Positions 1-64,000 of a stretch of DNA of 64,000 bases are shown piece by piece. The position numbers and the translations under genes are program-made. Numbering within the stretch: the first letter of the stretch is position 1; each line of letters starts with the position of its first letter. Source of the stretch: Thermopolyspora flexuosa (GTDB lineage Bacteria; Actinomycetota; Actinomycetes; Streptosporangiales; Streptosporangiaceae); the NCBI RefSeq assembly GCF_006716785.1, contig NZ_VFPQ01000001.1, positions 1,488,001-1,552,000 on the forward strand, in the 5' to 3' direction. The notes below the pieces were generated by a model. That model was not told the origin of the DNA and searched no databases. It saw only the letters and a list, made by a program, of their open reading frames with translations.

Positions 1-1
1 G

Positions 2-148
2 ATGCTGCAGCACGGCCGGTGCCAGGGCTGCAAGGTCGTGCTGTCCATCGCCGAGCTCAACGCCATCCGGGCCGCCGCCCCCGACGAGGTGGTGCGCTGC
101 GAGGAGTGCCGCCGCATCCTCGTCCGCACGCCGGAGTCCGGCCTGTGA
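2..148 (+). CDS. C-terminal end of a zinc-ribbon protein (5' truncated)
   Basis: The last 48 residues of a gene that starts before the window. They contain two Cys pairs (CQGC near the start, CEEC about 25 residues later) separated by a short helix. This is the C4 zinc-ribbon tail of the coiled-coil zinc-ribbon proteins that sit just upstream of the RNase H/phosphatase gene in many actinomycetes. Its TGA overlaps the GTG start of the next gene (GTGA), which suggests one transcript and translational coupling. The exact biochemical role cannot be read from this fragment. Confidence 0.75.
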   Translation: MLQHGRCQGCKVVLSIAELNAIRAAAPDEVVRCEECRRILVRTPESGL

Positions 149-1473
149 CGTCCCGGCCCGCGGCGCCGTACGTCATCGAGGCGGACGGCGGCGCCCGCGG
201 GAACCCGGGCCCGGCCGGTTACGGGGCGGTGGTGAAGGACCCGTCCGGTGCGGTGATCGCCGAGGTGGCCGAGGCGATCGGCACCGCGACGAACAACGTC
301 GCCGAGTACCGGGGCCTCATCGCCGGGCTCACCGCGCTCTCCGCGGCGGTCGGGGAGGAGGCCGGGGTCCCGGTCGAGGTGCGCATGGACTCCAAGCTCG
401 TCATCGAGCAGATGTCGGGCCGCTGGAAGGTCAAGCACGCGAACATCCGCCCGCTCGCCGCGCAGGCCGCCGCGCTCGCCCGGCGGCACCGCGTCACCTG
501 GCGCTGGGTGCCGCGCGAGCGGAACGCGCACGCCGACCGCCTCGCCAACGAGGCGATGGACGCCGCCGCGCGCGGCGAGCCCTGGCGGGCCGGAACCGCT
601 CCGGCGGCGCCGCCGGCTCCGGATCGGGCCGCGGAGCCCGGCGCCGGGCCCGGCGGGGATGCCGCGGGGCCGGAGGGCGCGGCGGAGGCGCGGGCGGACA
701 CCGTTCCGGGCGTCGGCCCGGACACCGGTGCCGGCTCGCGGCGCGTTCCGGGTACGGACGCGGAGGCGGCCGGTTCCGGTGCCGAGGCCGCGCGGGCCGC
801 CGGTGCCGCGGCCGACGCGCGGACCACGGGCACCGGGTGGATGCCGCGGCCGACGCGGACGCCGACCACGCTGTTGCTGCTCCGCCACGGCGAGACCCCG
901 CTCTCGGTGGAGAAGCGGTTCTCCGGGGTCGGCGATCCCGTGCTCACGGCCACGGGCCTCGCCCAGGCCGAGGCGGCGGCGGCACGGCTGTCGCGCGAGC
1001 CGTACCGGATCGACGTGATCGTCAGCTCGCCGCTCAAGCGGGCCCTGCAGACCGCCGAGGCCGTGGCCGCCGCCACCGGGCTGAAGGTCGTCGTCGACGA
1101 GGGCCTGCGGGAGACCGACTTCGGCGCCTGGGAGGGGTACACCTTCGCCGAGATCCAGCGGCGCTGGCCGGACCTGCTCACCGCCTGGCTCGCCGACCCC
1201 GCCGTGGCGCCGCCTGGCGGGGAGAGCTTCGAGCAGACCGCGCGCCGGGTGGAGGCCGCGGTCGGGCGCATCACCGCCCGGTACGCGGGCCGCACGGTCC
1301 TGGTGGTCTCGCACGTCACCCCGATCAAGACGATCCTGCGCCTCGCCCTGCTCGCCCCGCCCGCCGCGCTCCACCGCATGCACCTCGACCTCGCCTGCCT
1401 GTCCGTCGTCGACTACTACGCCGACGGCCCGGCGGTGGTGCGCTCGATCAACGACACCGCCCACCTTCGCTGA
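145..1473 (+). CDS. Bifunctional RNase HI / histidine-phosphatase (CobC-like) protein
   Basis: 442 residues in two domains. The N-terminal RNase HI fold (about 1-150) has its acidic residues in place: Asp in EADGGARGNPGP, Glu in NNVAEYRG, Asp in MDSKLVIEQ and Asp in RNAHADRLANEA. It should cleave the RNA strand of RNA/DNA hybrids. After an Ala/Gly/Pro-rich linker of roughly 80 residues comes a phosphoglycerate-mutase-type phosphatase domain (LLLLRHGET with the catalytic His, SSPLKRALQTAE, TDFGAWEG, SHVTPIKT). The mycobacterial homologue Rv2228c acts as RNase H and alpha-ribazole phosphatase. The GTG start is chosen because it overlaps the preceding stop and the RNase H domain begins about ten residues later. 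Confidence 0.93.
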   Translation: MTSRPAAPYVIEADGGARGNPGPAGYGAVVKDPSGAVIAEVAEAIGTATNNVAEYRGLIAGLTALSAAVGEEAGVPVEVRMDSKLVIEQMSGRWKVKHANIRPLAAQAAALARRHRVTWRWVPRERNAHADRLANEAMDAAARGEPWRAGTAPAAPPAPDRAAEPGAGPGGDAAGPEGAAEARADTVPGVGPDTGAGSRRVPGTDAEAAGSGAEAARAAGAAADARTTGTGWMPRPTRTPTTLLLLRHGETPLSVEKRFSGVGDPVLTATGLAQAEAAAARLSREPYRIDVIVSSPLKRALQTAEAVAAATGLKVVVDEGLRETDFGAWEGYTFAEIQRRWPDLLTAWLADPAVAPPGGESFEQTARRVEAAVGRITARYAGRTVLVVSHVTPIKTILRLALLAPPAALHRMHLDLACLSVVDYYADGPAVVRSINDTAHLR

Positions 1474-1577
1474 GCGGATCGTCGTACCGGGCGGAGGAAG
1501 GATTCGCGCGCGCCGGGCGTTCCGCGGTGATGACGGCCCGGCCGGGGGACCGTACACGATCCACTAGGCTGGGTCGT

Positions 1578-1990
1578 ACGGCGGACGAGCCGGCCGGGCG
1601 GCCGCGTCGGGGTCCTCCGTACGGAGGCCTCGCCGAGGAAGGTCCGGGCTCCACAGGGCAGGGTGGTCGGTAACACCGACCCGGGGTGACCCGCGGGAAA
1701 GTGCCACAGAAAGCAGACCGCCTCCGGCGCACGCCAGGAGGTAAGGGTGAAAGGGTGGTGTAAGAGACCACCAGCGTCCGTGGTGACACGGGCGGCTAGG
1801 TAAACCCCACCCGGAGCAAGGTCAAGAAGGGATCCCTCGGGATCCCGCGCGCGGCGCCTGAGGGTGGCCCGCCCGAGCCGCGCGGGTAGACCGCTTGAGG
1901 CCGTCGGCAACGACGGTCCTAGATGGATGGCCGCCGGTTCCGCGCCAGCGGAATCACAGAACCCGGCCTACAGGCCGACTCGTCCGCCGT
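1578..1990 (+). ncRNA. rnpB: RNase P RNA, bacterial type A
   Basis: Catalytic RNA of RNase P, which matures the 5' ends of tRNAs. Conserved core strings are readable: GAGGAAGGTCCGG near 1633, CACAGGGCAGGGTGG near 1652, GGAAAGTGCCACAGAAA near 1695 and ACAGAACCCGGCCTACAGG near 1956. The terminal helix P1 is explicit: acggcggacgag at 1578-1589 pairs along all 12 bases with ctcgtccgccgt at 1979-1990, which sets the ends. Any protein frames read across this stretch are artefacts. The length of about 410 nt is normal for actinobacteria. Confidence 0.97.
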
Positions 1991-2228
1991 TTCCCTGTCC
2001 GAGCCGCGCTGTTTCATCTCGCTCGGTGCCGCACCGGGGCGCATCGAGGGTGGGACGGAACCGGCGCCGCGAACCCCACCGGAGGTCCGGCCGCAGGATC
2101 GCCCGTAACGAGTACGGGCTGTCCAGGCCATGGAGTCGCTGCAGGGCGCGTCGGGAATCGTGCGCGGCTGTTCCGCGTCATACCGCCACGCCTCGGTGAT
2201 CTCGTCGCGGCCTGGGATGGGGCGAGTC

Positions 2229-2741
2229 TCACTCGACGAGGGCCTGCAGCAGACCGATTATCGCGGTGGCGGTACCGAGGACGGTTACGAGGACCTGCTG
2301 GATGTCCCGTCCGGATCGTGCTTTCCCGTGACCGCTTTCCGCGCGCCGGATCGTCAGCGTTGAAATCAGCTTGCTGATGCCCATGCCGGCTCCGATGGCC
2401 GCGATTCCGCCGAGGATGAGAACACACCATTTCGCTATTCCGGACCAAGGGGACGCGAAGTCGTAGATCTGTTCATAGACGGCGATGACGGCGGCTGTCC
2501 CGCCGAACAAGAAGGCCATGCCGATATCCGAAACGCCGGGCGGCCTGACGGAGTCCTTGCCGCCTATGAGTATGAAGGAAACGCTGAGGACGGCGAGCAG
2601 TACCGCAACGACCTCCGTTGCGAGGGTCACCGCCTTCGGTGCGTCCAGGTAACGCGGGGCGATGAGTATGAACGCGGCTATCGCCACGAGGGCCAAGCCG
2701 GCGCCGAAGTCGGATAACTCATCCTTTTTCTCCTCTGCCAT
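2229..2741 (-). CDS. Hypothetical five-TM membrane protein
   Basis: 170 residues. A short charged N-terminus (MAEEKKDELSDFG) is followed by about five hydrophobic segments: around GLALVAIAAFILIA, VVAVLLAVLSVSFIL, MAFLFGGTAAVIAVY, WCVLILGGIAAIGAG and VLVTVLGTATAIIGLL. A small charged loop (RRAESGHGKARSGRD) precedes the last segment. I do not recognise the family. Of the two adjacent ATGs, the second is preferred because AGGAGG (complement of 2747-2752) lies 5 nt before it and only 2 nt before the first. It stands alone, convergent with the RNase P RNA gene, in DNA with lower GC than the surroundings, so it may be an acquired gene. Confidence 0.75.
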   Translation of the reverse strand: MAEEKKDELSDFGAGLALVAIAAFILIAPRYLDAPKAVTLATEVVAVLLAVLSVSFILIGGKDSVRPPGVSDIGMAFLFGGTAAVIAVYEQIYDFASPWSGIAKWCVLILGGIAAIGAGMGISKLISTLTIRRAESGHGKARSGRDIQQVLVTVLGTATAIIGLLQALVE

Positions 2742-3374
2742 CATGACCTCCTGTCGACATGGTCCGCAGGTGTCGTCCGGTGTACCGACCGGATACGGCT
2801 GCAGTCATGACGGTCGGACGGTGTGCGGGGAGAGGAGGATGCGGTATGTCGTCGCTCGGCCTCTTCGCCCGGCCACCGGCCGTACCTCTGGGCCCAGCAA
2901 TGCGTGACAAGTCACGTTTTCCTGAACGGATCGAGGTCGTGAGGAAAGAGACTGCAGCGCTTTTCGGTGTCGGTGGCTTGTGAGCATTGGCGAACCTACC
3001 ATCCGGAACCCGGGTTTGGGTGGGGATCCGGCGAATTCGTTTTTCTGACTATTCATAATGAAGTCGGATTTTGTAGGACGATATTTGTCTCGCCGTGGAC
3101 GTGACCGTCTTTCGGTGAATGCGGTCCGCCGTGGTCACTTTGGGTGCGCCGTCCACGGATGCGGGGAACGGGCTTTCGCGGTGGGCTGGGTGGACCGTAT
3201 GCCACCAGGTGGGTGGCCTGCAGCAGACTTGGGTCGCGTCCGTGCGCCGGCGCTGTTTCGTAGAAATTTCAACAATTGCGGGCGGGATTGGTGCTCAGGT
3301 AGAGACGGCCTTTCCGGTCTTGACTCGCTAACCTCTCTGGTTGTCCGTTGTGTCGTCATTTGGGGGGACCTCGA
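2742..3374. other. AT-richer intergenic region, no convincing gene
   Basis: About 630 bp between the membrane protein (minus) and the lipoprotein gene (plus), so it should hold both promoters. Some 60-base lines, for example around 3000-3060, are near half A+T, well below the genome norm. Short open frames here lack actinobacterial third-position GC bias and ribosome sites. I see no RNA gene. Confidence 0.5.
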
Positions 3375-4007
3375 ATGAGTCGCCGGATCTGGTTGCCCGG
3401 CCTGCTTGTCTGCGCCGTCGCCGTGTCCGGGTGCGGGCTGGTGCAGCGTGGTGTCGCCGCCATGGAGAGTCCGGCCGAGAGCGCCGCGGCCGAGGGGCGG
3501 CAGAACGCGGCATCCGAGCAGGACGCGGCGAGCGGCGAAGAGCGGAATCCATCCACCGGGCAGGACGAGGCCGGCCAACCCTCGACCGTGGACGCGAGCA
3601 AGGTGATCGTCAAGGCCGTCCACGACGCGGCGTTCGCGCCGAGGGCGACGGTGGAGATCGCCGTGCACTCGCTGAAGCGTCGCGGCAAGCTCGCCGACCT
3701 GGTCATCTCGCTCACCCCGCGCGTGCCCGAGGGCGTCAAGGTGGACGAGAAGCTCAGCCCCTTCGAGATCAACGGCCGGAACGTCTTCCGCGTCTACCTG
3801 ATCGACACCGTGAACCTCAAGCGGCACATGGTGGTGCGGGACGCCAATCGCAGGCTGCTGGAGCCCGACGAGGTGTTCACCTCGATCCGGATCGGCCAGC
3901 GGGCGATGCTCACCTACACCTTCGCGGCGCCACCGGAGAACGTCACCAAGATGGACGTGCACGTGAGTAACTTCCCGCCGTTCACCGACGTACCCCTGGA
4001 GTCCTGA
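3375..4007 (+). CDS. Secreted lipoprotein of unknown function, partner of OmpA-like protein
   Basis: 210 residues. The N-terminus is a lipoprotein signal: MSRRIW, hydrophobic core LPGLLVCAVAV, lipobox SGC with Cys at about residue 20, so it should be lipid-anchored outside the membrane. A charged, low-complexity linker to about residue 75 leads to a compact domain of mainly beta pattern (VIVKAVHDAAF, VEIAVHSLKRRGK, ENVTKMDVHVSNFPPF) that I do not assign to a family. The start follows a GGGGGGA ribosome site. Its TGA shares one base with the ATG of the OmpA-like gene, so the two are coupled and probably work together at the envelope. Confidence 0.85.
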   Translation: MSRRIWLPGLLVCAVAVSGCGLVQRGVAAMESPAESAAAEGRQNAASEQDAASGEERNPSTGQDEAGQPSTVDASKVIVKAVHDAAFAPRATVEIAVHSLKRRGKLADLVISLTPRVPEGVKVDEKLSPFEINGRNVFRVYLIDTVNLKRHMVVRDANRRLLEPDEVFTSIRIGQRAMLTYTFAAPPENVTKMDVHVSNFPPFTDVPLES

Positions 4008-4540
4008 TGCTGCGCTCGCTGGCCGTTCTGCCGCTGCTGCTGGGCACTCCGAGCCCGAGCCCGCAGCCCACCGTGCTCGATTCGGCGATCCAGGAGTCGA
4101 TCGTGGATCTGCCGCTCGACGGGACGATCCTCGATCTGAGGCTCACCGTCGAGGACCTGGAGGTGGAGACGCGCCAGGGGGAGCAGACCTTGGTCACGAT
4201 CTCCTCGGACGTGCTGTTCGCGTTCGACAAGGCCGACCTCACCGAGACGGCCCGGCGCCGGATCGCCGCCCTCGCCGACCGGCTGAAGAACAGCCGGGGC
4301 GTGATCACGGTCGAGGGGCACACCGACTCGCTCGGCTCGCCGTCGTACAACCTGCGCCTCTCCCGCAAGCGCGCCGACGCGGTCAAGCGGGAGCTCGCCC
4401 GGCTGGTCCCCGAGGCGCGGATCAAGGCCGTCGGGTACGGCGAGGCCCGCCCGATCGCGCCGAACACCAAGGACGGCAAGGACTACCCGGAGGGCCGGGC
4501 GAAGAACCGCCGGGTGACCATCAAATTCAACGGCGGCTGA
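4007..4540 (+). CDS. OmpA-family peptidoglycan-binding protein
   Basis: 177 residues. A hydrophobic N-terminus (LRSLAVLPLLLG) looks like a signal sequence. The C-terminal half is an OmpA-C domain: LFAFDKADLTETARRRI, then ITVEGHTDSLGS with the Asp expected to contact diaminopimelate, YNLRLSRKRADAVK, GYGEARPIAPN and AKNRRVTI. Such domains bind peptidoglycan non-covalently. The first 65 residues lack a membrane-barrel pattern. It is coupled to the upstream lipoprotein gene, comparable in arrangement to envelope OmpA-like proteins of mycobacteria; a shared role in linking membrane and wall is inference. Confidence 0.9.
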   Translation: MLRSLAVLPLLLGTPSPSPQPTVLDSAIQESIVDLPLDGTILDLRLTVEDLEVETRQGEQTLVTISSDVLFAFDKADLTETARRRIAALADRLKNSRGVITVEGHTDSLGSPSYNLRLSRKRADAVKRELARLVPEARIKAVGYGEARPIAPNTKDGKDYPEGRAKNRRVTIKFNGG

Positions 4541-4544
4541 CCCG

Positions 4545-4571
4545 CGGCGACGGCCCAGGGTCCCGTCGCCG
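4545..4571. terminator. Hairpin between convergent genes
   Basis: cggcgacgg at 4545-4553 is the exact reverse complement of ccgtcgccg at 4563-4571, giving a 9-bp GC stem with a 9-nt loop. It lies 5 bp after the OmpA-like stop and about 50 bp after the glycosylase stop on the other strand. There is no U-tract, as is usual for intrinsic terminators in actinomycetes. Confidence 0.55.
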
Positions 4572-4621
4572 TGCGTGCGGAACGCGCGCCCCGGCCGGGC
4601 GGAGCACCGCGCGGCCCGGCG

Positions 4622-5368
4622 TCACTCCGGCTGGTCGACGGGGCACCGGTACACGGTCCGGTGCGCGAGCTGCCAGGTCTGGACGGGAGCGCCGCACCGG
4701 CGGCAGTGCTCGCGCTTGTAGACCCAGCGCTCGGAGGGCGCGTCCGGGTCGCTGACCACCTGCCCGGCGTCCCGGCCGAGGGCGAGGTAGGCGACCGCGG
4801 CGTCCCACAGCCGGCCCGCCGTACCGGAGGAGAGGTGGCGGGCGCACGGGTGGAGACCGGCGAGGAAGAGCAGCTCGGCCCGCCACGCGTTGCCGATCCC
4901 GGACCAGACCTTCTGGTCGAGTACGGCCGCGCCGACCGGGCCGCGGAACGCGGTCAGCCGGGCGATCGCCTCGTCGCGGGAGGCGTCGGCGCGCAGCGGG
5001 TCGGGGCCGAGCGAGGCGCGGAGCGCGGCGACCTCGGCCGGGGACAGCGCCTCGCAGCGGGACGGGGCGATCAGGTCGTACGCCACCGCGTCGGTCGCGA
5101 GCCGCAGCCGGGTGCCGCGGCGCGGGCTCGCCGTGGGGTCGGCGTAGCGCAGGAAGAGCCCCTGCATGCCGAGGTGCACGTGCACGGTGGGCGCGTCCGC
5201 GAAGTGGTAGAGCAGGTGCTTGCCCGCCGCCTCCACCGCGGTGAGCACCCGGCCGTCCCAGGGCCGCGCGTCGAAGCGGCCCTGCGGCCCGGACGCCCGT
5301 ACCGCCCGCCCGGCGAGGTCCGCGTGCTGCTCGGCGGCGTGGCGGTGGATGAGATGTCCCTCCGGCAT
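4622..5368 (-). CDS. Fpg/Nei family DNA glycosylase (endonuclease VIII-like)
   Basis: 248 residues. It begins MPEGHLIHR: Pro2 is the Schiff-base nucleophile after Met removal and Glu3 the partner acid. The conserved Lys is in AAGKHLLYHF and the HLGMQG motif follows. The helix-two-turn-helix segment (DQKVWSGIGNAWRAELL) is present. It should excise oxidised bases and cut the strand by beta/delta-elimination. MPEGH plus HLGMQG places it with actinobacterial Nei1-type enzymes such as Rv2464c. The C-terminal zinc finger reads CRRC...CPVDQ, so the fourth ligand position carries Asp instead of the usual Cys. The start is fixed by the need for Pro2. Confidence 0.92.
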   Translation of the reverse strand: MPEGHLIHRHAAEQHADLAGRAVRASGPQGRFDARPWDGRVLTAVEAAGKHLLYHFADAPTVHVHLGMQGLFLRYADPTASPRRGTRLRLATDAVAYDLIAPSRCEALSPAEVAALRASLGPDPLRADASRDEAIARLTAFRGPVGAAVLDQKVWSGIGNAWRAELLFLAGLHPCARHLSSGTAGRLWDAAVAYLALGRDAGQVVSDPDAPSERWVYKREHCRRCGAPVQTWQLAHRTVYRCPVDQPE

Positions 5369-5438
5369 GCGGACCGCCTACCCATCCTGGGCCGCCGCAT
5401 GGGCGGCCGGGCCACGCGTCGGCCATGGGCGCGGGCGG

Positions 5439-7268
5439 TCAGCGTTCCAGGGCGCGGTCGAGGTTGAACGCGGCGCTGATCAGGGACAGGTGGGTGAAGG
5501 CCTGCGGGAAGTTGCCGAGCTGCTCGCCGGTGTGGCCGATCTGCTCGGCGTACAGGCCGAGGTGGTTGGCGTAGGTGAGCATCTTCTCGAAGGCGAGGCG
5601 TGCCTCGTCGATCCGGCCCGCCCGGGCGAGGGCCTCGACGTACCAGAACGAGCAGATGGAGAAGGTGCCCTCGGGGCCGCGCAGGCCGTCGGGGTCGCCG
5701 GTGGTGTCGTACCGGTAGACGAGGGAGTCGGAGACGAGCCTGCGGGTGATCGCGTCGAGGGTGGACAGCCACTTCGGGTCGGTCGGGGAGACGAACTTCG
5801 CCAGCGGCATCATGAGCAGGGACGCGTCGAGCACGTCGTCGCCGAGGTGCTGGACGAACGCGTTCTCCGCCGCCGACCAGGCCCGGCGCATGATCTGCCG
5901 GTAGACGGCGTCCCGGGTGACACGCCAGCGGCGCATGTCGGCGGGCAGGCCGCGGCGGTTCGCCATGCGGATGGCGCGCTCGATCGCCACCCAGCACATC
6001 AGGCGGGAGTAGACGAAGTTCCGGCGCCCGCCGCGGGTCTCCCAGACGCCCTCGTCGGGCTGGTCCCAGTGCTCGCACACCCAGTCGACCAGCGCGCACA
6101 CCTCGTCCCAGCGGTCGCTGGAGATCGGCTCGCCCCACTTGTCGTACAGGTAGATCGAGTCGATCAGCGCGCCGTAGATGTCGAGCTGGAGCTGGCCGGC
6201 CGCGGCGTTGCCGACGCGCACGGGGGCCGAGCCGCGGTACCCCTCCAGGTGGCCGAGCTCGATCTCGGGCAGCTCGCAGCGGCCGTCGACGCCGTACATG
6301 ATCTGCAGCGGGCCGGTGGGGCCGTCGCCCACGAGGTTGACGTGACGGCCGAGGAAGCGCATGAAGTCCGCGGCCTCCTCGGTGAAGCCGAGCCGCAGCA
6401 GCGCGTACACGGTGAACGCGGCGTCGCGCACCCACACGTAGCGGTAGTCCCAGTTCCGGCCGCCGCCGATCAGCTCCGGGAGGCTCGTGGTGGGCGCGGC
6501 GACCGGGCCGCCGGTGGGCGCGTAGGTGAGCAGCTTCAGGGTGAGCGCCGAGCGGTGCACCATCTCCCGCCACCGGCCGCGGTAGCGGGACTTGGACAGC
6601 CAGTTCCGCCAGAACCGCACGGTGGCGGTGAACTCGCGCTCGGCCTCCGCGACCGGGCAGCCGCGCAGCGGAACCTCCTCGCCCACCCGGTCGAGGGCGA
6701 ACACGGCCGACTCGCCCTCGTGCAGCTTGACCTGCGCGATCACGTCGGCGCCGTCGGCCTCCATCGGGGCGGACCCGGTCAGCGTCAGGGTGAGGTCGGG
6801 GGACTCGAACACCGCGCGGTCGGCGTGCAGCCGCAGCGTGTGCGGCTGCAGGGCGTAGCCGAAGCGCGGGGCCACGCGGACCCGGAACGGCAGCGTGCCG
6901 CGTACGCAGACCACGCGGCGGATCAGCCGGTGCCGCCGCGCCTCGCGCGGGTCGTCGACGATGGGCATGAAATCCTGGACCTCGCCGACGCCCTGCTCCG
7001 AGTAGAAGCGGGTGATCAGGATCGCGGTGTCCGGGAAGTAGAACTGCTTGGTACGGCTCGGCACGTCGGCCGCGAGCTCGAACGACCCGCCGCGGTCCGC
7101 GTCGAGCAGCGAGCCGAACACGCTCGGGGCGTCGAACCGGGGGCAGCAGTACCAGTCGATCGTGCCGTTCGTGCCGACGAGGGCCGCGGTGTGCAGGTCG
7201 CCGATCAGCCCGTGCTCAGAGATGGGCAGATAGCGGTCACGGGCCGGGGCCCGGCCCTCGGTGATCAC
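5439..7268 (-). CDS. GH15 family glycosidase, trehalase-like
   Basis: 609 residues. The N-terminal signature LIGDLHTAALVGTNGTIDWY is typical of the actinobacterial GH15 trehalase/glucoamylase-like family (Rv2402 type). The (alpha/alpha)6 barrel with NWDYRYVWVRDAAFT and ELGHLEGYRGSAPVR follows (about residues 275-350). A later WYVEAL segment near residue 545 holds the second likely catalytic Glu. Family members hydrolyse trehalose or alpha-glucans in the cytoplasm; no signal peptide is seen. The GTG start has GGGAGG six bases upstream. Trehalose synthesis (OtsA at 53.1 kb) is in the same window. Substrate is inferred from family, not proven by the sequence. Confidence 0.9.
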   Translation of the reverse strand: MITEGRAPARDRYLPISEHGLIGDLHTAALVGTNGTIDWYCCPRFDAPSVFGSLLDADRGGSFELAADVPSRTKQFYFPDTAILITRFYSEQGVGEVQDFMPIVDDPREARRHRLIRRVVCVRGTLPFRVRVAPRFGYALQPHTLRLHADRAVFESPDLTLTLTGSAPMEADGADVIAQVKLHEGESAVFALDRVGEEVPLRGCPVAEAEREFTATVRFWRNWLSKSRYRGRWREMVHRSALTLKLLTYAPTGGPVAAPTTSLPELIGGGRNWDYRYVWVRDAAFTVYALLRLGFTEEAADFMRFLGRHVNLVGDGPTGPLQIMYGVDGRCELPEIELGHLEGYRGSAPVRVGNAAAGQLQLDIYGALIDSIYLYDKWGEPISSDRWDEVCALVDWVCEHWDQPDEGVWETRGGRRNFVYSRLMCWVAIERAIRMANRRGLPADMRRWRVTRDAVYRQIMRRAWSAAENAFVQHLGDDVLDASLLMMPLAKFVSPTDPKWLSTLDAITRRLVSDSLVYRYDTTGDPDGLRGPEGTFSICSFWYVEALARAGRIDEARLAFEKMLTYANHLGLYAEQIGHTGEQLGNFPQAFTHLSLISAAFNLDRALER

Positions 7269-7507
7269 GGCGGTCCTCCCTTCCCCCGCCCCACGCTATG
7301 GGGCCGCGGGGAGGAGACGGGTCTGCCGCAGGTCAAGGAACGGCCGCGGATCCTCCCGATCCGGCGACCGGGGTACGGCAGGCGGCCGGTTCGCCGGGCG
7401 CTCCGGCCGGCGTGGGCGGCCGACCTCGGACGCGGTCCCCGGAGCGGCGCCACAGGCGATCGGACGCCGACGCCGGGCGACTCCGCCCGGTCATGCCGTT
7501 CGCCGGA

Positions 7508-7810
7508 TCACGGCATGTTGTAGCGTTCCCGGATACGCCGCGCCTCGTCCTCGGGCACCTCGCGCGGCGTCCTGGCCAGGGTCTCGCGCAGGTCGGCCAG
7601 GATGTGGGCGGTCGCCGTACGGACCCTGGCGCGGTACTGGGCGAGTTCCTGGTCGAACCGCCGCGCCGCCGGCCCGGTCCACACCTTGCCGGAGCGGAAC
7701 TGCTCGCAGGGGACCCCCAGATCCCTGTCCACCGCCTGCACGAGCGGCTCGACCAGGTTGAGGGTGTCCTGGAGCGCCCGGTGCAGTGGGTTGGGTACGA
7801 GCTGCGCCAC
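7508..7810 (-). CDS. WXG100-like small helical protein
   Basis: 100 residues, predicted mostly alpha-helical, with a central turn KVWTGPAARRF that resembles the W-x-G hairpin of EsxA/WXG100 proteins. Length and position of the motif (near residue 43) fit that family, but sequence similarity is weak. GTG start lies 4 nt after the stop of the lipoprotein gene, so it is the last gene of a three-gene minus-strand operon. WXG100 proteins are exported by ESX/type VII systems; no secretion ATPase gene is in this window. It could also be an unrelated helical hairpin protein. Confidence 0.7.
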   Translation of the reverse strand: MAQLVPNPLHRALQDTLNLVEPLVQAVDRDLGVPCEQFRSGKVWTGPAARRFDQELAQYRARVRTATAHILADLRETLARTPREVPEDEARRIRERYNMP

Positions 7811-7814
7811 CTGT

Positions 7815-8378
7815 TCAGGAGCCCTTCCCGGGAGTGGGTGAGGGGACGGCGTCGCCGAGCAGCCTCGGTGCGATCAGCCTCATCAGCGCCACGACGTCCG
7901 CCTCGTGGTCACGGCCTTCCGCGCCGCGGTCCATGTCCACGACGAGCATGGACTTCCCCCGGATCAGGACCGCGAGCGCACCCGCGTGATCCCCGAACCG
8001 GGTCGCGGAATAGTAGCCGTCCGCGTCCGCGAGAATCCTGGGAAGGCGCTTGGCACCGTCACGGACCTCCGACTCGACCCGTCCGGGATCATTGTTGGTG
8101 GCCAGCTCGATGTCGAGAACCTTCACCTCTTCTTCGTCCGGGCGGTAGACCCCGCACCACCCTTCTCGATCCCCATCCGCCGGAGCCAGCTCGAAAGAGC
8201 CTTTGGCCGGGGGGTTGCGCAGCCCCGTCATGCGCTCCACCGCCTGCAGGGGCACGTGATCGCAGACGAATGGCGGAGAGGCCGTCGTGGGCAGGGGCGT
8301 GGTGTCCGGCCGGCTGCATGCCGTGGTCAGGATGCACGCGGCCAGGACCGCCGTGAACAACGCTCTTCTCGGCGTCAT
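7815..8378 (-). CDS. Lipoprotein of the duplicated 'CDHVPLQAV' family (copy 1)
   Basis: 187 residues. The signal runs MTPRRALFTAVLAACILTTAC, with lipobox TTAC. The mature part opens with PPFVCDHVPLQAVERMTG and has a second Cys in REGWCGVYRP, the spacing of DUF3558-like actinobacterial lipoproteins, then ALMRLIAPRLLG near the end. The ATG start overlaps the stop of the 708-residue gene (ATGA), which favours this start over the longer frame. A paralogue lies at 11057-11641. Function unknown; genetic coupling links it to the DUF6571-like and WXG-like neighbours. Confidence 0.82.
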   Translation of the reverse strand: MTPRRALFTAVLAACILTTACSRPDTTPLPTTASPPFVCDHVPLQAVERMTGLRNPPAKGSFELAPADGDREGWCGVYRPDEEEVKVLDIELATNNDPGRVESEVRDGAKRLPRILADADGYYSATRFGDHAGALAVLIRGKSMLVVDMDRGAEGRDHEADVVALMRLIAPRLLGDAVPSPTPGKGS

Positions 8379-10501
8379 TGGAACTTCCTGAACCCCTTTT
8401 GGTATCCGCTGCTCAACGCGGCCTCGACCTCGGACCACGTCTTTCCCGCCAGTCCTTCGTACAGCCATCGGCGATACGCGTCGTAGGCAACGGGATTGCC
8501 GTCGGCATCCCGGGAAGCGAGCATCTCCGCCCGAGTCAGCAGGGTCGTGCCGTCCTCCTTCAGGAAGTTGTTCGGAGCCTTGCGGGGGTCGTCACCGGGA
8601 CGGAGATCGCTCAGCGACGCCCAGGGGTGGGTCTTTGCGGGAGGATCCGCCGAGCCGAACAGCCCGTGATCGAGGAGGGACTGGGCGGCGAGCTGGTGCA
8701 CGAGAAACTCGATCTCCGCCGCTGTGCCGTTCGCTTTCCGCACGGCCTTTTCCGTCGACGCCTCGGTCTCCAGCGCGTTCTCGATGACGCCGGTCCAGGA
8801 TGAGGTCGTGCCGGCCACGATCGGCCATCCCGCGTGCTGCGGAATGGAGAGCCCGGAATTGACCAGGGCGATCACGATTTTCACGGCATTGTTCTGCCGC
8901 TCGTCCAGCTCCTTGCCTGCCGCGATGGTCGCGACACCTGCCGCACTCGTGATGAACCCGAATCCTGCGCCGAGCTCTCTCGCCGCCGCTTTGAAAGCGA
9001 CGCTGCCCCGCCCGTCCGCCAATTCGGCGGCACTCGCGCCCAGCAGCATGCGCGCCCATATGGTCTGCGCGCCGGAGACCATGGCGAACGCTTTCGGGTC
9101 GGCCTGGAAAACCTCCTTCATCACCGCATGCAGCTCTTCCCGGTCGAACCGGGCTCCCCAGTCCTCCCGGCCGGGCAACAGCGCGTGATCCTCTCCGGCG
9201 ACACCCGGTTTGGCGTCCGCGCCTGCGGCGGCGACCCGATTCACGTCGCGGATGTAGGAGGCGAAGATCTGGCTGAGGGCTTCGGGGGAGAGCCGCAGCG
9301 AACGTCCCCGGTCGAGGCGTTGCGCCTCCAGGTGGATGACCTGGGACGCCAGCTTGGCGGACAGGTAGCCCCGGGACGGGTTGTCCGCCGATCCGGCGTG
9401 GTCGCGGAACACCGTGGTCGCGGCGAGCAGCGCCGCGCTCAGTGCCTTACCGTCGTCCAGCGCGCGCCGCTCGTTCATGAGCCGGTCGAGGACGCCGGGC
9501 TGGGCGAAGAAGTCCTGCGCCGCTGCGGGGACGCGGGACAGGGCGGTCAGCACCCCGGGCAGCGGATCGAGGACCGGGACGCGGTTCGCCGCTTCGATCT
9601 TTCTCGCCACGTCCAGCAGGAAGGCGGCGTCGTAGGTGCCGTGCATCAGGGCACGGGAGAGCCAGTAGTGCTGCCCCTCCGACCCCTTGGCCGTCAGCTC
9701 CGCTCGCCAGGCGGCGTCCAGGCGCGGGCTCGCCGCGGCCAGAGCCTTCCCCAGGGCGGCCTGGAGACGCTGCGCGGCCGCCCGGTCGGTGCCCTTCCCG
9801 GTCGTGGCGAGCACGGTGCGGAACCCGGTCGCGCCGAGGGCGTGCATCAACGCCGTGGCGAAGTCGGCGTCACCGGCGCGTCTCTCCAGCTCGGCGAGCA
9901 CGGTCCGGTCGATCTCGCCGCTGTGGGCGGTACGGCCGAGGGCCAGGGCGGCGGCGTACGCGTCGGGGTCTCCGGCCGCCCGCGCGTACCGGCCCTCGTC
10001 GAAGGGGGCGAGGCCGGTGGCCGGGACGGCGCCGGGGCTCCAGCGTTCCCGGACGGCCTGGACGGCCTCGTGGCGGCGGCGGAGGTCGGGACGCTTGTCG
10101 GCGATCCACTGCCGGGTCTCGCGCAGGACGGCCAGGTGCGAGGTGTCGAGGTCGAGTGCCTCAAGGGCGTGGCGGATGCGCGGCTCGTTGGTGCCGAGGG
10201 TGTCCTGGGCGCGGGCCAGCGCCTTCTCGAAGGCGTCCATCTGCGCCGGGTCGATGCCGGAGAAGCCCCAGCCGCCCGCGTCGGGGCGGACGTCGACCGT
10301 GGGGTGGGGATTGGGGGTGGCGCCCCCGGTGGGATGGCCGTCGCGCCGCGGGGCGGCCTGGGGCGCGGGCGAGGGCTCCGGGGAGGGGCTGGGCGTGGGG
10401 GTGGGGGCCGGATGAATTCCGGATTCGGCGGGCCGGGGCTGCGGTGAGGGGATCGCGGTCGGCTGCGGGTGCGGCGATGGCGCGGAGGGGGATCGTCCCA
10501 T
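8375..10501 (-). CDS. Large DUF6571-like protein with Pro-rich N-terminus
   Basis: 708 residues. The first 75 are Pro/Ser/Thr-rich and probably disordered. A helical region follows (GGWGFSGIDPAQMDAF onwards), then a long helical body with phrases such as DPLPGVLTALSRVP and GSADPPAKTHPWASL near the end. I assign it tentatively to the DUF6571 group, which occurs beside WXG100-type genes in actinomycetes. There is no signal peptide and no visible catalytic motif. The segment GSVAFKAAARELGAGFGFITSAAG is amphipathic to hydrophobic. ATG has GGAGG five bases upstream. First gene of an operon with a lipoprotein and a WXG-like protein. A decayed copy of its 3' part exists at 11706-11990. Confidence 0.75.
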   Translation of the reverse strand: MGRSPSAPSPHPQPTAIPSPQPRPAESGIHPAPTPTPSPSPEPSPAPQAAPRRDGHPTGGATPNPHPTVDVRPDAGGWGFSGIDPAQMDAFEKALARAQDTLGTNEPRIRHALEALDLDTSHLAVLRETRQWIADKRPDLRRRHEAVQAVRERWSPGAVPATGLAPFDEGRYARAAGDPDAYAAALALGRTAHSGEIDRTVLAELERRAGDADFATALMHALGATGFRTVLATTGKGTDRAAAQRLQAALGKALAAASPRLDAAWRAELTAKGSEGQHYWLSRALMHGTYDAAFLLDVARKIEAANRVPVLDPLPGVLTALSRVPAAAQDFFAQPGVLDRLMNERRALDDGKALSAALLAATTVFRDHAGSADNPSRGYLSAKLASQVIHLEAQRLDRGRSLRLSPEALSQIFASYIRDVNRVAAAGADAKPGVAGEDHALLPGREDWGARFDREELHAVMKEVFQADPKAFAMVSGAQTIWARMLLGASAAELADGRGSVAFKAAARELGAGFGFITSAAGVATIAAGKELDERQNNAVKIVIALVNSGLSIPQHAGWPIVAGTTSSWTGVIENALETEASTEKAVRKANGTAAEIEFLVHQLAAQSLLDHGLFGSADPPAKTHPWASLSDLRPGDDPRKAPNNFLKEDGTTLLTRAEMLASRDADGNPVAYDAYRRWLYEGLAGKTWSEVEAALSSGYQKGFRKFQ

Positions 10502-10582
10502 CGGGCCTCCGGCTTGCTCGGCTGCACACGGGCGTTCGTACGCTTCACGTTAGCGTGAGCCCGCCGCCGGAAAACGGCGTTC

Positions 10583-10672
10583 GCTCATCTTCGGCATGAC
10601 GATTCGCGTTTTCGCCCGGACGGCTTGCCGTCGGCGGCGCAAACGGCGGACATGTGCCCACCGAAGATGAGC
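10583..10672. repeat. 12-bp inverted repeat, 66-nt spacer
   Basis: gctcatcttcgg at 10583-10594 is exactly complementary in reverse to ccgaagatgagc at 10661-10672. It sits about 80-170 bp upstream of the start of the minus-strand 708-residue gene. It could be a paired regulator site or chance. Confidence 0.45.
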
Positions 10673-10709
10673 TTCGCGGTTTGTCCCTCGGGGCGGGTTT
10701 CGATTTTCG

Positions 10710-10731
10710 GTTTCGGCCGATCGGCCGAAAC
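10710..10731. promoter_or_regulatory. Perfect 22-bp palindrome, candidate operator
   Basis: gtttcggccga followed directly by tcggccgaaac, an exact dyad with no spacer. Half-site-like tcggccga strings recur nearby (gatcggccgaatg near 10783). Location about 210 bp upstream of the 708-residue gene and between remnants of older genes makes a dimeric regulator site plausible; no regulator gene is adjacent. Confidence 0.45.
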
Positions 10732-10934
10732 GGCGCATCGGGCGGGCGCCGGTTATCGGCTGTCGAAATCGTGGTTTCCGGATCGGCCGAATGTGATCGA
10801 TCCGCCGGTCATCTCCGGAGAAAGGGGTGTGCGGCCCACCGTACCGGTGGCGGCACGATCGCCACCGCCTCGGCCGCGTGCGTACGTACGGGGCGCCTCA
10901 TCGGCCGGGCGGCCGTATGGCCGGTCTCTGGGGC

Positions 10935-11074
10935 GGCGTTTTGATCGTTTCGCTTGTGGGATCGGTAGGCATGCCCGGCTTGCCGGGGACACCTACGCTC
11001 GCCGATCTCCCCGACGACGCCGCGTTCCTCATCCCTGGAGCACAGACAGCTCCACCTCAAGGAGGCGTTGGGCC
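10935..11074 (+). pseudogene. Truncated 5' end of a DUF6882 gene
   Basis: This stretch matches the promoter-proximal and first coding 90 bases of the intact DUF6882 gene at 26479. Both share tttgatcgttt upstream, then acgctc, cgacgacgccgcg, ccctggagcac and ggagg in register. Read as protein it gives TPTLADLPDDAAFL, then after a frame slip LEHRQLHLKEALG, against TPTLTNLLDDAALL and LEHQLHLEEVLG in the intact copy. Nothing of the rest of the gene remains: the match ends where the stop end of the minus-strand lipoprotein gene begins. It is a broken relic, not an expressed gene. Confidence 0.8.
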
Positions 11075-11641
11075 GGATGGCGACGGTACGGCGCGGCCGA
11101 GTAGCCTCGGCGCGACCAACCTCATCAGGGCCACGGTGTCCGCTTCGGGGTCACGGCCTTCGAGCCTCTTGTCGAGGCTCACGATCAAGGTCGACCGTCC
11201 TCTGGTGAGCACCGCCAGCGCGCCGACGACGTCACCTCCGGAACGCTTCGTGGCGGAGTACCCGTCTCCTCCCGTCACGATCGGGGGAAGGCGCTTGGCG
11301 CCCAGCCGGACCTCCTCCTCGGTGCTTCTCGCCGCGAAATCGGTGAGCAGCGACACCTCCAGAACCGGGAGCCGCTCCCCGCCGGGTTCGGAGACGATGC
11401 ACCACCCCGAGCCGTGGCCGCCCACCGCATTCAGGTCAAAGGAGCCGCGCGCCACGAGGTGGGTGAGGCCGGTCATCCGTTTCACCGCCTGGCGCGGCAG
11501 ATGACCGCACACATAGGGCGGCGCGGCGACGGTGGGCAAGGGCGCGGTATCGACCTTCTCGTCGGCGGCGCAAGCCGTGATCGACGCCGGCAGGCAAAGC
11601 GTCGCCGCCGTCAGGTCGGCGACGGCTCTCGTCCTCATCAT
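11057..11641 (-). CDS. Lipoprotein of the duplicated 'CDHVPLQAV' family (copy 2)
   Basis: 194 residues. Signal MMRTRAVADLTAATL then SITAC lipobox. The mature part PPYVCGHLPRQAVKRMTG, GSGWCIVSEPGG and ALMRLVAPRLLG parallels copy 1 at 7815 along its whole length. I start at the first ATG of MMRTR because it gives a normal signal peptide; no clear ribosome site is visible and ATG at 11656 is possible. Upstream, where copy 1 has the 708-residue gene, only a decayed remnant of such a gene is left. The last codons and stop lie inside DUF6882-derived sequence. It may be expressed or on its way to becoming a pseudogene. Confidence 0.7.
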   Translation of the reverse strand: MMRTRAVADLTAATLCLPASITACAADEKVDTAPLPTVAAPPYVCGHLPRQAVKRMTGLTHLVARGSFDLNAVGGHGSGWCIVSEPGGERLPVLEVSLLTDFAARSTEEEVRLGAKRLPPIVTGGDGYSATKRSGGDVVGALAVLTRGRSTLIVSLDKRLEGRDPEADTVALMRLVAPRLLGRAVPSPSGPTPP

Positions 11642-11705
11642 GCGAACGTGACGCATTTTCGCCGACATCCGGCGTATGTCGAACGCCTCCTCACCCTCAT
11701 CACTT

Positions 11706-11990
11706 TCATCTCGCCGCTCCCGATCCGCCGACGTCGTGACCAACGGCCCGGTCGTCTTCACCCTTGCTCTCGATCCTTTCGCCCAGGGCCGCAGGGTCGT
11801 GCCATCGCTCACGGGAGCGCGTTGCCGGAGCCTTCCCGACATCCTTCTTCAGGCCACCGAGCGACACCCAAGGCGATTCTTTCCCGGAAGGTGCGGCCGG
11901 GAGGCTTTGCGCGGACCACGTGGCGGTGTCCGAAGCGTTGCCTTTGCCCCCGCCCTGTCGGCCGTCTCGATCGGGCGATCGATGGGTGAC
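11706..11990 (-). pseudogene. Decayed 3' remnant of a DUF6571-like gene
   Basis: Reading the minus strand from 11945 down to a TGA at 11706-11708 gives an 80-codon frame with no proper start. It contains KESPWVSLGGLKKD, GKAP and LGERIESKGEDDRAVGHD. These align in order with KTHPWASLSDLRPGD, RKAP and TRAEMLASRDADGNPVAYD of the 708-residue protein at 8375-10501. The frame then breaks, lacking the C-terminal 30 residues. It lies directly upstream of lipoprotein copy 2, exactly as the intact gene lies upstream of copy 1. So an ancestral two-gene unit was duplicated and one large gene eroded. Confidence 0.75.
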
Positions 11991-12321
11991 GTCGCAAGGT
12001 GCCGGTTGACGCGGCTCGGGTTCATAACAATCGGCGCCTCGTCCGTGACGCTGTCGTGTTGCCGCTGGTAAGAATGCGTGCGATCACTTGTGGAGATCCA
12101 CTGCCGCGTGCGACGTCCGCACTCGTTGCCGTACAGACGTCGAGGTTGGTTTCGCGTTCTCTTCTTGTGAACCGAATTAACTGAATTCTCGCCCGTGATG
12201 TCGGGTTGGCGGTGTATTGTTCTTGGCATGTCCGGGACCTGTCGCCTGCCCGGACGCTTGCCGACCGCGGGTGCTTCCCGACCCCGGCTGGACCATAGGG
12301 AGCGTGAGGAGTAAGTAGCCG
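11991..12321. other. Leader and promoter region of the defence cassette
   Basis: About 330 bp of lower-GC DNA before the kinase-helicase gene. It holds a 7-bp inverted repeat (gtccggg at 12230-12236, cccggac at 12249-12255) in what is probably the 5' untranslated region, and GAGGAG about 10 bases before the ATG. No gene is convincing here; part of the left side may still be decayed DUF6571-like sequence. Confidence 0.4.
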
Positions 12322-15300
12322 ATGAACGCAGGTCTGGTCGCGAACCGCTTCCGTCTCCTGGCTCCCATCGGCACGGGCAACATGGGCGAGGTCTACCGCG
12401 CTGAGGACGTGGCCGCCGCCGATGGTGAGGACCGTGTAGTCGCGCTCAAGCGCATCCTGCGCAGCCGCTCCGGCGTGATCATCGACTCGCGCTCCGACCT
12501 GAAGGCCGTGCAGCGCTTCCAGCGCGAGGTGCGCATCATGCGCAGGCTGCGCCACCCCAACCTGACCCGCATCATCGCCGGCGGCGTGGATGAGCAGGAC
12601 GGCCGGCCGTACCTCGCCATGGAACTGCTCGACGGCGAGCTCCTCAGCGATCTGGTGGCCGAGCAGCCGGAACTCCCCATCGCCTGGGTCGCGGCCCTGG
12701 GCGCGCAGATCGCCGACGGCCTCGCCGCCGCCCACGCCGCCATGGTCGTGCACCGTGACCTCAAGCCCGGCAACGTGATGCTGCTGCGCGGCGGCATGGT
12801 CAAGATCCTCGATTTCGGTATCGGCCGCATCATCGACGACACCGAGGCCGACGGGCTGACCAGCACGGGCGTCACCGTCGGCACGGCCCGCTACATGGCC
12901 CCTGAGCAGTTCCTCTCCGCCGCCGTCACCCAGGCGGCCGACCTGTACGCCTTGGGCTGCGTGCTGTTCGAGCTCGCCACCGGCTACCCGCCGTTCCGCG
13001 GGGCATCCGCGCACGAACTGGGCGACAAGCACATCAACGATGAGCCGCCCAAGGTGAGCATGCTGCGCTCGGACGTCCCCGAGGACATCGTCAGGCTCAT
13101 CGACAGGCTGCTCGCCAAGGAACCGGCCGATCGCCCCGCCGACGCCGTCTCCGTCCGGGAGGCCCTGCTGCCGTACGCGCTGGGGGAGACGAGCCCGGCG
13201 CCGGTCCCCGGATGGGAGGACTTCGACCCGGTACGTCACCTGACCGCCACCCGCGCCGACGGCCGTACCCCCCGGCCGCGGCCCGAGCCCGAGCGGTCCC
13301 CGGCCTCTCGCCGGGCACCGGCCGGCATGGACGTCTTCGCCGTCCACCGCCGTCTCATCGAGGACTACCGGGCCTTCACCGAGGGCGGCACCGTCATCCG
13401 GGACGACCGGATCGCCGCGTTCGTCGAGGAGGACCTGGACGCGGGTTCCCAGTGGCCCACCCCCTGGGTGTCGCTCAACCCGTCCTTCGCTTCCGGCGGG
13501 ACCATCAGGGAACTGGTCGAGCAGCAGGTGCTGCACGAGGAGTGCGCCAACATCTTCCAGGAGGGCAAGACCAAGGGCGGCACCAGCTGCGACGGCACCC
13601 CGCTCACCCTGCACCGCCACCAGCGGGAGGCGATCACCGCCGCCCAGTCCGGCGCGTCCTACGTGCTCACCACGGGCACCGGCTCGGGCAAGTCCCTGTC
13701 GTACATCGTGCCGATCGTGGACCGGGTGCTCAAGGCGCGCGAGAAGGAGGGCCCGAACGCCCGCCGCCGCGTCCGCGCGATCATCGTCTATCCGATGAAC
13801 GCCCTGGTGAACAGCCAGATGGAGGAGCTGCGCAAGTTCCTGCAGGACGGCTACGGCCCGGGCAAGGAGCCGGTCACCTACGCCCGGTACACCGGCCAGG
13901 AGGACGACGAGGAGCGCAAGCGCATCCAGAACAACCCCCCCGACATCCTGCTCACCAACTACGTGATGCTGGAGCTGATGCTGCTCCGCCCGGATGAGCG
14001 GCGCTCCCTGATCAGGATGGCCGAGGGCCTGGAGTTCCTCGTCTTCGACGAGCTGCACACCTACCGGGGACGGCAGGGCGCCGACGTGGGACTGCTCGTC
14101 CGCCGGGTACGCGAAGCCTGCAAGGCCGAACGCCTGCAGTGCGTCGGCACCTCCGCCACCATGTCCAGCGAGGATCCGGGGGCGTACGGCGCGCAGGAGG
14201 CCGCCGAGGATCCGCGGGACGTCGTCGCCCGCGTGGCGAGCACGCTCTTCGGCACCGAGGTACGCCGCGAGAACGTCATCGGCGAGACTCTCGTCCGCGC
14301 CACCGCCGGGCCTCCCGACCGGGTGCCGCCGGAGCGCCTGAACGCACCCGGTGCGCCCCGCGCGTACGAGGACCTCGTCAACGACCCCCTCGCCCGGTGG
14401 ATCGAGTCCCGCTTCGGCCTTACCGAGGACGGCACCGGCCGTCTCGTACGCCGCAGGCCCGCGAAGATCGAGGAGGCGGCGGCCGAGCTCGCCGCGCAGA
14501 CCGGGGTGAAAGTGGAGACCTGCGCCGAGGCGATCCGCGACACCCTGAAGGCGGGCGCGGAGGCGCGGAACCCGGAGACCGGCCGTCCGCTGTTCGCCTT
14601 CCGCCTGCACCAGTTCCTGTCCAAGGGCGACACGGTCTACGTCACCCTGGAGGACAAGCAGACCCGCTACATGACGCGGGACTACCAGCTCGTCCAGCCC
14701 GGCAGCGACGGCAAGATCCTGCTTCCCCTGGCCTTCTGCCGCGAGTGCGGCCAGGAGTACCTCACCGTCTGGCGCACCGAGCGTGACGGCAAGATCGTCT
14801 ATCAGGCGCGCCGCGACACGGTGGCCACCGGCGGCCGGGCCGACGACGGCTACCTGTACGTCGACGACGACCGCCCCTGGCCCGCCACCCTCCAGGAGGC
14901 GATCGAGGCCCGCCGCCTCCCCGAGTCCTGGCTGGAGATCGACGAGCACGGCATCGAGACCGTCCGTCCCTCCTACCGTTCCCGGGTGCCCCGGGCCGTC
15001 ACCGTGGACCCGTACGGCGTCGAGGGCCGCGGCGAGCTGAAGGCCGCCTTCATCCCGTCCCCGTTCCTGTTCTGCCTGCACTGCGGGGTCAGCTACGAGC
15101 AGGTCCGGGGCAAGGACTTCGCGAAGCTGGCCACGCTCGACGCCGAGGGCCGTTCGTCGGCGACCTCCCTGATCTCCGCCTCGATCGTGCGGTCCCTCAT
15201 GGAGATGCCCCCCGAGGCGCTCGACAAGAAGGCGCGCAAGCTGCTCGCCTTCGTCGACAACCGCCAGGACGCCTCCCTCCAGGCCGGTCACTTCAACGAC

Positions 15301-18300
15301 TTCGTGCAGGTCGCCCAGTTGCGCGGCGCGCTGTACCGGGCGGTGCTGGACGCCGGCGAGGAGGGACTCCGCCACGAGGACCTCCCCGACCGCGTCCTGG
15401 AGGCCCTCGCCCTGGATCCCTCCGAGTACACCAAGGGCGACGACCTTCCCCCCTCGCTGGCCCGCAACGCCAAGCGGACCCTCCGCGACGTCATCGCCTT
15501 CCGCCTCTACCTCGACCTGGAGCGCGGCTGGCGCGTCACCATGCCCAACCTGGAGCAGACCGGCCTGCTCGAGATCCACTACGAGGACCTGGACTGGATC
15601 GCCGCCCGGGAGGAGCGCTGGGCGAACCGGCACCCCAGGCTGCGGGAGGCCGAGCCGGGCCGCCGCGCCGAGATCATGAAGGTGCTGCTGGACGAGATGC
15701 GCCGCGGCCTCGCCATCGACGTCCAGTACTTCCGAGACGACTTCGACTCGTTGCAGCGTGCCAGCGAGGAACGCCTCGTCGACCCCTGGCGGCTGACTCC
15801 GAGCGACCGTCCCCGGGTCGGAACCGCCTACCCGCGCGCGTCACGTCCAGGTCTGGACCGCTCCGGCTTGTTCCTGTCCGGTCACGGCAAGTTCGGCAAG
15901 TACCTGCGCCGGGTGCACTTCGGCAGGTCGCTCTCGGCCGATGACGCCCAGCTGATCATCGAGGACGTCCTGGAGGTGCTCGCCGAGGCCCACCTGGTGA
16001 CCCGGGTCGAGGTCGCCCCGCAGCAGGCGGGCCGCCGTCGCCGGCCCGCGGGCCCGCCGGTCGTCGGCTACCGTGTGTCCGCCGCCGCCCTGATCTGGCG
16101 TGCCGGAACCGGCGAGACCGGCGCGCACGACCCGCTGACCCGCACCTACGCCAGCGGCGACGGCCCCCGCGTCAACACCTTCTTCCGCGACCTGTACCGC
16201 GACACGGCGAGGGCGCTGGCAGGCCTGACGGCCCGCGAGCACACCGCGCAGGTCCCGCTGCCGGAGCGGGAGCGCCGTGAGGAGGCGTTCCGCAAGGCCG
16301 ATCTGAAGGTGCTGTACTGCTCGCCGACGCTGGAGCTGGGCGTCGACATCTCCGACCTGAACGCGGTGCTCATGCGCAACGTGCCGCCCACCCCGGCCAA
16401 CTACGCCCAGCGCAGCGGCCGGGCGGGCCGCTCCGGCCAGCCCGCCCTGGTCACCACCTACTGCGCCACCGGCAACAGCCACGACCAGTACTACTTCCGC
16501 CGCTCCGACCGCATGGTCGCCGGGGTGGTCACCCCGCCCCGTCTCGACCTCGCCAACGAGGACCTGGTGCGCTCCCACGTGCAGGCGATCTGGCTGGCGG
16601 AGTCGGAGCTGAAGCTCGGCCACTCCATCCCCACGATCATCGACATCTCCTATCCGGAGGACTCCCGCCGCCCGAACCCGCCGCTGCCGCTCGTCGACAG
16701 CGTGCAGCAGGTGCTGCGCGACGAGGCCGTGCAGCGGCGTGCCGTGGCGGCGGCGCACCGCGTGCTGGACGACCTGTTCGCCGGCTTCGACCGGGCCTCG
16801 GTCACCTGGCTGCACGACGGATGGATCGAGGAGAAGGTACGGCTCGCCCCCGAGGAGTTCGACCGCGCCTTCGACCGCTGGCGCGACCTGTACCGGGCGG
16901 CCCTGATCGACCAGTACGAGCAGAACCGCCGGGTCCTCGACCACACCCTCACCGAACGGGACCGGAAGATCGCGGAGCGGCGCCGCCACGAGGCCGAGAC
17001 GCGGCTGAGACTGCTCAAGAACGAGAGCCTCGACAGCAGGTCGCTGCTGTCCGACTTCAACCCCTACCGCTACCTGGCCAGCGAGGGCTTCCTGCCCGGC
17101 TACTCGTTCCCGCGGCTGCCGCTCGCCGCGTACATCCCGACCACGGGCCGCCGGTCCGGCGACGGCGACTACCTGCAGCGGCCCCGCTTCCTGGCGATCC
17201 GCGAGTTCGGCCCCGGCGCGCTCATCTACCACGAGGGCGCGCGCTACCAGGTCACTCGTATCCAGCTGCCACCGGACACGACCGGCGATCTGGTCACCGG
17301 GGAGGCGCAGCGCTGCCCGGCCTGCGGCTACCATCACGAGCCGGCCGACCGGGACGACCGGTGCCGCATGTGCGACACCCCGCTCGGCGTCCCCACCACG
17401 GGGCTGCTGCAGCTGCACACCGTCTACACCACCCTTCGCGAACGCATCTCCTCGGACGAGGAGGAACGCCGCCGGGCCGGGTTCAAGCTGGTCACCTCCT
17501 ATCGCTTCCAGGACCACGGCGCCCGCCCGGGCCGCGTGGACGCCCTGGTGTCGGACGCCGAGGGCAGGATCGCCACCGTCTCGTACGGCGATTCGGCCCG
17601 GGTCCGCGTCACGAACCTGCGGCGGCTGCGCGCCAAGCCCGACGAGCCGGACGGCTACTGGCTCGACCCGGCCGACGGACGCTGGCTGAACGAACGCGAC
17701 GCCGCCGAGGCGTCCGGCGACTCCAGCGAGATGCCGGTGGCCGACGCGGACGGGAACGAGAAGCGGCGTAAGATCCGGGTCATCCCGTATGTCCAGGACA
17801 CCCGCAACATCCTCGTGCTGAAGCTGGAGCAGCGGCTCGAGGTCCCGATGGCGTTGTCGCTGATGTACGCGCTGGAGCGGGGTATCGAGGCCGCGTTCGA
17901 GCTGGAGGACTCGGAGCTCACCAGCGAGCTGCTGCCCTCCGACGACCAGCCCACGGACCGCATCCTGTTCACCGAGGCGGCCGAGGGGGGTGCCGGAGTG
18001 CTGCGCCTGATGCAGTCGCAGCCGGGCGCGCTCGCCCGCGCGGCCGCCGAGGCCCTCGCCATCTGCCATTTCGACGAGGAGGGCAACGACCTGGGCGGCC
18101 CGCACCCGGACCGGCCCTGCGCCCGGGGCTGCTACGAGTGCCTGCTCACCTACGGCAATCAGATCCACCACTGGGCCATCGACCGCCACGCCGTACGCGA
18201 CCTGCTGCTGCGGTTCGCCCGGGCCAGGGCCGTGCCCACCGGTCCCGGTGAGTCACGCACCGAGCAGCTCGCCCGGCTCACCGCCCAGGCGGACACCGCC

Positions 18301-18603
18301 CTGGAGGCCAGGCTCATCACCTGGCTCAAGGAGCGGGGTCTGCGCCTGCCCGACGAGGCGCAGACGCTCATCCCGGAGGCGCACGCCCGCCCCGACTTCG
18401 TCTACCGCCTGCCCGGCGTCAACGTCGCGGTCTTCGTCGACGGCCCGGTCCACGACGCCGCCGACGTCGCCCAGCGCGACCGCGAGGCCGAGGAGCGCCT
18501 GCTCGACCTCGGCTGGGACGTCGTCCGCTTCCCGCACGACGGCGACTGGGCCGCGATCGCCCGCGAGTTCGAGCGCTACTTCGGCCCGGGAGTGAACACG
18601 TGA
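12322..18603 (+). CDS. Ser/Thr kinase - DEAD-like helicase - DUF1998 - nuclease-like fusion (DISARM DrmA/DrmB-related)
   Basis: 2093 residues. (1) Hanks kinase, residues 1-290, with all key residues: GTGNMGEV loop at 17, Lys43, Glu69, HRDLKPGN at 144, DFG at 164, APE at 193. (2) Linker rich in Pro/Arg to about 335. (3) Superfamily 2 helicase: TTGTGSGKS at 450 (Lys457), DELH at 576-579, TSATM at 610, and QRSGRAGR at 1363. A four-Cys module is split between CREC (806) and CLHC (918). (4) A zinc ribbon, CPAC...CRMC, near 1665-1690. (5) DUF1998/MZB-type region with CARGCYEC at 1933-1940. (6) C-terminal Vsr/DUF559-like fold: RPDFVY (Asp2025), VAVFVDG (Asp2040). DISARM normally has DrmA helicase and DrmB DUF1998 as separate proteins and no kinase. 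Next come DrmD-like and DrmMI-like genes, so a defence role is strongly inferred. No signal peptide; cytoplasmic. Confidence 0.88.
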   Translation: MNAGLVANRFRLLAPIGTGNMGEVYRAEDVAAADGEDRVVALKRILRSRSGVIIDSRSDLKAVQRFQREVRIMRRLRHPNLTRIIAGGVDEQDGRPYLAMELLDGELLSDLVAEQPELPIAWVAALGAQIADGLAAAHAAMVVHRDLKPGNVMLLRGGMVKILDFGIGRIIDDTEADGLTSTGVTVGTARYMAPEQFLSAAVTQAADLYALGCVLFELATGYPPFRGASAHELGDKHINDEPPKVSMLRSDVPEDIVRLIDRLLAKEPADRPADAVSVREALLPYALGETSPAPVPGWEDFDPVRHLTATRADGRTPRPRPEPERSPASRRAPAGMDVFAVHRRLIEDYRAFTEGGTVIRDDRIAAFVEEDLDAGSQWPTPWVSLNPSFASGGTIRELVEQQVLHEECANIFQEGKTKGGTSCDGTPLTLHRHQREAITAAQSGASYVLTTGTGSGKSLSYIVPIVDRVLKAREKEGPNARRRVRAIIVYPMNALVNSQMEELRKFLQDGYGPGKEPVTYARYTGQEDDEERKRIQNNPPDILLTNYVMLELMLLRPDERRSLIRMAEGLEFLVFDELHTYRGRQGADVGLLVRRVREACKAERLQCVGTSATMSSEDPGAYGAQEAAEDPRDVVARVASTLFGTEVRRENVIGETLVRATAGPPDRVPPERLNAPGAPRAYEDLVNDPLARWIESRFGLTEDGTGRLVRRRPAKIEEAAAELAAQTGVKVETCAEAIRDTLKAGAEARNPETGRPLFAFRLHQFLSKGDTVYVTLEDKQTRYMTRDYQLVQPGSDGKILLPLAFCRECGQEYLTVWRTERDGKIVYQARRDTVATGGRADDGYLYVDDDRPWPATLQEAIEARRLPESWLEIDEHGIETVRPSYRSRVPRAVTVDPYGVEGRGELKAAFIPSPFLFCLHCGVSYEQVRGKDFAKLATLDAEGRSSATSLISASIVRSLMEMPPEALDKKARKLLAFVDNRQDASLQAGHFNDFVQVAQLRGALYRAVLDAGEEGLRHEDLPDRVLEALALDPSEYTKGDDLPPSLARNAKRTLRDVIAFRLYLDLERGWRVTMPNLEQTGLLEIHYEDLDWIAAREERWANRHPRLREAEPGRRAEIMKVLLDEMRRGLAIDVQYFRDDFDSLQRASEERLVDPWRLTPSDRPRVGTAYPRASRPGLDRSGLFLSGHGKFGKYLRRVHFGRSLSADDAQLIIEDVLEVLAEAHLVTRVEVAPQQAGRRRRPAGPPVVGYRVSAAALIWRAGTGETGAHDPLTRTYASGDGPRVNTFFRDLYRDTARALAGLTAREHTAQVPLPERERREEAFRKADLKVLYCSPTLELGVDISDLNAVLMRNVPPTPANYAQRSGRAGRSGQPALVTTYCATGNSHDQYYFRRSDRMVAGVVTPPRLDLANEDLVRSHVQAIWLAESELKLGHSIPTIIDISYPEDSRRPNPPLPLVDSVQQVLRDEAVQRRAVAAAHRVLDDLFAGFDRASVTWLHDGWIEEKVRLAPEEFDRAFDRWRDLYRAALIDQYEQNRRVLDHTLTERDRKIAERRRHEAETRLRLLKNESLDSRSLLSDFNPYRYLASEGFLPGYSFPRLPLAAYIPTTGRRSGDGDYLQRPRFLAIREFGPGALIYHEGARYQVTRIQLPPDTTGDLVTGEAQRCPACGYHHEPADRDDRCRMCDTPLGVPTTGLLQLHTVYTTLRERISSDEEERRRAGFKLVTSYRFQDHGARPGRVDALVSDAEGRIATVSYGDSARVRVTNLRRLRAKPDEPDGYWLDPADGRWLNERDAAEASGDSSEMPVADADGNEKRRKIRVIPYVQDTRNILVLKLEQRLEVPMALSLMYALERGIEAAFELEDSELTSELLPSDDQPTDRILFTEAAEGGAGVLRLMQSQPGALARAAAEALAICHFDEEGNDLGGPHPDRPCARGCYECLLTYGNQIHHWAIDRHAVRDLLLRFARARAVPTGPGESRTEQLARLTAQADTALEARLITWLKERGLRLPDEAQTLIPEAHARPDFVYRLPGVNVAVFVDGPVHDAADVAQRDREAEERLLDLGWDVVRFPHDGDWAAIAREFERYFGPGVNT

Positions 18604-18694
18604 CCGGCCGCCGCGACCGCACCCCGGCCACCGTGACCGCCGGATCATCGGGACCGGCACATCCGTACCGCGACGACCATCCGAGGAACCGCAG

Positions 18695-21640
18695 ATGACG
18701 ACCGCCACATACACCCCCGGCTCCTTGGTCTCCGCCCGCGGCCGGGACTGGGTGGTGCTTCCCGAGAGCGAACCCGACATGCTCGTGCTGCGCCCGCTCG
18801 GCGGCACCGACGACGAGGTCGCCGCGGTCTTCCCGGCCTACGAGGAGGTCACCCCCGCCCGGTTCGCGCCTCCGTCGGCCGCCGACCTCGGCAACGAACG
18901 CGCCGCGGGCCTGCTCCGCTCCGCGCTGCGCATAGGCTTCCGCTCCGGTGCCGGGCCGTTCCGCTCCCTCGCCGGCATCGCCGTCGAACCCCGCGCCTAC
19001 CAGCTCGTCCCCCTGCTGATGGCGCTGCGCCAGCGCACCGTGCGCATGCTCATCTCCGACGACGTCGGCATCGGCAAGACGATCGAGGCCGCCCTGATCG
19101 CGGCCGAGCTGCTCGCCCAGGGCAGCGCCCGCCGCCTCGCCGTGCTGTGCTCACCTGCGATCGCCGAGCAGTGGCAGCAGGAGCTGCGCGACAAGTTCGG
19201 CATCGACACCGAGCTCGTGCTCGCCTCCACCGTCTCCCGGCTGGAACGCGACCTCGACCTCGGCCAGTCCCTCTTCGACCGCCACCCGAACGTCGTCATC
19301 TCCACCGACTTCATCAAGTCCGCCCGGCACCGCGACGACTTCGTCCGGCACTGCCCGGACCTGGTCATCGTCGACGAGGCACACACCTGCGTCGCCGCCG
19401 ACGACACCGCCTCCACCCAGACCCAGCTCCGCTACGAGCTGCTCCGCCGCATCGCCGCCGATCCCGAGCGGCACCTGCTGCTGGTGACCGCCACCCCGCA
19501 CAGCGGCAAGGAGAGCGCGTTCCGTAACCTGCTGGGCCTGATCCGCCCCGAGCTGGCCACGGTCGACCTCGGCACCGAGGAGGGCCGTGCCATGCTCGCC
19601 GCGCACTTCGTCGCCCGCAAACGCGCCGATGTGCGGGAATTCCTCACCAAGGAGGACGGGCTGCCGGACGACAGCCTCGCCGAGCAGACGTCCTTCCCCT
19701 CCGACCGGCTGTGGAAGGACGTGACCTACCGGCTCTCCCCGGCCTACCGCGAGCTCCTCCGGGACGCGATCGCGTACGCGGGGGAGCGGGTCACCGCCGC
19801 GGGCCGACAGGGCAAGCGGGAGACACGCATCGCCTGGTGGTCGGCGATCGCCCTGCTGCGCTCCCTGGTGTCCTCGCCGCGTGCCGCGGCCCAGACCTTG
19901 CGCACCCGCTCGGCCGCCGCCTCGGCCACCACCGCGGAGGAGGCGGACCGCCTCGGCGCTCCGCTCACCCAGGACTCGGCCGACAGCGACCACATGGAGG
20001 GCCTGGACGTCGCACCGGGAGCGCGTACCTCCGGCGTCCAGGCCGCGGACGCCGAGCCGGCGGACCCCGATGGTGGGAACACCCGCCTCGCCGAGCTCGC
20101 CGAGCGCGCCGCCGCTCTGGAAGGCCCCCAGCACGACAAGAAGCTGGCCACCCTCATCAGCCAGCTGAAGGCGCTGCTGAAGGAGGGCTACCACCCGATC
20201 GTGTTCTGCCGCTACATCCCCACCGCCGAGTACGTCGCCGACCATCTCAACGGCAGGCTCGGCAAGAAGACGATCGTCCGGGCCGTCACGGGCACCCTCT
20301 CACCGCAGCAGCGCCTGGAGCGCATCGAGGAGCTCGTCGACGCGGCAGGGGAGGACCCCGACGCCCGCCGCGTCCTGGTCGCCACCGACTGCCTGTCGGA
20401 GGGCGTCAACCTCCAGCACTACTTCGACGCCGTCGTCCACTACGACCTGGCCTGGAACCCCACCCGCCACGACCAGCGTGAGGGGCGGGTCGACCGGTTC
20501 GGCCAGAAGCGCGACAAGGTGAAGGTCATCACCATCTACGGCAGCGACAACGGCATCGACGGCAAGGTGCTGGAGGTGCTGCTGAAGAAACACCGCCAGA
20601 TCCGCAAGGACCTGGGCATCTCGGTCTCTGTGCCGGACGCCGCCGCGACCGGGGTCACCGACGCGATCGTCGAATGGCTGCTCATGCGCGGCCTCGACGA
20701 CAACGGCCAGCAGGCCCTGTTCGACATCGAGGAGCTCCAGCGGGTCGAGGAGCGTGCGGCGGCCCTGGAGGCGGAGTGGAACTCGGCCGCCGAGCGCGAA
20801 AAGGCCTCCCGCAGCCGGTTCGCCCAGCGCGCCATCCACCCGGAGGAGGTGGCCCGTGAGGTGGCCGCGATCCGGGAGACCCTGGGCCGCGCCGACGAGG
20901 TCCGCGGTTTCGCACGGCACGCCCTGTCAGCCCTGAACTGCGTGCTCGTCGAGGGGCCGGACGGCGACTTCACCGCCGACATCAGCGGCGCCCCGGCCGG
21001 CCTGCGGGACGCATTGGCCGCCGCGCGCGGCGGCGCCGAGGACGGCGGCCCGATCCGGTTCCGGAACACCCCCTCGGTGGCGCGCGGCGAGGCCGCGCTG
21101 GTCCGCACCGACCCGGTGGTGGGCGCCCTCGCCAACTACGTGCTCAACACGGCGCTCGACCCGAAGGCGAGCGGCCCTCGCCCCGCCCGCCGCTGCGGCG
21201 TCATCCGTACCACCGGGGTCGCCACCCGCACCACGCTCCTGCTGGTCCGCTACCGCTTCCACCTGACCCTGCCGTCCCGCTGGGGAGAACGCCGCCTCGT
21301 CGCCGAGGACGCCCGGGTGCTCGCCTTCGAGGGCGCGCCCGCCAACGCCGTCTGGCTGCCGCCCGACCGGGCGGTGAGCCTGCTCGACGTCACCGCCGAC
21401 GCCAACACCGACCCCACGTTCGGCGAACGCACCATGAACCGTGTCCTCGACGGCCTGGCCGCCGTCGATCCCCACCTCGACGAGTACGGCGAGCGGCTCG
21501 CGGCCGAGCTCCTCGCCTCCCACCGCCGCGTCCGCAGCGCCTCCGGCGAGATCGTCCGCGGCGTGTCCGTCACCGCCCAGAAGCCTGCCGACATCCTCGG
21601 TGTCTACGTCTACCTGCCCGTCTCCGGAGGTGGCGCCTGA
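18695..21640 (+). CDS. SNF2-family helicase, DrmD-like
   Basis: 981 residues. The N-terminal region (GSLVSARGRDWVVLPES) resembles the small beta domain found at the front of DrmD and related SNF2 proteins. Walker A is DDVGIGKT with Lys128, the DEAH box is at 227-230, TATPHSGKE follows, and the second RecA lobe ends with EGRVDRFGQ at 596-604. It should be an ATP-driven DNA translocase. The C-terminal 300 residues contain a charged helical stretch (EELQRVEERAAALEAEW). ATG preceded by GAGGAA, 91 bp after the helicase-kinase gene. Its TGA shares a base with the methyltransferase ATG, so the two are translationally coupled. Confidence 0.9.
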   Translation: MTTATYTPGSLVSARGRDWVVLPESEPDMLVLRPLGGTDDEVAAVFPAYEEVTPARFAPPSAADLGNERAAGLLRSALRIGFRSGAGPFRSLAGIAVEPRAYQLVPLLMALRQRTVRMLISDDVGIGKTIEAALIAAELLAQGSARRLAVLCSPAIAEQWQQELRDKFGIDTELVLASTVSRLERDLDLGQSLFDRHPNVVISTDFIKSARHRDDFVRHCPDLVIVDEAHTCVAADDTASTQTQLRYELLRRIAADPERHLLLVTATPHSGKESAFRNLLGLIRPELATVDLGTEEGRAMLAAHFVARKRADVREFLTKEDGLPDDSLAEQTSFPSDRLWKDVTYRLSPAYRELLRDAIAYAGERVTAAGRQGKRETRIAWWSAIALLRSLVSSPRAAAQTLRTRSAAASATTAEEADRLGAPLTQDSADSDHMEGLDVAPGARTSGVQAADAEPADPDGGNTRLAELAERAAALEGPQHDKKLATLISQLKALLKEGYHPIVFCRYIPTAEYVADHLNGRLGKKTIVRAVTGTLSPQQRLERIEELVDAAGEDPDARRVLVATDCLSEGVNLQHYFDAVVHYDLAWNPTRHDQREGRVDRFGQKRDKVKVITIYGSDNGIDGKVLEVLLKKHRQIRKDLGISVSVPDAAATGVTDAIVEWLLMRGLDDNGQQALFDIEELQRVEERAAALEAEWNSAAEREKASRSRFAQRAIHPEEVAREVAAIRETLGRADEVRGFARHALSALNCVLVEGPDGDFTADISGAPAGLRDALAAARGGAEDGGPIRFRNTPSVARGEAALVRTDPVVGALANYVLNTALDPKASGPRPARRCGVIRTTGVATRTTLLLVRYRFHLTLPSRWGERRLVAEDARVLAFEGAPANAVWLPPDRAVSLLDVTADANTDPTFGERTMNRVLDGLAAVDPHLDEYGERLAAELLASHRRVRSASGEIVRGVSVTAQKPADILGVYVYLPVSGGGA

Positions 21641-24600
21641 TGTCCGCCCGTGCCAGCACCCCCCCCACCGCCACGTTCGGCCCGGCGACCTCGCGAGCAA
21701 CGGGTCTGCGCAACCACGTCTTCACCGCCGTGTCCGCCGTGGGCGGCCTGCTCCCGCCCGACATGCTGATCCGCATCGCCGAGGACCGTGGCGTCCCGGG
21801 CAGCAAGCCCGCCGACTACCGCGTGGTCGGTTCCCGCTCGGTGCGCGACGAGGCCGAACGCCACTGGGACTACCTCAAGTCCATCTGGCAGGAGCTCCGG
21901 GAAAAGCTTCCGGTGGCGCCGGAGACCGAGACCCCGGCCGACCCCACCGGCGTTGCGATCAGCCAGTGGCTCGAGCCTCTCTTCGCCGAGCTGGGCTTCG
22001 GCGACCTGACGAAGGTCGCCCCGCCCGGTCTGCGCTCCGACGACGGCGAGAAGATCTTCCCCATCAGCCACCACTGGTCGCACGTCCCGATCCACATGGT
22101 CCCCTGGAACGTCGGCCTCGACCGGCGGCCGGCGCCCGGCGCGATCCCGCCGCATTCGCTGCTCCAGGAGTGCCTGAACCGGACCGAATCGCACCTGTGG
22201 GGCGTGGTCACCAACGGCCGCCGCCTGCGCCTGCTTCGCGACTCCAGCGCCCTCGCCACCGCCTCGTACGTCGAGTTCGACCTGGAGGCGATCTTCGACG
22301 GCGAGCTGTTCAGCGAGTTCGTCCTGCTCTACCGGATGCTGCACGTCTCCCGTTTCAAGGTCGAGGACGGCAAGTCGCCCTCGACGTGCTGGCTGGAGAA
22401 GTGGCGCGAGGAGGCGATCGCATCCGGCACCCGGGCGCTGGACCATCACCGCGACGGCGTGCAGCGGGCGATCACCGCCCTCGGCACCGGCTTCCTCCGG
22501 CACCCCGCCAACGAACGGCTGCGCGCCGACTTGGACGTGGACGCCTTCCACGTCGCCCTGCTCCGCCTCGTCTACCGGCTGATCTTCCTCTTCGTGGCGG
22601 AGGACCGCGGCCTGCTCCACCCGCCCGAGGCGAGCGAGGAGGCCCGTCTCCGGTACGCCAGGTACTTCTCCACCGCGCGGCTGCGCCGCCTGGCGAACCA
22701 GCGCCGTGGCACCGCGCACGGCGACCTCTACGAGGCGCTGCGCTTCGTCCTGAACGCCCTGGGCAACGAGAACGGCCTGCCGGAGCTGGGCCTGCCCGGC
22801 CTCGGCGGCCTGTTCGACGAGACCGACGCCGACGCGCCGCTGCGGGGCCTGTCCCTGTCCAACGCGGACCTGCTGGAGGCGGTACGCCACCTTTCCCGCG
22901 TCCGGGACGTGCACTCGGCCCGCTGGCGTCAAGTGGACTACCGCAACATGGGCGCCGAGGAACTCGGCTCCATCTACGAGTCGCTGCTCGAGCTCGTCCC
23001 CAAGCACAGCGCGATCGACCGCACCTTCGAGCTGGTCAACCGCCTCGGCAACGAGCGCAAGAGGACCGGCTCGTACTACACGCCGAGCTCGCTCATCGAG
23101 AACCTGCTCGACTCGACCCTCGACCCGGTGATCGACGACGCGCAGAAGCGCGGCGAGGAGAAGGCGGCCGCCGCCGGCGAGCCCGACCCCACCGAGCACA
23201 TCGTGGCCGAGCTGCTGTCCCTCACCGTCTGCGACCCGGCCTGTGGCTCGGGCCACTTCCTCGTCGCCGCCGCCCGCCGCATCGCCAAGCGGATCGCGGC
23301 GGTGCGGGAACGCAACCCCGAGCCCACGGTCGAGGCGGTACGGCATGCCATGCGCGAGGTGGTCACGCGCTGCATCTACGGTGTCGACCTCAACCCGATG
23401 GCGGTCGAACTGGCCAAGCTGTCGCTGTGGCTGGAGGCCCTTGAACCGGGAAAGCCGCTCGGTTTCCTCGACGCGCACATCAAGCAGGGCAACGCGTTGA
23501 TCGGGGCGACCCCTGCGTTGCTGCGCGACGGCATTCCGAACGCGGCGTTCAAGGCGATTGAGGGCGATGATCCGGACTATGCAAGGTTTCTGGAGGAGCA
23601 GAACGACCAGGAACGTGCTGGCCAAGTCGGCCTATTCGAGATGCACACGGCCACGAAAGTGGCCAACACCGCTTTCGCCTCCGGCTTGCGCAAGATTATG
23701 GCCGGACCATCCGGAAGTCTTGTCGACGTCCGTCGGCAGGCGGCGGAGTATCGTGCGTGGGAGCAGTCGGCGGAGTATATAAAAGCCCGTCACATCGCCG
23801 ACGCCTGGTGTGCTGCGTTCATGTGGCGCAAGACGAAGGACGCGCCGCCCCCGATAACCCATGAGGTATTCCGTGCCCTCCAGGACCCGGACGCCAAGGC
23901 CGCCCCGCAAGAGACACACGAGGAGATCGAACGGCTCCGCAGGCAATACGGCTTCTTCCACTGGCACTTGGCATTCCCAGACGTGTTCTCGGTTCCGGAA
24001 GGCGGCGTGGGTGAGGAGGTGAATCCAGATACCGGTTGGGTAGGGGGATTTTCATGTGTTCTCGGTAACCCGCCTTGGGACAAGGTGGACTTCGAAGACA
24101 AGAAATACTTCAGCGTTGTCGATCCATCGATCGCAGCTATCGCTGGCACTGCCCGACGAGCTCGGATAGCTCAGTGGATCGTGGAGAATCCCGAGGAAGG
24201 CAATCGCTATCTAGCCGAGCGCCGCAAGGTAAAAGCAACTTTGCACTTTGCTGGCAAGTCTGGTGTATTTCCTCATTGTCAGAGAGGGCTTAGCGTTAAG
24301 GGAGTGACCTCACTTTTCATAGATCATCTGTTCGTCGAGCGATTTTCTCAAATTGTTGCTCCGACGGGCCGGTTCGGATGTGTCATTCCCACGACGATAG
24401 CGACGGGAGCAGGATCGCAATACCTCTTTCGTAGCCTTTCTCAACGAGGGGCCATAGCTTCTCTATATGACTTCGAGAATCGGAAGCCGCTGTTTGTCGG
24501 AGTGCACTCGAGCTATAAGTTCTGCCTACTGTCGATGGTGGGTCGAGATTTGTATGAGCCTCGGGCCGAATTCGCCTTTTTTCTCGCAGACGTCTCTGAG

Positions 24601-25821
24601 CTCAACAACGTTGATCGTGTATTTGGGTTGAGTCCCGAAGAAATCTCCCTCATGAATCCCAATACGGGAAATCTGCCGATCTTTCGAACGCGTCGCGACG
24701 CTGATCTTACAGCTGCCATTTATAGCAGGATCCCTGTTTTGAGTAGGAACTCCGATCCTCATGCATGGCCTATCGACTTCGTTCCGACGATGTTCCATAT
24801 GACGGACGATTCGGACCTTTTCCGGACTCGTGATCAGCTGGAAGTCGAGGGCTGGGAGCTCCAGGGGAATGTGTTCGTCCGGGATGGGAAGCGGATGCTG
24901 CCGCTGTATGAAGCAAAAATGGCGCACCACTTTGACCATCGCTGGAACTCTTATTATGGTACGGGAAATGATGATCGGCGGCGCTTGACTTTAGATGAAA
25001 AGTGCGATCCATTGGCAGTGGTAAGTCCGCGTTACTGGGTCGCAGAAGATGGATTTATTGCGACCGTGAGGAAGAATAAGAACGTAGAAATTCCTGGAGT
25101 TGCTCTGCGTCTGGCGGAGTTGGGGTGGGACCGAGACTGGCTCTGTGGCTGGCGAGATGTATGCCGAACTACTGATGAGCGTACAGCTATTCCTGCATTC
25201 CTTCCGCGAGTCGCCGTGGGTCACACATTTCCCTTGATGCTCCCGCGCGTCTCGCCTGATCTCGCCGCAGCTCTTATAGCCGTGCAGAGTTCTCTGGTAT
25301 TCGACTTCGTGAGTCGCCAAAAAGTGGGCGGTATTCATATGGCTCTCATGGTCTGGAAGCAGCTACCTGTGCCGTCCCCCGAAATGCTTAAGCCTCATAC
25401 TTCATTTATTACGCCTCGAGTCCTCGAGCTTGTATACACCAACTACGAGATGGCTGGACTAGCGCATGATCTCGGCTGTTCGTCCGCACCCTTCCGCTGG
25501 GACGAAGAGCGGCGGGCACAGATTCGCGCCGAGCTGGACGCCTATTTCTTCCATCTCTACGGAATAAGCCGTCCGGACGTGGACTACATCCTGGAGACCT
25601 TCCAGTCCGAGAGCGGTGGCCTCAAGAACAACGAGATCGCCCGATACGGCAGGTACCGCACCAAGGAACTCGTCCTCGACGCCTACGACCGCATGGCCGC
25701 GGCGGGCGTCGACCTGGCCAGCCCTCTCGTCGATGGCGAGAACTACGTCTCACCGCTCACTCCGCCCCCGGGGCACGGGCCCCGGCACCCGGAGAGCGGC
25801 GGCGATGCGGGCCGCGTGTGA
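21640..25821 (+). CDS. N6-adenine DNA methyltransferase, DrmMI/PglX-like (Eco57I class)
   Basis: 1393 residues. SAM-binding motif I is VCDPACGSGHF at 530-540 and catalytic motif IV is NPPWD at 810-814, the N6-adenine class. GSYYTPSSLIE precedes motif I, as in PglX and type IIG enzymes. The N-terminal 480 residues are helical, and the C-terminal 550 should hold target recognition. There is no restriction-nuclease motif that I can point to. In DISARM class 1, DrmMI marks host DNA as self. From about 23.55 to 25.5 kb (residues about 640-1290) the GC content falls to near 50%, e.g. 28 of 60 at 24241-24300, against roughly 70% on both sides, although the frame stays open. That looks like a swapped specificity segment. 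Start overlaps the previous stop by one base. Confidence 0.9.
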   Translation: MSARASTPPTATFGPATSRATGLRNHVFTAVSAVGGLLPPDMLIRIAEDRGVPGSKPADYRVVGSRSVRDEAERHWDYLKSIWQELREKLPVAPETETPADPTGVAISQWLEPLFAELGFGDLTKVAPPGLRSDDGEKIFPISHHWSHVPIHMVPWNVGLDRRPAPGAIPPHSLLQECLNRTESHLWGVVTNGRRLRLLRDSSALATASYVEFDLEAIFDGELFSEFVLLYRMLHVSRFKVEDGKSPSTCWLEKWREEAIASGTRALDHHRDGVQRAITALGTGFLRHPANERLRADLDVDAFHVALLRLVYRLIFLFVAEDRGLLHPPEASEEARLRYARYFSTARLRRLANQRRGTAHGDLYEALRFVLNALGNENGLPELGLPGLGGLFDETDADAPLRGLSLSNADLLEAVRHLSRVRDVHSARWRQVDYRNMGAEELGSIYESLLELVPKHSAIDRTFELVNRLGNERKRTGSYYTPSSLIENLLDSTLDPVIDDAQKRGEEKAAAAGEPDPTEHIVAELLSLTVCDPACGSGHFLVAAARRIAKRIAAVRERNPEPTVEAVRHAMREVVTRCIYGVDLNPMAVELAKLSLWLEALEPGKPLGFLDAHIKQGNALIGATPALLRDGIPNAAFKAIEGDDPDYARFLEEQNDQERAGQVGLFEMHTATKVANTAFASGLRKIMAGPSGSLVDVRRQAAEYRAWEQSAEYIKARHIADAWCAAFMWRKTKDAPPPITHEVFRALQDPDAKAAPQETHEEIERLRRQYGFFHWHLAFPDVFSVPEGGVGEEVNPDTGWVGGFSCVLGNPPWDKVDFEDKKYFSVVDPSIAAIAGTARRARIAQWIVENPEEGNRYLAERRKVKATLHFAGKSGVFPHCQRGLSVKGVTSLFIDHLFVERFSQIVAPTGRFGCVIPTTIATGAGSQYLFRSLSQRGAIASLYDFENRKPLFVGVHSSYKFCLLSMVGRDLYEPRAEFAFFLADVSELNNVDRVFGLSPEEISLMNPNTGNLPIFRTRRDADLTAAIYSRIPVLSRNSDPHAWPIDFVPTMFHMTDDSDLFRTRDQLEVEGWELQGNVFVRDGKRMLPLYEAKMAHHFDHRWNSYYGTGNDDRRRLTLDEKCDPLAVVSPRYWVAEDGFIATVRKNKNVEIPGVALRLAELGWDRDWLCGWRDVCRTTDERTAIPAFLPRVAVGHTFPLMLPRVSPDLAAALIAVQSSLVFDFVSRQKVGGIHMALMVWKQLPVPSPEMLKPHTSFITPRVLELVYTNYEMAGLAHDLGCSSAPFRWDEERRAQIRAELDAYFFHLYGISRPDVDYILETFQSESGGLKNNEIARYGRYRTKELVLDAYDRMAAAGVDLASPLVDGENYVSPLTPPPGHGPRHPESGGDAGRV

Positions 25822-25860
25822 AGCGCCGAAGGACGGGTGAGGGCCGCGTCCCGGTGACGG

Positions 25861-26277
25861 TCAGGCCGCCGGGCATCGGTGGTCGGCCTGGCGGTTCGGG
25901 CAGCAGACGACGCCGCAGGTGAGGAAGCGGCCGCCGGTGAGCCAGAATCCCCACTGCACGTCGACGCCGCCCTCGAGCGAGGTGCGGGCGAGATGGAGGC
26001 GGAAGTCGAGGCCGATCGCGGCCTCGGCGTGCGGGGCGAGGAAGGACGGCTCCGCCGACTTGTAGCGCTCGGCGAGCCAGTCGAGCGCGTCGTCGACCTT
26101 GGTGAAGGTGGCGTCGATCCGGCGGGCGGGCTTCAGCAGCCAGTCGCAGGTGCGCATCGGGGGCAGGGGAGAGGCGAGGAACGGCGCGGGATCCTCGGGC
26201 GGGGGCGGCATGCGCCGCTCGGCCTCGTTGCGGAGGTCTTCCCCCATGCCCGTCCAGACATAGCAGTGCAGGTGCAT
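25861..26277 (-). CDS. Hypothetical 138-residue protein with Cys-rich tail
   Basis: I do not recognise this protein. It starts MHLHCYVWTGMG and has a charged helical middle (VDDALDWLAERYKSAE). The end, TCGVVCCPNRQADHRCP, holds four Cys that could bind a metal. ATG has AGGGAG six bases upstream and third-position GC is normal, so it is probably a real gene. It converges on the methyltransferase gene, with only 39 bp between the stops, and shares the spacer at 26278-26478 with the DUF6882 gene. It may belong to the host flank and not to the defence cassette. Confidence 0.72.
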   Translation of the reverse strand: MHLHCYVWTGMGEDLRNEAERRMPPPPEDPAPFLASPLPPMRTCDWLLKPARRIDATFTKVDDALDWLAERYKSAEPSFLAPHAEAAIGLDFRLHLARTSLEGGVDVQWGFWLTGGRFLTCGVVCCPNRQADHRCPAA

Positions 26278-26478
26278 CGAAGCTCCCTACGTGTGAGAGA
26301 TCCCTGCCCGGCGGTGACCGGACAGGAACCACCCACGCAGCGGTTCGTCGACGTACCGATCGCTCTGCTTCCATGGTGGCCACGCCGCCACCGGGTACCG
26401 CGGCCCGGATGGCCGGTGGTGGCCAATGCTGCGGCGCTTTGATCGTTTTTGTCGGTGGCGGCCGGTAGCCTGCCCGGC

Positions 26479-27201
26479 ATGTCGGAAACACCAACGCTCA
26501 CCAACCTCCTCGACGACGCCGCGCTCCTCTCCCTGGAGCACCAGCTGCATCTCGAGGAGGTGCTGGGCAGCCACACCTGGCAGGTCGACATGCGGGAGGG
26601 CCGCTTCGAGTTCACCGGGGACAGGCCGCTCGTGTGCACCCGCTTCCACCTGCTCGGCACCGCCGCCCCGGGCCCGCGCTCCTGGCTGTGGGGCTGGGCG
26701 AACCCGAGCGGCTTCCCCGAGCCGCTGGTCGCCCTGTCCGCCTCGCTGCGCGAGTTCGGCGAGCGGTACGGCATCGCCGCGCTCGCCTCGGCCGAGGTGC
26801 CGTTCGACGCGCTGCCCGGCTCGCCCACCGAACCGGCCGAGGTGGCCTACCTGCTGGCCGACGCGGCCAAGGCCGTGTCCGGCCGGTGGACGTTCTACAG
26901 CGGACAGGTGGGCGGCGGCACCCGGGCCGCGTTCCTCATCGAGCACCCGGACTTCGAGCTTCCCCCGCCCGACCCGGCCCGGGTCCTGCGCCTCCTCGGG
27001 CAGGGCCTCGCGTCGCTGCCGCTCTCCGACCACCGGCGCGCCCTGTACGGCTACGCGGTGCGGCGCGGCCTCGGCGCGATGTTCAGCCCCGACCACGCGC
27101 GGCTCACCATCACCGGGCCGGCCTTCGAGGTCGTCGCGGAGTTCGACCCGCAGGGGCGCGTCGCCTCCATCAACGGCACGGCCACCGGCCGGTCCGGCTG
27201 A
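26479..27201 (+). CDS. DUF6882 family protein
   Basis: 240 residues, cytoplasmic. The run GPRSWLWGWANPSGFPE and the helical LLADAAKAVSGRWTFYSG are characteristic of the DUF6882 group, whose function is unknown. The ATG is chosen because similarity to the broken copy at 10935-11074 begins around it and the residues before it are out of character. Upstream DNA (tttgatcgttt and following) is also shared with that fragment, so the promoter was duplicated too. It closes the right side of the defence cassette. Confidence 0.8.
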   Translation: MSETPTLTNLLDDAALLSLEHQLHLEEVLGSHTWQVDMREGRFEFTGDRPLVCTRFHLLGTAAPGPRSWLWGWANPSGFPEPLVALSASLREFGERYGIAALASAEVPFDALPGSPTEPAEVAYLLADAAKAVSGRWTFYSGQVGGGTRAAFLIEHPDFELPPPDPARVLRLLGQGLASLPLSDHRRALYGYAVRRGLGAMFSPDHARLTITGPAFEVVAEFDPQGRVASINGTATGRSG

Positions 27202-27232
27202 GCGGACCGGCCACGCGGAGGCGGGACCGGGA

Positions 27233-27919
27233 TCAGTTGGGCGGTCCCGCCGACGGCCGGACGGTGATCTCGGTGACGTGCGCGTCCGGCGAGGCGGTGA
27301 CCGCCGCCAGCACGGCGCGGGCCACCGACTCCGGCCTGAGGTACTTCTCCGGCTCGTACGGGCCCTTCTCCTGGGCCCGCACCCCGCGCTGCATGTCGGT
27401 GTCCACCCGCCCCGGGTAGATCGTGGTCACCCGCAGCCCGCGCTCCTCCAGGCGCAGCGCGTCGGCGAAGGCGCGCAGCGCGAACTTGCTCGCGGCGTAC
27501 GACGCCCAGGTCGGGTTGGCCCGCTGCCCGGAACCGGAGTTGATGAGCACGACGTGCCCGCCGGCGGCGCGCAGCGCGGGCAGCAGCAGCCGGGTCAGCT
27601 CGGCGACCGCGACCACGTTCACGTCGAAGGTGCGCCGCCACACCTCGGCGGGGGTCTCCTCGATCCGGCCCAGCGTCACCACCCCGGCGCTGTGCACGAG
27701 CACGTCGAGCCGGTCGATGCCGGCGACGTCGGCCTCGGTGACCTCGGTCAGCTCCACCGGCCAGGGCCGGGACCCCGGCAGCTCGGCCGCCAGCCGCTCC
27801 AGCGCCGCGCGGTCGCGGCCGCCGAGCAGCAGGTCATGGGTGGGCGCCAGGGCGCGGGCCACCGCGGCCCCCACCCCCCGGGACGCCCCGGTGATCAACG
27901 CGATCGGGCGTGCTGGCAT
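27233..27919 (-). CDS. Short-chain dehydrogenase/reductase
   Basis: 228 residues. Classical SDR fold: dinucleotide motif TGASRGVG near residue 10, VHSAGV, catalytic Ser in LINSGSG, and YAASK (Tyr and Lys of the active site), with IYPGRVDTDM after it. It should use NAD(P)H on a small substrate that cannot be named. The start at MPARPIALITG is chosen because the Rossmann strand begins at once; the longer frame adds an unlikely Arg/Gly-rich leader. Its stop converges on the DUF6882 gene. Confidence 0.9.
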   Translation of the reverse strand: MPARPIALITGASRGVGAAVARALAPTHDLLLGGRDRAALERLAAELPGSRPWPVELTEVTEADVAGIDRLDVLVHSAGVVTLGRIEETPAEVWRRTFDVNVVAVAELTRLLLPALRAAGGHVVLINSGSGQRANPTWASYAASKFALRAFADALRLEERGLRVTTIYPGRVDTDMQRGVRAQEKGPYEPEKYLRPESVARAVLAAVTASPDAHVTEITVRPSAGPPN

Positions 27920-28028
27920 GCCGCACAGCCTATTGCCTCGGCACCGGCGCCCGCGGCCCGGGCCCACGGCTTGCCGTACCGGCGGCATGCGAAGGACACC
28001 GGGGCGAGTCAGCCATGCCGGATTCCTG

Positions 28029-28066
28029 TTGACAGCTACTCAAGTTTGAGTACAAATTTGTACATG
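28029..28066 (+). promoter_or_regulatory. PadR gene promoter with overlapping operator dyads
   Basis: TTGACA at 28029-28034 and TACAAA at 28051-28056 are spaced by 16 bp, a good -35/-10 pair. Two dyads overlap it: actcaa/ttgagt arms between them, and gtacaaatttgtac, a perfect 14-bp palindrome ending next to the ATG at 28064. Transcription would start at or beside the ATG, which implies a leaderless mRNA and autorepression by PadR. Confidence 0.7.
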
Positions 28067-28594
28067 TCCTCGACACGGGTCCTCATCCTCGGCGTCCTGC
28101 TCGACGGTCCGCTCCACGGCTACGAGGTACGGCGCCGCCTGGAGCTGTGGGGCGCCGACCAGTGGGCGCACGTGGCGTTCGGCTCGATCTACCACGGCCT
28201 CGCCAAGATGGCCGAGGAGGGCCTGCTGCGCCGGCTGGGTGAGGGCACGGGCGGCCGGACCCGGTACGAGATCACCGAGGCCGGCCGGGCCGAGTTCATG
28301 CGGCTGCTGATGAGGCACTGGTGGGAGATCAGGCCGATCGTCGACCCCTTTCAGGTGGCCCTGACCTTCATGGACCGGCTCTCGCCCGCCGACCTCGTCG
28401 CGGCGATGGAGGGCCGGGCCGCGCAGCTGCGGGCCGCGATCGAGATGACCCAGCGGGCGATGGCGGCCAAGCGCGCCCACGGCGCGCCCCGGCACATCGA
28501 CGAGACCCTGAGGCTCAACGCCGCACAGCTCAAGGCCCAGCTCGAGTGGATCGAGGACGCCCTGCGGCGGGTCGAGAAGGGCGAGCTGCCCTGA
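28064..28594 (+). CDS. PadR family transcriptional regulator
   Basis: 176 residues. The N-terminal winged helix (LILGVLLDGPLHGYEVRRRL, GSIYHGLAKMAEEGLL, GRTRYEITEAG) is a textbook PadR domain. The C-terminal helical half (AAQLRAAIEMTQRAMAAKRA, LKAQLEWIEDALRRV) would form the dimer arm. It precedes the ABC exporter genes by about 110 bp in the same direction and has a strong dyad over its own promoter. It most likely represses itself and the exporter until a ligand, perhaps the exported compound, binds. Confidence 0.93.
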   Translation: MSSTRVLILGVLLDGPLHGYEVRRRLELWGADQWAHVAFGSIYHGLAKMAEEGLLRRLGEGTGGRTRYEITEAGRAEFMRLLMRHWWEIRPIVDPFQVALTFMDRLSPADLVAAMEGRAAQLRAAIEMTQRAMAAKRAHGAPRHIDETLRLNAAQLKAQLEWIEDALRRVEKGELP

Positions 28595-28701
28595 TCCGGG
28601 CCGTCCCGCCCCTCGGCCCACCCGCCTGACGCCCCGGCGGCGCGGGACGACCCCGCCCGCCGTACCGGGCACCCCGTTGCACCCCTGCGAACGGAGTCGA
28701 A

Positions 28702-29661
28702 ATGATCATTGAGGCGCACGACCTGCGCAAGACGTTCACGGTCCGGCGCGGCCCCGGCAAGCCCGTGCAGGTGGAGGCCGTGCGCGGCATCAGCCTCACC
28801 GTCGGCGAAGGGGAGATCTTCGCCTGCCTCGGCCCGAACGGCGCCGGCAAGACGACCACGGTGCGCATGCTCGCCACGCTGATCACCCCCACCTCGGGCA
28901 CCGCCCGGGTCGCCGGGTACGACGTGGTGAAACAGGCCGCCAAGGTACGGGAGCGCATCGGTTACGTCGGCCAGCACGGCGGCATCGACGAGTACGCCCC
29001 GGGCCGGGTGAACCTCGTCATGGCCGGGCGCCTCGCCGGGCTCTCCCGCGCCCAGGCCGCGGCCCGCGCCGACGAGCTGATGGCCGCGTTCCGCCTCACC
29101 GAGGTCGCCGACCGCCCGGTGCGCACGCTCTCCGGCGGCCAGAAGCGCCGGTTCGCCCTCGCCGTCGGCCTGGTACACCGGCCGCCGCTCGTCTTCCTCG
29201 ACGAGCCCACCACCGGCCTCGACCCGCAGAACCGCGCCAACCTCTGGGAGGAGATCCGCGCCCTGCGCGACCAGGGCACGAGCGTGCTGCTCACCACCCA
29301 CTACCTCGACGAGGCCGACGCGCTGTGCGACCGGCTCGTCATCGTCGACCACGGCAGGATCGTCGCCGAGGGCACCCCCGAGGCGCTGAAGAAGGAACTC
29401 GCCGGGGACGTCGTCACGCTCCGCGTCGACGACCCCGCCGCGGGCCGCGAGCTGCTGGAGGAGCAGCCGTACGTCACCGAGACGCAGCAGGACGGCGAGA
29501 GCCTGCGCGCCTACCTCGAGGACGGCGAGCACAACCTCCCGGCGCTGCTGCACGCCGTGGAGAACGCCGGCCTCGCGATCCGGTCGATCGCCCTCGAGCG
29601 GGCCACGCTCGACGACGTGTTCCTCAAGTACACCGGACGCTCGCTGCGCGACGCCGCCTGA
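28702..29661 (+). CDS. ABC transporter ATPase, DrrA type
   Basis: 319 residues. Walker A GPNGAGKTTT, Q-loop at VGQHGG, signature LSGGQKRR, Walker B LVFLDEPTTGLDP and switch His in TTHYLDEAD are all intact. The C-terminal extension (RATLDDVFLKYTGRSLRD) is the DrrA-family tail. It energises the ABC-2 permease that starts 37 bp downstream. Family members export drugs such as daunorubicin or lipids. Regulated, by context, by the PadR protein upstream. Confidence 0.93.
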   Translation: MIIEAHDLRKTFTVRRGPGKPVQVEAVRGISLTVGEGEIFACLGPNGAGKTTTVRMLATLITPTSGTARVAGYDVVKQAAKVRERIGYVGQHGGIDEYAPGRVNLVMAGRLAGLSRAQAAARADELMAAFRLTEVADRPVRTLSGGQKRRFALAVGLVHRPPLVFLDEPTTGLDPQNRANLWEEIRALRDQGTSVLLTTHYLDEADALCDRLVIVDHGRIVAEGTPEALKKELAGDVVTLRVDDPAAGRELLEEQPYVTETQQDGESLRAYLEDGEHNLPALLHAVENAGLAIRSIALERATLDDVFLKYTGRSLRDAA

Positions 29662-29698
29662 CGCGGCCCCGACGCGACGACGAAAGGAACGCCCCTCG

Positions 29699-30451
29699 AT
29701 GAGGCTCCGAGACACCCTCCTGTTCCTCGGCTACGAGCTCGGGAAGCTGCGCCGTAACCCGGCCTGGCCGCTGCTCGGCCTGATGCAGCCGATCCTCTAC
29801 CTGCTGCTGTTCGCGCCGCTGCTGCGGGCGATCACCCCGAACGGCACGATGGAGGAGGCGCTGCTCATGTTCACGCCGGCGGCGCTCGTGATGATCGCCC
29901 TGTTCGGCACGCTGTTCACCGGGTTCGGGATGATCACCGAGACGCGGAACGGCGTGCTCGAGCGGCTCGCGGTGAGCCGGGCCTGGCGGCCCGCGATCAT
30001 CCTCGGCCGGGTGGCCAGGGACGTGCTCATGCTGATCGTGCAGTCGCTGATCATCCTGGGCGTGGCCGCGCTCATGGGCCTGCGGGTCGGCCTGCCCGAG
30101 ATCGTGCTCACCCTCGTGCTCATGGCCGCCACCGGCCTGTTCGCCGCCAACCTCTCGTACGGCCTGGCGCTCGCGGTGCGCGACGAGAACGGCATGTCGC
30201 AGGTCATCCAGTTCTTCCTGCTGCCGCTCATGCTGCTGTCCGGCCTCATGCTGCCGATCTCGCTCGCCCCCGAGTGGATGCAGGCGGTGGCGCAGGTCAA
30301 CCCGCTCTACCACGCGGTCGAGGCGGGACGGTCGCTGTTCGCCGGGAACTTCTCCGACCCCTCGATCCCGATCGCGTTCGTCGTCTTCGCGGTGCTGAGC
30401 GCGCTCACCCTCACCTGGTCGGTCCGGTCGCTGCGCCGGCTCGCCGGGTAG
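29699..30451 (+). CDS. ABC-2 type permease, DrrB type
   Basis: 250 residues with about six membrane segments, e.g. WPLLGLMQPILYLLLFAPLL, FTPAALVMIALFGTLFTGF, ALMGLRVGLPEIVLTLVLM, FFLLPLMLLSGLMLPISL and IAFVVFAVLSALTLTWSV. The loop TRNGVLERLAVS is typical of ABC-2 exporters and couples to the ATPase. Start after GAAAGGAAC. Forms a two-component exporter with the preceding ATPase. Confidence 0.92.
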   Translation: MRLRDTLLFLGYELGKLRRNPAWPLLGLMQPILYLLLFAPLLRAITPNGTMEEALLMFTPAALVMIALFGTLFTGFGMITETRNGVLERLAVSRAWRPAIILGRVARDVLMLIVQSLIILGVAALMGLRVGLPEIVLTLVLMAATGLFAANLSYGLALAVRDENGMSQVIQFFLLPLMLLSGLMLPISLAPEWMQAVAQVNPLYHAVEAGRSLFAGNFSDPSIPIAFVVFAVLSALTLTWSVRSLRRLAG

Positions 30452-30489
30452 GCCGGCCCGGCGAGGGCACCGGGCCGGGCGTCGAGAGC

Positions 30490-30512
30490 GGGGCGGCGCG
30501 CCTGGCCGCCCC
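30490..30512. terminator. Hairpin between convergent genes
   Basis: ggggcggc at 30490-30497 pairs with gccgcccc at 30505-30512 around a 7-nt loop. It sits between the permease stop and the epimerase stop, which converge. No U-tract. Confidence 0.5.
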
Positions 30513-30520
30513 GGCCCTCG

Positions 30521-31546
30521 CTACCGCCCGCGGGCGTCCCATGCGGCGAGGATGCGCGCCTCCTTCTCGGGGTCGATGCCCGGCCGGGGCACCTTGCCGC
30601 GGTTGGTCGCCGGGGGTTCGTGCGTGAAGCCCACGCTGCTGAGCCAGGCCCAGGTGTCGCGCACCGTCTCGGCGATGGGGCGGCAGCGCAGTCCGGCGGC
30701 GTGGGCCTTCTCGGTGGACAACTGGAAGACCGCGGCGAAGGCGGGTTGCTCCGGAGCCCACAGCGGAAGCTCGTTCCACGGGCCGACCTGCTGCTCGAGC
30801 AGGAAGGCGTCGTCCATCCAGACCGGCTCGGCGTCGGAGCCGGTGGCCCGCGCGCACTCGGCGAGCAGCTCACCGAAGGTGGTGGCGCCGGGTCGCGAGC
30901 CGACGATGAACCGGTCGCCGACGCCCCGCTCGGCCTGGTCCAGCAGGAAGATCGCGACGTCCCGGGCGTCGATGAGCTGGAGCGGCCGGTCGGGGTGACC
31001 GGGCGCGACGAACCGGCCGCCGCGCCGTACCCGCTCCAGCCACGCGGGCAGGCGGCCGACGTTCTCGTACGGGCCGAGGATCACGCCGGGCGAGAGGATC
31101 AGCTTCTCGCCGTCGAAATAGCGCTCGACCGCGCGCTCGCTGCCCGCCTTGAACAGTTCGTAGTTTCCGTCGTCGGGGCCCGCGTCCGGCGAGCACTCGT
31201 GCAGCGGCGAGTTCTCGTCGACCGGCTTCACGGGAAAGTCGAGGATGGCGCTGACGCTGGAGATGTAGGCGTACATGCCCGCCTTGCCGGAGAAGGCGCG
31301 GGCCGAGTCGGCGACGACGCGCGGCACGAGGCCGAACACGTCCACCACGACGTCCCAGGTGCGACCGTCGACCAGCCGTTCCAGATCGGCCCGCACCTCC
31401 CGGTCGCCGCGCACGGTCTCGACACCGGGCACGTCCGTCGCGCTCTTGCCTCGGTTGAACGTCGTGACTTCGTGGCCGCGCCGGAGCGCCTCCTCGACGA
31501 TCGCACGACCCAGGAACGCCGTGCCGCCGATTACCAAGATCTTCAT
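30521..31546 (-). CDS. NAD-dependent epimerase/dehydratase family protein
   Basis: 341 residues. An extended-SDR Rossmann fold starts at once: MKILVIGGTAFLGRAIVEEA. DVVVDVFGLVP, AYISSVSA and NYELFKAGSER follow; the usual YxxxK appears as Tyr-x3-Lys in NYELFKAG. It resembles actinobacterial reductases annotated as sugar epimerases or isoflavone-reductase-like. Substrate unknown. It lies alone between the ABC exporter and the SulP gene. Confidence 0.87.
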   Translation of the reverse strand: MKILVIGGTAFLGRAIVEEALRRGHEVTTFNRGKSATDVPGVETVRGDREVRADLERLVDGRTWDVVVDVFGLVPRVVADSARAFSGKAGMYAYISSVSAILDFPVKPVDENSPLHECSPDAGPDDGNYELFKAGSERAVERYFDGEKLILSPGVILGPYENVGRLPAWLERVRRGGRFVAPGHPDRPLQLIDARDVAIFLLDQAERGVGDRFIVGSRPGATTFGELLAECARATGSDAEPVWMDDAFLLEQQVGPWNELPLWAPEQPAFAAVFQLSTEKAHAAGLRCRPIAETVRDTWAWLSSVGFTHEPPATNRGKVPRPGIDPEKEARILAAWDARGR

Positions 31547-31712
31547 GACTTCACGGTACGCGCCCGGTCAGGGTGGCGGGTTACGCCGACGGCGAAGGCC
31601 GGTGCCACCGGCGGATCGGGTCACGATCGGCCGGGCACCGGCCGCGGAGGGGCCCGTCGCCGGCCGTCCCCGGTGCCCCGCCGGGCGGCGGCCACGGCAG
31701 GCGCTGCCGGCG

Positions 31713-33221
31713 CTACAGCGACTTGGCCGGCGCCGCGCGCAGGCCGCTCGCGGCCATGGCGTACCACTCGCCGTGCCGTTCGGCGATCTCCACGGTGCCG
31801 CCGCCGCGCTCGTGCTCCCGGCGCCAGTCCCGCAGGGTCTCGAACGCGGCGTGGTCCATGAAGTCCACCTCGAGCTCCACGCCCACCGGCGCCCCGGTGG
31901 GCACCGCGCGCAGCGCCTCGATCAGCCGGGGCACGCCGAGGAAGGTGAGCGAGCCGCGCACCGCCACCCGCCAGCGGCCGTCCGGCGTGGTCCGTACGGT
32001 GACCGAGATCCTGGTCAGGCGCCGCAGCACCTGCAGCATGGCGAGGCCGAGGCCGAGCAGCACCCCCTCGGCGAGGCCGATGAGCACCACGCCGCCCATC
32101 GTGGCCAGGTACACCGGGATCTCGCCGTACCCGCGCAGGTTCCGCATGTGGCCCACGTTGACCATCTGCACGCCGATCGACACGAGCAGGGCGGCGAGCG
32201 CCTCCATGGGGATGAGGGAGATCGCCCAGCCGAACGCCACCACGAACACCAGCACCCACACCCCGTGCAGGATCGCGGATGCGCGGCTGCGCGCCCCGGC
32301 CCGCGCGTTGGCGGTGCTGCGCACGATCACCCCGGCGATCGGCAGGCCGCCGAGCAGGCCGGAGACGAGGTTCCCGGCGCCCTGGCCGATCAGCTCCCGG
32401 TCGAGATCGGCGCGCGGCCCGTCGTGCAACCGGTCGACGGCGAGCGAGCACAGCAGGGACTCCGCGCCCGCGAGCACCGCGACGAGCAGCACGGCGCCCG
32501 CGATCCCGTGCCAGTCGCCCTCCGGCCACAGCGGCGACTGCCAGCCGCCGAGGCCGGACAGGTCGACGTGGGTGACCTCCCAGCCGGCCAGATGCGCCAC
32601 CACCGCGGCGATCAGCAGGGCGGCGAGCGGCGCGGGCACCGCGCGCAGCCAGGGCAGGCGCGGCCAGACGGCGAGCACGGTGACGGTGAGCACGCCGACC
32701 GCGACCGCGTGCCCGTGGTTGTCGAGGATCTGCGCGGGCAGCTCCGTGAGGTTCTCCACCGCGGACGACTGCGGGCTGCCGCCGAGCACGATGTGGAGCT
32801 GGGCGAGCGCGATCACCACGCCGACCCCGGCGAGCATGCCGTGCACGACCGCCGGGGAGACCGCGAGCGCCGCCCGGGCCACCCGCAGCAGCCCGAACGC
32901 GAGCTGCAGCGCCCCCGCCATCAGCGTGATCATGCAGGTGGCCCGCCACCCGTACGTCTGCACCAGGTCGGCGACGACGAGCGACAACCCGGCCGCGGGC
33001 CCGCTCACCTGGAGCGCCGAGCCGCCCAGCGCCCCGGCGACCACGCCGCCCACCACGGCCGCGATCAACCCGGCGACGAGCGGGGCCCCGGAGGCGACGG
33101 CGATGCCGAGGGAGAGCGGCACCGCCACGAGGAAGACCACGAGCGAGGCCGGGAGGTCGTACCGCAGAACAGAACGGAAACCACTAAATGTAGTATTCTG
33201 ACTACAGTGTGTATTCGTCAT
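31713..33221 (-). CDS. SulP family anion transporter with STAS-like tail
   Basis: 502 residues. The N-terminal part has the SulP pattern: LRYDLPASLVVFLVAVPLSLGIA, SGAPLVAGLIAAVVGG, and about ten further membrane segments with GLLGGLPIAGVIVRSTAN. The last 90 residues (VAVRGSLTFLGVPRLIEAL, ELEVDFMDHAAFETL) form a short STAS-type regulatory domain. Family members move sulfate or bicarbonate; there is no carbonic anhydrase fusion here. The first 15 codons are AT-rich and carry an inverted repeat, and no ribosome site precedes the ATG, so a leaderless message is possible. Confidence 0.9.
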   Translation of the reverse strand: MTNTHCSQNTTFSGFRSVLRYDLPASLVVFLVAVPLSLGIAVASGAPLVAGLIAAVVGGVVAGALGGSALQVSGPAAGLSLVVADLVQTYGWRATCMITLMAGALQLAFGLLRVARAALAVSPAVVHGMLAGVGVVIALAQLHIVLGGSPQSSAVENLTELPAQILDNHGHAVAVGVLTVTVLAVWPRLPWLRAVPAPLAALLIAAVVAHLAGWEVTHVDLSGLGGWQSPLWPEGDWHGIAGAVLLVAVLAGAESLLCSLAVDRLHDGPRADLDRELIGQGAGNLVSGLLGGLPIAGVIVRSTANARAGARSRASAILHGVWVLVFVVAFGWAISLIPMEALAALLVSIGVQMVNVGHMRNLRGYGEIPVYLATMGGVVLIGLAEGVLLGLGLAMLQVLRRLTRISVTVRTTPDGRWRVAVRGSLTFLGVPRLIEALRAVPTGAPVGVELEVDFMDHAAFETLRDWRREHERGGGTVEIAERHGEWYAMAASGLRAAPAKSL

Positions 33222-33649
33222 GGGGTGACCCTACGGCAGGTGGTCACCATCGGCGTGAACATTCGGTGAAATCACGTTTACGTACCGCAATTCCGGCTGG
33301 TTCCGGACGTCCGCAGACCCGCGGAGCGGCATGGTCGCGCGAGCCGTACCGCCCGGGCGTGGCGTGCCGCCGACGCGGGTTCGGAACCGAGCGGGGGCCG
33401 GGCGGCCGCGACACGGAACTGCGGTGAAAGGCGCTAGCGGTGGGACAGGGCGCCGGAACGGCGCCAGACGACGGCGGGGCGTGGGGACCGCGGGAGCGCG
33501 AGGGCGACCGGCCGGGCCCGTTTCACCCGGATCGCCGCGGTCCGTCCGCGCCCGCTGCTCCGGCCGCCGCGGTACGGACACACGGCGGCCGGTTTCGCGT
33601 CGGACGGTCTGGAGGGGTACGGCCCGGCCGGGCGGGGCGGCGGGGCCGG
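33222..33649. other. Intergenic region upstream of the SulP gene
   Basis: About 430 bp between the SulP start and the stop of the Pro-rich protein, both on the minus strand. Close to the SulP ATG lies an inverted repeat (33224-33248). The rest is GC-rich and shows no frame I can support. Confidence 0.45.
33224..33248. promoter_or_regulatory. Inverted repeat before the SulP start, candidate operator
   Basis: ggtgacc at 33224-33230 and ggtcacc at 33242-33248 are reverse complements with an 11-bp spacer, 3 bp upstream of the minus-strand ATG. A second dyad, tgtagt/actaca, lies inside the first codons (about 33190-33207). Together they suggest a regulator-binding site at the transcription start. 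Confidence 0.4.
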
Positions 33650-35782
33650 TCAGCGGTAGTAGTCGGGGTAGTCGGGGTCGGCGCCGCGGTGGGCGCCCCG
33701 GCGGCCGCGCGGCTTGGTGTTCTTCGGGTCGGAGGAGGCGGTGTCGCCGGTCTTCTCGGTGTAGGACGGCAGGCCCGCCTGCGGCTCCCGCTCGGGCCAG
33801 GCGAGCGGGGCGGACGGGCTGCCGGTGCCGCCGATCGTGTAGGAGCGGCCGGACAGCAGGTCGTCACCCCCGGCGTCGGGCTTCGCCGAGCCGGTCACCG
33901 TGTCGGCGTCGTCGATCGTGGCCCAGCCCGGGCTCACCTCGTACGAGGACCCGGCCGAGCCGACGGGGGCCGCGGGACGGGGCCGGTACCCGTCCCGGAA
34001 CGAGGTCTGGTACCCGGAGGTCGCCCAGGTCTCCCGGGACGACGAGGCCGGCGGCGGCTCGTCGTCGAGCACGTCGCGCACCGCGGGCCACCCGGCCTGC
34101 GGCGTCGGCGTGGCCGGTGCGGGCGGCAGCGGAGTGCCCGCCGCGGGGGTCGACGCACCCGCGCCGGAGCCCACCGGCGGCAGCGAGAACACGCCGGTCT
34201 CCGGCAGCGGCGTGCCCGCCGGGGCGGGGCCCGTCGGCGTGGGGGTACGACGGGCCGACCTGGCCGGCGGGTCGGGCATGAGACCCGCGGGGGTCGCCGA
34301 CGCCGGCGGCATCGCGGGGAAGGGCTCGCTCGGGGAGCGCCGCGGCTCGGGCGTGCCGCTCTCCGGCGTGGCCGCCGGGGTGGGCGGGAACGAGCCGCTC
34401 ACCGTGGGGGCGCCGGGGAAGGAGCCGGATGCCGGCGACGGACCACCCTGCGTCGCCGCCCGGCGACCACGCGCCTCACCGGTACGGCGAGCCGCCCCGG
34501 CGGTGCCGAGCGGGTCGAGCGCGTCGGCCCGGGCGGCCGCGGCGGCCGGGCGGGGAGCGGTGGACAGCGGGTCGGCGGGCGTGCGGCGGTGCGCGCCGGT
34601 GCCCAGCGCGTCGGGCCCGGGGGCCGACCGGGGACCCGTGGTGAGCGGGTCGGCGAGCGCGTCCGCACGCGGCTGGGCGATCGGCTCGGCGAGCGCGTCA
34701 CCCGGCCGCGGCCCGGTGGTGAGCGGGTCGGCGGGCGTGCGGCGGTGCGCGCCGGTGCCGAGCGCGTCCGGTCCGGCCGACGCCGCGGCGGGCCGGGGCG
34801 CCGTGGTGAGCGGATCGGAGGAGCCGGGACGGCCCGACCCGGCGCCGATGGGGTCGGCGAGCGGGGTGGGCCGGGCGGGTGCGGCGCCCGGACGCGGGCC
34901 GGGACGCGACGAGCGGCCCTCACGCGGCTGCCGCGGTGCGCCACCGGGCCCCACCGGCTGCCGGGAGGCCGGTCCGGCGGCGGGTGCGGGACGCCCGGCG
35001 GGGCCGCCCGCGGGCGCGTGCCCGGGGCGGGCGCCGGCCGCGGCGCCGGGGCGTCCGGACGCGGGCCGGGCCGCGGCGCCGGGCTGCGGCGCCTGCGCGG
35101 CCGGGGGCGACGCGGCGGCGTTCGGCCGCAACCCCGGCGGCGCACCCGCCGGGGTCAGGCCCGGCTTCGCGCCGGCCGGGGTCGCGCCGGGGCCGGGGAA
35201 GCGTACGGTCTTGTCCTCCGCGCCCGCGGTCGACGGCGTGGCGCGGCCCGACTCCACCAGGTCGGCGAGGTTCTTGCTCTGCCGCGTCGGCAGCGGCGGG
35301 GGCGGCGCGTCGGCGGAACCGGCGGGGGAGGACTGGCCGGCCGGACGCGGGGTGCCCTGCTTGCCGTCGGCGGGGCCGCTCTCCTCGTCGCGTACCCGTG
35401 TCCAGTAGTCGTCGTCGTAGTCGTCCGAGTCGCCCCACTCGTCGCCGCGTTTCTTGCGGCCGCCCGAGCGCTGGCCGGAGCCCTTGTCAGCGGAGCCCTT
35501 GCCCTCGGACCCCTTGCCGGAGCTCTTGCCCAGGGAGGGGCGAAGGGAGCGGCGGCGTTCCTCGGGCTCGTCGTCGAGGGAGTCGAAGTCCTCCGGGAAG
35601 CTCTCGAAGAACGTGTCCTCCGCGGGCCGGGTCAACAGCCGCTTGGTCTTGCCCTCGGCCATGGCCTTGATGCGCTCGGGAGTCAGGTTGCTCTCCCGTC
35701 GCCTTCCCGACCGGATGCCGATGGTCACGATGGCGACCACCAGGAACACCACGGCGCCGAGGCCCACAATGATCGCTATCAT
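33650..35782 (-). CDS. Membrane-anchored long disordered protein
   Basis: 710 residues. One N-terminal membrane helix (MIAIIVGLGAVVFLVVAIVTIGI), then a basic patch (RSGRRRE) and a conserved-looking short region (LTPERIKAMAEGKTKRLL). About 600 residues follow that are Pro/Ala/Gly/Ser/Thr-rich and surely disordered, with an acidic cluster DSDDYDDDYW. A segment with GPDALGTGAHRRTPADPL occurs twice, 52 codons apart. With the N-terminus out, most of the chain would be in the cytoplasm. Function unknown. Third-position GC bias and the consistent frame over 2.1 kb support it as real in spite of low complexity. Confidence 0.75.
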   Translation of the reverse strand: MIAIIVGLGAVVFLVVAIVTIGIRSGRRRESNLTPERIKAMAEGKTKRLLTRPAEDTFFESFPEDFDSLDDEPEERRRSLRPSLGKSSGKGSEGKGSADKGSGQRSGGRKKRGDEWGDSDDYDDDYWTRVRDEESGPADGKQGTPRPAGQSSPAGSADAPPPPLPTRQSKNLADLVESGRATPSTAGAEDKTVRFPGPGATPAGAKPGLTPAGAPPGLRPNAAASPPAAQAPQPGAAARPASGRPGAAAGARPGHAPAGGPAGRPAPAAGPASRQPVGPGGAPRQPREGRSSRPGPRPGAAPARPTPLADPIGAGSGRPGSSDPLTTAPRPAAASAGPDALGTGAHRRTPADPLTTGPRPGDALAEPIAQPRADALADPLTTGPRSAPGPDALGTGAHRRTPADPLSTAPRPAAAAARADALDPLGTAGAARRTGEARGRRAATQGGPSPASGSFPGAPTVSGSFPPTPAATPESGTPEPRRSPSEPFPAMPPASATPAGLMPDPPARSARRTPTPTGPAPAGTPLPETGVFSLPPVGSGAGASTPAAGTPLPPAPATPTPQAGWPAVRDVLDDEPPPASSSRETWATSGYQTSFRDGYRPRPAAPVGSAGSSYEVSPGWATIDDADTVTGSAKPDAGGDDLLSGRSYTIGGTGSPSAPLAWPEREPQAGLPSYTEKTGDTASSDPKNTKPRGRRGAHRGADPDYPDYYR
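34567..34769. repeat. In-frame direct repeat inside the disordered protein
   Basis: A nearly identical stretch of about 46 bp at 34567-34613 recurs at 34723-34769, offset 156 bp (52 codons). On the minus strand it encodes GPDALGTGAHRRTPADPL followed by STAPRP or TTGPRP. It looks like recent internal duplication. Confidence 0.7.
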
Positions 35783-35974
35783 CGCACCGTCCTTGTGGCC
35801 GTGCGGGCCATGGCCGTCCAGAGGCGCCGGCGAGATCGCGCGGCCATCAACGCGATCTTCCCCCTTCGATCACCTGCGCGCAGAGATTGGATCTGATTGT
35901 GTCCGACCACTATGACCGCTGTCACACCTTAAGTGAAGATCTGATAACCATTGCATCCTCCGGTCCGGAGCACG

Positions 35975-36511
35975 TCACTCGATGCCCGTGGCGGTGATAC
36001 GGCCCCGGGCGATGGTGTGATTCGCGATGGCCGGCAGGGTTTCGGTCAGCCCGGCACCCTCCCCCAGATCCAGCCTCGTGTCGAGCGCATAGACACTGAA
36101 CCGATAGCTGTCGCCGTCCCGGCACGGCGGGTCGTAGCCCACCTTGCCGCCGGTCCCGCGGCCCTGCCGGGCGCCCTGCGGCACACCGTTCTCGATCAGC
36201 ACGGTGGTGCGGTGGTCGATGTTGAACACCACCCAGTGCACCGCCGAACCTTTCGGCGAGCTGGTGTCGGCCACGAGGGCGATCGACTTGGCCGTGGAGG
36301 GAATGTTCGACCAGCGCAGCGGCGGGTTGTTCCCGCTGCCGCAGGCGTACTCCCGTGGCAGGGGAGCTCCGTCGCGGAACTGCGAGCTGGTCACGGTCAC
36401 CGAGTCCAGCGGCCGGTCCGCGCCGGCGGTACCACAGCCGGACGCCACGACCCCCACGGTCACCAGCATCACCGCGAGGCCCTTGCGTCCGGCCTTTCTC
36501 CCCTGCCCCAT
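35975..36511 (-). CDS. PEBP family (YbhB/YbcL-like) lipoprotein
   Basis: 178 residues. Signal with lipobox: KGLAVMLVTVGVVASGC. The mature domain has the phosphatidylethanolamine-binding fold motifs: PREYACGSGNNPPLRWSNIP, ALVADTSSPKG, HWVVFNID and YRFSVYALD. Bacterial PEBPs bind small anionic ligands; a precise role is unknown. The start at MGQGRKAGRKG is chosen because it gives a proper signal; the longer frame adds about 100 residues of unlikely composition. Confidence 0.88.
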   Translation of the reverse strand: MGQGRKAGRKGLAVMLVTVGVVASGCGTAGADRPLDSVTVTSSQFRDGAPLPREYACGSGNNPPLRWSNIPSTAKSIALVADTSSPKGSAVHWVVFNIDHRTTVLIENGVPQGARQGRGTGGKVGYDPPCRDGDSYRFSVYALDTRLDLGEGAGLTETLPAIANHTIARGRITATGIE

Positions 36512-36868
36512 GGTGGACGATGCTACGCGCAACTGAGCCTGCTCCTGACCGGATCGCTCGCATCGGTGGCCCCGGCGGCCGGGACAAGTGCAGCGAGCGG
36601 CCAGAATCAGGGCAGGTGGCGGCGTGTGGGCAGGGTGAGATTGCCCACAGCCCCGGCTTCGTGATCTTATCCCGCTCCCCGAGTGAGCCGGTACGGCGTG
36701 CACGCAGGCCTGCGCCGGGACGTGTGGCCGGCGCGCAGGAAGACCGGCGGAACGAGCGGTTCCGTGGCCCATGGCCGCGCCGCACGCCGCCGTGCCGGTG
36801 ATCGGCACGGCGGCGGAGACGGAGGGGGAGACGAGCGGGAGCCGGGAGGGGAGACGCCGTCTCCCCGG
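36512..36868. other. Intergenic region, nothing found
   Basis: About 360 bp between the serine hydrolase stop and the PEBP start, both on the minus strand. It should hold the PEBP promoter. No frame, repeat or RNA gene is convincing. Confidence 0.4.
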
Positions 36869-38155
36869 TCAGCGCAGCCAGGGCGCGGTGTGGCTCCGCG
36901 GCGGGATGCCGGCGGCCGACCTCGCCGCCGGGGCGTCGCCCTCGGCCTGCCCGGTGCCGCAGATCGCGCCGACCAGGTGCCGCCGCCAGGCCTCCTCACC
37001 GGCCGCCGCCTCCGGGTGCCACATCGTGTTGATGCCGGACGCCACGAACCTGGTGCCGTCCTCGGCGGCGGCGGCCACCGTGAGCATGCCGATGACCCCG
37101 CCGTCGTGGCCCCACACCGGGCCGCACGGCACGGTGAACCGCACCAGGCCGAGGCCGTAGTCGAGCGGGAGGTCCGCCAGGCCGGGGCCCGGGAGGACCG
37201 GCACCGTGGCGCGCATCTCGGCCAGCCGCGCCGCGCTGATCAGGCGCCCGCCGCCCAGCGCCGCGAAGAAGCGGTTGAGGTCGTCCATCGTGGACACCAG
37301 CGCGCCCGCCGTACCGGCCCACGACATGTCATAGGTGCTGAAGTCCCGCAGCGGGAAGGAGCCCATCGCGGAGGTGTACGCCCTGGCGTGCGGCTCCGGC
37401 AGGTGCGGCGTCCGCGGGAAGAAGGTGCGGGTGAGCCCGGCGCGCCGGATCACGTGCTCGGTGACGTACCGCTCGGCGGGCATCCCGGTGACCTTGGCGA
37501 GCAGCAGGCCGAGCACGATGTAGTTGGTGTTCGAGTAGACGCCCGGAAGCTCGCCCGGCCTGCCCGACGGCCCCACCTCGAGCCCGAGCCGCACCAGCTC
37601 GTGCGGGGTGAACCGGCGGAACCGCACCCGCTCGATGCTCTCCGGGCCGGTGAAGATCGCCTCGTCGTGGTCGCCCAGGTGGCTGGTGTGGTTGAGCAGC
37701 ATGCGGACCGTGATGCGCCGGTCGGGCAGCAGGCCCGGCAGGTACCGCTCCACCGGGTCGTCGAGCCGGATCCGGCCGAGGTCCACCTGCTGCACGACGG
37801 CGGTGGCGACGAAGGTCTTGGTGACGCTGCCGATGCGGTGGTACATGTCCGGCCGCATGGGCCGCCCGCGCTCCAGGTCGGCGAGGCCCGCCGCGCCCCG
37901 CCAGTGCTCCCGCCCGGCCCGCACCGCCGAGTAGGCGCCCGCGACCCCGCCCGCGGGCACCTCGTCGAGCGTGCGCTGCAGCTCCCGCCGGTCGAGCCGC
38001 GGCGCCGCCGCGTCGGTGGCGGCCGGGGCGACGCCCGTGCCGGCGAGCAGCACGCCGAGCCCCAGCGCGACGATCGCCCGCACGCGGCCGCGCGGCCTGC
38101 TGCGGCCTGCGCCGGTGCGATTCCGCCGACGTCCCAACCGGAGAGCGCCCTTCAT
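36869..38155 (-). CDS. Secreted serine hydrolase, beta-lactamase/DD-peptidase class C fold
   Basis: 428 residues. Export signal: a basic start with many Arg, then AIVALGLGVLLAGTGVAPA. Active-site elements are SVTK (Ser and Lys of SxxK) in RIGSVTKTFVATA, YSN in YSNTNYIVLG, and HDG in WGHDGGVIGM. The family includes D-Ala-D-Ala carboxypeptidases, esterases and beta-lactamase-like enzymes acting outside the cell. The second in-frame ATG (MKGALRLG) is chosen because GGGGAGG lies six bases before it. Divergent from the PH-domain operon. Confidence 0.9.
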   Translation of the reverse strand: MKGALRLGRRRNRTGAGRSRPRGRVRAIVALGLGVLLAGTGVAPAATDAAAPRLDRRELQRTLDEVPAGGVAGAYSAVRAGREHWRGAAGLADLERGRPMRPDMYHRIGSVTKTFVATAVVQQVDLGRIRLDDPVERYLPGLLPDRRITVRMLLNHTSHLGDHDEAIFTGPESIERVRFRRFTPHELVRLGLEVGPSGRPGELPGVYSNTNYIVLGLLLAKVTGMPAERYVTEHVIRRAGLTRTFFPRTPHLPEPHARAYTSAMGSFPLRDFSTYDMSWAGTAGALVSTMDDLNRFFAALGGGRLISAARLAEMRATVPVLPGPGLADLPLDYGLGLVRFTVPCGPVWGHDGGVIGMLTVAAAAEDGTRFVASGINTMWHPEAAAGEEAWRRHLVGAICGTGQAEGDAPAARSAAGIPPRSHTAPWLR

Positions 38156-38333
38156 CGGTCCTCCCCGGCTCGGTGCCATGCCAAGATCACCGTACGGCGG
38201 GCAGGCCGGAGATGCGCGCGATTATGTCCGCGTATGCCGCGTTCGGCGGGTACCGGCCACGGAGCCGCGCGCCCGCCCCGGCATGATCGGGATGACAGCG
38301 GGCTCCACAACCATCGACGACTAGGGTTGAGAC

Positions 38334-38849
38334 GTGACAATCGCCCTGCGTGACCCCGAGCATCGGATCTCGCCACGCGCCGTGCTGCTGTGGCTGGTCC
38401 ACAACGTGATCTGGGCGGCGATCCAGGTGGGGGCCGTCCTGTTCGCCGTGTCCCAGATCGACTGGAGCGGCTGGACCTGGCTACCGGGGTGGATCCAGGA
38501 CAACATCCGCCTGCTCCCGGTGATCGTCGCGGCCATCTGCTTCCCGCTCGCCTTCATCGAGGCGTTCTGGCGGTACGCGGTGCACCGCTGGGAGTTCACC
38601 GGCGACGTGGTGTACGCCCGGTCCGGCTGGATCAGCCGCGAGTGGGTGTTCGTGCCGGTGAGCCGGGTGCAGACGGTGGACAAGTCGCAGGGCTGGCTGG
38701 AGCGGGCGTTCGGCCTCGCCACCCTGAAGATCAGGACGGCCTCGCACGCGGGCTCGACCTCGATCAAGGGCCTCGACTTCACGGTCGCCGCCGAGCTCGC
38801 CGAGCGCATCGCCCAGCGCGCCAAGCAGGTGCGGGACGACGCGACATGA
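38334..38849 (+). CDS. Bacterial PH-domain (DUF304, YdbS-like) membrane protein
   Basis: 171 residues with two membrane segments (LLWLVHNVIWAAIQVGAVLF; LLPVIVAAICFPLAFIEAF). A bPH_2 domain follows: YAVHRWEFTGDVVYARSGWISREWVFVPVSRVQTVDK in three pieces, then ATLKIRTAS and GSTSIKGL. GTG start. Its stop overlaps the ATG of the next gene (ATGA). Together they form the YdbS/YdbT pair found in many Gram-positive bacteria; role at the membrane not established. Confidence 0.9.
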   Translation: MTIALRDPEHRISPRAVLLWLVHNVIWAAIQVGAVLFAVSQIDWSGWTWLPGWIQDNIRLLPVIVAAICFPLAFIEAFWRYAVHRWEFTGDVVYARSGWISREWVFVPVSRVQTVDKSQGWLERAFGLATLKIRTASHAGSTSIKGLDFTVAAELAERIAQRAKQVRDDAT

Positions 38850-40573
38850 GCACGCCGTACCACGAGACCGGATCCGGTCCCGCCCTGCCGCACCCGCCCG
38901 CCCCCGGCGCGCCCGGGCCGGGCGGCCCTCCCGGCGCGCCGGTGCACCCGCAGGCGCCGGTCCCGGTGCTCCCGCCCGCCCGGCTGAGCCCGCGCGTGCT
39001 GCTCATCGACCCGCTGCGCACGCTGCGCTCGCTCCTCCTGCCGCTCGTCGGCGTGCTGTTCGTGGGCGGCTTCTCGCCCCGGTCGTTCCTGTGGGCCGCG
39101 CTCGGCGTGGTGCTCACGATCATCTACACCACGGTGCGGTGGGCCACGTTCACCTACCAGGTGGTGGGGGACCGGCTGGAGCTGCGCCGCTCGCTGATCG
39201 GCCGGTCGATCCGCACCATCCCGCTCGACCGCATCCGCGGCGTGGACGTCAGCACCCCGCCGCTGCACCGGCTGCTCGGGCTCGCCGTGCTCCGGATCGA
39301 CACCGGCGCGAGCGGCGAGGAGTCCCAGGAGGGCGAGCTGAACGCGCTCACCGTGGCGGACGCCGAACGGGTACGGACCGTGCTGCTCCGCCGCGCGGCC
39401 GAGGTGCACGCCGCCGACGGGCAGGCCACGGCCCCGGCCGCCGAGCCCGGCGCGGAGGGCACGGCCGTGCCCGTGGCCCCGGCCACGCCGCCGCCGGGGG
39501 CGCCGGAGGCGCAGGCCGCGGCGCCGTACGGCGAGCCGCCCGCGCCGCCCGAGCACACGCTCGCCCGCGTGCCGCGCCGCTGGCTGCTCTACGGTCCCCT
39601 CTCCGGGGCCTACCTGCTCACCCCGTTCGCCCTGGTCGCCGGTGCGATCGGCGTGGCGTTCCAGGCGGCGGAGGAGTTCGGGATCAGCGCGAGCACCGCA
39701 CGCAGCATCGGCGAGTGGCTGCTGGCGCACCCGTACCTGCTGATCGGCGCGGCCGTGGTGCTCGTGCTCGCCATGCCGGTGGTCGGCGGCCTCACCTACG
39801 CGGTGCTGCACTGGGAGTTCACGCTGCGCCGCCGCGACGGGTTCCTCGTCGCCGAGCGCGGCCTGATCGACCGCCGCAGCGTCTCGCTGGAGATCGCCCG
39901 GATCCGCGGCTACGAGCTGCTCGAGGGCCTCGGCGAGCGGCTCGCCGGGGTGGCGCGGCTGCGCGCCCTCGTCACCGGGCTCGGCGACGCGCGCACCCGC
40001 GGCCAGCTGCTGCCGGTGACGCCCCGCCGGTACGCCCTCGGCGTCGCCGCCGAGGCGGTCTGGCCGTTCACCGGGGATCTGGAGCCGCACCCGCGGGCGG
40101 CGCTGCGGCGGCGCCTGTTCCGCGCGGTCGCCCCGTGGGCCGCGCTCGCGGTCGCCGGGTTCGCGACCGGGTGGCCGGTGGTGGCGTGGCCCGCCGTGGT
40201 CCTCGCCGTCCTCGGCGTCCCGCTCGGCATCGACCGGTACCGCGCGCTCGGCCACACCTTCGACGGCGAGCACCTCGCGGTGCGGTCGGGCTCGCTGCGC
40301 CGCGTCCAGGCGCACCTCGAGGGGCGGGCGGTGGTCGGCTGGACGATCCGGCAGAGCTGGTTCCAGCGGCGGTCCCGCCTGGTGACCGTGGTCGCCGGGG
40401 TCGGCGCGGGCGGCGGTGGCTACTCGGCGGTCGACGCGGGCGAGGACCAGGGCGTCGAGTTCATCGCACGGGTCACCCCGGACTGGATCCGTCCCTTCCG
40501 CGCCGAGGGGGAGCGGGCGCCCGCGGCGGGCCGGGCGGCGACGGACGCCACCCCGCCCGAGGCGGCGGGCTGA
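38846..40573 (+). CDS. Bacterial PH-domain (DUF304, YdbT-like) membrane protein
   Basis: 575 residues. A Pro-rich N-terminus (about 1-45) is followed by repeated units of paired membrane helices and a bPH_2 domain. Unit 1 has YQVVGDRLELRRSLIGR and IPLDRIRGVDVSTPP. Unit 2 has HWEFTLRRRDGFLVAERG and LEIARIRGYELLEG. A degenerate third unit has DGEHLAVRSGSLRR. Translationally coupled to the shorter YdbS-like gene. Confidence 0.9.
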   Translation: MSTPYHETGSGPALPHPPAPGAPGPGGPPGAPVHPQAPVPVLPPARLSPRVLLIDPLRTLRSLLLPLVGVLFVGGFSPRSFLWAALGVVLTIIYTTVRWATFTYQVVGDRLELRRSLIGRSIRTIPLDRIRGVDVSTPPLHRLLGLAVLRIDTGASGEESQEGELNALTVADAERVRTVLLRRAAEVHAADGQATAPAAEPGAEGTAVPVAPATPPPGAPEAQAAAPYGEPPAPPEHTLARVPRRWLLYGPLSGAYLLTPFALVAGAIGVAFQAAEEFGISASTARSIGEWLLAHPYLLIGAAVVLVLAMPVVGGLTYAVLHWEFTLRRRDGFLVAERGLIDRRSVSLEIARIRGYELLEGLGERLAGVARLRALVTGLGDARTRGQLLPVTPRRYALGVAAEAVWPFTGDLEPHPRAALRRRLFRAVAPWAALAVAGFATGWPVVAWPAVVLAVLGVPLGIDRYRALGHTFDGEHLAVRSGSLRRVQAHLEGRAVVGWTIRQSWFQRRSRLVTVVAGVGAGGGGYSAVDAGEDQGVEFIARVTPDWIRPFRAEGERAPAAGRAATDATPPEAAG

Positions 40574-40675
40574 GCCCGGCACGCGAACACCCCGCGGGGA
40601 CGGCGTCGACGGACGACACGGGGGACCGCCGCGGCGGAATCGCCCGGGCGGCGGCGCGGAACCGGTGCGGCGGGA

Positions 40676-42061
40676 TCAGTCCTGGCGGCGGGCGCCGAAC
40701 ATGATCTCGTCCCAGGTGGGGACGGAGGCGCGGCGGCTGCGCTTGCGGCCGCGCACCGCCTTCGCCGGCTTGACGGGCTGCGGCGGCGGGACCGGCTGCG
40801 GCGGCGGAACGGGCTGGGGCGGCGGCACCGGCTGCGGCGCCGCGGGCCGCGGGGCGGCCTCGGCGGCCTGGCCCGGAACACCCTCGGCCGGCGCGGCCTC
40901 GGTGCTCTCCGCGCTCGGGCGCGCGGCGGGCACGGCGACGGGCTCCGGCGTGGGCTCGACCACCCGCGGCTCGGGCACCACGACCTCGGGCTCGGGCTTC
41001 GCCGTGGCGGCGGGCTCGGCATTCGGCGCGTCGGCCACCGCGGCGCCGCCGGACGCGTCACCCTGCGCCGCCGTACCGCTCGCGGCCGGCTCCGCGGCCG
41101 TACGGCCCGTCTCCACGGGGGCCGGCGGCCGGAACGGGACCGGCGGCGGCGCGAACGGCACGCCGGGCGGCGGCGTCTGGGACTCCACGGGCGCCGCCGG
41201 GCGCGCGCCGGCCCGGTTGGTCTCGTCGCCGAGGACAGCGGCGGGCAGGCCGAGCGGCTCGCGGCCCGCGGGCGGGCGGCGGTCGGCCGGCGGACGCAGC
41301 GACTCGGCGGTGATGAGGTCGGCCTCGGGGTCGGCGGGAACCGGGGAGACGGCCGGGCGCCCGGGCGCCTCGGGGCGCAGCGGGGTCGGCGGCGTCGGTG
41401 TGCCCGCCGAGGCGGACGGGCCGCGCTTCGCCGCCAGCCGGGGGACGAGCGGCGTCACCGTGGTGTCCTCGTCCGGCTCCACGTAGTCGACGGCGGAGAG
41501 GCGCATGGCCTCCTCGTCGTGCGGGGTGATGTGGCGGCGCCGGGGGTCGAAGAGCCACTCCGCATGCCGGGTGGTGCCGTTCCACACGTAGCCGAGCTTC
41601 ACCCGCCACAGGCCGTCGTCGCGCTTGCAGGAGTCCCAGTCGATCTCGTCGCTCGACACCCCCCGGCGCATCAGCCGCTCGGCGACGAGTTCACCGAGGG
41701 TCGGCCGCGGCCCGTTGGTCTCGCCCGGCAGACGCACCGCGACGCGCTGCGCCTGCTGAGCCATGTACTCGCGCTCTTGCAGCACGGGTCCCTCGAACCA
41801 GCGGACCCGCTCCACGGGGATGCCCGCGGTCGCGGCGATCTCCTCGGCGGTCTCTCCCGCGCGGATGCGCGCCTGGATCTCCTTCGGGCGCAACGGACTC
41901 TCCACTTCGATCTCGTACTGGCCGAGACGGGAGAAGTTGCCGCGGACGGCCGCACGGAGCCGGTCGTCGACCGGGAGCGTGAAGCGCGTACCCCTGCCGG
42001 CGGTCGCCAGCACGAGGTACGTGCCGTCCTCGCTCACCGCGACGAGTCGGAGCTCCTGCAT
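40676..42061 (-). CDS. sepH: SepH, FtsZ-associated cell division protein (DUF3071)
   Basis: 461 residues. It starts MQELRLVAVSEDGTYLVLA, the conserved DUF3071 opening, and carries a helix-turn-helix-like segment (ARIRAGETAEEIAATAGIPVERV). WFEGPVLQEREYMAQQA and VKLGYVWNGTTRHAEW follow. A long Pro/Ala linker with PPPQPV repeats leads to the conserved end PTWDEIMFG. In Streptomyces, SepH binds FtsZ and promotes filament assembly through the HTH region. The start is set by the conserved opening, with GAAGGGA upstream; longer frames add unlikely sequence. Confidence 0.95.
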   Translation of the reverse strand: MQELRLVAVSEDGTYLVLATAGRGTRFTLPVDDRLRAAVRGNFSRLGQYEIEVESPLRPKEIQARIRAGETAEEIAATAGIPVERVRWFEGPVLQEREYMAQQAQRVAVRLPGETNGPRPTLGELVAERLMRRGVSSDEIDWDSCKRDDGLWRVKLGYVWNGTTRHAEWLFDPRRRHITPHDEEAMRLSAVDYVEPDEDTTVTPLVPRLAAKRGPSASAGTPTPPTPLRPEAPGRPAVSPVPADPEADLITAESLRPPADRRPPAGREPLGLPAAVLGDETNRAGARPAAPVESQTPPPGVPFAPPPVPFRPPAPVETGRTAAEPAASGTAAQGDASGGAAVADAPNAEPAATAKPEPEVVVPEPRVVEPTPEPVAVPAARPSAESTEAAPAEGVPGQAAEAAPRPAAPQPVPPPQPVPPPQPVPPPQPVKPAKAVRGRKRSRRASVPTWDEIMFGARRQD

Positions 42062-42548
42062 GCGAGTCCCTTCGTCGTCGTGCTCAATCTTCCCCCGGAC
42101 CCTTGAGTCTGTCGCGAGAGTCGTTTCCCTTCCAGCACCGTACCCGGCATGTCCGAACATCGCCTTCCTCGGGGGTGCCAGAGTCGCGGTGACGCCGGGC
42201 ACTTTTGTCGTGTTTACCCTTATACACACTTTCGGTGTGCCGCAACCGGGTACGGCCCTGGACGAATTCTCGCGTGTCGCGGGCGATCGCGGCGTGGACT
42301 TGGGCGAAGAGCTCGAAGAAGAATTCACGCGCCCACATCCTCAGCCAGGTCGTGCCCACCTCGCCGCCGGTTTACCGACTCCTTGCCGTCGGCCCCGGCC
42401 CACTGCACACCGTCTCATCCGGGAGCGGGAAAGCAAGCCGACACGCCGGGGCAGAGTGCCGATCACGTGGTGATTCCGTCCGAACGCGCGGGCAACGGTC
42501 ACCCGCGCCGTGCCGTCCGTGCCGGTCAGGGCACCGCCCGGGTACGGC
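42062..42548. other. Intergenic region upstream of sepH
   Basis: About 490 bp, lower GC than its surroundings, between sepH and the lactone-oxidase stop. A candidate sepH promoter is at 42219-42245 (minus strand). A 91-codon minus-strand frame inside it lacks a ribosome site and normal codon bias. Confidence 0.45.
42219..42245 (-). promoter_or_regulatory. Candidate sepH promoter
   Basis: On the minus strand TTGCGG (42245-42240) and TATAAG (42224-42219) are spaced by 15 bp, and a cacac/gtgtg inverted repeat fills the spacer. It lies about 160 bp upstream of the sepH ATG. The spacer is short, so this is tentative. Confidence 0.4.
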
Positions 42549-43850
42549 TCAGCCCAGCACGGTGTCGAGGTACGCGTTGCCGAAGACCCGGTTCGGGTCG
42601 AGCCGGTCCCGCAGCGCGACGAAGTCGCCGAAGCGCGGATAGACCGCGGCGAGGTAGGCGGCGTCGCGGGTGTGCAGCTTGCCCCAGTGCGGCCGGCCGT
42701 CCAGCCGCACCATGAGCCGCTCGGCCGCCTCGAAGTAGCGCGGCTCGGGCGTGCGGTGGAAGACGTGGAACGCGAGGTACGCGGTCGCCCGGCCGTACGC
42801 GGGGGAGAGCCAGGCGTCGCTCGGCGGCGACACCCGCACCTCGACCGGGAAGGAGATGCGCAGCCGTTCCCGGTCGATGAGGTCGCGCACCCCGCGCAGC
42901 GCGGTGCCGAGGTGCTCCACCGGGATCGCGTACTCCATCTCCAGGAAGCGCACCCGGCGCACGGTGGCGAACACCCGGTACGACACGTCGGTGAACTCGA
43001 CGGCGCTCAGCGCGGCCCCGGACAGCCGGTTGATCGCGGGGATCGCCGCGGGCACGCGGGCCCCGATCTCGCACAGCGCGCCGAAGACGGTGTTCTCCAG
43101 GAACTCGTCGTCGAACCACCGCCGCAGCGGGCCGCGGCCGCCGATCGGCCCGTCGCCGCGGTTGTTGAGCTTCACCAGGCAGGCGTCGGTGTGCGGGAAC
43201 CAGAAGAAGTCCACGTGCTCGTTGGCCGCGAGGATCTCGTCCAGCCGGCCCAGCAGCGCGGTGAGCCGCATCGGCCGCCGCACCGCGCGGAGCAGGAACG
43301 ACGGCACCACCTTGAGCGTGACCTCGGTGACCACGCCGAGCGCGCCGAGCCCGACGCGGGCGGCGTCGAACAGGTCGCGCCGCTTCGGGTCGGCCTCGTC
43401 CTCGCCGACCCGCGTCACGGTGCCGTCGGCGAGCACGAGCTCGAGCCCGGCGACCTGGTCGGCGAGGCCGCCGACGTCCCGGCCGGTGCCGTGGGTGCCG
43501 GTCTGCAGCGCCCCGGCGATCGTCTGCGCGGTGATGTCGCCGAGGTTCGCCAGGGCGAGGCCGCGCCGGTGCAGCTCGGCGTTGAGCACGTGCAGCGGGG
43601 TGCCCGCCGCCACCCGCACCCGGCCGTCGCCGACCTCGCGCACGCCGGTGAGCGCGTCGGGCCGCAGCAGCAGCCCGTCGGTGAGCGCGACGCCGGTGAA
43701 CGAGTGGCCGCTGCCGGCCATCCGGACCCGCCGTCCCGCCGCGGCCGCCCGGGCGACCGCCTTCGCCACCTCGTCGGTCGAGGCCGGGGTCTGCACCTCG
43801 GCGGGGTGGGCGACCTGGTTACCGGCCCAGTTCCGGAACACCTCGCGCAT
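42549..43850 (-). CDS. FAD-linked sugar-1,4-lactone oxidase (ALO family)
   Basis: 433 residues. The N-terminal FAD-binding type 4 domain has RVRMAGSGHSFTGVALTDG and IAGALQTGTHGTGRDVGGL. The C-terminal ALO domain ends with FPVEVRVSP and HWGKLHTRD. It should oxidise aldonolactones or related sugars with FAD. Gly-Ser-Gly-His-Ser at the flavin site indicates possible covalent His attachment. It begins 15 bp after the MFS gene, so the two probably form an operon. Confidence 0.9.
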   Translation of the reverse strand: MREVFRNWAGNQVAHPAEVQTPASTDEVAKAVARAAAAGRRVRMAGSGHSFTGVALTDGLLLRPDALTGVREVGDGRVRVAAGTPLHVLNAELHRRGLALANLGDITAQTIAGALQTGTHGTGRDVGGLADQVAGLELVLADGTVTRVGEDEADPKRRDLFDAARVGLGALGVVTEVTLKVVPSFLLRAVRRPMRLTALLGRLDEILAANEHVDFFWFPHTDACLVKLNNRGDGPIGGRGPLRRWFDDEFLENTVFGALCEIGARVPAAIPAINRLSGAALSAVEFTDVSYRVFATVRRVRFLEMEYAIPVEHLGTALRGVRDLIDRERLRISFPVEVRVSPPSDAWLSPAYGRATAYLAFHVFHRTPEPRYFEAAERLMVRLDGRPHWGKLHTRDAAYLAAVYPRFGDFVALRDRLDPNRVFGNAYLDTVLG

Positions 43851-43865
43851 AAATGTGAACGGTAC

Positions 43866-45101
43866 TCATGAACGCCCCTCGCCGGTAGGGGTCTGCAGCA
43901 CCGAGCGCGCGGGGTCGTCGGGGGTGCGCAGCAGCGCCGACCCGGCGTACGCGATGGCCACCGCGACCAGGCCGCTGAGGAACGAGTAGAGGTAGGCGTC
44001 GCCCGGGCCGTACAGGTCGGTGAGGCGGCCGCCCGCCCAGGAGCCGACGGCGACGCCGAAGCCGAGCGCGGTGGAGATCCACGCCATGCCCTCGGTGAGC
44101 AGGTGCGACGGCACGAGCCGCTCGATGAGCGCGTAGCCGGTGATGATCGTCGGGGAGATCGCCAGCCCGGCGCCGAACAGCGCGGTCGCCATCGCCAGGT
44201 TGCCGCGCACCAGCAGGATCGGGGTGAGCCCGACCGCGAACACCAGCAGCGCGCGCAGGTACCGGGTGCGCAGCGGGATGCGCCAGGCCCGCCCGCCGAA
44301 CCACAGCCCGGAGACGAGACTGCCGCCCGCGAAGGCGGCGAGCATCGGCCCGGCCGCCCCCTTCGCGCCGTTCGCCTCCGCGTACGCCACCGTGATCACG
44401 TCGGCCGAGCCGAACACCGAGCCCATCGCGAGGAACACGGCGGCGAGCAGCGCGACGCCGGGGATGAGGATCGGGCTGCCCCGGTGCCGCACGCCCTCGC
44501 CGCGCCGTACCGGCGGCTCGGTACGGCGCTGCAGCGCGAACGCGATCGTGCCGCCCACGCCGAGCACGAGCGCGAGCACCAGCCCGGCGTACGGGCTGAC
44601 CAGGGTGGCGAGCCCGGTCACGATCGTCGGCCCGGAGACGAAGATCACCTCGTCGGCGACCGACTCGAACGAGAACGCGGTGTGCAGCCGTCCCGATCCG
44701 CCGAGCAGGTGCGTCCAGCGCGCCCGCACCATCGAGCCGAGCGAGGGCGCCGCCGCGCCCGCGACCACGCCGGCCGCGAACAGCGTCCAGGTCGGCGCCT
44801 CGGCGTGCACGAGCAGCATGAACGCGACGAGCGCCGCGCCGTGCAGCAGCGAGAGCGGGATGAGCACCCGGGCCTGGCCGAACATGTCGACCAGCCGCCC
44901 GGACAGCGGGGCGGCGAGGGCGAACGCGATCGCGACCGCGCCGGAGAGCGCGCCGGCGGTGGCGTACGAGCCGGTCACCGCGGAGATGAGCAGGACGACG
45001 CCGATGCCGTGCATCGACATGGGCATCCGGCCCAGGAATCCGGTGATGACGAAGCCCTTGACGCCGGGCGTGCGGAACAGGTCTCGGTACGGCCCCACCA
45101 C
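43866..45101 (-). CDS. MFS transporter
   Basis: About 411 residues and 12 predicted membrane helices, e.g. MPMSMHGIGVVLLISAVTG, ALSGAVAIAFALAAPLSG and GMAWISTALGFGVAVGSWAGG. The pattern resembles actinobacterial multidrug/sugar-type major facilitator proteins. I place the start at GTG 45101, because AAGGAAG lies just upstream; GTG 45125 would add eight residues (MSGWKEDD) but has no ribosome site. Upstream partner of the lactone oxidase gene. Substrate unknown. Confidence 0.87.
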   Translation of the reverse strand: MVGPYRDLFRTPGVKGFVITGFLGRMPMSMHGIGVVLLISAVTGSYATAGALSGAVAIAFALAAPLSGRLVDMFGQARVLIPLSLLHGAALVAFMLLVHAEAPTWTLFAAGVVAGAAAPSLGSMVRARWTHLLGGSGRLHTAFSFESVADEVIFVSGPTIVTGLATLVSPYAGLVLALVLGVGGTIAFALQRRTEPPVRRGEGVRHRGSPILIPGVALLAAVFLAMGSVFGSADVITVAYAEANGAKGAAGPMLAAFAGGSLVSGLWFGGRAWRIPLRTRYLRALLVFAVGLTPILLVRGNLAMATALFGAGLAISPTIITGYALIERLVPSHLLTEGMAWISTALGFGVAVGSWAGGRLTDLYGPGDAYLYSFLSGLVAVAIAYAGSALLRTPDDPARSVLQTPTGEGRS

Positions 45102-45330
45102 GTCGTCTTCCTTCCAGCCACTCACAGCAACGCGCTCACGGCGCGAGTCCGCGGTGCCCGCCCACGGCGACCGCGATCGCCGTTCGTGCTCAGCGGACGG
45201 CGACGCCCACCCGAGACATGCGAAATGTCCCCTTTGACCTTCGCGTAGCTGTTATGTCATCCGCAAGTAATTTTGCACCCTCGCATCTGTTACTCGGACA
45301 CAGCGCCCCGGTCGATCTAAGGTGTCCGCC

Positions 45331-46581
45331 GTGCCCCGTATTCCGCACCTCGCGATCGTGGTCGGGACCCTCGCCGGGGTGATCGTCCTCACCATGGCCG
45401 CCGCGGGGGTCCACCTGCTCGCCCACGGCGGCACGGGCGCGACCGCCGCGGCCGGTGCCGCGGGCACGGCCCCGGGTCCGGCGCACTCCGCCGGGCCGCG
45501 CGCCGACCTCCCCCTGGTCACCGTGCCCGGGCAGGACACCGGGGCGGCCGCCGCTCCCACGCCGTCCGCGACCGCACGGCCGTCGCCGGACGCCTCCGCG
45601 GGCGCCGGGCTCCGCCTCACCCCGCCCGCCGTGGTGGCGATCGCCCCGCGCCGGGTCGGCGACGCCCACCTGCGGCGGCTGCGGTCGCTGCGGCACGTGC
45701 GCGGCGCGCTCACCGTGGGCGGCGGGGCGGTGCGGGTCGCCGGGGTCACGCTCAACCTGCTCGCCGTACCGGTGGCGGAGTTCCCCAGGTGGACGCCGGT
45801 CGGGGTGGCGGACCGGCCCGAGCCGTGGGAGGCGCTGCGCCGGGGCGAGCTCGTCGCCGAGGCCGCGGCCGCGCGCCGGCTCGGCCTCGTCCCCGGCGCG
45901 CACTACCAGATCGACGGCGGCCCCCGGCTCCGGCTCGCCGCCGCGGCCGCGATCGGCCTGCCCGGCATCGACGGCTACGTGAGCGAGGAGACCGGGCGGC
46001 GGCTCGGGCTCACCCCCGGCGTGGTGGTGCTGGTGAGCGGCCCGGTGACGAGGGCGGGGGAGCTCACCGGCGGGGTGCGCCGGGTGCTCGGCGCGGGCAC
46101 CCAGGTGGTGGTCACCGGCGCGCCCGCGGCCGCCCGCACCGCGGCGCCGCGCGCCGCCCGCACGCCGTCCCGCGACGAGTTCACCGGCCGCGTGGGCCGC
46201 CCGGGCAGCTACATCGAGCTGTACCGGCGCGCGGCGGCGCTCTGCCCCGGCCTGTCCTGGACGGTGCTCGCCGCGATCGGCCAGGTGGAGAGCGGCCACG
46301 GCCGCAACAACGGGCCGTCCTCGGCGGGCGCGCTCGGCCCGATGCAGTTCATGCCGGCCACCTGGAGGGCCTACGGCGTGGACGGCGACGGCGACGGCAG
46401 GGCCGACATCATGAACCCGTACGACGCGGTCCCGGCGGCCGCGAACTACCTGTGCGCCACCGGCGCGGGGCAGGGCGGCGACCGGCTGGCGAAGGCGATC
46501 TGGCACTACAACCACTCGTGGTCGTACGTGTCCAGGGTGCTCTCCCTCGCCAACGCCTACGCCGCGGCGTACCCGGACTGA
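45331..46581 (+). CDS. Secreted lytic transglycosylase (SLT domain)
   Basis: About 416 residues. An N-terminal membrane/signal segment (LAIVVGTLAGVIVLTMAAAG) and a Pro/Ala-rich spacer are followed by a domain of unknown type (LHLRR-like LRSLRHVRGALTVGGG). The C-terminal transglycosylase domain has the catalytic Glu in AIGQVESGHGRNNG, then AGALGPMQFMPATW and DIMNPYDAVPAAANYLC. It should cleave peptidoglycan between MurNAc and GlcNAc outside the membrane. GTG 45331 has AAGG eight bases upstream; GTG 45322 would add three residues. Confidence 0.9.
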   Translation: MPRIPHLAIVVGTLAGVIVLTMAAAGVHLLAHGGTGATAAAGAAGTAPGPAHSAGPRADLPLVTVPGQDTGAAAAPTPSATARPSPDASAGAGLRLTPPAVVAIAPRRVGDAHLRRLRSLRHVRGALTVGGGAVRVAGVTLNLLAVPVAEFPRWTPVGVADRPEPWEALRRGELVAEAAAARRLGLVPGAHYQIDGGPRLRLAAAAAIGLPGIDGYVSEETGRRLGLTPGVVVLVSGPVTRAGELTGGVRRVLGAGTQVVVTGAPAAARTAAPRAARTPSRDEFTGRVGRPGSYIELYRRAAALCPGLSWTVLAAIGQVESGHGRNNGPSSAGALGPMQFMPATWRAYGVDGDGDGRADIMNPYDAVPAAANYLCATGAGQGGDRLAKAIWHYNHSWSYVSRVLSLANAYAAAYPD

Positions 46582-46596
46582 TCCGGGTACGGCCGG

Positions 46597-47568
46597 TCAG
46601 GGGCGGCCGGGGCGGGCCGGCGCCGGGCAGCAGAGGTCCGGGCAGTTGACCGGCTCGGGCTCGGCGAGCAGGTCCGCGACCATCTCGGCGAACCGGGGGT
46701 GGGTGCCCGCGGTGGCCGCGCGGGTGAGCGCGATGCCGAGCTCCCGCGCCACGTCGGCGGCCTCCACGTCGAGGTCGTAGACGACCTCCATGTGGTCGGT
46801 GACGAACCCGATCGGCACGAGCACCACCGCGGCCACGCCCTCCTTGGCGAGCGCGCGCAGATGGTCGCACACGTCCGGCTCCAGCCACGGCACGTGCGGC
46901 GGCCCGCTGCGGCTCTGCCACACCAGGTCCCACTGGGTCCGCCCGACGCGGTCGGCGACGAGCCCGGCCACCCGGCGCAGCTGCACCTCGTACCCGTTGC
47001 GCCACGGGCTCGCGCCCGCCGCCATGGACAGCGGGATGCTGTGCGCGGTGAACACCAGCCGGGCGCGGTCGCGCAGCTCCGCGGGCAGCCGCCCGATCGC
47101 CTCGGCGGTGTGGTCGGCGAACGCGGCGATGAACGCGGGGTGGTCGAAGTAGTGGCGCAGCCGTACCACCTCGGGCGCGCCGGGCACCTCGGCGCGGGCC
47201 CGGGCGATGTCGTCGAGGTACTGGCGGCAGCTCGAGTAGGAGCTGTACGCCGAGGTGATGAACGCGGCGGCGCGCCGTACCCCGTCGGCGGCCATCTGCC
47301 GCAGGGTGTCGGCGAGGAACGGGTGCCAGTTGCGGTTGCCCCAGTAGATCGGCAGGTCCACGTGCGGGCGGATCGCCTCGATCAGCTCCCGGCACTGCCG
47401 GTTGATCGGGCTCACCCCGCCGAACCGCTGGTAGTGGGCCTCCACCTCGAGCAGCCGCTCCCGGGGCACGCCGCGGCCCCGGACCACGTTCTCCAGGAAC
47501 GGCATCACGTCGTCGGGCCCCTCGGGCCCGCCGAAGGAAACGACGAGCAACGCGTCATAGCTCCCCAT
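46597..47568 (-). CDS. hemH: Coproporphyrin III ferrochelatase with Fe-S cysteines
   Basis: 323 residues. Opening [20 protein letters not shown], catalytic His in [10 protein letters not shown], and Glu in [12 protein letters not shown]. Inserts iron into coproporphyrin III in the Gram-positive haem route. Actinobacterial enzymes carry a [2Fe-2S] cluster: here the first ligand is Cys in SSCRQY, and the others are likely in NCPDLCCP near the C-terminus. The start follows GGATGGGG. Divergent from the inositol monophosphatase gene with 65 bp between. Confidence 0.94.
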
Positions 47569-47633
47569 GACCCCATCCAACCGCACGGACCCGCCGCCCC
47601 TCCTTTCGCGGGGGTAAAGGTAGGTTCGGCAGG

Positions 47634-48452
47634 GTGAGCAATCAGCTGGATGTCCCCCGAAGCGAGCTGCTCGACCTCGCCGTACGCATCGCCAAGGAGG
47701 CCGGCGACATGCTCGTGGCCAAGCGGCCGCGGCGGCCGGAGATCGTCGAGACCAAGTCGAGCCCGACCGACGTGGTGACCGCACTGGACCACGCCTCCGA
47801 GGAGCTGATCCGCGGCCGGATCCGCGAGGCCCGGCCCGCGGACGCCATCCTCGGTGAGGAGGACGGCCTCAGCGACGGCGCCGGGCGGGTGCGCTGGATC
47901 GTCGACCCGATCGACGGCACCGTCAACTTCCTGTACGGCCTGCCGGAGTGGGCGGTGAGCATCGCCGTGGAGGTCGACGGCGAGGTCGTGGCCGGCGTGG
48001 TGAACGTGCTCCCGCGCAAGGAGGTGTTCGCGGCCGAGAAGGGCGCGGGCGCCTACCTGCTCACCACCGGGGAGCGGCTGCACTGCACCACCGGGGTGCC
48101 GCTCGAGGAGGCGCTGATCGCCACCGGGTTCGGCTACGCGCGGGGCCGCCGCAAGGTGCAGGCCGAGGTGCTGGCGCACGTCGTCCCCCGGGTGCGCGAC
48201 ATCCGGCGCGTCGGGTCGGCCGCGGCCGACCTGTGCGCGTTGGCCGCCGGGCGGGTGGACGGCTACTACGAGCGCGGCCTCAACCTCTGGGACTACGCCG
48301 CGGGCGCGCTGATCGCCGCGGAGGCCGGGGCGCGCGTCGGCGGGCTGCACGGCAACCCCATCGGCCCGGAGTTCGCGATCGCCGCCGCGCCGGAGCTCTT
48401 CGAGCAGCTGCACGACCTGCTCGCGCCGCTCGACCCGGCGCGCGACGCCTAG
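47634..48452 (+). CDS. Inositol monophosphatase family protein
   Basis: 272 residues. Metal-binding motifs GEEDG (residues about 83-87), DPIDGTVNF (about 104-112) and [15 protein letters not shown] are intact, so it should be an Mg2+-dependent Li+-sensitive type phosphatase. Substrate may be inositol-1-phosphate, histidinol phosphate or a nucleotide; this cannot be settled from sequence. GTG start. Confidence 0.92.
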
Positions 48453-48734
48453 CGCGCGGCCGGCGGGGCCCGATGCGCCGGTACGCCGGCGTGGTGTCCG
48501 GCGCGACAGGCATGCCGAAGGCGGGGTCTGACGCGCCGGACCCGTCGGTGGGTCCGGTCGCCGGGCCCGCCGGTCCCTGCGGCGTCCTACCGGTTCGGTG
48601 TTCGGTGCACTGCCCGGGCCCGTGCGCGCCGGGCCCGCTCACCGGGGCGGTTCACCGTACCCGCCTGACCGGCCCGAGATCGCGGGTCGCCGCCGTGCTC
48701 GCCGCCCGGCGGGCGCGGCCGGCGGCCCCGCCGG

Positions 48735-48911
48735 TCAGAGGGCGGGCGGCTGGGGCGGCGTGACGCCGTTCTCGATGGCGATGCGACGAAGGTCCTCGAT
48801 CTCCGCGGTGAGCGTGTCGGCGAGGAAGTCGTCGCCGGCGGACCGGGCCTCGCGCAGCCGGCGGTAGGCCTGGTCGAGCCGGTGTTCGATCGTGGCCGTG
48901 AACTCGCCCAT
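48735..48911 (-). CDS. Small conserved actinobacterial protein
   Basis: 58 residues, MGEFTATIEHRLDQAYRRL and so on: one or two amphipathic helices rich in Arg/Glu, ending NGVTPPQPPAL. I have seen similar small helical proteins in other actinomycetes, all of unknown function. The ATG at 48911 has AGGTGAG directly upstream and its codon bias is normal. It lies alone between the phosphatase and the two-component genes. Confidence 0.75.
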   Translation of the reverse strand: MGEFTATIEHRLDQAYRRLREARSAGDDFLADTLTAEIEDLRRIAIENGVTPPQPPAL

Positions 48912-49365
48912 CTCACCTACTCTCTCGTGCTGACCGCCGTCACCGGGACGGCGGTGGGGCGGGTGGACCACGCCCTACCCACGAGTCGCCCTGGTCTAAA
49001 CCTCACTTCGCGGTGATTTCACAAGTGTTCGTCAGGCGTTCGTCATGACCTAAAGTGAGCAGGCCGGACGGGGTTGCGGCGGCCCGGCTTACCGCGCGCT
49101 TACGGCGACCGGAGGGACAATTGGGAGCCGTCGGTACCGCGCCGGCACACCGTGCCGGGCGCGGCCGCCCGCCGTGGCGCCACCGTGCGGGCGCCACGGC
49201 GTGCCGCAGGTGACGGCGCCGCGCGGCGGCGTCGATCATGTGGCGACCACGTGGCGACGAGACGGCGAAAGGGCGCCGCGACGCGGCCCTGCGGAGTCAC
49301 CCTGTGAAGTGACCCCCTGGCGGGGCGGAGCGGAGCCTGCTGCGAACAAGGGAGGCGGCGAAGGC
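48912..49365. other. Divergent promoter region
   Basis: About 450 bp between the small protein (minus) and the response regulator (plus). The left 150 bp are AT-richer (cacttcgcggtgatttcaca near 49011) and probably hold the promoters. gtggcgac recurs at about 49241 and 49252. No gene is visible. Confidence 0.45.
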
Positions 49366-50019
49366 ATGCGGGTCCTTGTGGTGGAGGACGAGCGGGTGCT
49401 CGCGGACGCGATCGCGACCGGGCTGCGGCGCGAGGCGATGGCGGTGGACGTGGCCTACGACGGGGCCGCGGCGCTGGAGAAGACCTCGTACGTCGACTAC
49501 GACGTGATCGTCCTCGACCGGGACCTGCCGAAGGTGCACGGCGACGAGGTGTGCCGCCGGCTCGTCGCCCGGCGCAACCCCTCGCGCATCCTCATGCTCA
49601 CCGCCGCCGGTGAGGTGGACGACAGGGTCGAGGGCCTGGAGCTGGGCGCGGACGACTACCTGGCCAAGCCGTTCGTGTTCATGGAGCTGGTGGCCCGGGT
49701 GCGCGCGCTCGCCCGGCGCACCGCCCCGCCGCTGCCCCCGGTGCTGGAGCGCGCGGGCATCCGGCTCGACCCGGGCAAGCGCACGGTCACCCGGGACGGC
49801 CGGGAGATCTCGCTCACCAAGAAGGAGTTCGCGGTCCTGGAGGAGCTGATGCGCGCCGACGGCGCGGTGGTGAGCCAGGAGGACCTGCTCGACAAGGCGT
49901 GGGACGAGAACATCGACCCGTTCACGAACGTGGTGCGCGTCACGATGATGACGCTGCGCAAGAAGCTCGGCGATCCCCCGGTGATCGAGACCGTCCCCGG
50001 GGTGGGCTACCGGCTGTGA
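49366..50019 (+). CDS. OmpR-family response regulator
   Basis: 217 residues. Receiver domain with acidic pocket VVEDE, phospho-acceptor Asp in DVIVLDRDLP (about residue 51), Thr in MLTAAGE and Lys in YLAKPF. The C-terminal winged helix has LTKKEFAVLEELMRA and VRVTMMTLRKKLG. ATG preceded by GGGAGG. The histidine kinase gene starts 7 bp downstream, so they form one two-component system. It resembles the CutR type. Confidence 0.94.
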   Translation: MRVLVVEDERVLADAIATGLRREAMAVDVAYDGAAALEKTSYVDYDVIVLDRDLPKVHGDEVCRRLVARRNPSRILMLTAAGEVDDRVEGLELGADDYLAKPFVFMELVARVRALARRTAPPLPPVLERAGIRLDPGKRTVTRDGREISLTKKEFAVLEELMRADGAVVSQEDLLDKAWDENIDPFTNVVRVTMMTLRKKLGDPPVIETVPGVGYRL

Positions 50020-50026
50020 GCGATCG

Positions 50027-51388
50027 ATGAGCGAGCAGCGACGCCCGCGCTCCGCGTACCCCCAGGGCCAGGCCGGCGGGTGGCGGAGCGAGCAGCCCAC
50101 CGTGGAGAGCCCGCGGGGCCCCCTGCCCGGCCAGCCGCCGCCGCCCACCGGGCCGCCGGTGTGGGACGGGCCCCCGCCGCCCGCGCCCGCGCCGCTCGTG
50201 GTACGGCCCAGCCCGATCGACCGGCTGAAGGCGATCGGCGGCCGGATGAGCATCCGGGTGCGGCTCACCCTCACCTACGGCGCGCTGTTCTTCCTCTGCG
50301 GGGCCGTGCTGCTCGGCGCGATGTACGCCTACGCCGGCCACCTGCTCAACGACACGCTGACGTCTCCGGAGGACATCGCGGTCCCCTCGCGCTGGCCGCC
50401 GGAGCTGGCCGAGGCCTACCGGGAGGCGTACGCGGAGCAGCGGGAGGCGGCGATCCGCGGGGTGCAGGCCGCGCTGCTCAAGCGGTCCCTGCTCACCCTG
50501 CTCGGGCTCGGCGTGATCGCGCTCGCGCTCGGCTACTTCGCCGCCGACCGGGCGCTGCGCCCGATCCAGAAGATGACCGCGACCGCGCGCCGCCTGTCGG
50601 AGACCTCGCTCGCGCACGAGCGCATCGACCTGCAGGGCCCCGACGACGAGCTGAAGGAGCTCGCCGACACCTTCGACGCCATGCTCGCCCGGCTCAACCG
50701 GGCGTTCGACGCCCAGCGCCGGTTCGTCGACAACGCCTCGCACGAGCTGCGCACCCCGCTGGCGATCAACCGCACGGTGCTCGAGGTGGCGCTCGGCGAC
50801 CCGGAGGCCTCCGAGGACCTGAAGGTCCTCGCCCGCACCCTGCTCGGCACGAACGCGCGCAACGAGCAGCTCATCGAGGGGCTGCTGCTGCTCGCGCGCA
50901 GCGAGCGGGAGCTGAGCGTGCGCAAGGAGGTCGACCTGTGCGAGGTGGCGCAGACCGCGGTCGAGCAGCTCGCCCGGTTCGCCGAGGAGAACCGGGTGAC
51001 CGTGCGCACCGAGCTGTTCCCGGCGCGCACCACCGGCGACCCGGTGCTGCTCGAGCGGTGCGTGTCGAACCTGGTGGAGAACGCGATCAAGTACAACCTG
51101 CCCGAGTCGGGCGAGGTGTGGGTGCGCGTCGGCACCCACGACGGGGGATCGGTGGTCCAGGTCTCCAACACCGGGCCGCACGTGCCCGCCTACGAGGTGG
51201 ACGACCTGTTCGAGCCGTTCCGGCGGCTCAACGCCGACCGGATCGACTCGGCGCGCGGCGCGGGGCTCGGCCTGTCGATCGTGCGCGCCGTGGTGCGCGC
51301 GCACGCGGGCACGGTCACCGCGGTGCCGCGGGACGGCGGCGGCCTGGTGGTGACGGTGCGCCTGCCCCATGGCCTGAGGGCCGCGTGA
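50027..51388 (+). CDS. Sensor histidine kinase
   Basis: 453 residues. A Pro-rich N-terminus of about 65 residues precedes the first membrane helix (LTYGALFFLCGAVLLGAMYAY). An external loop of about 60 residues leads to the second helix (LLTLLGLGVIALALGYFAA). A HAMP region, the HisKA motif NASHELRTPLAINRT with the phosphorylated His, and an ATPase domain (NLVENAIKYN, GAGLGLSIVRAVV) follow. Stimulus unknown. Same operon as the response regulator. Confidence 0.94.
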   Translation: MSEQRRPRSAYPQGQAGGWRSEQPTVESPRGPLPGQPPPPTGPPVWDGPPPPAPAPLVVRPSPIDRLKAIGGRMSIRVRLTLTYGALFFLCGAVLLGAMYAYAGHLLNDTLTSPEDIAVPSRWPPELAEAYREAYAEQREAAIRGVQAALLKRSLLTLLGLGVIALALGYFAADRALRPIQKMTATARRLSETSLAHERIDLQGPDDELKELADTFDAMLARLNRAFDAQRRFVDNASHELRTPLAINRTVLEVALGDPEASEDLKVLARTLLGTNARNEQLIEGLLLLARSERELSVRKEVDLCEVAQTAVEQLARFAEENRVTVRTELFPARTTGDPVLLERCVSNLVENAIKYNLPESGEVWVRVGTHDGGSVVQVSNTGPHVPAYEVDDLFEPFRRLNADRIDSARGAGLGLSIVRAVVRAHAGTVTAVPRDGGGLVVTVRLPHGLRAA

Positions 51389-51839
51389 CGGCGTCTCCGC
51401 GGGCGCCGGAGGGCACGACGAGGGCACGCGTGAGAGGTGCGCGGCGGCCGCCGGAGCGCCGCGTGGCCGCCCCTCCGCCGCCCGGTCCGCGGCCCCGCCC
51501 GCGGCCCGCCGTACCGGCGCGCGGGGCCGGGAATCGATCGCGGGGTGTGACGCGTTGGATCAACCCGCGGGGGAGCGTCTCTCTACGGTCCGCACATGTG
51601 GTTTGATGTGCCGTCGAACATGTCGGGGCCGGGTGTCCGGCGGCGGGGATACGACCGTTTTCCGGCGGGCTTCGGCGCGCCCGGAGACGCGGCCCCGGCG
51701 TGGCTGGAGGTTCGTGACGGGCCTGATCCGGGTACCGAAGCAAAATCTCCTCGCCGGAATGGGCACAAGATGGGCTTCCCAGACGTTATAGGCGCGCGAC
51801 GGTGCGCAGACACATAGACGAGGGGGATGGAGTACGCAC
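51389..51839. other. Intergenic region before the DUF4193 gene
   Basis: About 450 bp. The left part is very GC-rich, the right part AT-richer, with a possible -10 box gttatagg near 51785 and GGGGGA/GGAG ribosome-site bases before 51840. No frame has convincing support. Confidence 0.4.
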
Positions 51840-52139
51840 ATGGCTACCGACTACGACAGCCCGCGCAAGACCGACGACGACCTGGGGGAGGACAGCCTCC
51901 AGGAACTCCAGGCGCGGCGCACCGACAAGGCCGCCAGCACGATCGACATCGACGAGACCGACCTCGCCGAGTCGCTCGAGCTGCCCGGCGCCGACCTGTC
52001 CAACGAGGAGCTGTCGCTGCGGGTGATCCCGCGGCAGGCGGACGAGTTCACCTGCTCGAGCTGCTTCCTGGTGCACCACCGCAGCCAGCTCGCGTCCGAC
52101 CGCGACGGCCGGCAGATCTGCCGCGAGTGCGCCGCCTGA
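51840..52139 (+). CDS. DUF4193 zinc-binding protein
   Basis: 99 residues. The acidic N-terminal half (DLGEDSLQELQARR, STIDIDETDLAESLEL) and C-terminal zinc site CSSC...CREC with nearby His-His (LVHHRSQ) match DUF4193, a family confined to actinobacteria and usually placed near dut, as here (4.2 kb away). It has the look of a small regulator or adaptor; the function is not known. ATG after GGAG with 7-nt spacing. Confidence 0.92.
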   Translation: MATDYDSPRKTDDDLGEDSLQELQARRTDKAASTIDIDETDLAESLELPGADLSNEELSLRVIPRQADEFTCSSCFLVHHRSQLASDRDGRQICRECAA

Positions 52140-52167
52140 CCGTACCGGCCTGAGGAGGGTCCGCGTT

Positions 52168-52995
52168 GTGACTTCCGAGGCGGATCGGCCTGCCACCGAT
52201 CCGAACGAGGTTCCGTCCCCGGCCGGAGGCGGCCACGGCCTCGCACCGGGCGAGGCCCACGGCGAGGTCGCCGACCTCGTCGGCAGACTGACCGAACGTG
52301 AGGGCATGGACACGGCCGAGCGGCGCCGGCTGCTCGGCCGTCTCACGCTCGCGTTGCGGCGCACGGCGCGGCAGACCCGTTCGTCCGGATGGCGGCGGGG
52401 CCGGTGGCTCGCTGAACTTTTCGTGTCGATCGCCCCGCGCATCCCGATCCGAGACCTTTCCACCCTACAGGAGCACCATTACGGACTCACCGGCGACCGC
52501 CTCGCCGATGACCTAATTCGCACCGCCGCGAAGGCCACCACCGCGGTCGGCGCGGTCGGCGGCGCGCTCGCCGCCGCGGAGTTCGCCGCGCCGCCGCTGC
52601 TGCTGTCGGCGCCGGCCCAGATCGTCGCCGAGACCCTGGTGGTCGCGGCGATCGAGGTGAAGCTCATCGCCGAGTTGCACGAGGTGTACGGCGTGCCGGT
52701 GCCCGGCACCACCGTGCAGCGCGCCATGGCGTGCACCACGGCGTGGGCACGGCAGCGCGGGGCCGACCCGCTCACCCCCGGCTCGATGACCGCGGCGCTC
52801 GGCACCGCCGCGAAGACCGCCCTGCGCAGACGGCTCATGCGCACGCTCGGGCGGCATCTGACCACGTTGGGGCCGTTCCTCACCGGCGCCGTGGCCGGTG
52901 GCGCGCTCAACCGCGCGGCCACGCTCCGGCTCGGCCGTGCCGTACAGGAGGAGCTGCGCGCCCGGGCCCAGGGTTCACCGGATATTCCCCGCTAA
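52168..52995 (+). CDS. Hypothetical actinobacterial protein with hydrophobic centre
   Basis: 275 residues. After a charged N-terminus comes YGLTGDRLADDLIRTAAKATT, then an Ala-rich hydrophobic region (AVGGALAAAEFAAPPLL; ETLVVAAIEVKLIAELHEVYG), and later a Gly/Ala segment (LGPFLTGAVAGGALN). Proteins with this pattern are common beside DUF4193 genes, but I know of no assigned role. It is likely membrane-associated. GTG start with GAGGAGG upstream, 28 bp after the DUF4193 stop, probably the same operon. Confidence 0.82.
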   Translation: MTSEADRPATDPNEVPSPAGGGHGLAPGEAHGEVADLVGRLTEREGMDTAERRRLLGRLTLALRRTARQTRSSGWRRGRWLAELFVSIAPRIPIRDLSTLQEHHYGLTGDRLADDLIRTAAKATTAVGAVGGALAAAEFAAPPLLLSAPAQIVAETLVVAAIEVKLIAELHEVYGVPVPGTTVQRAMACTTAWARQRGADPLTPGSMTAALGTAAKTALRRRLMRTLGRHLTTLGPFLTGAVAGGALNRAATLRLGRAVQEELRARAQGSPDIPR

Positions 52996-53134
52996 TTGGT
53001 TGACCGAAATATTCCCGTAAATCGCCCACCGGCGCGATTTCCAATTTGTGAGAACTCTATGACCTAAGGTCGGATACGAGAAGTCCTGCCCGGTTTCGTA
53101 TGGTGGTTCAAAACAGAACACACCGGGAGGTCGA

Positions 53135-54520
53135 GTGCACGCCACGAGCTCGTTTCTGATCGTAGCGAACAGGCTACCGGTCGACCGCACCATCGGCCCC
53201 GACGGCGAGGCGTCGTGGCGACGGAGCCCCGGCGGCCTGGTCACGGCCATCGCGCCGGTCATGCAGCGCCGTGACGGCGCGTGGCTGGGCTGGCACGGAG
53301 CCCCGGACGAGGAGCTCAAGCCCTTCGACCACGAGGGCATGCACCTGATTCCGATCCCGCTCTCGTCCACCGAGGTGGAGCTCTACTACGAGGGCTTCTC
53401 CAACGCCACCCTCTGGCCGCTCTACCACGACGTCGTCGCCAAGCCCATCTACTCCCGGGTGCTGTGGGACGCCTACCGCGCCGTCAACGACCGCTTCGCC
53501 CGGGCGGCGGCCGACGCCGCGGCCCCCGGGGCCGTCGTCTGGGTACAGGACTACCAGCTCCAGCTCGTGCCCGCGATGCTCCGCAAGCTCCGCCCCGACC
53601 TGAAGATCGGCTTCTTCCTCCACATCCCCTTCCCGCCGGAGGAGCTGTTCCTCCAGCTCCCGTGGCGGCGGGAGATCCTCGAGGGGCTGCTCGGCGCGGA
53701 CCTCGTCGGCTTCCAGCGTCCCGGCGGCACCTCGAACTTCATCCGGCTGGTCCGGCGGCTGCTCGGCCAGCCGAACACCCGGCACGAGATCCACGTGGAC
53801 GGCCGGATCGTGCGCACCGAGGCCTTCCCCATCTCGGTGGACTTCGCCTCCATGGACCAGCTCGTCCGCAAGCCGAGCGTGATCCAGCGTGCCCGGGAGA
53901 TCCGGGCCGAGCTGGGTGACCCGGTCCACGTGTTCCTCGGCGTCGACCGGCTCGACTACACCAAGGGCATCGGACAGCGCCTCAAGGCGTTCGGCGAGCT
54001 ACTGAGCGAGGGGTCGCTCGCCCCCGGCGAGGCGGTGTTCGTGCAGATCGCCACCCCCTCGCGGGAGCGGGTCGAGGAGTACCGGCTGCTGCGCGACGAG
54101 ATCGAGCTGCAGGTGGGGCGGATCAACGGCGAGCACGGCTCGCTCGGCCAGCCCCCGATCTGCTACCTGCACCAGTCCTACAGCCAGGAGGAGCTCGCGG
54201 CGCTGTACCTCGCCGCGGACGTCATGGTGGTGACGCCGCTGCGGGACGGCATGAACCTGGTCGCCAAGGAGTACGTGGCCTGCCGGCCCGACCTGCGCGG
54301 TGCCCTGGTGCTCAGCGAGTTCGCCGGGGCCGCCGACGAGCTGCGGCAGGCCTACATGGTGAACCCGTACGACGTGGAGGGGCTCAAGCGGGCGATGCTC
54401 GCCGCCGCCCGGGCCACTCCCGACGAGCTGGCCCGCCGCATGCGCTCGATGCGGCGCCGGGTCGCCACCTACAACGTCGACCGGTGGGCGAACGACTTCC
54501 TGTCCGCCCTGGAGGGGTAG
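53135..54520 (+). CDS. otsA: Trehalose-6-phosphate synthase
   Basis: 461 residues, GT20 family, GT-B fold. Motifs: [56 protein letters not shown] and [14 protein letters not shown]. Makes trehalose-6-phosphate from UDP- or GDP-glucose and glucose-6-phosphate in the cytoplasm. GTG start with GGGAGG. The following gene converges, so no trehalose-6-phosphate phosphatase is adjacent; a GH15 trehalase-like gene is at 5.4 kb. Confidence 0.95.
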
Positions 54521-54583
54521 CCGTCCGGCGGAGGCTTCCCCGCTGACCGCCGGGACGCACGCCCGGACGTTCCCACTGGACAA

Positions 54584-54868
54584 CTAGGACAAGCCGCCGG
54601 CCTTCTGCTTCCAGGACTGCCACCGCTTGGCGACGGTGCGGGTGGCGACGATGCGCGTCACCTCCATGCCGACGCCCATGACGACGGCGTACCCTATGGC
54701 CTCGGCCATGCTGATCTCCAGCGAGTCGGGGTCGGCCGGCGGCTTTTTCCCGGTCACCTTCTGCCAGCCCCACTCGATCGCCTTGCGGGCCACGAAGCCG
54801 GTGCCGAGGCCGATCACGGCCCCGATGAGCCGCCACACCACGTCGGGCCGTTCCGCTTTCTCCGTCAT
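54584..54868 (-). CDS. DUF4235 membrane protein
   Basis: 94 residues. VWRLIGAVIGLGTGFVARKAIEWGWQKVTGKKPP is, in pieces, the DUF4235 opening, and AIGYAVVMGVGMEVTRIV forms the second hydrophobic segment before a basic end. A small actinobacterial membrane protein of unknown role. ATG has AAGGAG upstream; TAG stop. Confidence 0.9.
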   Translation of the reverse strand: MTEKAERPDVVWRLIGAVIGLGTGFVARKAIEWGWQKVTGKKPPADPDSLEISMAEAIGYAVVMGVGMEVTRIVATRTVAKRWQSWKQKAGGLS

Positions 54869-55029
54869 CCGTGCTCCTTTCCTCACCGGCATCGAAACCC
54901 TACTGCGCCGCGGCCCCGGCGAGGGCGCAGGAAACCCCGGCGCGCGGCACGGCCGTACCCGGACGGCACATTCCGGACCTCGCCCGTTTCCCGTGCGCAT
55001 CGGCGCCGCCGGCATGACAGGCTTGACGT

Positions 55030-56310
55030 GTGATCCCCGATAGCCACAACCGCCGTGCGCCGAGCGTGCCGCCGGTGCTCGCCACGCTGGCCGCGTGGAG
55101 CTGGCGACTGATCGTGGTCGGTGTGGTCGTCTACTTCTTCGCCCAGATCGTGGTGACGCTGCGCTTCGTCGCCCTGCCGGTGGCGATCGCGCTGCTGCTC
55201 ACCGCCCTGCTCTTCCCGCTCACCGACGGGCTGCGGCGGGTCGGGCTGAACTCGATGGCGGCGACCTGGCTCACCATGCTCACGGCGTTCGCCGTGCTGG
55301 GCATCACCGGCTGGATCGTCGGGGCGCGCGCCAACGAGGAGTTCCCGAACCTGGTCCAGCAGGTGCAGGACACCGCCCGGGACATCCAGGACTGGCTCAT
55401 CCACGGCCCGCTCGGGCTGCGCGAGTCCCAGCTCGCCGACATGGTCGCCGAGGTGACCCGGCAGCTCAACGAGCAGCGGGCGGCGATCACCGGCACCTTG
55501 GTGACCGGCGCGGCCGTCGCCATCGAGGTGCTCGCCGGTCTCGTGCTCGTGCTGTTCGTCACGTTCTTCCTGCTCAAGGACGGCGAGCGGATCTGGAAGT
55601 GGTTCCTCAAGGCGTTCGGCTCGGCCACGCCCCGGGTGGACCGCGCCGGGCGCGCCGCGTGGCGCACCCTCTCGCAGTACGTGCAGGGCACCGTGATCGT
55701 CGCCGCGGTGCACGGGGTCATCATGGGCATCGTGCTCGCCGGCATGGGCGTGCCGCTGTGGGCGCCGCTCGCCGTACTGATCTTCCTGGCGAGCTTCATC
55801 CCGATCGTCGGCATCTTCTTCGCCGGTGGCCTCGCCACGCTCGTCACCCTCGGCGCGCAGGGGCCGATCTACGCGCTGGTCTTCGTCGGCATCCTTGTGG
55901 TGGAGCAGCAGCTCGAGAACCACGTGCTGCAGCCGCTGATCGTCGGCCGGGCGGTGCGGTTCCACCCGCTCGCGATCATCCTCGTGCTCGGCGTCGGCGG
56001 CGTGCTCGCCGGGATCACCGGCGCGGCGGTCGCCGTACCGATCGCGGCCGTGCTCTACCGGGCGCTGCCCGAGCTGTTCCGCGAGCAGGCCGCCCTCCCG
56101 CCGCCGCCCGGCGGAACCGCCGCCGAGCGGCCGCCGGCCCCGCCCGAGGAGCCGCCCGCCGGCCCGGACGAGGAGACCGGGGAGGATTCCGGCGAACGGG
56201 CCGGCTCCGGGCGCTCCGGCGGCGGCGCCGAGGAGGCCGGGCCGTCCGGCGAGGGCTCCGCGGCCGAGCGGGAGGGCGCGGACGACGTGTCCCGGCCGCG
56301 CAGCCGGTAA
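55030..56310 (+). CDS. AI-2E family transporter
   Basis: 426 residues. Seven or eight membrane helices with the family phrases LLLTALLFPLTDGLRRVG, VTFFLLKDGERIW, IPIVGIFFAGGLATLVTLG and ENHVLQPLIVGRAV. The last 75 residues are Pro/Gly/Glu-rich. Members export signals or ions such as Na+; substrate unknown here. GTG start. dut follows 40 bp downstream in the same direction. Confidence 0.92.
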   Translation: MIPDSHNRRAPSVPPVLATLAAWSWRLIVVGVVVYFFAQIVVTLRFVALPVAIALLLTALLFPLTDGLRRVGLNSMAATWLTMLTAFAVLGITGWIVGARANEEFPNLVQQVQDTARDIQDWLIHGPLGLRESQLADMVAEVTRQLNEQRAAITGTLVTGAAVAIEVLAGLVLVLFVTFFLLKDGERIWKWFLKAFGSATPRVDRAGRAAWRTLSQYVQGTVIVAAVHGVIMGIVLAGMGVPLWAPLAVLIFLASFIPIVGIFFAGGLATLVTLGAQGPIYALVFVGILVVEQQLENHVLQPLIVGRAVRFHPLAIILVLGVGGVLAGITGAAVAVPIAAVLYRALPELFREQAALPPPPGGTAAERPPAPPEEPPAGPDEETGEDSGERAGSGRSGGGAEEAGPSGEGSAAEREGADDVSRPRSR

Positions 56311-56350
56311 GGTCTGCGTTCGTGACGAGAACCGCGGCCGGAGGTGATCG

Positions 56351-56788
56351 ATGAGCGTCGAGGTGTTGATCCAGCGGCTCGACCCGGACCTGCCGCCGCC
56401 GGCCTACGCCCACCCGGGCGACGCCGGGGCGGACCTCCACGCGCGCGAGGACGTCGAGCTGCTGCCGGGCGAGCGCGCGGTGGTGCCCACCGGGATCGCG
56501 ATCGCCCTGCCCGACGGGTACGCCGCGTTCGTGCACCCGCGGTCCGGCCTCGCCGCCCGGCTGGGGGTCACCCTGGTGAACGCGCCCGGCACGATCGACG
56601 CCGGCTACCGGGGCGAGATCAAGGTGACCCTGATCAACACCGACACGAAGAACACGGTACGGCTGCGCCGCGGCGACCGGATCGCCCAGCTCGTGATCCA
56701 GCGGGTGGAGCGGGCACGGTTCCATGAGGTGGAGCGCCTGCCGGGCTCGGCACGAGGCGAGAACGGCTTCGGCTCGACGGGCCGGTAG
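56351..56788 (+). CDS. dut: dUTP diphosphatase
   Basis: 145 residues, trimeric dUTPase. All five motifs are seen: [26 protein letters not shown] (Asp and Tyr of the uracil pocket), [11 protein letters not shown] and [10 protein letters not shown] at the C-terminus. Converts dUTP to dUMP and keeps uracil out of DNA. Followed by DUF3710, OB-fold and DUF3159 genes, the usual actinobacterial order. Confidence 0.97.
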
Positions 56789-56872
56789 TCCCGGCGGGCG
56801 AGGGCCGGCGGCACCGCCGCCGGAGGTCGCCGGGTGCCACCACGAGGACAGCGGATTGGGAGAGTGAGAGCA

Positions 56873-57550
56873 GTGTTGCGACTTCGCCGCCGCCGCGAGC
56901 GGGAGCCCGCGGCATCGGCCGTCGAGGAGACGCCCGCGCCGCAGCGCGAGTCCGGTCCCTGGGACGCCGACGAGCCCTACCCGGAGCGGGAACGCATCGA
57001 CCTGGGCGGCATGCAGCTGCCCATCGGGCCCGGGTTCGAGGTGCAGCTCAACGTCGCCGGGGACCAGATCGTCGGCGCGGTGATCCTGGTGGACGGCAGC
57101 GCGCTGCAGGTGCACGCGTTCGCCGCGCCGAAGAGCACCGGGATCTGGGACGAGGTGCGCGCCGAGCTCAAGCGCGAGCTCGCCGCGAACGGCGGCTCCG
57201 CCGAGGAGGTCGAGGGCCCGTTCGGCGTGGAGCTCGCCGCCAAGGTCAGGCAGGGGGACGACGTGCACCCGGTGCGGTTCTGCGGCATCGACGGGCCGCG
57301 CTGGTTCCTGCGCGCGGTGTTCAGCGGCAAGGCCGCGACCGACCCGGAGGCCGCCGCGCCGCTGGAGGACGTGGTCCGCGACATCGTCGTGGTGCGCGGC
57401 GACGGGCCGATGCCGCCCAAGGAGCCGATCGAGCTGCGGCTGCCGCCCGAGGCACGGCAGGCGATCGAGCAGCAGCAGGCCGCCGCCGCGTCCGGCCGTC
57501 CCGCCGTCGACCCGCTCCGTCGCGGCCCCGAGATGACGGAGACCCGCTGA
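56873..57550 (+). CDS. DUF3710 protein
   Basis: About 225 residues. A basic start (LRLRRRRERE) leads to the conserved DUF3710 core: LGGMQLPIGPGFEVQLN, ALQVHAFAAPKSTGIWDEVR, PVRFCGIDGPRWFLR and AVFSGKAA. Function unknown. GTG 56873 is preferred (GGGAG ten bases upstream, family proteins start with a basic cluster), but in-frame GTGs at 56864 and 56834 are possible. Confidence 0.92.
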   Translation: MLRLRRRREREPAASAVEETPAPQRESGPWDADEPYPERERIDLGGMQLPIGPGFEVQLNVAGDQIVGAVILVDGSALQVHAFAAPKSTGIWDEVRAELKRELAANGGSAEEVEGPFGVELAAKVRQGDDVHPVRFCGIDGPRWFLRAVFSGKAATDPEAAAPLEDVVRDIVVVRGDGPMPPKEPIELRLPPEARQAIEQQQAAAASGRPAVDPLRRGPEMTETR

Positions 57551-57598
57551 GCTCGCCTACCCTGGACGGCGACGGCACGTCCGAGGGGTGGGTGACCG

Positions 57599-58012
57599 AT
57601 GGGGACCGAGCCTCGTGCGGGGCGACCGGGCGAGCGGCCGAGGACCGGCGGGCTGCGCGGCCTGCTGCGGCGGCTCACTGCCGGCCTCGACGAGCTTGAG
57701 GCGGAGGAGCTGCGCGAGGACCTGGGTGCGGAGAACGCCACGCCGATCGCCGCGTGTGCCGAGCGGCGCAGGTTCCGCGTCGTGGGTACGCTACGCACCG
57801 TGACCCTGCGGCCGAGAGGCGGCGCTCCCGCCCTGGAGGCGGAGCTGTACGACGGCTCCGACGTGATCGATCTCGTCTGGCTGGGCCGGCGCAAGATCAT
57901 CGGCATCGAGCCGGGCCGGGTGGTCCTGGCCGAGGGCCTGGTGAGCGTGCAGGACGGCCGCAAGGTGATGTTCAATCCCCGGTACGAACTGCGTCCCATG
58001 GGTGGTCAATGA
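57599..58012 (+). CDS. OB-fold nucleic-acid-binding protein
   Basis: 137 residues. An N-terminal helical part (LLRRLTAGLDELEAEELRE) is followed by an OB-fold: RRFRVVGTLRTVTLRP, ELYDGSDVIDLVWLGRRKIIGIEPG and RVVLAEGLVSVQDGRKVMFN. Such proteins occur between DUF3710 and DUF3159 genes across actinobacteria. ATGA overlap with the next gene. Nucleic acid binding is inferred from the fold. Confidence 0.9.
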   Translation: MGTEPRAGRPGERPRTGGLRGLLRRLTAGLDELEAEELREDLGAENATPIAACAERRRFRVVGTLRTVTLRPRGGAPALEAELYDGSDVIDLVWLGRRKIIGIEPGRVVLAEGLVSVQDGRKVMFNPRYELRPMGGQ

Positions 58013-58743
58013 CCGACGGTCAGGAAAGGGCGGGCGGCATGGACTCGGCCGAACCCACGGCGGCACCGGCGCGCCCGGCGGCGGCGCCCGGCGGCGCGTA
58101 CGACATCGCCGCGTACGACACTGTGGAGGCCGCCGTGCGGGCCCAGCTCGCCAAGGCGCTCGGCGGCAGGCGCGGCATCCTCGAGGCCGCCGTGCCCACC
58201 ATCGCGTTCACGCTGAGCTGGATCACCACCGAGCAGCTCCGGCTCAGCCTCGCGATCAGCATCGGCACGGCCGTGCTGCTGCTGGTGGTGCGCCTGGTCC
58301 AGCGGTCCACACCGCAGTTCGTGCTCAACAGCCTCGTCGGCATCGGCATCGGCGCGTTCCTCGCCACCCGGACCGGTGAGGCGAAGGACGTGTTCCTGCC
58401 CGGCATCCTGTACAACGCCGCGTACGCCGCGGGCATGCTGCTGTCGATCGTCACCCGGTGGCCGGTGGTGGGCTTCCTGGTCGGGGCGATCACCGGCGAG
58501 GTGACGGCCTGGCGGTCGGACCCGGGCATGGTGCGGCTCTGCTCGCGGCTCACCTGGCTGCTGCTCGCCCCGTGCGCGCTGCGCGTGGCGGTGCAGCTTC
58601 CGCTCTACTACGCCGACCAGGTCGCCGTGCTCGGGGTGAGCAAGGTGGTGCTGGGCTGGCCGCTGCAGGTCGCCGCGTTCGCGGCGATGGTGTGGGTGCT
58701 CGCCCGCGGCCGTACCCCGATCGCGAAATCCGACCGCGCCTGA
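58009..58743 (+). CDS. DUF3159 membrane protein
   Basis: 244 residues. ALGGRRGILEAAVPTIAFTL starts the DUF3159 domain. About six membrane helices follow, with VLNSLVGIGIGAFLATRTGEAKDVFLPGIL split across two of them. Function unknown. Coupled to the OB-fold gene (ATGA). Confidence 0.93.
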   Translation: MTDGQERAGGMDSAEPTAAPARPAAAPGGAYDIAAYDTVEAAVRAQLAKALGGRRGILEAAVPTIAFTLSWITTEQLRLSLAISIGTAVLLLVVRLVQRSTPQFVLNSLVGIGIGAFLATRTGEAKDVFLPGILYNAAYAAGMLLSIVTRWPVVGFLVGAITGEVTAWRSDPGMVRLCSRLTWLLLAPCALRVAVQLPLYYADQVAVLGVSKVVLGWPLQVAAFAAMVWVLARGRTPIAKSDRA

Positions 58744-58760
58744 GCCGCGCCGCCCGGCGG

Positions 58761-58796
58761 CGCCCCGCGGGCACCGGGCGCCCGGGCCGCGGGGCG
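58761..58796. terminator. Hairpin between convergent genes
   Basis: cgccccgcgg at 58761-58770 pairs over 10 bp with ccgcggggcg at 58787-58796. It lies between the DUF3159 stop and the TrkA stop, which converge. No U-tract. Confidence 0.6.
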
Positions 58797-58803
58797 GGCG
58801 ACG

Positions 58804-59463
58804 TCAGTGCGGGGACAGCAGCTGGGCGAGCTCGTGCTCGACCTCCTGGCTCGCCACGAAGAGCAGCTCGTCCCCGGCCTCCAGCGGGTCGTTCGCGGAC
58901 GGCACGAGCACCCGGCCCTCGCGCAGGATCGCCACCAGGGCCGAGTCCGGCGGCCAGGGCACCGCGCCGGCCCGCTGGCCGACCACGGGCGCGTCCTCGG
59001 GCAGGGTGAGTTCGACGAGGTTCGCCTGGCCCTGCCGGAAGGTCATCAGCCGCACCAGGTCGCCGACGCTCACCGCCTCCTCGACGAGCGCGCTGAGCAG
59101 CCGCGGGGTGGACACCGCCACGTCCACGCCCCACGACTCGTTGAACAGCCACTCGTTCTTGGGGTGGTTGATGCGGGCGACCACCCGGGGCACGCCGTAC
59201 TCGGTCTTGGCGAGCAGCGAGACCACCAGGTTCACCTTGTCGTCACCGGTCGCGGCGACCACCACCTGGCAGTCGGCGAGGCCCGCCTCGTCGAGCGAGG
59301 CGATCTCGCAGGCGTCGGCGAGCAGCCACTCCGCCTCCGGCACCGTGTCGATCTTGATCGCCTTCGGGTCGGCGTCGATGAGCAGCACCTGGTGGCCGTT
59401 CTGCAGGAGCTCGGCGGCGATGGAGCGGCCGACGGCCCCCGCGCCGGCGATGGCGACGCGCAT
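58804..59463 (-). CDS. trkA: TrkA potassium-uptake regulatory protein (second)
   Basis: 219 residues. RCK_N domain with GAGAVGRSIAAELL, then LIDADPKA (acidic residue for NAD), AATGDDKVNL and ARINHPKNEWLF. RCK_C from about 135: VELTLPEDAPVVGQRAG and ALVAILREGRVLVP. Binds NAD(H)/ATP and gates a K+ transporter. The start shares one base with the stop of the other TrkA gene (TGATG). Confidence 0.94.
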   Translation of the reverse strand: MRVAIAGAGAVGRSIAAELLQNGHQVLLIDADPKAIKIDTVPEAEWLLADACEIASLDEAGLADCQVVVAATGDDKVNLVVSLLAKTEYGVPRVVARINHPKNEWLFNESWGVDVAVSTPRLLSALVEEAVSVGDLVRLMTFRQGQANLVELTLPEDAPVVGQRAGAVPWPPDSALVAILREGRVLVPSANDPLEAGDELLFVASQEVEHELAQLLSPH

Positions 59464-60125
59464 CAGTCCTCCTCGGGGATGCTCGAGAGCACCTTGTGAA
59501 TGCGGTCCATGTCGCGTTCGGCCGCGATCACGTGCAGGATGTCGCCCTCCTGCAGGACCATGTCCGGCCGCGGCAGCAGCGCCTCGCCCATGCGGTTGAC
59601 GAACGCCACTCGGGCGGCGATCGCCTGCTCGATCCGGGGGATCGTGACGCCGATCCAGGCGGTGTTGAACACGACCTCGGCGAGGATCACGGTACCGGTG
59701 GGGTCGCGCCACAGCGGCTCGGCGCCCTCCGGCAGGATGCGGCGCAGGATCTGGTCCGCGGTCCACCGCACGGTGGCCACCGTGGGGATGCCGAGGCGCT
59801 GGTAGACCTCGGCCCGGCGCGGGTCGTAGATGCGCGCCACCACGTTCTCCACGCCGAAGGTCTCCCGCGCCACCCGGGCGGAGATCACGTTCGAGTTGTC
59901 GCCGCTGCTCACCGCGATGAACGCCCCGGCGGTCTCGATGCCGGCCTCGATGAGCACGTCGCGGTCGAACCCGATGCCGGTCACCCGGCGCCCGCGGAAC
60001 CCGGCGCGCAGGCGGCGGAACGCCTGGGGGTCACGGTCGATGATGGCCACCGAATGGCCGTTGTCCTCGAGGATATGGGCGAGGGTGGAGCCGACCCGGC
60101 CACATCCCATGATCACGATATGCAT
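59463..60125 (-). CDS. trkA: TrkA potassium-uptake regulatory protein (first)
   Basis: 220 residues. MGCGRVGSTLAHIL is the glycine-rich loop and AIIDRDPQAF the acidic strand; AVSSGDNSNV and ARIYDPRRAEVY follow. The C-terminal RCK_C has VAFVNRMGEALLP and LQEGDILHVIA. First of a two-gene TrkA operon, divergent from the APC permease with about 160 bp between. The two likely form a heteromeric ring controlling K+ uptake. Confidence 0.94.
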   Translation of the reverse strand: MHIVIMGCGRVGSTLAHILEDNGHSVAIIDRDPQAFRRLRAGFRGRRVTGIGFDRDVLIEAGIETAGAFIAVSSGDNSNVISARVARETFGVENVVARIYDPRRAEVYQRLGIPTVATVRWTADQILRRILPEGAEPLWRDPTGTVILAEVVFNTAWIGVTIPRIEQAIAARVAFVNRMGEALLPRPDMVLQEGDILHVIAAERDMDRIHKVLSSIPEED

Positions 60126-60283
60126 GTTCCCCCGCCGTTCGGTGAGGCGGCAGTCGTCCTGTTTTCCGTCGAACCGGCCGGCAGTGTGCCGTCCCTGACT
60201 ACCTCTATCAGGTCAGTATGGCCTGTCCCGGGCAAGGTGTCCGGTGGCGCCCGATGCCGGCGGCGCGGATAGCATCGGCAGAC

Positions 60284-62314
60284 GTGGCGAAGGCAACGGA
60301 TCTGGCGAAACGCCTGCTGGTCGGCCCGGCGCTGCGCACCGGGCGGGCGCCGGGGCAGCTGCTGCCCAAGCGGGTCGCGCTTCCGGTCTTCGCCAGCGAC
60401 GCGCTCTCGTCGGTCGCGTACGCCCCCCAGGAGATCCTGATCACGCTCGGCGTGGCCGGGTTCGCCGCCTACCACTTCACGCCGTGGATCGCCGGGGCCG
60501 TGCTCGTGGTGCTGCTCACGGTGGTCGCGTCGTACCGGCACACCGTGCGCGCCTACCAGAGCGGCGGTGGCGACTTCGAGGTGGCGATGACCAACCTCGG
60601 GCCGAAGTTCGGCATCGCCGTGGCGGGGTCGCTGCTCGTCGACTACGTGCTCACCGTCGCGGTGTCGATCTCCTCGGCCGTGGAGAACTTCGGCGCGGTC
60701 GTGCCGTTCGTGCGGGAGCACAAGGTCGGCGTCGCGATCGCGCTCGTCGCCCTGCTCACCCTGATCAACCTGCGCGGCGTGCGGGAGTCCGGGCTCGCGT
60801 TCGCGCTGCCCACGTACGCGTTCGTGGCCGCGATGTTCGCCATGATCGTCTGGGGCGGGACGCGGCTCGCCCTCGGCGAGGAGCTGCGCGCCGAGACCGC
60901 CGACCACACAGTGCGCGGCGACGACATGGGCCTCACCGGGCTCGCCCTGGTGTTCCTGCTGCTGCGCGCGTTCTCCTCCGGCTGCGCCGCGCTCACCGGC
61001 GTGGAGGCGATCAGCAACTGCGTGCCCGCGTTCCGCAAGCCCAAGGGGCGGAACGCGGCGACCACCCTGGGCGTGCTCGGCCTGCTCGCGATGCTGATGT
61101 TCGCCGGCGTCACCGGGCTCGCCTACGCGGTCGGGGCCAAGTTCGGCGACCCGTCCCAGGGCAGCCACCTGTACGACCCGTCGGGCCGCGAGGTGACCGC
61201 GGACCCGGTGCTCATCCAGGTGGCGCGGACCGTGTTCGACCACTTCCCGATCGGCGTGCACGCGGTCGCGGTGGTCACCGTGCTCATCCTCGTGCTCGCC
61301 GCGAACACCGCGTTCAACGGCTTCCCGGTGCTCGGCTCGGTGCTCGCCCAGAACCGCTACCTGCCCCGGCAGCTGCACACCCGCGGCGACCGGCTCGCGT
61401 TCAGCAACGGCATCCTGCTGCTCGCCGTGGCCGCGGGCGCGCTGATCTACGCGTTCCACGCCGAGGTCACCCGGCTCGTGCAGCTCTACATCGTCGGCGT
61501 GTTCGTCGCGTTCACCATCAGCCAGTACGGCATGGTGCGGCACTGGAACCGGGAGCTCGCCCGGGAGCGCGACCCGCGGGCCCGGGCGCGCATGCGGCGG
61601 TCCCGGGCGGTCAACGCCTTCGGCTGCTTCCTCACCGGGCTCGTGCTCATCGTGGTGCTGGTGAGCAAGTTCACCCACGGCGCGTGGATCGCCGTCGCGA
61701 TCATGGTGCTGCTCTTCCTGCTCATGCGCGGCATCCGGCGGCACTATGACAACATCGCCGCCGAGCTCGCCGTACCCGAGGGCACCTACCTCGACGAGTC
61801 GATCCGGCCCGCGCGCAACCACGCGATCGTGCTCGTCTCCCAGATCCACAAGCCCACGCTGCGCTCCCTGGCGTACGCCCAGGCGACCCGGCCGTACTCG
61901 CTGGAGGCGCTCACCGTCGCGGTCGACGCCGAGGAGGCCCGCAGGCTGCAGGAGGAGTGGGAGGCCCGGGGCATCGAGGTGCCGCTGAAGATCCTCGACT
62001 CGCCGTACCGGGAGATCACCCGGCCGGTGCTCGACTACGTCCGCAAGCTGCGCCGCCGCTCGCCCCGGGACGTGATCACCGTGTTCATCCCGGAGTACGT
62101 CGTCGGCCGGTGGTGGGAACACCTGCTGCACAACCAGAGCGCCCTTAGGCTGAAGGGGCGGCTGCTGTTCCAGCCGGGGGTCATGGTGACCAGCGTGCCG
62201 TGGCAGCTCCACTCCTCCGACCGCCGGAAGAGCAACCCGGACCGGGACGGCGCACGCCCGGTACGGCGCCCCTCGGACGGCCGGCACAGGGACGACGACC
62301 GGGACGGACGATGA
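60284..62314 (+). CDS. APC family permease, KimA-like (candidate K+ importer)
   Basis: About 676 residues. KRLLVGPALRT, LPKRVALPVFASDALSSVAYAP (opening of this APC branch) and about 12 membrane helices are followed by a cytosolic C-terminal domain (NHAIVLVSQIHKPTLRSLAYA, VFIPEYVVGRWWEHLLHNQ) like that of KimA/YdaO K+ importers. Two TrkA genes lie divergently upstream, which supports K+ as cargo; amino-acid transport is the alternative. GTG 60284 (MAKATDLAKRL) is chosen to match related proteins; ATG 60254 would add ten residues. Confidence 0.88.
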   Translation: MAKATDLAKRLLVGPALRTGRAPGQLLPKRVALPVFASDALSSVAYAPQEILITLGVAGFAAYHFTPWIAGAVLVVLLTVVASYRHTVRAYQSGGGDFEVAMTNLGPKFGIAVAGSLLVDYVLTVAVSISSAVENFGAVVPFVREHKVGVAIALVALLTLINLRGVRESGLAFALPTYAFVAAMFAMIVWGGTRLALGEELRAETADHTVRGDDMGLTGLALVFLLLRAFSSGCAALTGVEAISNCVPAFRKPKGRNAATTLGVLGLLAMLMFAGVTGLAYAVGAKFGDPSQGSHLYDPSGREVTADPVLIQVARTVFDHFPIGVHAVAVVTVLILVLAANTAFNGFPVLGSVLAQNRYLPRQLHTRGDRLAFSNGILLLAVAAGALIYAFHAEVTRLVQLYIVGVFVAFTISQYGMVRHWNRELARERDPRARARMRRSRAVNAFGCFLTGLVLIVVLVSKFTHGAWIAVAIMVLLFLLMRGIRRHYDNIAAELAVPEGTYLDESIRPARNHAIVLVSQIHKPTLRSLAYAQATRPYSLEALTVAVDAEEARRLQEEWEARGIEVPLKILDSPYREITRPVLDYVRKLRRRSPRDVITVFIPEYVVGRWWEHLLHNQSALRLKGRLLFQPGVMVTSVPWQLHSSDRRKSNPDRDGARPVRRPSDGRHRDDDRDGR

Positions 62315-63603
62315 TCGAGCTTGAGGTGGGCAACGTCGCCAACGGCGGCTGGTGCGTGGCCCGGCACGAGGGCCGGGTGGTGTTCGTGCGCCACGCCCTG
62401 CCGGGGGAGCGGGTACGCGCCCGGATCACCGAGGAGACCGCGCGCTTCCTGCGCGCCGACGCCGTCGAGGTGCTGCGGCCGTCCCCGGACCGGGTGACCC
62501 CGCCGTGCCCGTACGCCGGGCCGGGCAGATGCGGCGGCTGCGACTGGCAGCACGCCACGCCCGAGGCCCAGCGGGCGCTGAAGGCCCGGGTGGTGGCCGA
62601 GCAGCTGGAGCGGCTCGCCGGGATCCGGCGGCAGGTCACCGTCGAGGAGGTGCCGGGCGCGCCCGGCGGCCTCGGCTGGCGCACCCGGGTGCGGTTCGCC
62701 GTGCGCCCCGACGGCGTGGTGGGGCTGCGGCGGCACCGCTCGCACGAGATCGAGCCGGTGGACGCCTGCCTCATCGCCCACCCCGAGGTGGAGAAGATCG
62801 GCGTGGCGGCCCGCAACTGGCGCGGCGCCGCGGCGGTGGAGGCGGTCGCCTCCGGCGCCGGGGACCGTGCCGTGGTCGTCGCCCTCCCGCCGGGACGCCG
62901 CGGCGGGCGCGGGCGGGGCCGCCGCGCGGACGAGGCGATCGAGGTGCCGGACATCGACGCCTCGGTCGCGGTCGTGGCCGAGGAGGACGGGCACGCCAGG
63001 GCGGTGCGGGGCCGCGCCGAGGTGCGGGAGCGCGCGGGCGGCCGCACCTTCCAGGTGGCCGCGAACGGCTTCTGGCAGATCCACCCGGGCGCCGCGCAGA
63101 CCCTGCTCGACGCGGTCATGCGCTTCGCCGACCCGCGCCCCGGCGAGTGGGCGCTCGACCTGTACTGCGGGGCCGGGCTGTTCACCGCGGCGCTCGCCGA
63201 GGCCGTGGGCGAGGAGGGCGCCGTGCTCGGGGTGGAGGTGGACCGCGACGCGGTCCGCAACGCCCGCCGCAACCTGCGCGACCTGCCGCAGGCGCGCGTC
63301 GAGCGGGGCAGGATCGAGCCCGCCCTCGACGCCGCCGGGGTGGAGCGGGCCGACATCGTCGTCGTCGATCCGCCGCGCGCCGGGCTCGGCCGGAGCGTCG
63401 TCGACCGGATCGCGGCGCTGGAGGCCGACCGGATCGTGTACGTCTCCTGCGACCCGGCCACGATGGCGCGGGACATCGACTGGCTCGCCGGGCACGGCTA
63501 CCGGCTGGCCGCGCTGCGTGCCTTCGACGCCTTCCCGATGACCGCGCACGTGGAGTGCGTGGCCCTGCTGGAGCCGGAGGCGCGGCCCGCGCGTCGCCGC
63601 TGA
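62311..63603 (+). CDS. TRAM-domain RNA uracil-5-methyltransferase (RumA/RlmCD type)
   Basis: 430 residues. The N-terminal TRAM domain (LEVGNVANGGWCVARHEGR) is followed by a four-Cys Fe-S site (CPYAGPGRCGGCDWQH with a later Cys in DACLIAH). SAM-binding DLYCGAGLFTAALA and catalytic Cys in VYVSCDPATMARD are present. It should methylate C5 of a uridine in rRNA or tRNA. Overlaps the permease stop by 4 bp (ATGA). Confidence 0.93.
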   Translation: MIELEVGNVANGGWCVARHEGRVVFVRHALPGERVRARITEETARFLRADAVEVLRPSPDRVTPPCPYAGPGRCGGCDWQHATPEAQRALKARVVAEQLERLAGIRRQVTVEEVPGAPGGLGWRTRVRFAVRPDGVVGLRRHRSHEIEPVDACLIAHPEVEKIGVAARNWRGAAAVEAVASGAGDRAVVVALPPGRRGGRGRGRRADEAIEVPDIDASVAVVAEEDGHARAVRGRAEVRERAGGRTFQVAANGFWQIHPGAAQTLLDAVMRFADPRPGEWALDLYCGAGLFTAALAEAVGEEGAVLGVEVDRDAVRNARRNLRDLPQARVERGRIEPALDAAGVERADIVVVDPPRAGLGRSVVDRIAALEADRIVYVSCDPATMARDIDWLAGHGYRLAALRAFDAFPMTAHVECVALLEPEARPARRR

Positions 63604-63664
63604 CCCGCGGCGCGGCCGGGGCGCCGTCACCCGGCCACGGCGGTCCGGTGGCCCCGGCGCGGGG

Positions 63665-64000
63665 TCAGCCGGACGGGCCGAGCCCGTCGATTCGGTGCGC
63701 GGAGGACCGGGTCGGGCGCAGCTGGGCGGCCGAGTGGCAGCCCGGCATGGCGGCGGCCGGCGGGGGAGGCGACGGCGTGGGGGACGGCGGCGTTTCGGGC
63801 ACCGGCCCGGACCGGGGTGACCGCGCCAGGGGCGCCGGGGACGAGGCCCGCGGCGACGGGGGTGGACACCCGGCCGCCTCGCCGTCGGCCGGGTCCGGGT
63901 CCGCCGTCGTGGTCGCCTCGCCCGTCGGTGGCCCGGCGGCCGGCGGGTCTGAGCCGGGGACGGGCGCCGCCGCCGAGGCGGTGGCCGGCGGGCGGGACGG
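63665..64000 (-). CDS. Possible C-terminal tail of a Pro/Ser/Thr-rich protein entering from the right
   Basis: On the minus strand a frame is open from the window edge (64000) to TGA at 63665-63667, 111 codons with almost only G or C in third position. It encodes a Pro/Ala/Ser/Thr-rich chain (PETPPSPTPSPPPPAAA) like the tails of secreted or membrane actinobacterial proteins. The opposite strand is also open here and would read Gly/Ala-rich, so the assignment is weak. 63604-63664 shows nothing. Confidence 0.35.
   Translation of the reverse strand, partial: PSRPPATASAAAPVPGSDPPAAGPPTGEATTTADPDPADGEAAGCPPPSPRASSPAPLARSPRSGPVPETPPSPTPSPPPPAAAMPGCHSAAQLRPTRSSAHRIDGLGPSG

What the first reader, a model, noticed from the sequence alone, without database searches (positions are those of the whole stretch)
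12322..25821. Three-gene DISARM-related defence system with a built-in protein kinase
Seen: three consecutive plus-strand genes. They are a kinase-helicase-DUF1998 fusion of 2093 residues, a SNF2 helicase, and an N6-adenine methyltransferase coupled by a one-base stop/start overlap. Known: class 1 DISARM consists of DrmD (SNF2), DrmMI (adenine methylase), DrmA (helicase), DrmB (DUF1998) and DrmC (phospholipase-D nuclease). Pgl/BREX type 2 has a separate kinase (PglW) with a PglX methylase. Inference: here DrmA and DrmB functions are fused, DrmC is absent, a nuclease-like domain is at the helicase C-terminus, and a Hanks kinase is at the front. This makes a hybrid of DISARM and Pgl logic. I do not recall a named system with exactly this content.
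Basis: partly seen in the sequence, partly recalled or inferred. Interest (0 to 1): 0.92.

Follow-up and report, generated by a model that had tools for sequence, protein, structure and literature searches.

The report
Phage-defence operon with built-in kinase
This is a three-gene bacterial operon of a recently named phage-defence kind (ARMADA Type I) whose motor protein has acquired a signalling kinase in many soil actinobacteria, while the part that probably reads the DNA target keeps being swapped, so it looks like a phosphorylation-controlled, re-targetable anti-virus machine.

Summary
The three genes lie as stated. The trio is not nameless: content and order match ARMADA Type I (YprA-family helicase, BrxHII/RapA-like SNF2, PglX-like methyltransferase; 2025 preprint PMC12458937). 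The helicase is DruE-like, not DrmA-like, and the kinase PknA/PknB-like, not PglW-like, so it is no DISARM/Pgl hybrid by descent. The N-terminal kinase is not in that paper's main text ("kinase" 0 times) and I saw it in no other paper searched. It is widespread in Actinomycetes: 78 of 80 retrieved loci carry kinase and helicase in one ORF (the other two are cut by contig ends; the search favoured kinase-bearing loci). Catalytic lysine, HRD and DFG are invariant in 84 of 84. On a helicase tree the kinase-bearing rows form one side of one branch (91 versus 25 kinase-less, support 100). Second finding: the methyltransferase's putative target-recognition region varies independently of the rest (identity correlation with helicase r = 0.07; kinase 0.93) and has deviant base composition. 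Most likely mechanism: methylation marks self, helicase-nuclease plus SNF2 restrict unmarked DNA, the kinase licenses them; this is inferred.

The parts
12322..18603 (+). kinase-YprA helicase fusion protein, 2093 aa (ArmC-like of ARMADA, with kinase)
   Evidence: kinase and helicase in one ORF in 78 of 80 retrieved loci, the other 2 cut by contig ends
12322..13179 (+). PknA/PknB-like Ser/Thr kinase domain, residues ~1-286; K43, E69, HRD 144-146, DFG 164-166, activation-loop T180
   Evidence: Pkinase 150 bits; PknB_PASTA model 244 bits; these residues invariant in 84 of 84 fused proteins, first loop glycine G17 in 70 of 84
13180..13326 (+). variable Pro/Arg-rich linker, residues ~287-335 (39-59 residues across relatives)
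13327..18198 (+). YprA/DruE-like SF2 helicase: Walker A K457, DE 576-577, motif VI R1367/R1370, CxxC pairs (806/809, 918/921, 1665/1668, 1681/1684), MZB zinc domain 1847-1941
18199..18600 (+). C-terminal Vsr-like (PD-(D/E)xK superfamily) nuclease domain, residues 1960-2093; D2025, D2040, H2044
   Evidence: AlphaFold2 and VIA-align; D2025 83 of 84, D2040 82 of 84; the full D..FxDxPxH motif, my own pattern, is kept in only 44 of 86 relatives
18695..21640 (+). SNF2/RapA-like translocase, 981 aa (ArmA-like; DrmD/BrxHII/DpdE relatives)
   Evidence: PADLOC PDLC02853 1616 bits, DrmD 281 bits, BrxH 192 bits; NCBIfam DrmD 298 bits, under its cut-off 610
21640..25821 (+). PglX/DrmMI-like N6-adenine DNA methyltransferase, 1393 aa (ArmB-like); DPACGSGHF at 532, NPPW at 810
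   Evidence: model of residues 455-1393 Z 14.2 (rmsd 5.3) with M.BseCI, 13.0 (rmsd 4.4) with BrxX/PglX, 10.9 with MmeI
24160..25374 (+). putative target-recognition (specificity) region, residues ~841-1245; varies independently of the rest; GC3 0.53 against 0.94 in the methyltransferase core

Best explanation
It is an ARMADA Type I phage-defence operon of a kinase-fused subtype. The methyltransferase marks host DNA at a short motif read by an exchangeable target-recognition region. The SNF2/RapA-like motor and the YprA helicase with its Vsr-like domain act on unmarked invading DNA and block its replication or degrade it. The kinase, tethered to the helicase by a ~50-residue linker, autophosphorylates and phosphorylates the helicase or its partners, and so licenses or damps restriction according to infection state. 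Shown here: anatomy, conservation of catalytic residues, all kinase-bearing helicases on one side of one tree branch, the kept-together trio, and independent variation of the specificity region. Inferred: methylation as the self mark, the direction of kinase control, and that restriction is the output.
For: Trio content and order equal ARMADA Type I. A four-gene Type II relative protects E. coli against 13 of 80 phages without host death and needs the Walker motifs of both ArmA and ArmC and the NPPW motif (PMC12458937 section 6). Catalytic kinase residues 84 of 84, N151 83 of 84 and activation-loop T180 84 of 84, so activity, not just the fold, is probably kept. One label change on the tree: 91 fused against 25 unfused, SH-aLRT 100. 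The widest flanking gene family lies in 23 of 83 upstream and 34 of 77 downstream flanks, so the kinase's partner is probably in the trio or is a host protein encoded elsewhere. MTase motifs 81 and 82 of 82. The specificity region is decoupled: r = 0.07 against 0.93 kinase, 0.95 SNF2, and 0.76 for the 405 most variable helicase columns; GC3 lower than core in 80 of 82. Precedent: kinase-dead PglW (K677A) does not autophosphorylate and its lysine is required for Pgl function (PMC4365076 passages).
Against: I saw no phage data for any Type I system or for this one. No substrate of the kinase is known: a search for acceptor sites kept only in kinase-bearing systems gave a weak signal (helicase 14 of 76 invariant S/T columns, SNF2 7 of 48, MTase 1 of 27), and S/T columns may simply evolve faster. 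The Vsr-like motif is incomplete in 42 of 86 relatives (one of these, L089, ends before it), so cleavage by that domain may not be general. Kinase-less relatives of the helicase are at least as common (16 of 296 class genomes against 11 fused; the trio was not checked in most of them), so the kinase is not needed for the core function. Decoupling is graded along the methyltransferase (r = 0.48 for 461-640, 0.35 for 641-840, 0.36 for 1261-1390), so the exchanged piece has no sharp edges.
Confidence: 0.6

Rival explanations
1. The kinase is a back-up effector: when the DNA-restricting arm is engaged or defeated, it phosphorylates host proteins and stops growth (abortive infection), as Stk2-type kinases do (recalled).
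For: The kinase is a generic PknA/PknB-like type that could accept many host substrates; PADLOC PD-T4-6 kinase models match it. PMC12839542 (passage) suggests such a suicidal role for the PglW kinase, by analogy with DndF.
Against: Tethering to a DNA motor by a short linker points to local targets. The four-gene ARMADA Type II relative is non-abortive (PMC12458937), but no kinase is described there, so that is weak evidence.
Confidence: 0.2
2. The kinase is mainly a bait or sensor: phage interference with host kinases, or loss of its phosphorylation, unleashes the helicase (guard logic).
For: A fused, conserved, generic kinase would be a plausible bait; the title of a cited paper (Li et al. 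[quoted passage not shown]
Against: A bait would not obviously need perfect catalytic residues over 84 proteins.
Confidence: 0.1
3. Not defence: a DNA-repair or chromosome-maintenance complex under kinase control.
For: YprA/MrfA relatives of the other main branch act in DNA repair (PMC12458937); the window's recognisable neighbours are ordinary chromosomal genes.
Against: Patchy distribution (11 of 296 class genomes), a methyltransferase with a freely varying specificity region, neighbouring DrmA and McrC in subsets of loci, and plasmid-borne relatives.
Confidence: 0.05

Closest known systems
ARMADA Type I (Bell et al. 2025, PMC12458937)
   Same: YprA-family helicase first, then BrxHII/RapA-like SNF2, then PglX-like methyltransferase; C-terminal Vsr-like nuclease; helicase nearest Druantia's; abundant in Actinomycetota
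   Different: N-terminal PknA/PknB-like kinase, not mentioned in that paper's main text (0 occurrences; its supplements could not be read); variation of the specificity region not discussed there ('TRD' 0)
ARMADA Type II (E. coli NCTC 12900)
   Same: homologous SNF2, methyltransferase and YprA helicase; tested against phage
   Different: order SNF2-MTase-YprA plus a fourth GajB-like/RelE gene; no kinase described in the main text
Druantia (DruE)
   Same: helicase best PADLOC match 329 bits; DruE of Druantia III is described as a helicase-nuclease effector (PMC13192584, abstract)
   Different: Druantia III is DruH plus DruE, without this MTase and SNF2
DISARM class 1
   Same: SNF2 (DrmD, 298 bits) and methyltransferase (DrmMI, 223.5 bits) are homologous
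   Different: helicase is not DrmA (48 bits), helicase and zinc module are not split, no DrmC seen among the ORFs scanned
BREX type 2 / Pgl
   Same: a kinase and a PglX-related methyltransferase in one system; kinase activity of PglW is required
   Different: PglW is NERD-pseudokinase-kinase (PMC12839542 passage), not helicase-fused; our kinase is PknB-like
MexAMORF1192P type IIG-like system (PMC4752239, S4 Fig legend, passage)
   Same: MTase-TRD protein between two translocases, one with DUF1998
   Different: separate HNH endonuclease; no kinase mentioned in that passage

Membership tests
ARMADA Type I | YprA-family SF2 helicase continuous with MZB/DUF1998 zinc domain | tested here: met
   Pfam DEAD, Helicase_C, MZB in one ORF above cut-offs
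ARMADA Type I | helicase closer to Druantia DruE than to DISARM DrmA | tested here: met
   DruE 329 bits, DrmA 48 bits for the kinase-free part
ARMADA Type I | BrxHII/RapA-like SNF2 and PglX-like methyltransferase genes, in the order YprA-SNF2-MTase | tested here: met
   fold match to BrxX/PglX Z 13.0
ARMADA Type I | predicted active Vsr-type nuclease at helicase C-terminus | tested here: met
   Z 8.4 with E. coli Vsr, 9.4 with I-Bth0305I; motif intact in the window, but in only 44 of 86 relatives; activity itself not tested
ARMADA Type I | BrxA-like insert after RecA1, zinc beta-barrel and MarR-like inserts in RecA2 | not tested
   CxxC pairs at 806/809 and 918/921 are conserved, but the inserts were not modelled
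ARMADA Type I | falls in the ARMADA I clade of the published YprA tree | not testable with these tools
   their alignment and supplements are not held; our trees hold fused rows and kinase-less relatives only
ARMADA Type I | anti-phage activity | not testable with these tools
   shown in the sections read for a Type II system only
DISARM class 1 | DrmA helicase with a separate DrmB | tested here: not met
   DrmA 48 bits; helicase and zinc domain in one ORF
DISARM class 1 | DrmC phospholipase-D nuclease | tested here: inconclusive
   none among the flanking ORFs scanned, which were not exhaustive
BREX type 2 / Pgl | PglW-type kinase (NERD plus tandem kinase domains) | tested here: not met
   PglW model 58 bits against PknB model 244; no NERD in Pfam
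BREX type 2 / Pgl | PglZ and BrxC/PglY | tested here: inconclusive
   not among the three genes or the scanned neighbours, which were not exhaustive
Dpd | DpdE SNF2 gene within a 7-deazaguanine insertion cluster | tested here: inconclusive
   SNF2 scores 1616 bits with one PADLOC 'DpdE' model, but only 179 with NCBIfam DpdE, cut-off 500; no dpd biosynthesis gene among the ORFs scanned

The most novel reading that the evidence does not exclude
A phosphorylation-switched, re-targetable restriction machine: one capture of a PknB-like kinase turned ARMADA Type I into a subtype in which infection sensing is a kinase event in the motor itself, while the target is set by a plug-in recognition module that moves between kinase-bearing and kinase-less systems of distant phyla (the window's module scores 300 bits with a Thermus plasmid system, more than with 33 of its 81 kinase-bearing relatives).
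Probability: 0.35. Interest if true: 0.78.

Novelty: new variant of a known kind. Interest (0 to 1): 0.6.

Why it matters
How large motor-based defence systems avoid self-damage and decide when to fire is, as far as I know, open for DISARM, ARMADA and BREX alike. Here a Hanks-type kinase sits inside the motor, so kinase-dead, acceptor-site and phospho-mimic mutants make the switch directly testable, with kinase-less ARMADA I, including a natural one in the same genome, as control. The freely varying specificity region gives a natural series of near-identical machines with different putative targets (for example L049 and L053: 96% identical helicase, 31% identical specificity region), well suited to finding motifs and engineering targets.

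Tried and rejected
Rejected: DISARM and Pgl/BREX-2 membership. Set aside: the DpdE label for the SNF2, which rests on one PADLOC model.

Led nowhere: a kinase-specific phospho-acceptor insert in the SNF2 protein. The Ser/Thr-acidic stretch (385-500) exists in kinase-less systems too. The column test for acceptor sites was weak. No near-universal fourth gene turned up: widest family 23 of 83 upstream, 34 of 77 downstream; phosphatase or FHA genes were not searched for by profile. No match in 50,697 phage records (E limit 1e-60).

Limits: one search used two seed patterns, one of them the kinase APE motif, and kept the best 80 of 296 confirmed stretches, so it is biased to kinase-bearing loci and is not a frequency; the frequency is (11 of 296 genomes fused, 16 of 296 kinase-less at E <= 1e-60). 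Correlations use 3160 non-independent pairs and are descriptive; the decoupling and the low GC3 are graded along the methyltransferase and not sharply bounded. The 300-bit Thermus score (tblastn) and the scores (blastp) come from different programs and are only roughly comparable. The quick trees warn of long unfused branches. In 'fused' shows 3 changes because the two contig-cut rows count as another group; fused against unfused alone needs 1. Flank-family counts come from my own open-frame clustering, which includes spurious frames; names were checked on one member each. Rows dropped before counts: L016 and L018 (same genomes as L033 and L065), L024 (fragment); L089 (truncated) left out of the tree and of the correlations; L080 and L099 (contig-cut) left out of the correlations; L113, L118, L120, L123, L130, L139 as duplicates; L108, L111 and L112 left out of the methyltransferase comparison, and L111 out of the SNF2 comparison.
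Full report
Searches give three plus-strand ORFs of 2093, 981 and 1393 codons at the stated places. The first is separated from the second by 91 bases, and the second and third share one base. Pfam finds kinase, DEAD, Helicase_C and MZB in protein 1, SNF2 and Helicase_C in protein 2, and Eco57I, MmeI and N6_Mtase in protein 3. Recognisable neighbours are ordinary chromosomal genes: PadR regulator, epimerase, sulphate permease, beta-lactamase-family protein, DUF3071 and GH15 (6 of the 10 ORFs scanned; 4 had no match), DUF6571, and an ABC transporter pair judged from the translations alone.

What it is. The trio in this order is ARMADA Type I as defined in PMC12458937 (sections 5, 7, 8, 9, 12 and 26 read, section 6). 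The kinase-free part of protein 1 scores 329 bits with DruE and 48 with DrmA. Protein 2 is a RapA/BrxHII/DrmD relative. Protein 3 is a DrmMI/PglX relative; its model (residues 455-1393, mean pLDDT 78) matches M.BseCI at Z 14.2 and BrxX/PglX at Z 13.0. The end of protein 1 folds like Vsr.

The kinase. It is PknA/PknB-like. Its best-scoring stand-alone relative in the same genome is 42% identical, while in fused relatives this domain is 53-73% identical to it. Of 80 named loci retrieved, 78 carry kinase and helicase in one ORF; L080 and L099 are cut by the contig's end. An SNF2 match follows in 79 of 80 (L089 ends first), and a methyltransferase match in 77 of 80 (L028, L029, L089 end first); in L081 the best methyltransferase match covers only its C-terminal part. 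The hosts include Streptomyces, Micromonospora, Nonomuraea, Lentzea, Amycolatopsis, Nocardia, Nocardiopsis, Actinomadura and Pseudonocardia; one record labelled Melainabacteria nests among Pseudonocardiaceae in the tree and is probably misbinned. In an evenly drawn class sample, 11 of 296 genomes have the fused form and 16 have kinase-less forms; in that sample only the window's genome has both. Among 60 relatives searched (own genome included), 7 have the full-length fusion, and G025 there also has both forms. On plasmids, 64 records match the protein; of the 40 listed only one (Streptomyces sp. BHT-5-2) covers the kinase, the others begin at residue 335-337.

Origin and selection. On a tree of the helicase only, all fused rows lie on one side of one branch (83 fused plus 2 contig-cut rows, 10 unfused, support 100; repeated with 91 fused, 25 unfused and a mixture model, support 100, one change). 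Midpoint rooting, for drawing only, places the fused clade inside the unfused ones, which suggests one gain; the counts cannot tell gain from loss. K43, E69, H144, R145, D146, K148, D164, F165, G166 and T180 are unchanged in 84 of 84 and N151 in 83 of 84; the first glycine of the loop, G17, is kept in only 70 of 84. The kinase is therefore very probably active.

The specificity region. The methyltransferase's catalytic motifs are conserved (81 and 82 of 82), yet residues ~841-1245 vary strongly. Over 80 loci and 3160 pairs, identity in this region is unrelated to helicase identity (r = 0.07). The same correlation is 0.93 for the kinase, 0.95 for SNF2, 0.77 for the Vsr-like domain, 0.73 for methyltransferase residues 61-460, and 0.76 for the 405 most variable helicase columns tested against the rest of the helicase; it is already lowered in methyltransferase residues 461-640 (0.48), 641-840 (0.35) and 1261-1390 (0.36), so the effect is graded. 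Of 174 pairs with helicase identity over 0.88, 112 have specificity-region identity under 0.55. In the window, GC falls from about 0.71 to 0.52 at 24000-24999; GC3 starts to fall near residue 600, is about 0.5-0.6 over residues 781-1260 and recovers after 1320; region means are 0.94 core and 0.53 specificity region. GC3 there is lower than in the core in 80 of 82 loci. The window's region gives 300 bits with a Thermus thermophilus plasmid record that also carries a helicase match beginning at residue 336, more than with 33 of 81 kinase-bearing relatives. I read this as exchange of a target-recognition domain, as in restriction-modification enzymes (recalled); that these residues are the recognition domain rests on position after NPPW and fold likeness, and is not proved.

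Mechanism. A Type II relative needs ArmA and ArmC Walker motifs and NPPW for non-abortive protection. In Pgl the kinase PglW is required; its K677A mutant does not autophosphorylate and the lysine is needed for Pgl function (passages of PMC4365076). By analogy, methylation marks self, the motors attack unmarked DNA, and the kinase licenses them. The Vsr-like motif is complete in 44 of 86 fused or contig-cut proteins, so the output may be motor-driven exclusion in some and cutting in others. No conserved extra gene supplies a partner: the widest flanking families lie in 23 of 83 upstream and 34 of 77 downstream flanks.

Context elsewhere. In 15 Streptomycetaceae loci a DrmA gene (677 bits) and in 22 a divergent sigma-70-like gene similar to MzaA (141 bits) lie upstream; McrC (PF10117, 205 bits) lies downstream in 8 (counts, families checked on one member each). 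The fused system thus sits beside other defence genes in some hosts, though not visibly in the window.

Novelty. Searches for DISARM/DUF1998/kinase/SNF2/methyltransferase/antiphage, ARMADA with DISARM and defence, YprA/ARMADA/helicase/phage, threonine kinase with DISARM, Streptomyces, phage, helicase and BREX, PglW with kinase and BREX, DUF1998 with kinase, and ARMADA with Druantia and actinomycetes listed no paper that I could see to describe a kinase-YprA fusion; passages were checked in five (PMC12458937, PMC11090510, PMC12839542, PMC4752239, PMC13316683), the others were seen as listings, apart from the outline of PMC13192584 and passages of PMC4365076 on other terms. Supplements of the ARMADA preprint could not be read, so it may be listed there. 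Verdict: a new variant of a known kind.

Noticed in passing
L015 (G000:C1:4846000-4865900), helicase at L015:9476-14578 (-): The same genome carries a second, kinase-less ARMADA I-like trio (52-53% identical helicase and SNF2, 42% methyltransferase): a natural control.
   Followed up: partly
window 23980-25419: GC dip (0.52 in 24000-24999 against ~0.71) centred on the specificity region of the methyltransferase, beginning weakly near residue 600.
   Followed up: yes
L038:4714-8160 (-) and L041:7716-9836 (-): DrmA helicase (15 loci) and a divergent MzaA-like sigma-70 factor (22 loci) sit upstream of the fused system in Streptomycetaceae.
   Followed up: partly
L072:25041-26189 (+) and L038:23498-25324 (+): McrC (8 loci) and an AAA protein that may be its McrB-like partner (14 loci) lie downstream of fused systems, echoing the published association of a DISARM-like cassette with McrBC.
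   Followed up: partly
L074:23219-24592 (+) and L054:20798-22342 (+): Two conserved downstream genes (13 and 10 loci) without a Pfam match at E 1e-4 or a PADLOC match at 1e-8.
   Followed up: no
L042:7667-9583 (+): A Type I-like N6 methyltransferase with an N-terminal stretch that looks like an HTH lies just upstream in 21 loci, 15 in the same direction, mostly outside Streptomyces.
   Followed up: no
L108:17446-20997 (Deinococcus radiodurans plasmid MP1): Kinase-less ARMADA I-like operon with its methyltransferase annotated as two separate genes and transposase genes on both sides.
   Followed up: no
L106:1-24217 (Nocardioides sp. JS614 plasmid pNOCA01): Kinase-less ARMADA I-like trio on a plasmid typed as conjugative, a few genes from DISARM drmA/drmB.
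   Followed up: no
window 8939-9028 and 41117-41213: ARAGORN calls a tRNA-SeC and a tRNA-Trp inside ORFs with Pfam matches (8375-10501 and 40676-42328); probably false positives.
   Followed up: no
window 18695-21640: PADLOC model PDLC02853, labelled DpdE, matches this SNF2 over its whole length (1616 bits) although no dpd genes were seen among the ORFs scanned; annotation pipelines may mislabel ARMADA SNF2 genes.
   Followed up: partly
L029: A contig labelled Candidatus Melainabacteria carries the fused system and nests among Pseudonocardiaceae: probably misbinned.
   Followed up: no
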